A DNA stretch of 64,000 bases from Haliclystus octoradiatus (taxonomy: Eukaryota; Cnidaria; Staurozoa; Stauromedusae; Haliclystidae), in NCBI GenBank assembly GCA_916610825.1, contig OU744449.1:13348452-13412451 (forward strand), read 5' to 3'. Numbering within the stretch: the stretch's first letter is position 1; every line of letters begins with the position of its first letter. The position numbers were made by a program, and so were the translations under genes. Below the pieces are notes generated by a model, which saw only the letters and a list, made by a program, of their open reading frames with translations, made no database searches and was not told where the DNA came from. This document shows, piece by piece, positions 1 to 64,000 of this stretch.

Positions 1-590
1 GTATTATCAAAGGATTCTTTTGTTGCTTTATCCATACCATATTGACTAACAGTATTTTTCATATAATCAGGAGGATGGCCGTCCGTCCATTTCCAGGCGA
101 CCGTCCAGCAACTACCATTAAATTTAGCACTAAAATTTGTATCATCTAATATAACATGATCATCATGCGTTAAAGGTTTACTACTATTGATAATATTAGG
201 TGCAGCAACAACAGCCGATAAATATGGTTGCCGTTGACAGCCAAATTCAAAAGAGCCGTCTGATTTAACATAAAGACCATCAAATGCTTTTATTGCATCA
301 ATACCCAAAATAAAATCAATACCATCAATTAATTTCCTAACCACATGACATAATACAGCTTTTGATATACATCCTATTGTAATATTGAATGATAAAATAC
401 CCATAGATGAAACCTTTGTATTATCCATCATTGTAATAAGACATTGATCAGGAACTACTTGTAAATTTTCAGTAAAATCTTTACACGCAATAGAGAAAGA
501 ACAACCAGTGTCTACTAAAGCACAATAAGATTTTCCATTAACGATAATTTCCATAGTTAGTAAGCCTTTTAATTTTTGGGGATCGAAGTT
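1..590 (-). CDS. LTR-retrotransposon protease / start of pol (partial)
   Basis: The minus-strand reading frame is open from about 590 to the window edge, with its first ATG at 552-554. It encodes an aspartic protease: the catalytic ALVDTG motif lies about 14 residues after that ATG, and a second signature, ILGIDAI, follows about 75 residues later. This is the retropepsin fold of LTR-retrotransposon polyproteins, which cleaves Gag-Pol. The frame overlaps the end of gag and sits at -1 relative to it, so translation may depend on frameshifting. Reverse transcriptase, RNase H and integrase would lie beyond position 1 and are not visible, so the lineage (Ty3/Gypsy-like most likely) and intactness cannot be judged. 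Confidence 0.8.
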
Positions 591-1321
591 GGCTCCGCAG
601 ACGCTACGATCCCCAGGCCGTTTCCCGAACGGTTTCTACAGCCAAAGGATATATGCCCTTCTTGTCCACAGCGATAACATGTAACTGGTTCTCCTGGTTT
701 TCTCTCAGTTTGACAGTCTTTAGTCAGGTGTCCATTAGATTTGCATTTATAACAATATTTCTTAGTAGTGCTAGTATTCGTGTAATTAACGGCTTTCACT
801 CCAGCTAAGACAATAGGCTCATTCATTTTAAATTCCTTTGCATTATCCGCCTCTACCAAAACACGGGCTTTTGATACTAAATCAGCATCAGATGCATCTC
901 CAAGTATTCGTAGTTGCATACCGATTTTCTCTGGTAGCCCAATTACAAACGCAACTCCTGCACCTCCCATACCGGACAATTCACATAATCTCTGAATGTC
1001 GCTAAAGTATGCATCTACATTCTCTCCGTTCTTATAAGTTCTCGATCGCAATTGTTCGTATGCTGCGAACCGAGACAATGAAAATGCTGATAGTAACTTC
1101 TTCTTGACTATCGTGATATCTCTTTTATCTTCCACCGATAATTTTTGATAAACCAAAAAAGGTGGACCTCTCAATAACAGTGGTACCAATGAAAGAACAT
1201 CCGCTTGACCATAATTTTGTAATTCTGCGATTATCTCAAAACGGGACCACCATTCTGCTGCGTCCCCTTCTCCATTGTAAGTTCCAACAACATCAGTGAT
1301 CTTCAATTTTGTATTTGCCAT
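569..1321 (-). CDS. LTR-retrotransposon Gag with two CCHC zinc knuckles
   Basis: A 250-residue ORF starts at the ATG at 1319-1321 and ends with TAA at 569-571. Residues 190-203 and 215-228 each form a C-x2-C-x4-H-x4-C zinc knuckle, the nucleic-acid-binding part of Gag nucleocapsid. The N-terminal part looks like a capsid or retrotransposon gag region (WWSRFE near the start, RSRTYKNGENV in the middle). Gag packages element RNA into cytoplasmic particles. It is followed by the protease frame, overlapping by a few codons in the -1 frame. There are no internal stops, so this copy is fairly young or under selection. It is a retroelement gene, not a host gene. Confidence 0.85.
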   Translation of the reverse strand: MANTKLKITDVVGTYNGEGDAAEWWSRFEIIAELQNYGQADVLSLVPLLLRGPPFLVYQKLSVEDKRDITIVKKKLLSAFSLSRFAAYEQLRSRTYKNGENVDAYFSDIQRLCELSGMGGAGVAFVIGLPEKIGMQLRILGDASDADLVSKARVLVEADNAKEFKMNEPIVLAGVKAVNYTNTSTTKKYCYKCKSNGHLTKDCQTERKPGEPVTCYRCGQEGHISFGCRNRSGNGLGIVASAEPTSIPKN

Positions 1322-2490
1322 TTGGCCCGTTAGCTTGTAAGTTTATTGAAGAATTAAAGTTGAAAAGACAAATGAGAAATTCAAACACCACTCAGAAAAC
1401 ACAACAAGCTGAGTTAAGGTGTACAATCCTGTCTCTTATAAAACTTTCAGGAATCTGATTAAATAAATGTTAAATCTACTTTTATATGTATAATTGAGAA
1501 CACTTGGTTATTATTATTTCATGAATACAATACGTAATGAAATTATGCTTAATGAAATTATGCTTAATGAAATTATGGTTAATAAGATTATACTAATTAA
1601 TGAGGTTAACTAATTGATAATAAAAATAATTGATTGAACTATACAAGAAGACAATTATAACTTACAATGGTTCGATCATACAATAAAATATCAAACATGA
1701 ACATATTTTACATACACCTTTTATGTTTATGAAGTGCGTAGGCTAGTTATTGTTCAGAAACTGTGTTGTTGTAACTTTCAGAATCAAACCACATGTCTCA
1801 TAGTTTATATTTGAACACTGCTTTGACCTTATAGCTGATAGCCTATGGTAAATAGCTTGTATTATGCAATGCATCAACCACGCGTGCATCAACATTTCAA
1901 CAAAAAACATGACTTCTTGCATAATTAGCTGGCAGCCTGCATTTCTTTCAATTAAACAGTTCATTGTTTATGTTGGATTTTGCAATCTAGGCCTGGTTAT
2001 ATAGATGAGCATGAACGATTTAGCTAAACTCACTATATAAACCATGGTTGAACGCAAGCAGATATTCAAGCTACGCCATATTACTATAACTTTTAAAACT
2101 AGGCTATCAACTGCTTCACGCCATAGACGTTCTCACAATCCAGCCCTATAAATATTGGAGTATGATATTACTTTCTTATCATTTCTCACTGGTCAAATGA
2201 TTATTAGTATTATCACGCTTTGTTTGCTAAAATTTAATGCCTAAAAATTTGCATTTTACTTAAAATTTGTTGCGTTCATTATTTGCAAAATTTGTTTCTC
2301 TATAAATTTATAGCTCCATTATCAGGAAATATTACACAGAATAATCAATAAAATGTTTGCCTACAAAGTCCCATGAATTGCAGGGCAATCTTTCTGGAGC
2401 AAAGCGACAGGCCCCAGCACAGGGCGCAAGCGGAAGGCTTGTATATAAGGAGGATAAATGTCAACATTAGTAGCCTATACCTTTGCACCA
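1322..2490. other. Leader / possible 5' LTR region of the retrotransposon; no gene seen
   Basis: This is the region upstream of gag on the minus strand, where the primer-binding site and 5' LTR should be. A TATA-like stretch (TTTATAAGAG on the minus strand) lies near 1434-1443. I could not find a convincing primer-binding site or TG..CA ends, and the second LTR is outside the window, so LTR limits are not called. No coding signal was seen. Confidence 0.3.
1535..1590 (+). repeat. Short tandem repeat, 15-bp unit
   Basis: The unit taatgaaattatgct occurs at 1535-1549 and 1550-1564, then with one or two changes at 1565-1579, and partly at 1580-1590. It lies upstream of the retroelement gag gene. 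Confidence 0.8.
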
Positions 2491-2499
2491 GCAATGCAC

Positions 2500-3515
2500 A
2501 TATTTCCAATCAGGCTGTCACAAATTTCCCACAATTTTTCACATCCCCCCGCAAGGTGGCTAACTCCCTCTTGATGGGCTAATTTATTAAAATATTTGAA
2601 AAACTGCTTGAAAAAGATCTTCCCTGACAGTCAAACTTTTTGTCCGAACCGCAACTGAAAAACAGCAATTCTGATGATATATAACTCAATCTCTTAGGGT
2701 ATTTGAAAACTGACTGAGAAAATAGCGTAAAATTGGACCACACACATACACGCGCGTACTTCAGCAAATGCAATGGAGACCCTAAAGAAACATGGCATCT
2801 CATACAAACATTAACTAAACCTTTAAAACAATCGAAATGTGTTAACACATCATATAGCTCCACCATTTGATTTTCACGAAATTACCAATATCGATGTAGT
2901 AAAAGCTGTTCCCCGTTTCTCTAATTGGAGTTCTACTGGAAACGAGGGTATAAATGGCTACGTTTTAAAGTAATCTCTACCTGCAATTATAAAGCAAATT
3001 ACTGCTCTTATTAACATGGCAATTCAATTATCAACTTTTCCTGCAATATTTAAAACAGCACAAATTACTCTAATTCCAAAAATACCGCAAAATAACCCTG
3101 ATCAACACAGACCAATATCACTATCATCGATCCTTTGCAAGCTCACCGAACGAATAACTTATAACTAGCTATACCATCACGTAAAAAAACATCTGAATAC
3201 GGTAACTCACAACATGGATATAAGCTTGTAAGATCAACTGTAACTGCTTTACTCCAAGTTTCAGACAAAATACTGCATGTCATGGACAATCATGAACTAT
3301 CTATATTTGTAGGCCTATTGTTAGACAAGTCCAAAGCATTTGACAGCATATGCAAACAGTGTATTAATTACAAACTTTAATCAATGGGATTAAAACCCAG
3401 TGCAATTAATTGGATATCTTCGTATTTAAAAGATAGAAACTAGATCATAAAAGAAGGAAATCTGTCCTCGGAAAAATGTATTTAACCTGCGGTGTCCCCC
3501 AAAGCTGAACATAAC
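2500..3515 (+). pseudogene. Decayed non-LTR (LINE) reverse transcriptase
   Basis: Fragments in order on the plus strand match a LINE pol. A linker reading GDPKETWHLI lies at about 2772-2801. An RT segment encoding LIPKIPQNNPDQHRPISL lies at about 3070-3123. The RT motif reading LLDKSKAFDS is near 3315-3345. A GVPQ-like motif is near 3488-3500. Stops and frame changes separate them, so no protein can be made. This is an old jockey/CR1-type copy. The family resembles, but need not equal, the LINEs at 22, 47 and 61 kb. Confidence 0.75.
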
Positions 3516-3564
3516 ATGAAGAGTCTAAAAGCAATAATGCTAAGGGCGACTGATACTTGATTGT

Positions 3565-4715
3565 GGGTAAACCCATTTTGCGAGGCAGCGAGGCAGAAAA
3601 ACAGTGAGGCATGGAGCGAGGCATGACGTCACAAGCGAGGCATCTGCTTGAAACCGAGGCATCTAACAGATGGCGATACAGATTGCGAGGCAGGATTTCG
3701 TTTTACTATTTAATAAAAAAAGAATTGACGCTTTACAACCAACTCCACATAAGCTAGATTCAGTACAGGGAGGGTAGCAGATACATAAATAGTAACAATA
3801 AAGTAGTGAAGTAAAGTAAATAATGTAAAGTAGTAAAGAAAGAACACATCTAGGAACTTTACTAGCAAAAATCTGTTTACGTGTGAAGGACAGTTTTTAT
3901 AATAAGGCATCATGATCGGCATTTTAAAGCTATATCAATTCCTTTTATTATTATATTATTGAAGATCATAAATTAACTCGTGAAACTCTGAGTTGCGGAA
4001 GGAAAAGGTGCTTTTCCTCATTTCTTTTTAATACTTTACATCACAATTAACATTCAATTCAATTAAGTTTCAATCGGGAGTTTACTTGAGGCCGAACTCC
4101 TGCGATCCCGATCATATCCCGATCGAGCTCTATGGTGGCTCATCGTTGCCATAGCGATTTTCTTTTGAAAAGTTTTTACACCATGGCCTATTGTTACCAT
4201 ATTAAAACTATTTTACCAAGTGGCCCATCATTGCCCATCATAATTTTTTTATCAAATTTTATTTTCCGAAATTTTAGAATTGAATGAATCGTCATTATAA
4301 TACACTTTTATTCAGAAAATATACGTTTGCATTTTGATTTGCATATAGCCATTGGATATAGCAGTATTTTTATATATATATATTGCGATATAGTGTTATG
4401 AGGGTAAAATGATTGAGAGCGATAAAATAACATCCACCCTCGTAGAGATTTCAAATCGGAGTCGAATGTAATTAATAAAATAAAGGGCAATACACAGGGG
4501 AAAGGGGAAGTCTATATTAATCTAATTATGGTAATACGCATTAGAATAACATACCCCCACTGTTAAAAAAGCACCGCCCCGGTGTTTAACATCTAAGGTA
4601 TAAATCGTAAGGTATAAATCGTCCTGCTCTCATTGCCTCGCTTGTTATGTCCTGCCTCGCTCATTACGTCACTCATTACGTCACTGCCTCGCTGCCTCGC
4701 AATATGGGGTCACTC
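3565..4715. mobile_element. Non-autonomous TIR transposon with GAGGCA-rich ends and 9-bp target duplication
   Basis: The sequence CTTGATTGT occurs at 3556-3564 and again at 4716-4724, directly flanking the element. The ends are inverted copies: left CCCATTTTGCGAGGCAGCG, right (reverse complement) CCCATATTGCGAGGCAGCG. Inside each end, GCGAGGCA-type units recur along with TGACGTCA (left) or TGACGTAA (right). A 9-bp duplication fits Mutator-like or Merlin-like elements. The interior has no recognisable transposase. A small direct duplication (taaggtataaatcg, twice) lies at about 4594-4622. Confidence 0.8.
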
Positions 4716-4732
4716 CTTGATTGTTGACTTTT

Positions 4733-4807
4733 GGGGGATTTGAGCCACAGTCAATCAGATTTGCCGATCTGAAGTTCAGTTGCTCTGCCATCTGAGCTAA
4801 TCCTCCT
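4733..4807 (-). mobile_element. tRNA-derived SINE head
   Basis: On the minus strand the sequence reads like a tRNA 5' part: GATTAGCTCAGATGGCAGAG (polymerase III A box) and, about 50 bases on, GTGGCTCAAATCCCC (B box). It closely matches the head of the full SINE at 45376-45740. The body is not clearly present downstream, where the TIR element at 3565-4715 begins within about 20 bp. Confidence 0.7.
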
Positions 4808-4809
4808 TG

Positions 4810-4850
4810 ACCCTAACCCTAACCACGTGATTAAGTGAAACACGTGATCA
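4810..4850 (+). promoter_or_regulatory. Paired CACGTG E-boxes next to a CCCTAA repeat, upstream of PTTG1IP
   Basis: Two perfect CACGTG palindromes lie at 4824-4829 and 4841-4846, about 200 bp before the PTTG1IP start codon. A CCCTAACCCTAACC stretch directly precedes them. CACGTG binds bHLH-leucine-zipper factors (Myc/Max, USF, MITF/TFE families). Promoter function is inferred from position only. Confidence 0.35.
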
Positions 4851-5035
4851 AATTGCAGTCTGCCTTGATCTAGTGTCGAGCCGTGTTTAGTGAGTTTGCT
4901 CGAGAAAGGCTGACGTTAGCGTTATTGAATTAAAAAAACCTGCCTTGATAATTGATAAAGGCCCTTGATAATTTGTTTTAATATTCTAATATTATGTATC
5001 TATATCTGCTGTTTGTCAATTAATAGGGATTCAGG

Positions 5036-8000
5036 ATGATCTGCAAGATTGGCATTGTTGTGTTGATTTTTGCAAGTTTTCACATTGTCAGTGCAAGTAT
5101 GTTGGATTCTGTTACTCATTAGCATGTAGCATGTCGAATTAAGTTCAGTGATTTTTATTAATAGCATCATTTATAATAACTACTAGAGTTTTCACATCAT
5201 CGCCTAGTCGATCAGACTGAATTGTAACTTTTTGCCTGATATTATAACATACCTGATAATTAACTGATATAGGAATACACAATTCGCAATATGAAGACAA
5301 TATGCTAAGGAGGCAGACTGTTGTAAGACAGATGCGTGCCTAATAAATATACATTATATTATCATATTTGTTGCTAGATCGTAGATTTGTAGTAGATGTA
5401 TAAAGGTACCAGATGCAAAAAGAATTTTGAAAATCCATTGAAAACAGAATTTAATACGAATAAAAGCAGCGATAAAACGTCATAAAATGTCCCTGAGTTA
5501 CCCCTGATCTAGCAACGTCCTTTAACCTATGCCATGTGTTTGAAAAACTTTAATTAGCTCAGGCCCAGGGCTCAATAAAACAGGGACCTCTAACAGAGCA
5601 AACTGGTAGTGAAACTTTACTGTGGATTCTAATGATCAGAGGGTATATTTTATGTTATTATGATGCCAATTTGCTACATTACATTCTCGCAGGTACATTA
5701 TTAGCAAATATTATTTGGTAACATTTGAATATCCGTTCTCATAGTAATTTTCATTTGAATGAGGGTGGCATTTTTCAAGTTCATATTTTTTCTTCTTTTC
5801 ATGTTTAAAACTTGTTTTTTATGGATTATAATTTGTTATGATTTTTAATCCGTTTCAGGGAATTGTAGTGAAGCAACTGGCAAAGGCTGTAAAGAGTGTG
5901 TTGAAGATTTCAGTGTAAGGAAAGTAAACATATCGTATGTTGTATCATTATCATTTAACACACACATATATAACACATAGCACTAACTTGTATCAAGCAA
6001 TTGGTGCACAGTTCCCTATGAGCTATAGCTTTATGGTGCCCAGTTTTTGATGCCCCGCGCTAGATTGTTGATTTCAATTTTGAATACTACATTTGGACTA
6101 TGTTGCTTTTATTTTAAGACAGATTGTTTCATCAATCTTCCTTCAAATTATATATTAAAGTAACTCTTTTAGTTTGTATTTTAAATTTAAGAAAAGTAAT
6201 TAACTGCATTTTGTTTCATTATTAAATTAAGGACTTAAAAATAGGTTTAGTTTTCAAAGCGTTTGTCCCCCGCTCTAGATTTTTGATTTCAAAACATATT
6301 TTGTTTGGTTTAACTATTGTAGTACTTCAATGCTATTCAGTATTTTGTATTATTTTAATTATCCTAAAATATTGACTTATTTAATTTGACTTGTCCAATT
6401 TTTTTTTCTTGCAACTTAATTCATAAACAAAACGTCTTCCTGCTGGAGATTTCAATTCGTTTAAATCTCTAAATTTGTTACTGTACATGGTTATCTCGAC
6501 ACAAATGTTTGCACAATTTCCCGATAACAGATTATCTGTATCATTTCGCCAGTGAGACATACGTAAGTCGCGGACAAACCACAAATACACATATAATTTG
6601 TTTACAAACAGACACTACTATTAATATAGAGATATTGAATCAACCCTGACATAGAGGCCATATGCATATAATGGTCACATTCTCTACATCTGGAAGCTGG
6701 CTGTTATATACAGGTTTCACTGTAACTGAGCTGGCGTCTTAAATGTATAAAGTTGCTTAACGATAAAAACACTTTACCGATAAAACTAAATTATAGAACT
6801 ATAGAAGAAATGTGACATGGAGTTGACATGGTTTTGTAATTCGAATCATGGGCAGGCTCTGACCTATATACCAATCAGTGTCTCCAAACTAATCACCAAC
6901 CTTCTTGTTTTGTTGTTAACAGTGCTACTACTGTGCAAAGACTAAATCATGTGCAAAGCGTGATGATCTCAAGCCTGCATCTGATGCTTGTGCTGGTGAT
7001 TGGTATGCATATGGCCAATGCAATGGTATGTTCTTTATTTGATGAAACTTATTTCAATCAAGAACCCGTTCTCATACTGTTGGGAAGTAATTCGATTTGA
7101 ACTGCTTTATGCTTGGTTTGAGCCCTGTCATCATGTTCCCATAAAAGTGGACCTGCAATCCAAAATTTCAGAAATTTGATAATTTTCTGATTCAAAATAG
7201 GCCAAAACTCAACAAAAAACTCCAAACGAGAGATGAAGCTTTTCTAGCCTTTCTAGATTTTCTACTCTTAGCCTTAAGTTTGCTTCAAAAAGAAAGTTCA
7301 TATCACACAGCATTGATTGATCATTTAGAATGTATTGGAGAAGAAAAGTGAAAATCGATTGCTTAAACAAGTCACTCTCTGCTCAACATATAGCCTACAT
7401 AGCCTAAGGGGTGGGTTCATGCTAGTGCAAATGAAGCTCTCGCACCAGTCAAAACTTTCAAGCTTTGATGGCGCCGCTGTTATTTTAATAATTTTCCTCC
7501 TTGAAAACAATGCTGTTGTGACAAAACTATGTCTAGTTTACGTCAAAATTGTACGTAGTAAGTTGAAAGTAGCATTGAGATTGTTTTCAGCAACTTGTGA
7601 TTGGCCTGCTTATGTACAGTACGTTCTCACATTTCTGCCCATCGGTGATTCTGAAAATTGATCAATATACTTTGTCAGAGTTGACGAAGGATAGTAAACT
7701 GTAATGTATCATTAGAGAAATTCAAAAACAACCTTCTGCAAATAAATTTGATTCTGAAATCTGATTTGTTTTATATAATGGTTCCCACAATTTTTTTTTT
7801 TGCTACATGTTTGTGTTCACATGTACCATTTATTCGCCTCAGAGTGCTTTCAAAGCTTCCCTTGTGTCTCCCAATACTCCTTGTGTAGTAAACACGAATA
7901 GGATGTACACACAGCAAATGTGTAGGGATTCTTGAATGAAGTGACTAATGCTGCTGGCAGGTGATCTTTTCCCGACAAGGGAAACTCAATTAACTTAATG

Positions 8001-10265
8001 AGAAGCAAACTGTTTCAGATACCTACTTTTTATAATTAAATGTATGTACTAGTAACAATGTGATACATTGCTCTTTCTAGTCAGTGGTAAATTACTCATA
8101 ATCATCCTGCCATGTGTTGCTGGTGTTGTGGTACTCATTATCTTATTCTGTGTTTATTGGTGTTGTTGCCGGAAAATATCAAAAAACAACGAAAGGAAAA
8201 GGTAAGATTATCTCCAGAAAAAAATATTACTGTAAGAATCACTTAAAGGGGCATTAATTATTGTGCACAATTGATACTGATTTTCTTTTTACAAATCTAT
8301 GAATGTAATATTTCTTGCAAAGAAGAAACATATCGAATCTAGATTCATTTTGACAACATCAAATCAACGGCTTACATTTTTGTATTTTAATTACACTGAC
8401 ATTACTGAATCTTGATCGAAACAAAATAAGCATCATGTGTGGCTTCTAGGTGTTTGGATATTATGGTTTGCTACGAAATTGATTCCAACTGTATTTTATT
8501 AATGATGACCGATGCCCAGTTGTTCGTTTTTCTGCGTTTCGAACCGCAATATATTTGGAAGGAAATATTCTGATAAAGCTTCAGGCTTGTTCGCATGGAA
8601 CGATGTTTCAAGGTCATATATATGTCGTATTTAAAACCCTGATTGTCATCATTTTTATTACCGTATCAACTCGCATTGTTTTGCTTGTGTTTTTCGAGAA
8701 ATGTTATAAACTATTAAAAGTGGGGTTTCATAATTCACTGCTCAAATATCATCAACTCACTAAAATAATATGACGTAAATAAAAAAGCTACGATATCCAA
8801 TTTCAAAACATTCCATACCAAGGATGCCGGTCTTGTTTGACCCTTTAATTCAGATCAAGATGACACTTCAACAAACTCTTTTCCGGTTGGTTTTAATTTT
8901 TTTAATTTGCTTGGTCTTTCATAAAATGATGTTGTTGATATTTGCAAGTGCAAAATATCGATCATGAAGTTGTAATTTTCTTAATTTTGTTTTTGTAAGA
9001 TATAAGATATGTTCGGTTACAGATTTGCAAAGAATGACGAGCGTCGAAAACAAGATAAAGAAAGTCGAAATCAGCGCTACGAAGAAAGGTGAGAAAGGTT
9101 TGTCAGTTGGACACAAATTATTACAGAAGTGTGTGCTATTCATTGTATGTGCTTTTCTTTGTACGTATATATCTTTCTTGACCAATAAATTTGTATAACT
9201 GTTATAGTCTTGTTATAGTAGGCCTACACACTACCTTGATTGAAAACACAGGTCCCATAATTCACAGGGAAGAGAACCTGTTCAGCATTCGCAGTGTGTA
9301 TTCACTCTTATTGCATCCATTGTAGTCAGTAGCAGTACTGTTAATGAAAATTACAATCAACCCAAAAGTAGAAACCATATAAAGCAATGGAGAAAACAGC
9401 TGTAGGCTACGACTATCTGGATTACAGTATCTCCTAACATGATTTTGTGTGCTTTTATTGTTACCTATAGATAAATTATAAATATTGATTAATTAATTAT
9501 TAATTTTTGATCAGGGCAATGGAAAGGAAAGTCAAACAAGATGAAATTAGAAAAAAATATGGTGAGTTTATTGTAATGATTGTTTGGTAGTTGCGTGTAT
9601 ATTCTGGTCCGAACAATGAATGAAATCCATAGGGGCTCCAAGTGGAATCTTGGCAGAAGAATCTCATTTGTTAGATACAACACATCATAATCATTTATTC
9701 AGAAGTTCCGTGGTATGCATTTTTAACAGGATCCATGTTGTTATTTATTATTGCACTGATAAACAGCAATTTTCAGAACAACTCAAATGTGCTTGGATTT
9801 TGTTTGAATCCAAAGATCTTATTTGAATCAGCTCCAACCAGGCTCCTTGCAGATCTAGATAAGGTGGAATCAGGTCAGATCCTTGATAAGTAAAAGAAAC
9901 TTAGCTAAAAGACTATTATTTATGATATAATTTCTTCGAGTATTTTTATCATAAATGCCATCAAGGATCGTACATTATTTGGATTTTGTTGGATTGGATC
10001 AGATTATCAACACACTTTTTCACGTTACGGTGAACATTTTTGCAACCACATCCGATCCAATACAGAGATGTAATTGATTGAAACTTCTGATCCATTTTAC
10101 AGTGAAACTATACATTTTGTTCAAAATCCAGTCAAAATTACTAGCAAAGGTTAGACGTCATTGCATTTTGCACCCAAACAATAATTATTTATGTTTGTGT
10201 GCTTAGGATTGTTCAAAGATGGAGAAGAGTCCAATAACAAATACTCAAAGTTTGAAAATGAGTGA
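5036..10265 (+). CDS. PTTG1IP: PTTG1-interacting protein (PTTG1IP) homologue, 7 coding exons
   Basis: Exons: 5036-5096, 5859-5914, 6923-7025, 8081-8201, 9023-9088, 9515-9561, 10207-10265. All junctions are GT..AG and phases agree, giving 170 residues; vertebrate proteins are about 180. An N-terminal signal peptide (IVVLIFASFHIVSA) is followed by a cysteine-rich PSI-like domain (residues about 20-73, with CKECVEDFS, CYYC and CAGDWYAYGQC). One membrane helix (about 78-97) ends in CCC. The tail is charged, Arg/Lys/Glu-rich and coiled-coil-like, with RKKYGLFKDGEE near the end, a hallmark of the family. In vertebrates this type I membrane protein binds securin (PTTG1) and assists its nuclear entry. 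The gene is convergent with TRNT1. Intron 3 (7026-8080) holds only chance ORFs. Confidence 0.9.
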
Positions 10266-10817
10266 CTGTGGAAAGCGCTTCATAGATTACCTAGTGTCAA
10301 TTCCATTATGACAAGCAACCCTTACAGTATAGTTCTTATAATTGGGCAACAACTTTGAAATTGTATATATTAATTGATTTTCTATCTTATTGTAAATCTT
10401 GTTTTGTGTAAATTGAATGAAATCAGTAATACTTTACTTTCCAATCCTACTTTTAATGCAGGTTGATGGTATCTACTGTGATATATCTGTGCGATTTACA
10501 TGTCATTTGTTTGTAATAGGCCTGGCTACGAGACTTTTCTTTTTTACCATTTAAATGTGAGCTTTCACATTCAGTGTAGCATGGAAGCTTGACTGAGCCT
10601 GTTTACACAATTGAATTTTATGCCAGACTGCCTTCGCGTCAACACACAAACAGGAAACTTGAGTGAAAATTAGTTCGATTAGAACCACTATCAGGAGGGA
10701 ACCCGGGTCTCTGAAACCAGACTTTCCAAAGTCTACATAAGTCCACTTTTGTTATCACAGAAATATAGCCTATAAATTAATTGCATCAGTTAGCATTAGC
10801 CAGGGGTAAAAGTAGAC

Positions 10818-10945
10818 ACAGTTCATGAACGTTGAATGGCCCAATTTTCATGAACAGTTAATGAAAAAGGTCATAAGAAAGTTGGTCATTCAATGTTCAT
10901 GAACTGTTCAAATGAAAGGTGTTTACAAACTGTTCATGAACGGTT
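10818..10945. repeat. GTTCATGAAC-type dispersed repeat
   Basis: Several copies of the 10-bp palindrome GTTCATGAAC or one-base variants occur here, with the companion string GAATGGCCCAA. The same composition recurs at 14.6, 45.3, 48.1, 51.8, 52.8, 53.7 and 58.2 kb. Confidence 0.75.
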
Positions 10946-11111
10946 CATGAACTCAAAAAATGTTTTACGCAGGGATACCAAATTTGGCTTAAAACTATGC
11001 ACAATTATATAAGCAACGTCTAGTTGTGACTAGATAGACACCACTACTCATCAATCTGATCAATATTAAAAATGCTTTACCTCAATAATATCAACTGATT
11101 TCATTTCTAGG

Positions 11112-14100
11112 TCAAGTATGAATGCATTTTGATTTGTTAAGTAATTCATCCTTATCTAATGTATAATTACTTTCAACCCAGATCTCCTTTAGACGATGCA
11201 AGGTTTTACCAAGCATAGGTCCAGGTTTAATATTAAGAAATATTTTAATGTCTGATCCTGAAACGGGAAACACTGGAGTCTTCCAATGTCGAAGTTCATG
11301 CTCTTCTTCTGATAGTCCTAGATACGATAGCAATTGATAACAATTGATTTGCAATGCGTTTAAAGTCTGCGCGCTGTTGTGTCGAGCAAGTTGTTCTTTA
11401 CAAAATTCCAATGGTTGGGTCTGCGTTTCTCGGTTTGTAGCAATAAATCTAGCAAGTCCTCTTTCCGCATTAGATAACTTCCAAATACGGCAAATCTCTT
11501 CTGCTTCTTTGTTGCTATCTACAAATGCTGTTAAAAGTGCCACAGGCTGCATTTTAGTGAACCTTGATCGATGCCAAACTGTTGCAAAATGATCAATATG
11601 TGATGTTGAATGTTGTGGTAGACCTAATTGGAAGAAAATAGATAGCTTTCAGTTGTCAATATAAATACTCAACATAATAAAACATACAGGTTATATCAAT
11701 ACCTTCCTGCAAACTATTAGTCTGTGTTACAGACCGCGATTCATTCACAAAAGAATAGGGTCTGTGTGATTTGCACAGTTCTCTGTCCAGCCACTCTACG
11801 AAAACGTAGAGCGGAAGTTTCTGATCGATGCATGATAAATCTATTGTTCTTAGATAATAAATTCATCACCTCTGTTCCATCAATTAATTGTCATAGCTAC
11901 GAAGCCTAAAATAATAGAACTTATTGCAATCATGTCAACTGAAGTAAACAAAGTAATGTGAGAATCCCGGTGAGAATCACCTTAATCTTGCATAATTATG
12001 TGACATCAATCTTATTCTGATACGAGGGCCGGACAGAGAAACCGAGCAATTCACACAGACCCTATTCTTTCGTGAATGAATCACGGTCTGTAGCGAAGGC
12101 TAGCCAACTATAATTTTACAAGTTTACAGTATCTTGGGTAAAGTGATTTGATTCAAAATGTCACATTCCCTATTCTAAAGTTAAATGAAAATCCTGCATA
12201 ACAAAATTCGTGGAGGTCTAGAGGCCTATGCCTCAACAAATTTCATTCTATTGTCTTTTGCGTTCTAGAAAATATAGGCCAACAATCGTATTCCTCCACA
12301 ACCACTGAATGAAGGTTTGTATCGTAAATTGTCTTATTAACAAGTTTCTTTGTCAGATATGTCTGACCGACGGCACATTCTTCTAATGTGACAGTCTATA
12401 GTACTACTAAATAAATTTATAACAGCAGTTAATAAATTAACTACAATCATTTCCGGAAACTAACACGAGAAACTCATTATAGCAGCTACCCTGAAGTTTA
12501 GTTTGAAAGATACATTGCTTGTTTGCTTGCAAGAAAATTTCAATATTATGTGACAGAGGCAATTTAAATTCCATAATTATCTTGAAATATGAGTAACCCT
12601 AAAACGTTTTATGTTTCTGCCTGTAAAATAAAAACGAGAAAATTAAATAACAATCTTTTTCAGAATGATTGCTTTAATGATCAGCTAAAGATTCAGACGT
12701 AAATTTTATGAAGATTTGAGATCGATCCAAGAAAAGAGATACATCTCTAAAGTCAAAATAATGCACTTTTAAAACTTTTTCAAGGCAGCAACACCTGTGT
12801 ATCTGTGCATAGGCTACTGTAGTTGATGGGAATCATAAATACTTCTGCCTGACAACAGCGCTCAATGACTAGGCTAAACTGTAATGACGTGCCAACAGCA
12901 GATACACTTGACAGAAAAATGATCAAAAATGAATATTTCCAACTTCAAAGACTTCATCTCTCTACTTGGATCTTGAGTCTTGAACCTTGAAACAATGTTA
13001 TTTGACTCCTCCATTTCTTTTTCAGAGTGACACAAAAATAATCCCAATTGATTTGCGTTTTTGGAGAGGAAATGATTGCGCAAAGCAACAACCCAAGAGA
13101 AACATGTACAAATCAAACATCTTTGTCTATCTAAAGAAGCGATCTTCCAATATCCGGGATATACCCTGTGAATAAAATGTAATCTGTGGCAGTTAATTTA
13201 ATTCTGATCCTGAATAGAAATTACTCATTGTGTTACTTTAGCTTTGTATATATTCACTAGCACATTCACAATTTGCCACAGGCTACGGGGCCTTAGTGTA
13301 GTGGTTAGGGTGTTGGACCTCGGCCTACAGGGTCTTGGGTTATTGAACCTGTGGTATTGAATATGTGGTACAAAGAATTCTACTTTCAGTGCAGTAGGCT
13401 ATCTGGTTGTTAAAAAAACTCTAAAACAAAAAACAGGCACACAGGGTTAACTTTCAGAAAAGAAATTGTAGAAATTTCACATACCAATTGCTTTGCTTAC
13501 TCCGAGATCATAAATATACTTCATTAAACTTGGCGCATGGTTTCCACATAATATGCCACCCATTTCAACCCATATCCTTTCAACAGCAACTTGCTTCAAA
13601 CCATGACAAGTTTCCTTGATAATATCCAACGTATTCTGGTCATGATCATCAGGATTCATGGCAATACGGCCGTAGAATCTGAAATATCTCAATATCCTTA
13701 AATAATCTTCTTTGATTCTTTGAGTTGCATCACCAACAAAACGTATTTTCCTTGCATTTAAATCTTCTGTACCATGAAAATAATCATATAAATTACCATT
13801 GATATCAAGACTCATAGCATTAATTGTCAAATCACGACGTTCAGCATCAAGCTTCCAATCGTGGGTAAATTCAACTTTAGCTTTACGACCAAAAGTTTCC
13901 ACATCAATTCTTAATGTTGTTACCTCAAAATCATAACCATTTATATGCGCTGTAAGGGTACCATGCTGCAATCCTGTTTCGATATAATGAATGCACTCTG
14001 CTTTAAATATCTTTATCATTTCATCTGGCGTAGCGTTTGTACTTAAATCAATGTCTTTTGGTCCACCAGCCCCAACAAGGATGTCTCTGACGGCACCACC

Positions 14101-14373
14101 AACAATTCTGATGGAATATCCACGGGATTCAAAGATATTAATTACTTGATGTAGCTCTGGGGATAACAAAGCTTTAAAAGATCTATTATCAGCAATATTC
14201 AAAACTTTTGCTTCACAATTTGTGGAAGCCATACATTTACTCTCCATTACAGCTTTGTATGTTGAAGCTTTTCTTATTATGAAAACTGTTTTATGTTGTT
14301 TGATGTGAAGGTGATAGACTTTCAGAAAATGTTGCAAGGTGTTTATCTTGAGAAATCTTGTTGAATGTGACAT
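11112..14373 (-). CDS. TRNT1: CCA tRNA nucleotidyltransferase 1 (TRNT1), 2 coding exons
   Basis: Exons on the minus strand are 14373-13485 and 11623-11112 (stop TGA). Together they give 466 residues; the vertebrate enzyme is about 434, and the extra length is N-terminal. The protein adds CCA to tRNA 3' ends in mitochondria and nucleus/cytosol. Visible class II nucleotidyltransferase motifs are GGAVRD (92-97), the metal-binding DID (107-109), RRDLTINA (169-176) and EDYLRILRYFRF (212-223). The basic start rich in Lys/His/Arg suits a mitochondrial presequence. Internal Met codons near residues 43 and 48 could start a cytosolic form. The junction reads AIG|LPQH, a conserved family stretch. The intron holds a mariner-type MITE and a tRNA-like SINE head. 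Confidence 0.93.
11730..12090. mobile_element. MITE with about 65-bp TIRs and TA target duplication
   Basis: The left end from CAGACCGCGATTCATTCAC pairs with an inverted right end reading CAGACCGTGATTCATTCAC, and similarity continues through GAATAGGGTCTGTGTGA to about 65 bp. TA dinucleotides flank it (11728-11729, 12091-12092), as for Tc1/mariner elements. It is 361 bp long, has no coding capacity and lies in the TRNT1 intron. Confidence 0.8.
13287..13352 (+). mobile_element. tRNA-like SINE head (weak)
   Basis: CCTTAGTGTAGTGGTTAGG resembles a tRNA D-arm/A box, and about 35 bases later GGGTTATTGAACC is a poor B box. The cloverleaf is not complete, so a SINE remnant is more likely than a working tRNA. 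Confidence 0.35.
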
Positions 14374-14545
14374 GTAATTATTTCATTCATCAAAATAATG
14401 ATGACTATGAATCCTTACTTACTGCCTAAAAATAAAAACAGACACACTTTCTGAATTAAATTACCGTAAGGATATTTAAAACATTGCCTTGGAAAAGGTA
14501 TTTCTATTAAATAGTTATGGGAAACAGACTACTCTGTGAAAAGAT

Positions 14546-14733
14546 GTTCATGAGTTCATGAACATGAAATTTCCCAAAAGTTCATGAACTATGCATGAAC
14601 TGTTGGTTTATGAACTGTTCATGATCTTTCAGGCAATTTTACAATCATGAACCAGTTTATGAACCGGTTTATGAAGTGTTCATGAACTCTTTGTGAATGT
14701 GTTCATGAACTCAAAAAAAATGTTCATGAACTG
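14546..14733. repeat. GTTCATGAAC-type dispersed repeat upstream of TRNT1
   Basis: About ten forms of (G/T)TTCATGAAC(T/A) and TTTATGAAC occur in 190 bp, 170-360 bp upstream of the TRNT1 start codon. It may overlap the TRNT1 promoter. Confidence 0.75.
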
Positions 14734-16950
14734 ATGGAATATCTTCACAGGGGAAGTTACATTGATAGGCTATAAATAGATAACAATTACAAAGTGGATG
14801 ATGTTCCTGCAGTCTTAACCCTAAGCGATAGAGATAATGTTCTGTTTGTCTTTTCGACACCCAAATTGTGTTGTTTGTTTTCTCTCATATTCATCACATT
14901 CGTTCAAGAATAATTAAGTTAATATACATTAATACAGTTGATACAACAAAACATAACATACCTTGATATCGTTTCACAAAAATTTAAAAAAATTAATATA
15001 TTGTAGGCCTACGGTGATTAATATTGCTAATAATATTTGATGAAATATTCAAAATTTCAGATTGCTTCAAAACAAATCAAACTAACACAATATATCTAAT
15101 ATTAACAAATAAGATTCAAGAAAGCAAACATTTTCAACAACAAAAATTCAGAAGAAAATGTTCAAATGACTGAGCCTTTACTTGGACGTTATGTTAAAAG
15201 AATAAATTTGTGTTGCGATGGTAGCTGATAATCATTTGATCAAATAATTTTAGGTGGGCGTTTTGAATAGCACCTGTGTCCTTTCTATAATACAAACAAT
15301 GACTTTACTTGAACATTGTAAGGTACTGCAGTAATTTACGGAAACCGGTGTTGTCAACATGTGCATATTGTTTTTTCTCAAAATTTACTTATTTGAGCCC
15401 CAGTCTGCAAATAATGGCAATCTCATTGAAATCTCGAGGCAGCAGCGTCGAAAAAAGTTAAGGGTAGGGGCGACAACTGATCAAATTGACTTTAAGGGCG
15501 CCAAAATCCATCATTTCAGCAAAAATTATGAAGAAAATGACAAAAAAAACTAATTTTTGATGCAAACTGTAGCTTCAGGGACTGCAATCATGAGTCGTTG
15601 TCATGTCACTTTGTTTTGATTTTTGTTGTCTTCTCCTGGGTTTCTCTGTAGCCTACTATTGTATTGCACATGTAAACTCAATATATATAATAATATTTAT
15701 TGCAATAATATGCAAGCGGTCTCTGTGACCAAATCACCTTTGTTTGATTATTATAATACTCCTTCTCCAAGGTGCACTTTCCAAACTTCTAATGTGTTTT
15801 TGTGGGTATCTAAAGGCCTTTGACCATGTCAACGATAATTTTTTACTGCTAAAAACGCATTTAAATTGACTAAATTAAAAAAATTGCCCATAAACTGCAA
15901 TTTAAAAAAAAAAAAAAATCACAAGGAAGTTCCATGAAAATAAACTGTGTTGCCTTTGTTCTCTTTCTTTTGTTATGAAGAAATGTCTATAGTAGCCTAT
16001 TGAAGAATTTTCGCGCTTTGCTGATCATAAGACAGTGTGCAAAAGTATTTTGATATCTGCAAATATTTTTATTGTGAAAGTATTTCAATTTCGTCTAGAA
16101 GGAGAAGAGGTACTGTCAGATCCCACAATACACTCTAAGGCTCACAAACAGAAGAAACAATTCTCTGTAAGTATTTTACAACTTTAATGTCTGAATGTTT
16201 TATGTAAAGTCTGTCAAAGTCACTACAGGACACTGGTGGCAATCGTTACTTTTAGTTTTGCTTTAAGTATCATAATCCCTGATAGCTTATTTGTTATTAA
16301 CTCATCGTTGGCAGAAAGGATTACTGTGTTGCCATTCTGTATCAGCAGTTCTGTTGTCCACACTACACACACAGAGATTTGACCCGTAACCACAAATACA
16401 AAATCTGAGTTGTAATTTAGCAGATATAAATTTATCGTAAAGTACATTTTTGATGAGACATACATTGACAACAACACATGGTTGACATTAATCATCTATA
16501 TAAGAGGTAGGTGAATGGTGACGACTATAGACAGGTGTCCTCTCTGTGAGATGTTATTAAAGTTAATAAAATTTTGGAGTTTGGGTCTCTCATTTATGTA
16601 ATTACTTTATCAAATATTCAAATTTCAGAAACACCTGTTGTTCTTACCACTCAATGATTCATGCAGAGATTCACTCAACCGATACAGCAATAATATTTAC
16701 ATACCACATACATTTACATTTCACTGTGAAAACCAGTTCAAAACCAGTTTAACTGGTTAACTAACATACAATCCATATTAACTTCATTCGAACTATGTAG
16801 TCAACATACCATTCACTTATACATAGGCCTAACCCATATTTATTTCATTCGAAATATGTAGTAGCCTACAATTGAGAATCAATCTCATTTTTACTATGAT
16901 ACTTGACCTGTATGTAAGGATTAATTATCAAAACCGAAATGCATTATCAG
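14734..16950. other. Intergenic; no convincing gene
   Basis: AT-rich DNA with a run of A near 15904-15917. A 68-base open segment at 16099-16166 has an AG acceptor and a GTAAGT donor and could be an exon, but its phase does not join to the bZIP exon without a stop. Nothing else is recognised. Confidence 0.3.
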
Positions 16951-16958
16951 TGTTGTTC

Positions 16959-17761
16959 TAGCCTGCGTCCAAACTAAAACGTTTCTTTAAGGAAAGTGTA
17001 AAGTCTGCGTAGCCGACCAAGCAAAGCTGTTTTGCTGACACTGCGCTAGACTGGTGCCGCCTTATAAAAACCTTAATATCTGGTCTCAGTTGTGTGAGTG
17101 AAAATCACGTTTACATGTTAAACATTGAAAAACACTCAAACTTGGGAATCGATCGTCGAAAACAGACAAAGTTTGTGACACCCGTTTGAGGGAAAAATTG
17201 GGTAGAAAATTGTCTTGCTTGTATAGTTTATTGTCTAACCGAAGAAGAAGTTGATCATTTGTGTTTCGGTGTTATAAAATACCAATGTCATAATTCTTTC
17301 TATAGTGACATTCCTACTCGCTCACCAAATGTTCGAAGTGTTCCGTACGTTCGAAAAGGATTGATACAAATCCATACGAAAATAAAACATGAGTTGTCAA
17401 TAGCTTCTTTGAATTTTTCTTCACTGAACTATAACTTTAAACAATCCAGCGAATTTTACCATAACTGGATTATAAAATAAATTTAACCCACTCACAAATA
17501 CGTCGTATATTTTCATCAAGTGAGATTGCTTTCCAAATCCGAAAGTATTCCGAAATGTGTCCCCACTTTTGTTTACCACATGACTGATACCGACAATCTG
17601 ATTGGCTGACATCAAATAAAAAACATGAGAGAAAAGCTAACCAATAGGATTGAGTCACTGCTTTTGCAAGTCTAGTGCAGTGTCAGCAAAATAGCTTTGT
17701 TTGCTCGGCTACGTAGACTTAACACTTTCCTTAAGAAATGTTTTAGTCTAGATGCAGGCTA
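16959..17761. mobile_element. TIR element (about 95-bp TIRs) with 8-bp target duplication
   Basis: The left end begins TAGCCTGCGTCCAAACTAAA. The inverted right end begins TAGCCTGCATCTAGACTAAA. Similarity runs on through TTAAGGAAAGTGT and GCTGACACTGC. Flanks are tgttgttc (16951-16958) and tgttgctc (17762-17769), an 8-bp duplication with one change, as in hAT elements. A 74-codon open stretch inside shows no recognised domain. Confidence 0.8.
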
Positions 17762-17839
17762 TGTTGCTCTTCATTTTTAATTTCTTTTCATGACCCTTTT
17801 GTTTTATTGACATTCTCTTTGAAAAGTTTTACTGCAGAC

Positions 17840-17939
17840 TATATCCTAACTCAAAAAAGAGCGAAGTGACCTCTTTGAAGAAGCCGAAGACTGACTGGCC
17901 TCGGGCTCAGGCCACAAGCCGAAGGCTTGTTAGGATATA
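17840..17939. repeat. 100-bp inverted-repeat unit
   Basis: TATATCCTAAC at 17840-17850 is matched by GTTAGGATATA at 17929-17939. Between them lie CCGAAG-containing direct and inverted pieces. A small MITE or hairpin. Confidence 0.6.
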
Positions 17940-18411
17940 ATAGTGAGATAAAAACGGAAATGTGGGATATATAATGTTAACAAACAAACTTTTCAGTCTG
18001 GTTAGGGACTAAAATTTCTTGGATATCCATTCATATAGGCTGAATGGACAAAATATTTAACAAATCTATTCTATTTATAACAAATATTGATGAATCTTTT
18101 TTAAATCGACATTGCCCCCTCCCACATGACCAGGAAAACAGTAAACTGAGTAACTGACAGTCTGACCTGTATGACACCCTGTCCCTATGTGAGTTTGCTG
18201 GCAGCTGTGGGAAGCTCAAGCTGAGTGTGGGGCTAAATGATGTTCATATAAGAGGACTTGGAATCGTTAAGGTCACTTTGGCTTAATTTGACGCGCTGGT
18301 AATGATAAAGATACTCACGTCAAACTATTTCATTGGCAGTGTTCTATTCATCAAACTCCATTCTGACAAAGGATTCTGACGTAGAATTTCGAGCGCTGAT
18401 GCAAGTGCCTC
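17940..18411. other. Intergenic; nothing recognised
   Basis: No gene, repeat or RNA was recognised between the small inverted repeat and the end of the minus-strand ORF. Confidence 0.3.
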
Positions 18412-18753
18412 TTAAAATTCGTGAACAAGAGACTGTGGAGGACAGCGGTTTCCAACGTCGCTGAATGTGAAAATTTGAAGAACTCTTTGTTTCTGATCCA
18501 GATACTGCTTTGCAATTTCTGTGTGTCTTCTGCTTTTATCGTATTTACAAATTGCCCAGAAGGCTAAACCTCTGATGGTTGGTGGTACAAATACCAGAGG
18601 AACAACTCCTTCAATTATGAAATGTGTTAGAAGTAAAAGAGACGAGATAAATGTAGTCGAAGATAGAGGAAGCGAATTTATGAACAAGATGGCGATGGAT
18701 TCATCATTATCGTCGCTCCTTGGTTCTGAATCCAAGTATTGTGTTTGACCCAT
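18412..18753 (-). CDS. Hypothetical one-exon membrane protein (113 aa)
   Basis: An ATG-initiated ORF of 113 codons runs from CAT at 18751-18753 to TAA at 18412. The N-terminus is acidic (SEPRSDDNDES), followed by two hydrophobic stretches (residues about 23-48 and 50-70) ending in RGLAFWAICKY, then a charged amphipathic segment (RRHTEIAKQYLDQKQRV). This layout looks like a small membrane protein rather than random sequence, but I do not recognise a family. On the other strand a shorter open stretch contains AAGATGGCGATGG, a YY1-like promoter or start motif, so this region could instead be a 5' exon of a plus-strand gene. Confidence 0.35.
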   Translation of the reverse strand: MGQTQYLDSEPRSDDNDESIAILFINSLPLSSTTFISSLLLLTHFIIEGVVPLVFVPPTIRGLAFWAICKYDKSRRHTEIAKQYLDQKQRVLQIFTFSDVGNRCPPQSLVHEF

Positions 18754-18759
18754 GTAGGT

Positions 18760-19755
18760 TTGTCTGTTTTTCGATTTCTGAATGCGTAACCTTCTCTATT
18801 CTGTAATATAAGAACTGTATAAGCCGTAAAGTAGCCAATCCAATGATGTCAACAATCAAATTACAAATTCTAATTCTAACAACCTGGCCCAAACAATGCA
18901 GCCCGGCCAAATGATATTTATTTCGCCAACATTCAATGTCATTTAGATGAATTCCACCTTTTGGGGTTTTGAAAAAAAGTTAAAGTGTATGTCTCGCCTT
19001 TTTTAAAAAACGGATTTGGGTAGAACTTATTTTTCTATTCGTACATGTTGTTGTTGAGTTTTTACACAGTTCGACTCTTTCCCTGTCAAAATTGACCTCA
19101 AACATGGCATTTTGGAGATTCTCTTATCCCACTTTTTGAAACCAAAAAAGGAACACTTTTATTTTACAAAGGAGAATTTGACCGTGATTTTTTGCCAACA
19201 TTCTACATTTTAATTGCTACACGCAAAGAAATGTCGGAATCCTTTTACTCTTTATCATTAAAAATTTAACTGTTCATCCCGATCCTGGCAGCTATTTTTC
19301 TTATAGTATAGCATATTCCACGAAGAGCTATATACCTTCAAAATTGTAACTTTTCGTTTTAGCACATACTAAAAAAGATCAAAAATACGATAAAAAAGAT
19401 CTACACTTACATAACAGAACACAGTATAAATAATAAAGTATTTTACTGTACAACAAAAACCGTTAATGAAGCAAAACTGTATACGATTGATTGATCCGCA
19501 ATTTCATAATCGATTATAAAAACTTGATTGATTAATAATCAATGAATTGGACCAACCGCTAGATTAATATCACAATTTTTGCTGTACTTTGTACCAAATG
19601 CATTCCCCTTGCAGTCCATTCTCCGTAATCTGACATTGATGCAGAAATTCTATAAAAAGTATATTTTTTTGTATTCTTATTATATTCAAAATCAAGCAAT
19701 AAATTGGAGTATCTGATTTCTGATGGTGGTGATGTTCTCTTGATTGTGTTTTCAG
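18760..19755. other. Region upstream of the bZIP exon; missing 5' exon(s) not found
   Basis: The bZIP exon at 19756 starts in phase 1 and needs at least one 5' exon. I found no ATG-containing exon with a good donor in the right phase here. AT-rich, no other feature. Confidence 0.3.
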
Positions 19756-20546
19756 GTGCTATCGTCAACATCCAAACTGTGGATGATGACGAAAGTGGTA
19801 ATGTGCTGTTCCAAGATGGAATTAGCAAAAGACGTTATTTTAATGACTTTGGGAAATGTGTATCAGATTTTCATGGAATCCAAACATTGACTAAAGATAT
19901 TTCTTTCCAACAGTGTGAGAATGACGTATGCATGATCTCATCAAGTTCATTGTGTACTGATACAGAATTCATATGTGCGTCTGAGATTCTGTTTGACCAA
20001 AGAGGAGAGATGCACACTAGTAATGACAAACATGGTATCACTTGTAAAGTCATAAGTGATGTCTTGTTGTCTGCTTCTGAAGCAAGCGAACAATGGAATG
20101 ATCTGTCAGATAACTCAAACCCTGTAAAATCTTGTTTTCTCACTCCCCCATTATCACCCCAGCAACTAAACACAGAATCATCTTACTCTCTTGGAATTGA
20201 TAGTATTGGAGAACTTTGTACATCAAAATTTGATGCTGCTTATGTTGATACTAAGGTGTTACAAAAAGCAAAGAATATAGTTAGATCAGGAAATAAAGCA
20301 AAATGTGGACGGAAAAGAAAATATGAATGTGGAGATACACCGGAGGAAGAGCAAATTTTGCAAAAAGATAGGAATAATAAAGCCTGTCAAAAATTCAGAC
20401 AAACAAAGAAAGAAAAAATTAATGAATTGTTTACTAAAGCTGAAAGACTAGAATCTGAAAATCAAAAGCTCCGAGACAATCTGTCAAACTTAGAAAAAGA
20501 ACTCTTAATTTTAAAGGGAGTTTTGGCAAAAGTTTCGATGGTGTAA
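19756..20546 (+). CDS. bZIP transcription factor, ATF4/ATF5-like (3' terminal exon)
   Basis: The exon follows a TTGTGTTTTCAG acceptor and codes for about 263 residues to TAA. The basic region RNNKACQKFRQTKKEK is followed by a leucine zipper with Leu at five heptad positions (ELFTKAERL..ENQKL..NL..EL). The RQxKK pattern and the C-terminal position of the bZIP suit ATF4/ATF5; C/EBP-gamma-like is the main alternative. Ahead of it lie a KRKYE nuclear-localisation-like patch and a TPPLSP motif that could be phosphorylated. Such factors bind DNA as dimers in stress responses. The upstream frame is closed by a stop at 19653-19655, so the true start is in an exon I could not place; in-frame ATGs within the exon occur only downstream. 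Confidence 0.7.
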
Positions 20547-20650
20547 ATTATTATAGTATTTCTCAATTTTTTATAGTCCTCTTGCGTTGTGGTGTTATAT
20601 GGAAATAGCAACATTCCGTATGACGCTTGTTAGCTTACGTTTTTGTTATA

Positions 20651-20656
20651 AATAAA
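20651..20656 (+). terminator. Polyadenylation signal AATAAA of the bZIP gene
   Basis: AATAAA lies 105 bp after the bZIP stop codon, the first canonical signal downstream. Confidence 0.5.
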
Positions 20657-20725
20657 TGATAATGCATTTGAATTGTATTGTAAATGCATTAATTTCTTAT
20701 ATTAATTGGGAGGTTCTTAATTTCG

Positions 20726-20911
20726 ACTTCATTATACTGTAGTAGCGACAAATAAAACACACAATAATCTGCAACGGTTTCGATTTTTTATTCTTAAATC
20801 ATCGTCAGGCAAGTATCTCTTTTACTTGCCTGGCGATGATTTAAGAGTAAATTGAAACGGTTGCAGATTATGGTGTGTTTTATCAGTCGCTGCTACTATG
20901 TATAATGAAGT
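20726..20911. mobile_element. Palindromic foldback MITE
   Basis: Left arm from ACTTCATTATAC through ACACAATAATCTGCAACGG and AAATCATCGTCAGGCAAGTA; the right arm is its near-perfect inverse. The full unit of about 186 bp can fold into one long hairpin. The ACACACAATAAT..GCAAC..GTTTCGATTT end is shared with the 1.3 kb palindrome at 54149-55446. Confidence 0.8.
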
Positions 20912-21664
20912 ATTAATTTCTTAATAATTATATTGTAAACAGCTGATATAATATACAGCCTTAAAATATTCACTCAACATTTTGCAATACAAAGTTTATA
21001 TAATGTACAGCATGCTAATGAAAATGAACGTAATAAACTTTTGGTTAACATACCATGGACTTTTATTGACACCGTATTATCAAGTATTGATTAATTAAGT
21101 AACCCTCTATATTCCTTAATATCCTACCCAAACAAAGCTTTTCCTCTGATATTGTAGAGAAGCATTTGTAGTTTTTATCTTTGAAAATTTAAATGTAGCT
21201 GAAATTTATGGCAGAATTCAAATTGTATTGGTACTTGCATTCGTTCAGTTTTTCCAAAGTATGTATTCCTGGCAAAGCTGACCAACCTTTCACAGTGACC
21301 ACTGACCACATTCATGGGCCACAAAACAGGTGTCAGCTTGAATATTTAAAAATGATGTGATAGCAATTCAGATACATGAGAAACGCAATACTTCGGAGAG
21401 TGAGAAAACGTCGTTCTTCCAGTAATGCGTAAAATCCAACCAAATGCAGCGAAACTCACCTCAATCAATCTGATTATGATTATGATCTGATTATACATTA
21501 CAGGCATTGTGACGTCAATTGAGTAAGTACGAAAGTGAGGCTAACTTGCATTCTGGGATTGAGATCGTGAAGAAAATTTGTACTGTCAACTTCAACATGG
21601 AGGACAAAACTCAGTAACAATATACCAAATTTAACTGAGATTTACTTGCAAATCAATCACTAAA
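20912..21664. other. Intergenic region and PSMC5 5' flank
   Basis: No further gene is seen. The last 200 bp before 21665 contain a TGACGTCA palindrome (CRE-like, about 21511) and stops in the PSMC5 frame, which support the ATG at 21665 as the first possible start. Confidence 0.35.
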
Positions 21665-35117
<13,453 letters not shown>

Positions 35118-36740
35118 TAGGATTGCCTTTTTGTTAGATATTAATTAAAAAAAAACTGCTGCAGAAATGGATATTATTGAACTTGGTTACTAATTGACAA
35201 AATATGAAGAATTGAAAGTATTGCTTCATCCTGGTATTTACTCTGGACTCAGTCGCTTAACATTCTCTCTCTCTATCATTTCAAAGTACCAATTCAAAAC
35301 ACAATTTCATTCAAAGTCTATTTTGTGATCCATGTGCAACAGCAACAACAACGAAAAAAGACTTACCTGGTTGTTGTTGTTGTTGTTGTTATGGTAACAC
35401 ATGATGTCCCCATCGCTACGGCCTGCAAAGAGGAACAATTATGATGTCGATGATTCTTAGTCTTTATGCTGGTACATTATATGTCATTTCAGGCATGTTT
35501 TCCAAAATGTATTTATCTATGATAGTACATAATATGATGTTATATTATGTCTGCACTGTCTGTCTCTCTCTTCATGTTTTTCTTGATGAATTATCAATCT
35601 CTTTACTCTTTTACTTTGCGACTTATTACTAAGAAGCCTGCGTGGAGCCACACTTTTTCGTATAGTCAATAATATACGAAGAAAAGGTCTTGCTGTATCG
35701 TGATAGACTTAAAAGTAAGTCTAGTCTATGGACTGCATGCAGGCAACATTGAATTTAATATTCATTTCTACTGAAATAGCTTGCATTTTTGCGTTGATTT
35801 CTTATGCGTCTATCAGCAGCTTTCCGGGGGTAACCCCCTGGGAACCTCCGGGCTCCCAGGGGATTAGTAGAGTCTTGTTAAGAAATAGATGCCCTACGGG
35901 GAAGGGGTTTTGTCTTCTTTTGAAAATTTTATTTATACCCCCGGGCAATGTAATTTACGATCAGCAGGTTTTTATAAAAAATATTGCTGTCAGAATTGTT
36001 GTACATTGCACATTTATGTATAAGAAATTGTATTAGTATTTTTGCTGTCATATTCATTTGCTGCAGATATTCCCTAATTTGAACAATTTGAACATTGAAA
36101 TTTAGATTAATTTTTATAATCAAAATAATGTTACTGATAATATCCAATCCCATGTTAACTCTATTATGCATATTTGTGAATTTCTTATTTATTAGATACA
36201 TTATTACTTTGAATTTGTTAATGAAAGCTAAATATGTCCGGCCCCGGGGGAAGGGGAATTGCACAATGTGCCCTCACCCAGGGGACTTAAGGTGAGACCA
36301 ATTTTGCAAATCCGCGGGGGTCCAATCTACTTTTAAATTTGTGTTATTATGACAGATAATCAATAAGTCAATAATAGCTAGTTCAGGACATTACTCAACC
36401 GTTCGTAAATGCCATATTCTTCCAATTTAATGTCAACTGAAATTAGACGCGGGGATTGACGAGAAACTAGAGCTACAGTACTGGTATCAATTTATTTAGC
36501 CTATAAAATAAGTACAAAATTGCTAGTTTAACCCCAACATTGTTGACATAGCTGTAAGCGCTCTCGTGCACGGCCATGTCTGAAATATGTATGTTTAACA
36601 TCCTTTTCGATATAACGTGATGAATTTGAATTTTATGTAGTGTGATATATATAAACTCTGAAGATACTTTATTGCTATAGCTAATTAATTCGCATGATTA
36701 GTATTAGACGTGTCAATCATTGCAAAGGGATTGGTGCAGA
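35118..36740. other. Intergenic: (GTT)n tract and a G/C-rich repeat block
   Basis: A short GTTGTTGTT run (about 35371-35392) faces an upstream CAACAACAAC, so the pair could form a hairpin. At 35820-35945 and 36235-36320 there are unusual G- and C-runs (CCGGGGGTAACCCCCTGGG, GGCCCCGGGGGAAGGGG) in otherwise AT-rich DNA, probably pieces of an unrecognised repeat. No gene seen. Confidence 0.4.
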
Positions 36741-36743
36741 GTG

Positions 36744-36750
36744 TATAAAA
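36744..36750 (+). promoter_or_regulatory. TATA box of the AQP11-like gene
   Basis: TATAAAA lies 114 bp upstream of the ATG at 36864; transcription would start near 36775. It is a good match in the right place. Confidence 0.5.
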
Positions 36751-36863
36751 GTTCAAGAAAATCAACACACGATTCAACTTGGAACGCAGTGGTGCCAAAA
36801 CACAACTATTAGCCTATACATTATATCTGATTTCATACATTTACCTTGACATCCACAAACGTA

Positions 36864-37781
36864 ATGGATCTATCATATACCAATTCAGCTGTTGTGATAA
36901 TGTGGTCATGTTGCGTTGTTGCAACAGTAATGTTTATTGCACAAATCATGCGTTCCATTTTGAAAAATATAACTAATTTTAATGAGCAGACATGGCAAAT
37001 CCTTGATGAATTTTCAAGTTTTGTCCAATTTTCAACAGTTCTATTAGAATTACGAGTTATCGATAGTGTATTTGGCACTGAGTCATTGATATCATACAGC
37101 GCAATATTTATCACGATGGTTATTAAACATGAACTATTTATTCGCTGTGGATTGATTGGAATTCCAACGACATTCATCGGTATGTTTTACATCAATCAAA
37201 GAAAAAGAAATTTCACATGGACATTTGCTATTATAATTGTTGCTGTACAATTATGTGGTTCACTATTAGCTCATCCTATTACACGTTTATTATGGGGGTC
37301 AGTTTACAGTGAATTTCATAACAAACAAGTCCTCCACGAATGTCATGAAGAACTAGAAGTAGATTTGTGGTATGGTTGCTTCATTGAATTCATATGTTGT
37401 GTCATTTATTGTATTGTCGATTGGCAATTTACGAACAGGCAACGTCCAGTTGTACGTGTTATACTCTGTTTAATATTGGCTAAGGTTTTTCATAAAACAA
37501 CAGGCGTTTGGATGCATTCAGTCTTGGCTACAGCTCATACCTATGGCTGCTCTGGCAGTAAGGGTCCTTATCAACATATTCTAGTCTATTGGATTTCTCC
37601 TTTTGCTGCAGAGTTTTTTTTCTTTGAGGCATTGTTGCTCCTAAGGATGCTTTTAAATACATCAAATGATGATGATAAACATACAAAAACGAAATCAGAT
37701 ATTCAGAATGGAATTCATCAAACTAAGGCTTCTAAATCATCACCAAGGTCAACAACAGTTCGCCAAAGAAAGTCTTCGTAA
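36864..37781 (+). CDS. Unorthodox aquaporin, AQP11-like, intronless, both NPA boxes altered
   Basis: A single-exon ORF from ATG at 36864 encodes 305 residues with about six membrane helices. The region VDLWYGCFIEFICC and the C-terminal part (TTGVWMHSVLATAHTYGC..HILVYWISPFAAE) match the AQP11/AQP12 pattern, where the second NPA box is followed by xxVYWxxP. Here the second box reads HSV (218-220). The first, usually NPC/NPT in this subfamily, aligns with IPT (100-102). Classical aquaporins use the two Asn residues to line the pore, so transport properties are uncertain. AQP11-type proteins usually sit in endoplasmic reticulum membranes. The tail (270-305) is hydrophilic and basic. No introns, while the neighbours PSMC5 and TDP1 are intron-rich. 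The gene is convergent with TDP1. Confidence 0.72.
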   Translation: MDLSYTNSAVVIMWSCCVVATVMFIAQIMRSILKNITNFNEQTWQILDEFSSFVQFSTVLLELRVIDSVFGTESLISYSAIFITMVIKHELFIRCGLIGIPTTFIGMFYINQRKRNFTWTFAIIIVAVQLCGSLLAHPITRLLWGSVYSEFHNKQVLHECHEELEVDLWYGCFIEFICCVIYCIVDWQFTNRQRPVVRVILCLILAKVFHKTTGVWMHSVLATAHTYGCSGSKGPYQHILVYWISPFAAEFFFFEALLLLRMLLNTSNDDDKHTKTKSDIQNGIHQTKASKSSPRSTTVRQRKSS

Positions 37782-38373
37782 TTCTTATTTGTATTAGATA
37801 TTCGCTGCAAATTCAATTTTTAAATTCTTTATTGTAGGAGATTAATCAATAACACAATATACATAATTTTCTATGTACAAATGTAACAGAAAATGTTTAT
37901 AATGAATAATAATTTATGTAAGGTTGCAATCTGTAGCATGATTTTATTTTGCAACTTGCCAGCTATGTAAATAATATTGCATACTGATCAAACGAACTAT
38001 AGTATACCCCATATCCCCAGCAGCTTTGATCACCTTCAGAAAAGAAGGCGGAGAGAAGAATATAATGATGAAGGAATATGAATTTCATTATTACAAGTAA
38101 TCAAATAATATATTTTGACCAACTTTAAAGGACGTGTCGTTATTTTACAGTTTATTTAAATATAATACATTATTTTGCTACTTTAAGTACCCCAGTTAAG
38201 TACTCAATTTCTCGGATATTGTCATTGATATAAAATAGTACTAGTAAGATAGACGTGCTTTGACTGGCAGGAATGGGATGTAAATGTATATGCGTTTCGT
38301 AATATTTATACACAGACGTAGATACTAGTTAGTATAACACTTTCTTTGTGATATATTTAACATCAGGCATTCC
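37782..38373. other. Convergent 3' region between the aquaporin and TDP1
   Basis: No gene. TTTATT at 38151-38156 is AATAAA on the minus strand and is a candidate poly(A) signal for TDP1, about 220 bp after its stop codon. Confidence 0.4.
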
Positions 38374-41300
38374 TCAAGGGCTCCATATTTCTCCGCAAGT
38401 GTCTGTTTTAGTTCGATACGCTTTATCCCAAAGCCATGGCTCGTCTAGTAAAAAATAAAGAAATCTAATATTAGTTAAGACAGTGGTCCAATCAAATTCG
38501 ACAACTGGCAAATCAGACAAATTCGTTGACAAATTAGACAAATTCAGAAGTCTAATCAAAAGTTACTATCCACATTGCTGCACTAAGAAATAAAGAGAGT
38601 GTAATGAGGAATGAAAATTTATTGTCAGAACTCCAGAGGCGCTACAAATAAGAGCAAATAATGATGCGTAACAATTTAAAATCGAGACTCAACACATGAG
38701 TAATCCCCGTCCTGATCCTCGTGGCATGCTTACGTGCGATTCTCCGTGCTCCAGAATCCAGCTTCCCAATCGCAAATGGGAATCAGGATTAGGCAAAGCA
38801 ACCGAGCCCACGTCGCATAACAGAGCTTTTTCCAGCAGTCGTTGCCATTCTCTCTGTTATTCTCCGCGTTTGCTATACGATCGACTGTACAAGCAACGCC
38901 TCAGTATGATGCATATGATGTAAAGACACGATACTGCTCAGGATTATAGCCATTTATATTGAGTATTGGGTGTGTCCCAAACAGGATGGATGTAGGGATT
39001 TCAATGGTCCCTCTTTTAAAGGTTCACTGTAAAAGCCGACACGTTTAATTAGCTGAAATATGCTCATACATGAGTACAGTCAGTTAGCCCTATAAAAACG
39101 CGTCCGCAGAATGAAGTGACATGCGACTATATATTGACTTACCATTTGAAGTGTATTCCGATAGTGGTAAATCGTAAGGTAAAGTCAATGCGAAAGAAGA
39201 GTCATCAACAGGCGGAGAAGTGATGCCTAGAAAGGGGGACAATATTCGATCAATATATATATACAGTACAAATGCTTATAATAATCGTCAGATAAAATTG
39301 ACAAATACTACCCCGGTCAGAAGTGGCCGTGAACCAAAATAAAACAATAAAGGCAGAAGCAAAAGCCTCAGTCGATGTTAGGCATTTGGAGCAACGTAAT
39401 TTTGAGCGTCGATTCGGCCGTGAAATATATTACCCTAAAATATGCATGAACTAATCCAATGTTCCAGCTTATCTATATACAGTATATAATAACTTTGATT
39501 CATGACTATAACATCATTACCTTGTTTGGAGTTGAGCTTGAAAGCTGTTATTGGAGGTAACTAAGCAAATAAAATCGAATAGAGCAGTGTTATAGAGTAA
39601 AGAACAAGAAAAAATGAAGACTATCAAGAAGTCCTTCAGATTTTTATAAAATCGAGAATCACATCACCGTCGTATTGAATGGTACGCAACCCAATAGGCA
39701 ATATTGACTGAAAAAGCGTATTTCTCAATTGGACTGTGAGGATCCTTGATCAGTATTGAGCTCCTATCTGTCTCTCGTTTAAAATAAGCAAATCTGTTCA
39801 TTATTTTAGTTTTTTCCCAAAGTTCCCTACATGGTTTTAATCGACATATAATTGATATGAGCGTTCGATTTTCAAACTGCTTAATCGTTTTCTGAGAATG
39901 AAAATCACGGGGCAAGGCTTCAAATCTATTTGCAAAGAAACAAAAACGAACTTTTTGCACTGGTAAGTAATAGTTGGTTTGATTTTTGAATGTTTGAATT
40001 ATTCCAGCATCTCCATCGGCTTTGGGTGTGTTTCGAACGCAGGTTTATCATACGGTGTGATTTCTTTCATTCCTTGTTGGACCGATTAGAATAATTAGTA
40101 CACTTTATCGATGCAATCCCATGAAAATTTCGTCTGCGTCACAGATTAAATCGTTTTGTAGATGCAATTAAATTTGATAAGGATCCTAACCTCCCCTTTT
40201 CGACTTCAAAAATACCAAGTACAAAAGAATACGGTTGTTTTCTTTTCTCTACCCACCCCCATCAACCAAAACATAAGAACAGCTTAAGAATTATTAAAAT
40301 CGATTTGACAACATGACATATATAGTGCAATGTTGGCATAGATGGCATACCTGATCACGAGGCAAAATAAGAACGCCAATTTCATAAGAGCGAATCATTA
40401 ACTGTGAATTATTCTTTTCGAAAGCACCCCAAGCAGCTTTAGATAAGTTTGCACTTCAATATAATAAAACACACCTGAATCAGCACAAACTGTAACACAC
40501 AAGACCTCATTATTTATCCAAAGACATGTCACACTGTCATATTTTACCGAGGGCTTAATATTTCTATACACTAACTGACACATCAAATATCCCGCATTTC
40601 ATTTTAATGGTGAAACCATGAGAAACAGTTCGAACGGTCATTATCCATTCTGTCACCAGGTGATCAGGCGGGGAGTACGGTTGCCATCGTTGAGAGCCAT
40701 TGATAGCCAATTGGTTTGATTTGTTTATCGATGGCAAAGCAACCCTCAACAAAACTGAATATGTTCCTATCAGAAGTTTGATCAGCATAGTGTACTTACA
40801 GGGTATTATTCCAGATCAATCGAAGCTTCAAAGAAATAATCACGTTTTTATCCATAATGACCCGTAAATTTACAATCTGCGGACTCATTGCAGTCCCATA
40901 GAAAACCCAACCAGTCTTATAGGGACACAGGATACTACAGTATTAGATGGAAATACTCGATATTTTATTAACCCTTATATTTCGGTACTACTGTAGCTCT
41001 ATAGGCTCTTTCGGTTTCAACGTAGATAGAAATGAGGAGCATGGAACTACTTCTGTTGCATATTTCAAAATATTTTTGACTCTGAATAGTTCAGGATGTT
41101 ATGGTGAATAACTTAGACTACAGTATCTATAATAACGACATAATAGTCAGAGTATTCCTATGATTAGTTGAGGACTATATACTATATATACTACTATGAT
41201 ACTACTAATTGCTGTTATGGGACCAATGGAACAAGTCAACATACGAAAATGTGGATGCACATTACCACAGAGGAAAGGCCAATATACTGACAGCTAGTAG

Positions 41301-44300
41301 CACATAATAACGTCATAGTAACTGCTGCAGCAAATGATTGATGAGTAGATTTTACTTGTTGGCTTATTAAGTTTAACATATATTTATACAAGACATAGTG
41401 TGTACGTGTTTATATTATTTAAATCAAGTCTCAATCAATCATATATATTCATAAAGCTGATAGCTTTCATATATGTTTTCCTATCATTTATTTGCAAGTG
41501 CAATGGAGTGTGCATGGATGGAAAATATTGTTTTCAACAGTGTACTGAAAGTTGTAATGGAGGATATGTTATATGTTCATACCTTGTCACTAAGTACCAT
41601 GCCGCTCTTTCGCAATCACGTGACACTCGTGTGTAAGTTTTCACGTGTGGGGAAGCATGAGTACGACCACACAGATCAGCCTTCCATTGACTGCACAAAA
41701 AGAATACAGAAATACCTCTTAATAATATTAATGCCAATTAATTAAGTGGACATTATTTGATTTAAAGGGAATACAGTTCTTTTGAAAAGATAATGAGACA
41801 GACAGGCTAATAAAATGTCATTAAAACAGCGCTTGTTATTAATAGTGTTCATTCAACCTTTTGATCCTGAGTCGAGAGATATCACCATGCAGCCATGAAC
41901 TGATTTAAAATTGAAAACTATTCAGAATTTCGTTTCTTTTAGTTTAACTGCGGTATTGCAGAGATTTTTAATACAAAGGCGGTCTTGAACGATGAAAATT
42001 AATGTCTACATCTTTGAAGGTACCTTTATAAATTCCCATACTAACGCAAACGTGACTGACTGACGGGCTGTCACATGTTCTTGGTTAATAAGTCGTGTCT
42101 ATGTAGTATGTACATACAGTATGTGACGTCTTTCTCTATATACAAGTTGTGTCTTGGTGTCTTTAATATTTGTATATTACTTTGTCTGTTGTGTATTATC
42201 ACTAACTATATCCTGCATGAACACAGTCATTTAGTACATTGTAAGTTCATTGGACATGTTTTAGACACTGTACACCACAACAACGTAGGAGGATCTATTA
42301 AAACAAACAAATAAAGTGTAGTAAAACAACAACTACGCACCAGACACACACAAAATGTTGTTATTTACGACATAGACGTATGAATTGTAGCATGATCAAA
42401 ACACTTGCAATTTCATTTAACTTTTAACATTGAAATTGTAATTGATTTTTCACCCCGTCTTTCATCAAAGTGGGGAGACAGGATAGTTAGAAGTAATACC
42501 CAACAGACACAGTAATATACAGATAGGTATTAACGACACGACTTAACCAAGACGAAGGCACAACTTGTATATAGACGCGTCCGTATATTATATATATAGA
42601 CACGACTTTTTAACAATTAACCAAGAACATGTAATAGTCAGTCTGTGTAATTACAACATAACGAGGCATGCGCATACATCATACAATTGAAAAGAGGAAC
42701 TATGCTAATTTCCTTGGTATTACTAATCAGCTATTAATGACGCGTAACAAAAGGTTAATAACGTCGAATGTTAAATAGAGAATATACCGGCGTCGAGTTT
42801 GATGTAGACCACAACAACAAACATCCTTTATTTGATACATATAACACGTGGAAAATTTGTATAAAATAGTTTTAGAACAGGATGTTAATTAGGTAAATCT
42901 AGTAATGGGGGAGTTTCTAGCGTTCGATAAAAGAGCACATTTGAAAGTAAGCTTCAATCTTTTACAGATCACGGTTTAGAACGCATCAAAAAAGAAGAGA
43001 ACGATTATTTGAACAAAATGGCAAGCGAAGGTTTTGATAAAATAAGCACGAGTGTTAAAGTAGCGCGTATAGCACTTTACTTGGTGAACTTTATTTTATT
43101 TCTTGGTGGCTGTGTGTTGGTTGGTGTTGGTATATACACACTTGTAAAAGGGAATGATTATTTTGTAGTTGTAACCAATGGTAATGCAAATATAATGTCA
43201 TGGATAATGATTAGTATTGGATCATCATTCATGTTTCTATTTTCTATTGGTTGTATCGGTGCCGCGCGGGAAATACGTGGATTATTAGCCGTCTATGTAT
43301 CAACTGTTATCTTCGTATTAATCATTGAAATCGTTGCGATTAGTTTATTATTTCACTACAAAGAAGATATCCACACAAAAATACGAGATCAATTTGAAAT
43401 AAACATTGAAAGCAAATATGGCGAAAAGTATGAAGATGACATAACATCTGGTATAAATAAAATACAAATTGAATTCTCATGTTGTGGTGCTCATAACTAC
43501 ACTGATTGGGATACTTCAGAATGGGTCAAGGGTAACCCAGGCCTACAAGCACCATCTTCGTGTTGTAAGAACCATCAAGCTGAGCCTAAATGTACATTAG
43601 CAACTATGCCAGATAATGTATTAAATATGAAAGGCTGTAGCAGCGAGTTAGAATCATGGGTTAATCGGCATTTAAATGTTATAGCAGGAGTAGGAGCCGC
43701 TGTGATGGTATTGAAACTGATTGGTATTATCCTAGCTATCATTGTTATACGTAATTAATAAGTAAAATGATACTTTGTATATACTCTATTTATTTCCTCA
43801 TGTGCAACGTAGCACATTTTTACATTTTTTACATTTTTACAAGTACAGTAATCAAAACATGAAATGATACTGTAATTAATAAAGACTTTTATCAACTTTA
43901 TTCATTGTGTTTCATTGTTGTTTTAATGAGTACAGTACTAGCTGCATTCAGTAGCGGAAATTAAAAAATTTAATTAGGGAATGTGTGTCATCTTGATTGC
44001 CGCATACGCATTACGCAAATACGTACATTAGGCGTTCTCTTCTCTCTCTCTCTCTCATAATTATGGCAATCGAGTAAAAGCAGCTGATTTCAAAGCGGTT
44101 TTTGAAAGGTAGCTGAAAATCTGACCAGTATTGACAGGTGGTCATTGCTCAGAGGGAGCTATACAATGTAATGGAAGTATTGCTAAATGGTGGCGATACT
44201 ACAATACTACAATATATCAATTGATGGTAATATAGATCGGTTCAGCATCTTACTGGAAGTATTGAGTGAGGTATTTCTGTTTGTTGGCTGTCTTCGTACT

Positions 44301-47300
44301 GTATGGCAATGACCCACCAGCTGAAATCAAATCAAATATTGCCATTGATTTCTTAATACTGTATGTATGTGAATTGATATGTACTGATGTATGGTTTGAA
44401 TAGCCAACTGTACCTCTATAGCCTTCTAAACTTGTTCGTACATTTTCCACTGTTGGGAATATCTGTTCAGCAGAAAATGGAAAAAAGTTATTATTTGCTG
44501 GTAAAAAAATTCAATGGTCACTTCAATGGTCACTTTACTTTAGCTTTTCACCTGCCAAATAAATAACTGTAGCAATTCTTAAGAATATTTCATATAATAT
44601 TACACTATAATTGTATCATGTGTGATGTCACATCGCATGAATAAATGTTTATGAAAAGGTGGGCAACTTAACATTCATCAATTTCAGATCAGATGTGATC
44701 ACGGACTGTTCGTGAACTGTCTATAAGGACCGATGATGAACTTTTTTATCCTTGTATGGCCAATCAATAGCGCTACAGCAAAGAATAGAATAAAACCTTT
44801 GGTTCGTTTCCTTGATTAAATGATGACGTGTATCTATTCTATATAATCACGTGTATGAATCATTAACAAATTGCATATCGCATCGCATGATATCACTGTG
44901 GTTACGGGCATACATTAGGATATCCCCTGCGAAATATTTCATGAAAAGTTCTTGGACATTATGAATAATCAAGTTTTATAAACTGACCAGTTTTAGATTT
45001 GCAGGTGAATTTTCCTGCATCAGAGTCTGTCCTTTGCATGAAGATAAACTCTTTCGCCATTCCCCGCAGAGCCATTGCTCAGCAGTTGCACCTAATGATC
45101 CAATGCTTGAAAATTGACCAATGATATTCCATGATGCATCAACATCAGAAAATGAAGGGCCATGATTGAGTAATAGCTACAAAAACAAAAAACAGATAAA
45201 TCGTTGGTATTCTCTATTGGATAGTAAAAGATACTAATAAGGATATTCAAAACCACCAATGGAAACAGTCCAGGAAAGTCAATTGACCACATTTTCATGA
45301 ATTGCTCACAAATGTTCATCATAAAGTTTATGAACCGTATATGGACCGTTCGTGAACAGTTCATGACATCAGGGGTGATTAGCTCAGTTGGCAGAGCAAC
45401 CGAACTTCAGATCGTATCATATCTGATCGACTGTGGTTCAAATCCCCCTCAGGTCAACTCAGCCTTGGCTTTATCTGAAACATCAAATGAGTACCATCTA
45501 AGGATGGCGGACGGAATGGTTCAGAAGGAATTGCATTGTGAGTAGTTGCGGCGCATCGTTGCGCATTGACAATCAAGGCCTATCTGCCATGAAATCTGTT
45601 GAAATTGATCTGCAGTGTCGCGGCTGAGATCTAAGGAGCGTTTAACATCATTGCTCTTAGCGAAAAGAGCCACTCCTCTAGAAATAGAGGAGTGGTACGG
45701 GTGCCTTCGGTAGGGCGACACCGTCCACATTACTTTTTTACATGACATCAGGGGACATGAAGTCTAGTAGATAATGACTGGGCAAAACTGGAAATATTTG
45801 AACAAATTAATGTGTTTTTAATATTTAATGACAAGTTTTATTAGGTAAATAAATGGTTGACATTTCATGCAATTTCTATGAATTTGCTTCCAATTTGATG
45901 AACACTTGGCGCAAGCAATTATACATTTTATATTTAATTAAATTTATGACCCAATAGTAAAGTGTTTTTCTATGATCAACATTTATAATTATAAATACCT
46001 AACCAAAACAGCATGTCTTAAGTTAATCAATATACACAAGAAAGTCACCAGCTTGCAAGAAACATCTAATTCATTTAAAGATCAACAAAATTCTTAAATC
46101 TGCACCCTCCCAAAACACGATTTTGATAATTTTGCATGCAGTAATCTCCTGTGAGAGCATTTCATCAAAGTCCACAAAAACGTTTGTGATAATTAGGCCA
46201 ATTAACGTTGATGCACAAGATCTGTTCATAAATTTCCATTGGGTTCATCAACTGTTCATTGATTGTTTTCACAGAATGCTTAGACGCACAAGTTATAATA
46301 ACAATCAAAATGATTATTCAAATAGAACATAACATTTACCTTTCTCAGCTTTAAATGGCCCCAACGAAATTTACTAGATCCAATATGACGACCAGGAACA
46401 GATGCGACAATACGAACTCTAAAAACAGATATAAAATCATAATGATTACAATTCATTACGGGTGCTGTTGCCATGGTTCTCTCACTCTCCTAGTCTTGAA
46501 CGAATCTTCAAAAAGACTAGGATATTTCGATATTCGTGTTCAAACATATAAATCTGTCAAAAATATAATTTGAAACTATTAAAAGTATGTGATGATATCA
46601 TACAAAAATTAAGAAATCTAAATTCATTATAATTTTTCCAAAATCTACCGAAATACAGTAAGTCATCATCATCATCACCATCATCATCATCATTTATTCA
46701 GAACCTTTAAGTTATACAAACTTTTTTTCAAAGGACTGATACATAGCTAAGTTGACAGGAAAACAGACATTAAGTAAAAAAACAGGCATAAATAACAGGA
46801 AAGAGTGGTAAGTGTAAAGTATACTAAGAATGTAAGTGCTTCCCAAGGAGACGTTTGAAAGTAGGCCTGCTTTGGACTTCCTTCATTGCAGACGGTAGAT
46901 CGTTCCACTTATGCGCACCAGCGTCTTGAAATGAATGACGATGGCTCGACTTGATGTAAATGTCATTGTGGGCGTGAGATCTTGTTCTGGTGGAATACGG
47001 CAGTTGGAAAAAGTTGGAAAGCAAAGGAGGAGCTAGTTTGAATTTAATTTTATGAGTGAACATTAGTTGATGCGATGTTATTCTGTCTCTAACAGAAAGC
47101 CAACCTAGTTGACTTTGCATATCAGAGACACGAGTGCGATAGTTACAACGGAGCACTGTCCTCATTCCTCTGTTTTGCAATCTCTGGAGGCGATCTAGAT
47201 GTTCGGTTTTACAGTTCCCCCATACGACAGCGCAGTAGTCAAAGTGTGGCAAAACAATGGTGTTATAAATAGTTCTAGCTGCTTCTTGCGGTATGAAGCG

Positions 47301-50300
47301 TCTCACGTCGCTTTTCAAAATCGACGTGTTCTTGTTTATTAAGTTTTGGCCTGGAGCCTATCACCATGCAGTTATTTTTATTTATATTTAATGTTAGTTT
47401 ATTTGCACACAGCCAGGCATGTATTTCAATCAGATCTGACTGTAAAATTTCTTCAACGTCTTTCAAATCTTTACGGGCTACATACAAAAGCGTATCATCT
47501 GCATATAGATTTAATTTACAGTTATTTACAGAGTTACATAGTAAGTTAGTAAGGATTTGAACATCATAACAGTTTATCAGAAATAACAATGGTTTTGCAT
47601 GGGACGGATTTAGTGCTTGCGTCAAGTCGTGCTTGAGGTATGGATCGTGTGACAACATTTGTGGAATTACAGATGAGCCACATATAATACAACAAGATAA
47701 TATTTTTGACTTTCAGAAGCAGGTAGATCCACCTACTATGATATAGGTATAAAGCTTACACAGTACAGTCAGTAGCATTAATTAATGGCTGTTTAGATGG
47801 GGCATCTCGTATATCTTATAGACAAGGAGAATATTTGATGTAATTATTTTAATAATTATGCTAGAAGGATTATAATTGGTGACACTGACTCAAAACATAT
47901 ATAGATGTGTACCTTGCAGATGACATATCATGTCTAAGGATAACTTTTCTCCAATAATTTAATGAACCATCTCCATAAGCTGCTAGGTAATCCTACAAAA
48001 AGGATCATCTTCATATGAAAATGATGAAATCATTGTTACATCCAATGACTATCCCTGTGGAAACAGTCCATCAATGTTAAATGGCCCAACGCATATTAAC
48101 CATTTATGAACAGTTAAAGAAAACGTCCATGAAAAATGGGCCATGCAATAATGTTCATGAATTGTTCATTAACTGTTTGTGAACTCAATAAGTTTTTTTG
48201 CAGCCGTAGCCTGACTTTTTCTTAATTACAGTTCATGAATTGTTCCATAATTTGCTCAATGTTCATGAACTGTTTATTTTTGACACCTATACACTTCAGG
48301 GAGTATTGATAAGATATTAATTTATGTACTGTTAACTTGGAAATGGTAGCCTACTGTAGTAAGTAAAATCAATTGAAACATTAAAAAAAAAAATGAATTG
48401 CTGTCATGTAGTTGACTTACCAAAAGGTCTTCTTGAAACGTATTTGATCTTTTCAATTCAACCTCTTTTTCAACACGGGGAAATAGAGGACTCATCCAAA
48501 CACTAAATTAATTACAGAATAATTAATTGCACAACATCAATATATATGCCCCACTTAATTAAATACCCATATTCAGTTTCAAATGATTAAACAATTATCT
48601 ATGACTTTTTGCAGCAGAACTACTTTGAACAATATGTGCTTCTTATCCAGCTATATGTGTACCATGTGATAAGTATGCAACTGAAACATCTAAGTTTCCT
48701 ATTGGAAACACAAATTTATGGATGCCCAAAAGTTTTTAGGTTGTTCCGTCAGTAAAACATACCAATCAACCTTAAACATAATTTGTTGCACTATTAGAAC
48801 CATAAAGTGGGGCAACCTACATCCAAGCTTGAATTGACAAAAATTGAAATTAGAGTTTTCAAATGTATCTTTTTTTAGGCTAGCCTGCTTGCAGTCTCTC
48901 TGTAAATTGGAAACTTAGTAGAAAATAAGAGAGTCTGCGAGCAGGCTAATTTGAGGCATGCTTTTTAAGTTCTGGTTGTCTTATTAAACATTTTGTTTTA
49001 ATCATCATACTTCTTATTATGTCCACAAGCAGTTTACACAGAGGTAGGTTTAACATTCCTTGATGTGTGAATCGCAGCAGAAAGCCAAACATATTAGACT
49101 TATAGCAATGATATAATTTGAATTTCATGAATTTAATAATTGTCACATGTATGAATTCAGTATGTGTGCGTTATCATCAACTACTTCAACCCAATGATGA
49201 ATCAAAGCAAGAATTTACAGTGCTGAATGAGGAGTATACATTACCCTTGTGTCTTCTGATCCCAATCCAGAGCAATTAGATTAGCAGTATGAATAACAAC
49301 CACCAAACCATCATTGTAGAGTAGAAACATCATTTTACTAAATTTAGTCAAATATATTGAAGCTAAATTAGCATGTATGTATGTATGTATGTATGTATGT
49401 ATGTATGTATGTATGTATGTATGTATGTATGTATGTATGTATGTATGTATGTATGTATGTATGTATGTATGTATGTATGTATGTATGTATGTATGTATGT
49501 ATGTATGTATGTATGTATGTATGTATGTATGTATGTATGTATGTATGTATGTATGTATGTATGTATGTATGTATGTATGTATGTATGTATGTATGTATGT
49601 ATGTATGTATGTATGTATGTATGTATGTATGTATGTATGTATGTATGTATGTATGTATGTATGTATGTATGTATGTATGTATGTATGTATGTATGTATGT
49701 ATGTATGTATGTATGTATGTATGTATGTATGTATGTATGTATGTATGTATGTATGTATGTATGTATGTATGTATGTATGTATGTATGTATGTATGTATGT
49801 ATGTATGTATGTATGTATGTATGTATGTATGTATGTATGTATGTATGTATGTATGTATGTATGTATGTATGTATGTATGTATGTATGTATGTATGTATGT
49901 ATGTATGTATGTATGTATGTATGTATGTATGTATGTATGTATGTATGTATGTATGTATGTATGTATGTATGTATGTATGTATGTATGTATGTATGTATGT
50001 ATGTATGTATGTATGTATGTATGTATGTATGTATGTATGTATGTATGTATGTATGTATGTATGTATGTATGTATGTATGTATGTATGTATGTATGTATGT
50101 ATGTATGTATGTATGTATGTATGTATGTATGTATGTATGTATGTATGTATGTATGTATGTATGTATGTATGTATGTATGTATGTATGTATGTATGTATGT
50201 ATGTATGTATGTATGTATGTATGTATGTATGTATGTATGTATGTATGTATGTATGTATGTATGTATGTATGTATGTATGTATGTATGTATGTATGTATGT

Positions 50301-53300
50301 ATGTATGTATGTATGTATGTATGTATGTATGTATGTATGTATGTATGTATGTATGTATGTATGTATGTATGTATGTATGTATGTATGTATGTATGTATGT
50401 ATGTATGTATGTATGTATGTATGTATGTATGTATGTATGTATGTATGTATGTATGTATGTATGTATGTATGTATGTATGTATGTATGTATGTATGTATGT
50501 ATGTATGTATGTATGTATGTATGTATGTATGTATGTATGTATGTATGTATGTATGTATGTATGTATGTATGTATGTATGTATGTATGTATGTATGTATGT
50601 ATGTATGTATGTATGTATGTATGTATGTATGTATGTATGTATGTATGTATGTATGTATGTATGTATGTATGTATGTATGTATGTATGTATGTATGTATGT
50701 ATGTATGTATGTATTTCAACCATAGTCTTACATAAATCAAACATAATTATCAAAATTATTATATTGACATTTTCTAAAAATATGATAGATATATAATAAC
50801 AAAGTTTATGTTGGATAATACATGATGGCTTGATATTGGAGAATCCCCTTTAAGTACTAATCAATCAAAACGTGACAGTAGTTTCTATCTCACTGTGTGA
50901 TGTGCGTATGAGGCATTATATTCCAATAGAGAGGCTAATATGTACATGTGTTTGAGCAGCACCCAACAGTGCATTGCCATGTAGCATGTACGTGATACAT
51001 CATAAAAATAAAACATACCTGTGGTGAGTGCCAAATGATATTGGTAATTTTGCCTGAAATAAAGTACAGTATAGAAAACTTCAATGAAAGAACCAAACAT
51101 TACTTAGAAAATTAGAAAATTAATAATTAGAAAATAGAAAGTACAAGGAAATGCACACAACAGAATAGTGATAGAGTATATAGTAAGTAGACAATGTTAC
51201 AAACAAATTTGCACATGTCTTAAGCTATATTTCAAAGCAAACGATAAAAAATTTGATTGTTCCATGTTCCATATATAGCTGATAGCATAAAAGTATAATA
51301 TACGATGGAAATATTGTATAGCATATTCAATTTGTTAATTTATAAAAATAAAAAATAAATAATTTGTTAATTAATAGACAATTCACACACACTGAAGACA
51401 GACTGTAGTATACTTTCTAGTAGAGTACTTGTTTGTAATTTATAAAGCGTAATAAATATATTATTATTATTAAACTTGAAAAGAATTATGACTGCTAAGA
51501 ATACTCTATCATAGACACACAGCAAATTAAAGAAGGGCAAGCTGTAATAGAACAATATTATCAAAGATAACAATATAGAAATATACACATAGTTTATTAA
51601 CAAACAGATAATAATATTAATATAGAGATAGGCCTACATGATTAAGGAATGGATTCATAACACTTCAAAATCCTCAACCAGTACTATTTCAAATTGAATA
51701 ATGAAAATCTTTATGAACTGTTTGTTAAATCTGTTGATAGGGTGTTTGTGAGCTGAGTTCATGAACGTTCGTAAAGTTAGTGAACTGTTTATAGGGTGTT
51801 TGTGAACAGTTCATGAAAGTTCGTAAAGTTTGTGAATGGCTTATATGGTGTTTGTAAACAGTTCATGAAAGTTTGTAAAGTTGATGAACTGTTCATGAAC
51901 GAATTTTGCAAGTATCTTGAAATTTTGGTGCATGCTGCAATGTAACATATAATATGGGTAGCTAATTGGAATATTTTGATAAGATTGTGCATGTCATCTA
52001 TAATTGAAAAATAACTCATCAAAATGCATCAAATTTTTGTCCGGTAAACCCTGATTGTAAAAGTGCAAAAGTGCAGCAAATACAAAAGTAGGAATCCTGG
52101 AATCCTAGATTCTGGAAGGCTAGAGCAAATTCAGAAGAAAATTTGTTCATGATTTAATGGTCAAACTTCAACAAAAACATCAGAAGAAAATGTTGAAATG
52201 GCTGTAGGATTCCAGAGGGGTAACGTTTTTTCGGGCCACATACGAAAGCTTTAATTTATATAGATAGCGTGAGAAAAATAATAATTAAGCATAAAGAACA
52301 TCTGGAACTGAGCACAACAGTTTTGCGCCATTCCCATGAACATTTTTTGAACTATTTTCGGCATGCATATAATAATGATACTCAACTAAAGTTGAGGCTT
52401 AATAAATACCCTAAAATTCAAATTACAGGACAATCCAAATGTTGATCAAAGCCTACCTGATAAAGGTCAACATGACTGTATAAATTGGCTTGCTGTTCAA
52501 GCTGGGCTTTTGCATTACCAGTGTCACCATGAATAATCAACAGAGGGACATCTCTATCATATATCCAAGACAGGAATAATGGTCAATAGAAATAAATTGG
52601 TTGACCATAATGGAGTTTATCACCAAATAATAAGCAGATAGACGTATTCATTATCGACATTTTGGTTGGAATTGCTTCAAGTATTAATATAGTCATCATT
52701 TTACATGATAACCTTCACGTAAAATATTGTCACGGCATTGCCTGGTCAAAAACAGTCCATGAATATTAAATGGCCCAAATTTTATCAACTTTTCATGAAA
52801 TGTTCATGGAAATATTCCGGTCTCTTTTTAACACTCTGTAATCAATAGTAGTTACTACTGAACAATATGTTTCAAACGAATGACTGATTTTGATGTATAT
52901 CAACCTGAAAAAACAGATTGATAATTGTTTGAAGCCGATCAGATAAAAAACGACCGAGATATCAATGTTTTAATACGTCTGTTCTGCCGCACATTTGTTT
53001 TCGTAACGTCACCATCTCAATATAGTTTTTAGAGAAAATGAACTAATTTTATATACAAAATTAATTACATACAAAAACAAGTTACATCAGAATCAATTAT
53101 TTATTTGAAAATAGTGGTGTATCCGATTTATCGTTTGATTGATTACGCTTTCATAAATTGATTGAAATTGTGAATCGATAAATGGTTGAAAAAGGAAAAA
53201 GGAAAAATGGTTTCTTTAGAGGTTGTTTTTTGTGCAATAAAATAGTTTATTATTTATATTGTGTTCTGTTCTTTCTAAATATAGATCTTATTTATTGAAT

Positions 53301-56300
53301 ATAGAGTTTCTTTGCTTATTCCTTCACAATTTAATGTTCATTGAATAGGTCATAAATGTATGTTTACATCAAGAAGCATTGTCATTCAACTCCTGTTAAT
53401 TATTTGCCATGCAATTGCAGAAAACGCCATTCATGTAAACTTTCCATTGAAAGAAATTTCTGAAGAAATGAAATACAAAAGCCGTGAAGCTTTTTTTTAA
53501 ACTTTCAACCGTTGATAACGTAGAAAACTCTGGAAACAATAGGTATGTTGTTTTGGAACGATTATTTGATTCTGAATCGATTCTTGTCTGCGGCTAATCA
53601 ATGCTGAAATTTTTTAATCGACCCATCTCTATTTGAAAGAGATTTCTACGATAGAAACCCCTATTCAATAATGAATCAGTTCATGAAAAACAGGTATAAT
53701 TCAAAGACCATGAATTGTTCATGGTCGGTTTCTGAAATGCTTGCAACCCTCGTTAAAACTGTTCATGAATATCAAATGGCCAAAATTTCATGAACTTTCT
53801 TTGAACACCTTACACCTTAGATTACATAATTCATGAACAGTTCATGAGAATCAAGATATTCTTGACTTTTTTTGCAAGGGTGATTATATAATGTTCATAG
53901 AAAGATATGCTGAATTGAATTGATTAAATTGAATATTATACCTTTGTGATGTGGGATATTGTGAAACAAGCCAAGGGATATCTATCATATAACTGAACTG
54001 AAACAGAATAAAAAAGATATAGAACTGATTAATTACTCAAATGTGATGTACATAATAGTGCCAGGAAATTTCTTGCCTTTAAAGGTCAAATTTGAAAAGG
54101 ACATATGCAGACAATCATACAAAATGATTATGATTATAATTATCCAACAAAAAACACACAATAATTGGCGCAACAGTTTCGATTTAATCTAAAATCATCT
54201 TCAGGCAATGTGAAAAGAGAGAGTTAAAAAGTTACATGAATATTTATATAAAAATCTAATTAATTTGTCTATTGAATTTATCGGAACGGTATTATACTTT
54301 TTAAGAATGGCAAACAATAATTACAGGATAGATATTTTAGCACAAGAACTAATTACGAATATACGATACAAACACGGTGAAATAACAGTTACAATCAAAA
54401 ATAATTTAACAGCGGCAAAATGCTCTTTGGTATTGTTCTTCCATTTTCTGTATTTCTTCTGGTCGTTGTTTAATATATTGCCGACCTGAGTGGTCGACAT
54501 GACAGCATCGCACATGTCACACAAGATAACAACAGTTAGATTTAGCGTAACTATGAATATGGAATAGTAATAGCTTAGAACAAATTGACAAAAAGAAAAA
54601 CTAAATACGGATATACTATAAGACAGATACAATAAAATAATTATTACAACCAAAAACAAATAATCCAAAATCCATTCATCAATGGCAAAATGTTCTATCA
54701 GATTGATTACTAGATTGATGATTTATTTGGTGTCAATTTGGCCTAAAAGATTTTGAATTAACTTTCATAGTTACGTTATATCTAACTGTTGTTATCTTGT
54801 GTGACATGCGCGATGCTGTCATGTCGGCCAATCAGGTCGGCAATTTTTTCAACAACGACCAGAGGAAATACAGAAAGTTGGTAATCAATCTGATAGAACA
54901 TTTTGCCATTGATGAATGGATTTTGGATTATTTGTTTTTGGTTGTAATAATTATTTCATTGTATCTGTCTTATAGTATATCCGTACTTAGTTTTTCTTTA
55001 TTGTCAATTTGTTCTAAACTATTACTATTCCATATTCATAGTTACGCTAAATCTAACTGTTGTTATCTTGTGTGACATGCGCGATGCTGTCATGTCGACC
55101 ACTCAGGTCGGCAATATATTAAACAACGACCAGAAGAAATACAGAAAGTGGAAGAACAATACCAAAGAGCATTTTGCCGCTGTTAAACTATTTTTGATTG
55201 TAACTGTTATTTCACCGTGTTTGTATCGTATATTCGTAATTAGTTCTTGTGCCAAAATATCTCTCCTGTAATTATTGTTTGCCATTGTTAAAATGTATAA
55301 TACCGTTCCGATAAATTCAATAGACAAACTAATTAGATTTTTATATAAATATTCATGAAACTTTTTAACTCTCTCTTTTCACATTGCCTGAAGATGATTT
55401 TAGATTAAATCGAAACTGTTGCGCCAATTATTGTGTGTTTTTTATCGCATATACCATCATGAAATTAATGTCAAGTAAACCTTTACGAAGACAATTATCC
55501 AACAACCAACAATAATAGCCTACCTGTGCAGATGCCTTCAGTGTACTATGGTGCTTTGACAAAATGTCTAACAATAGAAATTCAAAATAATAATATTGTA
55601 CAAAATAATAATGAGTTCAATTTTAATTGCAATCATGAACTTTATTAGCAGTTTATTATTAAAACATTTTAAAATGAAGGATAGCGACAAGAAAAACTCT
55701 GAGATTACAACGTTTTGATAAATTATCATTTCAAGCGAAAGAGAATAAATTTAAAGTTGACATGGTATAGACAACTTTAGACAGTAAAGTTAATAGATGA
55801 TTTAGGGTTACGTGAGCTGAGGCTGGCCTTATTGTCTAAGCAACGTGTAGTATATTTATTCAAGTGTAACTTGTGTACTGCGAGCTATGTTGGCTATACT
55901 CGTAAACATCTGTGTTGCCTGACATAATGGGTCGGATGTCGGTGCACATCTAAGATGTAATGGACGTAGCGTTCTAAACGAAAAAAGCCTGTTTACTGTT
56001 GTCAGAAAGTGTGCCTCAAAATTTGACTTCCTAATACACAACATGCTAGCCACCAGGGAGTTGAACCACACATAAAACATGCAAACTGACTCAGTGAAGT
56101 CTAAATTATTCACATAATGTATTTCCAAATAATTACAAAAGCCATTGTTTTTGTTGTATCCATACGTGAAATCCATTGTTATTATTATAGAATAAATTAT
56201 GTAAATTAGAGTAATTTTATACTATACCGTATATACAATGTCAACTTTAAAATTATTCTCTTTTGCTTGAAAATGATATATGACATATCGAAACGTTGCA

Positions 56301-57979
56301 ATTCTCAGAGTTTTCTCTTGCGGCTATCCTTCACTTTAAAACAATCATGAACTATCCATCAACATGAAACTAGGAAACTTATAGAAAGCCCCGGAAACCA
56401 AGTTAACTTGAAAGAAGCTCAAAGTGTTTTAAAGATGAAATTTTGTATCTAATTAGGTGAAAATAATTAATAACTACAAAAGAATTATAGGGGTTTACTA
56501 GATGATATGATGTTCTGGTTTTGAGAACTACGAGTAGGGATATTAGGCCTACATATATAGTTGGCATATCTAACAGTTCTCACCTTTGATATCAATTGCC
56601 AATTTACTTGTATTAAATTTAGATTGAATTCCTCTGGCCTTTGTGAAACCAATGAAAGAGGAAGTTGTTGATTTATCTAACCTTTCCTCCTTGGTATTGC
56701 CAGAACCTACTGATACAGGTGCTGAGCTGTTCCCACTAGGTATATCATCGTCACTATTATCTGATGTCAAATCAATTTTTTGTCGCTTTTCCGCCGGAGA
56801 GAAATCTTTGTTGTCATTATTCCCATTACCTACTATAGTAAAGAAATTATTTCTACACTTACAGTCAAACAAACTATAGAAGGGTCATTCCATGGCAAAT
56901 CACACAGTTTAACCCTCACCCTCTCTAATCTTGTTAAGTTTGGTATATAAGCAAAGCTTGATGAGAATCATGAATTTCAAAAGTTTCCAAATGGATTTGA
57001 AACCAAAATTTTGAAAGGACTTCAATCTTACTGAAATTGATATTCATTGACTACAATTGAGTTTGGTAATTTACAAATCATAAATAATGTTGATTTCACT
57101 TATATTGCTTAATTATTCCTCAATCCTTTATTGCTTTGTTTCTTTGTGTTAAATCATATTGCAGTGCTTACTGAAGTTGCTGCGTTGTTGTATGCCTTGT
57201 AGAAATCCGTATACCAGTAATCGCAATCCAGCAGCTGTATTATAGTTTTGTATAGCAGTAATTAATTTTGTACTACTCAGGTATTTCGCTCTTAAAATTG
57301 TTTAATATTTCAGAAGATTCAATACTAATCAGAGTAGTATTGTAACTCAAATTCCAAATTATTATTCAGGCCATACATTTGAAATATTTACCTGTCAAAA
57401 ACCACAATTTTTTAATTAGGCCTACTGGTCTCTTCTCCTGTGAAAAACAGTTCAGGAGTTCATGAAATCCTGAACTGTTCTTCGTAGGGGTTGTCACTCG
57501 TTTACTTTATTCCAAAACTCAATTTCATTCATTTTGAAATTCGATTAGAAAATTATTTTAAATAGCCTACTTTACATTTGAAAAATAGTTCGAAGTCTGT
57601 TAGAATACTGTTCAAAATCCATTTGAAAAACAGGGCACCCGCTTGAGTGCAAGTAAAAATTGCTAACGATTTTCATTTCATTTATCCGAGTTGCATTTAA
57701 CCAGGTTACACTGCAATATAAAAGTATTCGCTAGTCAATAGTAATAAAAATGCATAAGAATTCTGGTTTATGAAGAACATGCACAGCACATAAATAATTA
57801 TATCAATACAATTATGACAAGTATCTACCATGATCTGAAGTAACGAGTTATGTTGTTCTACTGTATCCTAACGTATAGACCCTACCTGTTGATTTTTCAG
57901 GATGACTGAACTCTGCTAAATGAGATGCATTTCTCCTATAACAGAGAATTCCGTATTTGCACAGTGGTTTTTCGGCCAT
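38374..57979 (-). CDS. TDP1: Tyrosyl-DNA phosphodiesterase 1 (TDP1) with N-terminal PBZ zinc finger, 18 coding exons
   Basis: Minus-strand exons: 57979-57886, 56832-56584, 55567-55524, 53997-53942, 52553-52457, 51053-51019, 49337-49245, 48502-48421, 47992-47913, 46418-46340, 45176-44988, 44462-44414, 44320-44254, 41690-41583, 40453-40351, 39560-39521, 39226-39143, 38444-38374. Phases all agree: 539 residues (human 608). It hydrolyses stalled topoisomerase I-DNA 3'-phosphotyrosyl links. The two phospholipase-D-type motifs are H191/K193/N211 (THHSKMM..HTANLI) and H420/K422/N443 ([16 protein letters not shown]). Residues 7-26 form a C-x5-C-x6-H-x5-H PBZ finger (CKYGILC..HLAEFSH), which binds poly(ADP-ribose) in other proteins. 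A disordered region follows with [15 protein letters not shown] (nuclear signal / possible SUMO-interacting motif). An in-frame upstream TAG supports this ATG. Exon 11 uses a weak GTCAGT donor. Confidence 0.95.
42054..42643. mobile_element. Inverted-repeat element upstream of the tetraspanin gene
   Basis: CACATGTTCTTGGTTAA..AAGTCGTGTCTAT and CTATATACAAGTTGTG on the left are mirrored at the right (e.g. TTAACCAAGAACATG near 42618). Arms are about 42054-42203 and 42496-42643 with moderate divergence. No coding signal. Confidence 0.65.
42860..42866 (+). promoter_or_regulatory. TATA box of the tetraspanin gene
   Basis: TATAAAA lies 158 bp upstream of the ATG at 43018, a plausible core promoter for this intronless gene. 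Two hundred bases further up is the inverted-repeat element. Confidence 0.4.
43018..43758 (+). CDS. Tetraspanin, intronless, nested in a TDP1 intron
   Basis: The ORF from ATG at 43018 (context AAAATGGC) gives 246 residues; typical tetraspanins have 220-300. Four membrane helices lie at about 17-41, 58-82, 91-113 and 222-244. The large extracellular loop carries the signature CCG at 155-157, a second CC at 182-183, and C192 and C207, so six cysteines (three disulphides). One N-glycosylation site is N160-Y-T. The N-terminal tail is short and the C-terminal tail is only a few residues. Tetraspanins organise plasma-membrane microdomains. The gene lies on the opposite strand between TDP1 exons 13 and 14. 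Subfamily not assigned (CD63/CD9-like range). Confidence 0.93.
   Translation: MASEGFDKISTSVKVARIALYLVNFILFLGGCVLVGVGIYTLVKGNDYFVVVTNGNANIMSWIMISIGSSFMFLFSIGCIGAAREIRGLLAVYVSTVIFVLIIEIVAISLLFHYKEDIHTKIRDQFEINIESKYGEKYEDDITSGINKIQIEFSCCGAHNYTDWDTSEWVKGNPGLQAPSSCCKNHQAEPKCTLATMPDNVLNMKGCSSELESWVNRHLNVIAGVGAAVMVLKLIGIILAIIVIRN
43878..43883 (+). terminator. Polyadenylation signal of the tetraspanin gene
   Basis: AATAAA 120 bp after the stop codon, followed within 30 bp by GT-rich sequence (TTGTGTTTCATTGTTGTTTT), the usual downstream element. Confidence 0.65.
44036..44056 (+). repeat. (CT)n microsatellite
   Basis: Short CT dinucleotide run between the tetraspanin gene and TDP1 exon 13. Confidence 0.7.
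45288..45361. repeat. GTTCATGAAC-type repeat in a TDP1 intron
   Basis: Divergent TTCATGAA, TTTATGAACCG, CGTGAACAGTTCATG strings. The SINE at 45376 inserted at its edge. Confidence 0.6.
45376..45740 (+). mobile_element. Full-length tRNA-derived SINE with 14-bp target duplication and structured tail
   Basis: CATGACATCAGGGG occurs at 45362-45375 and 45741-45754, a perfect target-site duplication. The head has an A box (TTAGCTCAGTTGGCAGAGC) and a B box (GTGGTTCAAATCCCC). The 3' part forms consecutive hairpins: GCTCTT/AAGAGC (45653-45670), an 11-bp stem closed by a GAAA tetraloop (45670-45695), and a third imperfect stem (ACGGGTG/CACCGT, 45697-45724). It ends ACTTTTTTA. The element lies antisense to TDP1, in the intron between exons 10 and 11. 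Confidence 0.85.
46660..47700 (-). pseudogene. LINE copy with RT (YADD) and C-terminal region, internally deleted
   Basis: On the minus strand, about 47658-47275 encodes an RT palm segment with the catalytic NLYADDT motif. 47318-46824 encodes the C-terminal region ([13 protein letters not shown].. [10 protein letters not shown].. [20 protein letters not shown]). The two are in different frames, and about 50 codons present in the 61-kb copy are missing at the junction. The 3' end is AATAAATGATGATG followed by a trinucleotide run. It lies in TDP1 intron 9 (between exons 9 and 10). Confidence 0.85.
48060..48275. repeat. GTTCATGAAC-type repeat in a TDP1 intron
   Basis: Contains AATGTTAAATGGCCCAA, ATGTTCATGAATTGTTCAT and ATGTTCATGAACTGTTTA strings; same family as at 10.8 kb. 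Confidence 0.7.
49373..50714 (+). repeat. Uninterrupted (ATGT)n microsatellite, 1342 bp, in TDP1 intron 6
   Basis: About 335 perfect ATGT units with no interruption seen. It ends 36 bp from the TDP1 exon 7 acceptor (exon starts at 49337, minus strand). Every plus-strand frame encodes Met-Tyr-Val-Cys and every minus-strand frame Ile-His-Thr-Tyr with no stop; these long open frames are not genes. Strict purine/pyrimidine alternation gives it Z-DNA potential. Confidence 0.97.
51705..51905. repeat. Tandem repeat, about 52-bp unit, of the GTTCATGAAC family
   Basis: Three units of GGTGTTTGTGAACAGTTCAT followed by GAAAGTTCGTAAAGTTnGTGA run from about 51738 to 51900, each diverged by a few bases. 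Shows that the dispersed repeat can also amplify in tandem. Confidence 0.8.
52748..53845. repeat. Two further GTTCATGAAC-type repeats (52748-52812 and 53675-53845)
   Basis: The first contains CAGTCCATGAATATTAAATG and GGCCCAAATTTTATC. The second contains ATGAATTGTTCATGG, AATATCAAATGGCCAAAATT and TCATGAACAGTTCATGA. Between them no gene is seen; both are in TDP1 intron 4. Confidence 0.65.
54149..55446. mobile_element. 1.3 kb palindromic (foldback) retroelement-like unit in TDP1 intron 3
   Basis: Arms 54149-54710 and 54881-55446 are near-identical inverse copies around a 170-bp centre. Termini read AAAACACACAATAATTGGCG. Short peptides such as MCDM(R)DAVMS..QVGN recur three times because a sub-unit is repeated in both arms and the centre; there is no real gene. 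AATTATCCAACAA occurs just before the left end (about 54138-54150) and again about 45 bp beyond the right end (about 55492-55504), a possible 13-bp target duplication, which would suit a retroelement such as a Penelope-like one better than a DNA transposon. Confidence 0.78.
55673..56335. mobile_element. TIR element with TTAA duplication in TDP1 intron 2
   Basis: TTAA flanks both ends (55669-55672, 56336-56339). TIRs of about 105 bp begin A(A/G)TGAAGGATAGC and continue to TTTAAAGTTGACAT. An open minus-strand stretch of 106 codons inside has no recognised domain. The TIR includes ATTGCAACGTTTCGATA, also related to the ends of the palindromes at 20.7 and 54.1 kb. Confidence 0.8.
57437..57482. repeat. 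Short GTTCATGAA-type fragment in TDP1 intron 1
   Basis: CAGTTCAGGAGTTCATGAAA and a weak inverse. Marginal member of the dispersed family. Confidence 0.35.
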
Positions 57980-57999
57980 TTCAATGTCTTGAAATATGG

Positions 58000-60160
58000 A
58001 TATTGAGATCTACTCTGCCGTCTTTGTTTCATTCACCAGTAGATTGGTAGTTGAATGCATCATAGAATATCACCTATGTATTCAGACAAAGATTCTGTTC
58101 AATCAAAAATGATACTTTTGTTCCCATCCTCAGCCAACAGTTAATAACAGATCTACTTTATAATTGAGGTGCAAAATGTTGCAACACATGAACTTTTAGA
58201 ATATTGATGAACTTTTCATGAACTGTTCATTAGAATTGATTGGGACATTTAACCTTCAGGAACAATTTTCCAGCGAAAGTTGCACTGTTATCTGATGGGA
58301 TGGTAAATACAGGTATTGCATGTTACAGTATTTCTGGTAGTTGTTTAATTTTGTAATATTAATTTGTATAACAAGTAAATAAGATGATGCTTCTCAATTT
58401 AAACATGTAGTTTACAGTGTAATTATTTGTATCTTAGAGTGAAATTATATGGTTTTAGAATTTGAGGAACCATACGTCATCAATAAGGCATCAAACAGTG
58501 TGGTTTGTATCGCTTGATCAAACAACAATCAAATTAATAAATTGTAAGCTTTTTAGATATCAAAGCATCAAATCATATTTTGCAGTATCAGGTTTGTTTA
58601 CACTAGCCTATCATTTTTTCAGTAGCTTTATCCTAGTTGCTAGAATTAACTGAATTGCTTGTCTAGTTTCTAGTACTACATATCCTTACGTGGAGATCAA
58701 TTTCAGCCGCAATCGTTTATCGTTTATCTTAATATGTCATACTCAGACGTGTATCGAAGTAAATTAAAAAAGTAGATAAAAATATCACGTCTATATTTAG
58801 TAACAGCCATCTAGGTCTATTTAAGTGTTATTTCACAAGTTTTCAGGGGGTATATGGGGGTATATGGTGAGTATTTTAGGGTTCTTAAAAATGGTTTTTT
58901 ATGTTGTGCAAATATCAGGTCTCTCAAATGAGAACGAGGCGTGCATATCTATATATATTTATATTTATGTCTATATATATATATATTTCTTAGATAAATA
59001 TTGGAAAGAATTAAAAATATCTCATAATAATATATGATACTTTTATGGCATTTATAAGGAAAACATAGAAAAATTGCATAAGATCCAATATCATGGGTCA
59101 CATTTGCCTAGCTTCACAAGGCCCACTATTTCTACAAGATGATTTATAGGTAGTGTGATTTAAAACATCAAAAAATGGATATATATATACATCTGCGTTC
59201 TTAGTCCTATATAGCTATTCTGGAAATCAGACCTTCCAACTTAAGATTTAAAAAAACAGTGAGATTTTTGAAATTCTGTATTTTGGGGATAAAATGTAGG
59301 GGCCTTCCCGAATGAGCTGCCCAATTCTAGGGGGTGTGGGGACATGTCAAGAATTCGTCATGGATTAAAAATGGCTTGAAACGAATATTTACAACAACAT
59401 TTTGAATAATGTTGACAATTGTGCACACTTGTACATGTAGCTAAAACATAAAAGCAGTTTAGAAACAACACACAGAATAATCCAATAGAGTATAAATTTA
59501 GCTGTTGAACATCAATTGGACTATCAAAGAGTTTATACACAGAAAGCAGGAACATTTTCTTAAGATTGGATTTTGCCGTGAGAAAGTGAGAGAAACCGTG
59601 AGACCGTGAGAATCAGTGTAAAAGCGTGAGACTCACGGCAAACCTGTAAGACTTGGAAGGTCTGTGAAAATGGCGTAATTAAAAGGAAACATAGAAAAGG
59701 AGCAAAGGATCTAATATTTTGAGTCGCATAAGATAGATGACAAGCCTTTGGCTTGCCGCCTGTGCCCTGGGCCAGTCCTTTGCTCCCTTTAGTAACCTCC
59801 AATCCAGCCAGTTGCTTTGCTCCCTTTAGTAACCTGCAGTAAAAATTGTCAGTATATTACAGAACATTTGTTGAAATTTCGAAAATCACTCGACATTATT
59901 ATTCTCTGTCTATAGGTGAGATTTTAAATTTGGGGCTCATATCTAAAATTAGCCCCAAACATTTCTTGAAAATATTAATTAAAAAACGCTATTATATTTT
60001 GCTTTTTGAAAAATCGCAAAATAAAATTTTCACCATGCAATTACCCTAATCGTCTGGTAATCTTTAACGGGCTCTACTTTTTCTCATTTTTTGACTAAAT
60101 CACTTCAAACTTCGCCAAGTTGATATTCACTTCATTATCTTTTGGCAAAATAAGTTTCAT
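58000..60160. other. Intergenic 5' flank of TDP1; no gene
   Basis: A GTTCATGAAC-type fragment lies at about 58185-58250. AT-rich simple sequence lies near 58945-58990. A GTGAGACCGTGAGA-type short repeat block lies at about 59575-59640. TTTGCTCCCTTTAGTAACCT is duplicated at about 59780 and 59818. No coding signal. Confidence 0.4.
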
Positions 60161-60168
60161 TAAATTCT

Positions 60169-62688
60169 CGGTGTCTGTAACTTGCATGCGTGTGTGCGAG
60201 CTGCGTGCTTGTTCAGGAAACACGTCATATTTATCATCTTTTTGTATTACGATTTTAAGCGTCTCGATGTTATGAAAAAGGTTTTGGCTCTGCTAAATTT
60301 TGCAGTCGCTGTCATGTCGTAATTGACATGAGACTTACTCCAGATCCGGGACTCTAGACTTGAATAATTTATTAACAATCTTATTTATTAAACATTCATT
60401 ATTCGACCGCTACATTAATAATATCAATGACAGCGATAACGTTTAGCGATATCATCATCATCGTCATCATCATCATTTATTCAGAAACTTTTAAGTTATA
60501 CATAACTTTTTTTCAAAGGACTGATACATGTTGCATACATAGCTAATTGAACAGGAAAACAGACATTAAGCAATAAAGGGTTTTAAATAACGGGAACAAG
60601 TCGTAAGTATAAAGTATCTTAAGAACGTAAGTGCTTCTCAAGGAGAAGTTTGAAAGTAGGCCTGTTTTGGACTTCCTTCATTGCAGACGCTAGATCGTTC
60701 CACATATCCGCACCAGCATCTTGAAATGAATGGCGATGGCTTGACTTGATGTAAATGTCATTGTGGGCGTGAGATCTTGTTCTGGTGGAATACGGCAGTT
60801 GGAAAAAGTTGGAAAGCAAAGGAGGAGCTAGTTTGAATTTAATTTTATGAGTGAACATTAGTTGACGTGATGTTATTCTGTCTCTAACAGAAAGCCAACC
60901 TAGTTGACTTTGCATATCAGAGACACAAGTGCGATAGTTACAACGGAGCACTGTCCTCATTCCTCTGTTTTGCAATCTCTTGAGGCGATCTAGATGTTCG
61001 GTTTTATGGTTCCCCCATACGACAGTGCAGTAGTCAAAGTGTGGCGAAACAATGGTGTTATAAATAGTTTTAGCTGCTTCTTGTGGTGTGAATCGTCTCA
61101 CATATTTCAAAACGCCCAAGCTTCTATTTATTTTCTTATTTATTGATACAACATGCTTGTCGACAGATAGGGTATTGTTTATTCGAATGCCTACGTATTT
61201 CAAAAGATCTACTCTTTCGACACATTTGTCATCCAGCTTTATTATCAAATCGGTCGGTTCTTGTTTATTTAGCTTTGGCCTGAAGCCTATTACCGTGCAG
61301 TTAGTTTTATTAATATTCAATGTTTTAGTAATATTCAATTTTGAATAAATAGCCTGACTTTATATATATTAAAACACCTTGTTTGCCGACAAATTGACCA
61401 CTGTTATCATACCTGATGGGAGAACTGTAGCCATTCAGAGATATGAGGTTGTCTGGTATCTCAGGGGATAGCCAGGTCTCCGTCAAACAGAGGACGTATA
61501 TTACCGCTATATATACAGTAACATGTTATACGAATTTTAAATTCAAAATTCAAAATTGAAAACTTATTTTGATTAAATTTCAATGCAATATATCTATCAA
61601 ATTGATGATACAGAAATTCTTAGAATTGATTATTGACTTTATTGTTAATAAATAGAGGCCGATAAACATTTCAGAACTTTCTAACCCCTACAAATAATTG
61701 CCTTTTCATTTGGCAGGAATTCCTTGGATTTCCAGCCAAATCATGGTCAACAATCCATGGAAAATCCTTAGCTATGGCTTTACTTAAATTAATCTCTTAA
61801 TAAATAAATTAATCAAGCCAAGTCTGGAACTCGGTCTGGAATGAAGTCCACGTTAATTAAGACATGACAGCGACTGTCAAATTTACCCAAGCCAGAACTT
61901 TTTTCATAACATCGAGACGTTAAAAATCCTGAGCGAGTCAAAAAGTAATAAATTATGACATATTTCTTGAAAAAGCATGCAGCCAGACACGCACAGTGTC
62001 TGTAACTTGCGTGCGTGCTGCGTGCGTTTACAGGAAATACCTCATAATTTATCATCTTTTTGTATTACGATTTTTTGCGTCTTGATGCTACGAAAAAAGT
62101 TAGGCTTGGCTAAATTTTGCAGTAGCTGTCATATCGTAATTGTCCGGGACTTTACTCCAGATTTGATTAATTTATTTATATTCTGATTTATTAAACATTC
62201 ATTATTCGACCGCTAAATAATGATATTAATGACAGCTATAAAGTTTTATGATATTACCGTTTTATATACAGTATTAAGCATATATACTAATTTCAAATTA
62301 AAAATTGAAAACTTGTTTTTAGTAATTTCAAGGCAATGTATCTATCACATTGATGATATTGATACAGACTTCGATAAACATTTCGGAAATTTCGAACCCC
62401 TACAAATAATTGCGTTTTTGCGTGATGGATATCCTGTCAAATCAAGTTAAACAATTCATGGAAAATTCTTAGCTATATGACTTCACTTTTTATCTCTTAA
62501 TAAATCAAGTCTGGAACTCGGTCTGGGATAAAGCCCCCGTCAATTACGACATGACAGCAATCGCCAAATTTAGCCAGGCCAGAACCTTTTTCATAACATA
62601 GAGACGCTAAAATTCATCAAAAAGGTGATAAATTATGGCGTATTTCCTGTAAATGCACGCAGCACACCCACGCAAGTTACAGACACCG
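60169..62688. mobile_element. Compound inverted-repeat element flanked by a 9-bp target duplication
   Basis: TTAAATTCT is at 60160-60168 and 62689-62697. The outer ends read CGGTGTCTGTAACTTGC and its inverse. Inside, two units stand in tandem: unit A (60169 to about 61995), which contains a LINE, and unit B (about 61996-62688). Each has inverted ends of about 200 bp sharing CAGGAAAYA, GTCATGTCGTAATTGAC and GAGTTCCAGACTTG-type strings. Long TIRs plus a 9-bp duplication suit Mutator-like elements. No transposase. Confidence 0.78.
60452..61498 (-). pseudogene. LINE copy nested in unit A: endonuclease fragment joined to RT C-terminal half
   Basis: Minus strand 61338-60619 is open for 239 codons and covers the end of RT and the C-terminal region (LLKYVGIRINNTLS.. 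HFDYCTVVWGN.. [18 protein letters not shown]). Upstream, at about 61497-61383, ETWLSPEIPDNLISLNGY matches the APE-type endonuclease of LINEs, so the EN-RT middle is deleted. The 3' end is AATAAATGATGATG plus trinucleotide repeats near 60452-60482. Same family as the copies at 22 and 47 kb. Confidence 0.85.
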
Positions 62689-62699
62689 TTAAATTCTGA

Positions 62700-63449
62700 G
62701 AGGGTGGTATTTTTTTGTTTGCAAGTTGACGAAATTGTGGCATTGTTGAGTTGTAGCATGGAGAAAAAACGGTACTCCGAGAAATAGTTTTGTGTAGTGT
62801 GCACGAAAAATTTGAGCGAAATTACATAACAAACTTCACATCAAATTACATAACAAACACTTATTGTTCATGCACGGTGTGCTAAACTGGGCCCAGTCTG
62901 CATTCGGGAAATTTTCTCCGCCGGATATTTTCCGCCAAAAGGCCTATTTTATAACCCTGATTTTCCCGCCAAAATTATATGACGGCTATAAAAAAAATGC
63001 ATAGTTTTTATCAAAATATGATACAAAAATCCACCGCCAAGGCACTGAGAGGGAAATTTCACGCCAATCTAGCGTTGGCACTGAAGACTCCGGCGGGAAG
63101 CCTGTGGAACAATGCAGACTGGAACTGACTATTCGCACGAATTGTGCATCGATCGTGCGAATAGACCCAGCCATAGTGTTGGTCTATTCCATCGATCGTG
63201 GCTTGTGCCAATAGACCCTGTCCGGCCATTACATATCTATGTTCATTCTTTCCTACCTGTGTAGCAAACGATATTTATGACTCACATGCAATAATAATAC
63301 ACGTTTTATGCAGCATTTTCTGGTTACGATTTGCGTGAAAAATTACTGCATACATCAGCATAATCTTCAATTATCAACTTGCCTCGCTGCTCACAAGCAA
63401 AGCGAGGCGAATTTTAAAGAGTTTGAAATTCGAAAATTTGAAAAATAAC
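62700..63449 (+). promoter_or_regulatory. B9D2 5' flank with E2F-like sites and hairpins
   Basis: TTTTCCCGCCAAAA at 62961-62974 is a strong E2F-type site; TTTTCCGCCAAAA lies about 30 bp upstream. A 12-bp-arm hairpin (CTATTCGCACGA, 63129-63140; inverse 63153-63164) has a diverged direct copy just after it. Another hairpin, GCCTCGCT/AGCGAGGC (63381-63408), sits 41 bp before the ATG and probably in the 5' UTR. Function inferred from position only. Confidence 0.4.
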
Positions 63450-63977
63450 ATGGCCGAAGTTCATGTAGTTGGAGAGTTACACGGTGCAAGTGGTTTTCCT
63501 CAGCATAGCCTTTATTGCAAATGGTCAATCCATATTGATGGCGCATGGAAAGTTATTTCGGGATTACAATGCGGCCAGACTCATGTCGATTGTCCACAGA
63601 ATGAAGAATATGCGTCATTTTGTCATCCAATAGATCTACATTTTTCTACAAAAAGTTTAAAAGGATGGCCGAAGATGCACTTTGAAATATGGCATCATGA
63701 TTCATTCGGTCGTAACGAACTTTATGGTTATGGGTTTTGTCATATACCAGCATCACCAGGAATGCATAATGTTGACTGTGTTACATGGAGGCCAGTAGGA
63801 ACATGGAGAGAACAAATTAGATCATATTTTGTTGGTGGTGCTCCACAATTAAGACAACCTGATTCCATTTATACTGGCCCTGATAGATATAGACTATCGA
63901 CAATTGCGATGGGTACAGTTCACTTAAAGCTCGGAGTTATTCTACGTAATTTTGATCGTTTTGGAATCGAGTGTTAG
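63450..63977 (+). CDS. B9D2: B9 domain-containing protein 2 (B9D2), complete, intronless
   Basis: ATG at 63450 (MAEVHVVGE) to TAG gives 175 residues, equal to the human protein in length. The B9 (C2-like) domain spans most of it, with [17 protein letters not shown] near the start, a central [10 protein letters not shown], then [30 protein letters not shown], and a C-terminus of [11 protein letters not shown]. All are family hallmarks. B9D2 works with B9D1 and MKS1 in the tectonic complex at the ciliary transition zone, controlling membrane-protein entry into cilia, so the organism is ciliated. The single coding exon is unlike the intron-rich neighbours. Confidence 0.97.
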
Positions 63978-64000
63978 CCTAATTCAGCTCTTATTCAAAG

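What the first reader, a model, noticed from the sequence alone, without database searches (positions are those of the whole stretch)
56584..57979. TDP1 carries an N-terminal PBZ (poly(ADP-ribose)-binding) zinc finger
Exon 1 encodes C-x5-C-x6-H-x5-H with KYG between the cysteines and a final FxH, the PBZ pattern of APLF and CHFR. The splice phase leads directly into the disordered region and then the TDP1 catalytic core. Vertebrate TDP1 has no PBZ as far as I know and is thought to reach damage partly through PARP1 binding. A built-in PAR reader would be a more direct link between PAR signalling and topoisomerase I repair.
Basis: partly seen in the sequence, partly recalled or inferred. Interest (0 to 1): 0.75.

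Follow-up and report, generated by a model that had tools for sequence, protein, structure and literature searches.

The report
TDP1 with built-in PAR-reading finger
In a stalked jellyfish, the gene for the DNA-repair enzyme TDP1 begins with an exon for a small zinc finger of a kind that reads the poly(ADP-ribose) damage signal, which suggests that the enzyme may find broken DNA by itself; this still has to be tested.

Summary
Exon 1 (57979-57886, minus strand) encodes a strong PBZ finger (Pfam zf-CCHH E 3e-14) that resembles both fingers of human APLF. Its ligand pattern occurs once in the window; 0.07 are expected. I extended the gene to 18 exons with AG/GT introns: a 539-residue TDP1, 51% identical to the human core, both catalytic motifs intact. 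Exons 2 and 3 carry no methionine, so a first exon must lie upstream; exon 1 supplies an ATG and a phase-matched donor.

The genome fits the stalked jellyfish Haliclystus octoradiatus. Its five TDP1 matches and its only PBZ match over the cut-off lie in this gene; a CHFR-like PBZ is split by an intron. PARP, zf-PARP and XRCC1_N matches are present.

Not shown: the spliced transcript, PAR binding, recruitment, spread among animals. Codon usage and a structure model of exon 1 were inconclusive. No passage seen reports a PBZ in TDP1. Verdict: a new combination of two known parts.

The parts
57886..57979 (-). TDP1 exon 1: start codon and whole PBZ finger (residues 1-31; C7 to H26 at 57961-57902)
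   Evidence: Pfam zf-CCHH E 3e-14; APLF PBZ1/PBZ2 in PDB, E 3e-11; both Kozak positions and donor CAG|gtaggg
56833..57885 (-). intron 1 (phase 1, 1053 bases); acceptor tatag|TAG, tandem acceptor 3 bases on
56584..56832 (-). TDP1 exon 2: polar, probably disordered linker with PAEKRQK and an acidic run, then the start of the catalytic core (residues 32-115)
   Evidence: core start aligned with human TDP1 PDB 1qzq; no Met in frame; disorder inferred from composition, not computed
55524..55567 (-). TDP1 exon 3
53942..53997 (-). TDP1 exon 4
52457..52553 (-). TDP1 exon 5
51019..51053 (-). TDP1 exon 6, ends in the first catalytic motif (THH|S)
49245..49337 (-). TDP1 exon 7, K193 and N211 of the first HxK...N motif
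48421..48502 (-). TDP1 exon 8
47913..47992 (-). TDP1 exon 9
46340..46418 (-). TDP1 exon 10
44988..45176 (-). TDP1 exon 11
44414..44462 (-). TDP1 exon 12
44254..44320 (-). TDP1 exon 13
41583..41690 (-). TDP1 exon 14, H420 and K422 of the second HxK...N motif
40351..40453 (-). TDP1 exon 15, N443 of the second motif
39521..39560 (-). TDP1 exon 16 (40 bases; picked from 13 frame-restoring candidates because it resembles the human segment)
39143..39226 (-). TDP1 exon 17
38374..38444 (-). TDP1 exon 18 with stop codon

Best explanation
The gene encodes a TDP1 repair enzyme with a PBZ zinc finger at its N-terminus, joined to the catalytic core by a flexible linker. Shown from sequence: the finger, the phase-matched exon join, the intact enzyme, a single TDP1 locus among the genome's matches, and PARP catalytic, zf-PARP and XRCC1_N domains elsewhere in the genome. 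Inferred: the finger binds poly(ADP-ribose) made by PARP at topoisomerase I lesions and other blocked 3' ends, and so raises the local concentration of TDP1 there, in addition to any help from XRCC1 or direct contact with PARP1.
For: Pfam PBZ E 3e-14. APLF PBZ1 and PBZ2 both align. Y9, Y14 and R15 match the PAR contacts of APLF (passages of PMC6264785). The 539-residue product matches Tyr-DNA_phospho at E 8.7e-130 and zf-CCHH at E 3.2e-12, and human TDP1 1qzq at E 1.2e-143. All 17 introns of the model have GT...AG borders and consistent phases. Exons 2-3 have no Met, and the next Met lies inside the core (M133, exon 4). Of 14 candidate phase-1 first exons upstream in the window, 11 of at least 15 codons were printed; exon 1 alone of these has both Kozak positions. 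Upstream, the next gene recognised is B9-C2 on the plus strand. All 5 TDP1 matches and the one PBZ match over the cut-off in the genome lie here. PARP catalytic domain: 17 matches, 16 over the cut-off. zf-PARP on C2 about 26 kb before a PARP match on the same strand fits a PARP1 gene.
Against: No transcript or protein evidence. Codon usage of exon 1 is not clearly coding (9.1% of intron frames score as high). Among the candidate first exons one has a better donor (8 of 9 against 7 of 9) and one an equal donor. The single-sequence AlphaFold model of exon 1 has mean pLDDT 70, and its fold search found no PBZ structure: 8 hits, best E 7.5; a zinc-held 31-mer modelled without zinc or an alignment is a weak test. 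A lone PBZ may bind PAR only in the high nanomolar to micromolar range (passages of PMC9881148). XRCC1_N domains are present, so the usual route may also work. No other animal could be compared.
Confidence: 0.85

Rival explanations
1. Exon 1 is one of two or more alternative first exons, so that only some TDP1 isoforms carry the finger.
For: 13 other candidate phase-1 first exons exist upstream in the window by a mechanical scan; the acceptor of exon 2 is a tandem TAGTAG.
Against: Exon 1 is the nearest candidate with 20 or more codons and the only printed one with both Kozak positions. The alternatives were only looked at by eye, except that one lies in an ORF that gave no Pfam family (60622-61359).
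Confidence: 0.2
2. Exon 1 belongs to another gene or is a stray pseudo-exon, and TDP1 starts elsewhere.
For: Codon usage of exon 1 is weak; no RNA data here; only selected ORFs of the neighbourhood were scanned.
Against: The finger is intact over its full length with all ligands and PAR contacts, both Kozak positions and a donor in the right phase 1053 bases from exon 2. No other minus-strand gene was recognised between it and the plus-strand B9 gene.
Confidence: 0.05
3. The finger is present in the protein but has another job, such as binding DNA, RNA or another protein.
For: PAR binding was not tested; human TDP1 uses this end for many protein contacts, PARP1 among them (passages of PMC6895789).
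Against: The PAR contact residues Y9, Y14 and R15 are all kept, which would be unexpected for a finger freed from PAR binding.
Confidence: 0.1

Closest known systems
Human APLF tandem PBZ fingers (PDB 2kqb, 2kuo)
   Same: C-x5-C-x6-H-x5-H, CxYGxxCYR.N..H and FSHP of the first finger, and the PAR contact residues
   Different: Two fingers (residues 376-404 and 418-440, passages) in a scaffold protein; here one finger at the extreme N-terminus of an end-processing enzyme
Human TDP1 (PDB 1qzq, 6dhu)
   Same: Whole catalytic core, 51% identity, both HxK...N motifs
   Different: Not among the three mammalian PBZ proteins (passages of PMC4245714); a review calls its N-terminal domain structurally unresolved and the place where PARP1 binds (passages of PMC6895789)
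Dictyostelium Ku70 and other repair proteins with an added PBZ
   Same: A PBZ fused to a repair protein whose vertebrate relative lacks it; Ku70's PBZ is needed for enrichment in damaged chromatin (passages of PMC5087659)
   Different: Other enzymes and another lineage; TDP1 is not among the PBZ proteins named in those passages
Bdelloid rotifer Ligase K, and PARG with PBZ fingers
   Same: Invertebrate repair or PAR enzymes carrying PBZ fingers (passages of PMC6264785; of PMC4245714)
   Different: TDP1 is only listed as a gene in PMC6264785, with no PBZ mentioned for it in the passages seen

Membership tests
PBZ zinc finger (zf-CCHH, PF10283) | CX5CX6HX5H ligand spacing | tested here: met
   C7, C13, H20, H26; motif as in Table 2 of PMC6953017 (passages)
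PBZ zinc finger (zf-CCHH, PF10283) | Score over the curated Pfam cut-off | tested here: met
   53.1 bits against 22.7, E 3e-14, model positions 1-26 of 26
PBZ zinc finger (zf-CCHH, PF10283) | Tyr, Tyr, Arg that contact adenine and phosphate | tested here: met
   Y9, Y14, R15 at the places of APLF Y381, Y386, R387 (the residue-by-residue numbering is my reading)
PBZ zinc finger (zf-CCHH, PF10283) | PBZ fold | tested here: inconclusive
   single-sequence model pLDDT 70, no PDB match below E 7.5
PBZ zinc finger (zf-CCHH, PF10283) | Binds poly(ADP-ribose) | not testable with these tools
   needs a binding assay
TDP1 (Tyr-DNA_phospho, PF06087) | Full-length match to the family | tested here: met
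   434 bits, profile positions 4-445 of 445
TDP1 (Tyr-DNA_phospho, PF06087) | Two HxK...N catalytic motifs | tested here: met
   H191, K193, N211 and H420, K422, N443 identical with human
TDP1 (Tyr-DNA_phospho, PF06087) | Cleaves 3'-phosphotyrosyl bonds | not testable with these tools
   needs an enzyme assay
PBZ-TDP1 fusion gene | Exon 1 spliced to exon 2 in a transcript | not testable with these tools
   RNA-seq exists (ERR9434978, PMC9975415) but cannot be read here
PBZ-TDP1 fusion gene | Found in TDP1 of other animals | not testable with these tools
   no animal collection is on hand; scans of viral and prokaryote contigs found no relatives, as expected

The most novel reading that the evidence does not exclude
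In this lineage TDP1 is itself a poly(ADP-ribose) reader and reaches topoisomerase I lesions without XRCC1 or a protein contact with PARP1. The fusion may be an old animal state, and the PARP1-binding N-terminal domain of vertebrate TDP1 may be what took over when the finger was lost.
Probability: 0.3. Interest if true: 0.75.

Novelty: new variant of a known kind. Interest (0 to 1): 0.57.

Why it matters
How TDP1 is brought to topoisomerase I lesions is described in human cells as a mix of PARP1 contact, XRCC1 and PARylation (passages of PMC6895789). A TDP1 with its own PAR-reading finger offers a natural one-protein version of that link. It can be tested by single changes in the finger, or by grafting the finger onto human TDP1 in cell lines. 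It also adds TDP1 to the repair proteins that gained or kept a PBZ outside vertebrates, as Dictyostelium Ku70 did (passages of PMC5087659).

Tried and rejected
Chance motif: rejected. Exon 1 as part of a neighbouring gene: not supported; the next gene recognised upstream is B9-C2 on the other strand (10 selected ORFs of the window scanned), and the ligand pattern occurs nowhere else in the window. TDP1 as a pseudogene: rejected, all 18 exons are open and both catalytic motifs are intact. PBZ as a substitute for a missing XRCC1: not supported, XRCC1_N matches lie at two places, C6 and C11. 'The only PBZ of the genome': rejected as too strong. The second-best hit (C6:10088029-10088103, 19.4 bits, below the cut-off) is a CHFR-like exon whose finger is cut by an intron, with a later stretch reading RYNHICEQTKFNN-stop; the likeness to CHFR is recalled, not searched, and the exon join was not modelled. 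The other 14 hits are below the cut-off; I read the translations of nine of them on the strand of the hit (L003-L007, L012, L014-L016) and saw no full PBZ; L008-L011 and L013 were not read.

Led nowhere: codon usage, single-sequence structure and fold search, scans of viral and prokaryote contigs for relatives (no pattern match; pattern matches, none a relative), the paper by Das and others 2014 (not held), a search for cnidarian repair surveys with TDP1 (36 papers, 10 listed, none opened for it). HPF1 and SNM1A families (one try each) and PARG did not complete for this genome.
Full report
What is there. The minus strand of the window carries a complete TDP1 gene. Exon 1 runs from 57979 to 57886 and encodes [31 protein letters not shown]; exon 2 runs from 56832 to 56584. 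I traced 16 more exons down to 38374. The 18 exons total 1620 bases and give 539 residues and a stop; all 17 introns of the model have GT...AG borders and consistent phases.

The finger. Pfam's PBZ model matches exon 1 over its whole length at E 3e-14, and the spliced protein at E 3.2e-12. In the PDB two distinct sequences match exon 1 at E <= 10, both APLF, at E about 3e-11, and both APLF fingers align. The ligand spacing C-x5-C-x6-H-x5-H is the published one (Table 2 of PMC6953017, passages). The two tyrosines and the arginine reported to contact adenine and phosphate in APLF (PMC6264785, passages) are Y9, Y14 and R15 here. The pattern occurs once in the window against 0.07 expected.

The enzyme. 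The product matches the TDP1 family model over positions 4-445 of 445 at E 8.7e-130 and human TDP1 at E 1.2e-143. Identity is 51% in the two-sequence alignment, and both HxK...N motifs are kept. All 5 genome matches to the family at E <= 0.01 lie in this gene, so I take it as the only TDP1 locus; a very divergent copy, or one with many short exons, could be missed.

Does exon 1 belong to TDP1? Exons 2 and 3 contain no methionine, and the first methionine after exon 1 lies inside the catalytic core, so the gene needs an upstream first exon. A mechanical scan found 14 phase-1 candidates upstream in the window; 11 with at least 15 codons were printed. Exon 1 is the only one of these with both Kozak positions, though one other has a better donor (8 of 9 against 7 of 9) and one an equal one. 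The next gene recognised upstream is a B9-domain gene on the plus strand at 63339-63974; a minus-strand ORF between them (60622-61359) gave no Pfam family and looks like a retroelement by eye. Against this, codon usage of exon 1 is not clearly coding: 9.1% of 2324 intron frames score as high. No RNA could be read.

Which animal. The genome holding the window has 261,861,806 bases in 33 contigs. Its contig C1 is 39,977,743 bases and C5, which holds the window, 28,991,210. These are exactly the longest and N50 lengths given for Haliclystus octoradiatus jrHalOcto1.1, also 33 scaffolds (PMC9975415, passages). The paper's figure gives a total of 261,898,343, which is 36.5 kb more than held here; I have no explanation for the difference. 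Contig C33, 18,316 bases, holds mitochondrial genes recognised by eye and two tRNA genes in all, and fits that paper's 18.3 kb mitochondrial genome. H. octoradiatus is a stalked jellyfish, class Staurozoa of the Cnidaria.

PAR system of this animal. Seventeen PARP catalytic matches at E <= 0.01 were found, 16 of them marked over the cut-off. Four zf-PARP matches on C2 (one over the cut-off) lie about 26 to 35 kb before a PARP catalytic match on the same strand, which fits a PARP1 gene. XRCC1_N matches lie at two places (6 matches, 4 over the cut-off). The PBZ search gave 16 hits at E <= 10; only the TDP1 exon is over the cut-off. The next hit is a CHFR-like exon whose finger is cut by an intron, so a six-frame search can miss other split fingers and 'only PBZ' would be too strong.

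How it most likely works. PARP makes poly(ADP-ribose) at trapped topoisomerase I and at other breaks; the finger binds it and holds TDP1 near blocked 3' ends; the linker lets the core work. The binding and recruitment steps are inferred. A lone finger is likely a modest binder: isolated APLF PBZ1 has a Kd of 520 nM and PBZ2 8.3 uM, while the pair binds over 1000 times better (PMC9881148, passages). The finger may therefore act together with XRCC1 or PARP1 contact. In human TDP1 the same end of the protein binds PARP1 (PMC6895789, passages).

Known or new. Mammals have a PBZ in only three proteins (PMC4245714, passages). In Dictyostelium seven proteins carry it, and Ku70's is needed for chromatin enrichment (PMC5087659, passages). 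I looked at passages of the seven papers that hold both 'TDP1' and 'PBZ' (listing; passages; only the TDP1 and only the PBZ passages), and searched 'tyrosyl-DNA phosphodiesterase' with 'PAR-binding zinc finger' (4 papers) and with 'PBZ' (5 papers). None of the passages seen reports a PBZ in TDP1; of the four papers, two (PMC10452840, PMC8122967) were not opened. A TDP1 paper that compares invertebrate orthologues (PMC10547559, passages) does not hold the word 'zinc' in its main text; its supplements were not seen. Subscription papers and domain databases could not be searched, and such architectures may already be visible in InterPro. I therefore call it a new variant of a known kind.

What failed. 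A single-sequence model of exon 1 reached pLDDT 70 and matched no PBZ in the PDB, which says little for a zinc-held 31-mer. Scans of viral and prokaryote contigs found no relatives. No comparison with other animals was possible beyond human TDP1 and APLF in the PDB.

Noticed in passing
window 49373-50714: A perfect (ATGT)335 microsatellite of 1342 bases inside TDP1 intron 6, with 35 bases between it and exon 7.
   Followed up: no
window 54214-55378: Large inverted repeat in TDP1 intron 3: nearly the same translations appear on opposite strands of its two halves.
   Followed up: no
window 42931-43755, + strand: A tetraspanin ORF (Pfam E 9.6e-44) nested antisense in TDP1 intron 13.
   Followed up: partly
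window 63339-63974, + strand: B9-domain gene (Pfam B9-C2 E 4.3e-60), looks like B9D2 from memory; divergent neighbour of TDP1.
   Followed up: partly
window 33118-34045, + strand; 11115-14382, - strand; 19656-20543, + strand: AAA ATPase exons (proteasome-like by eye), a tRNA nucleotidyltransferase-like gene and a bZIP ORF.
   Followed up: no
L017, G000:C6:10088250-10085224, - strand: CHFR-like gene end (name recalled) whose PBZ finger is split by an intron; six-frame PBZ searches miss such fingers.
   Followed up: partly
G000:C6:486419-487236 and C11:8516185-8517956: XRCC1_N matches at two places in the genome, perhaps two XRCC1 genes.
   Followed up: no
G000 as a whole: Total length held (261,861,806) is 36.5 kb less than the total in the genome paper (261,898,343), though contig number and two contig lengths agree exactly.
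   Followed up: no
window 56829-56835: Tandem acceptor TAGTAG at TDP1 exon 2; both uses are in frame.
   Followed up: no
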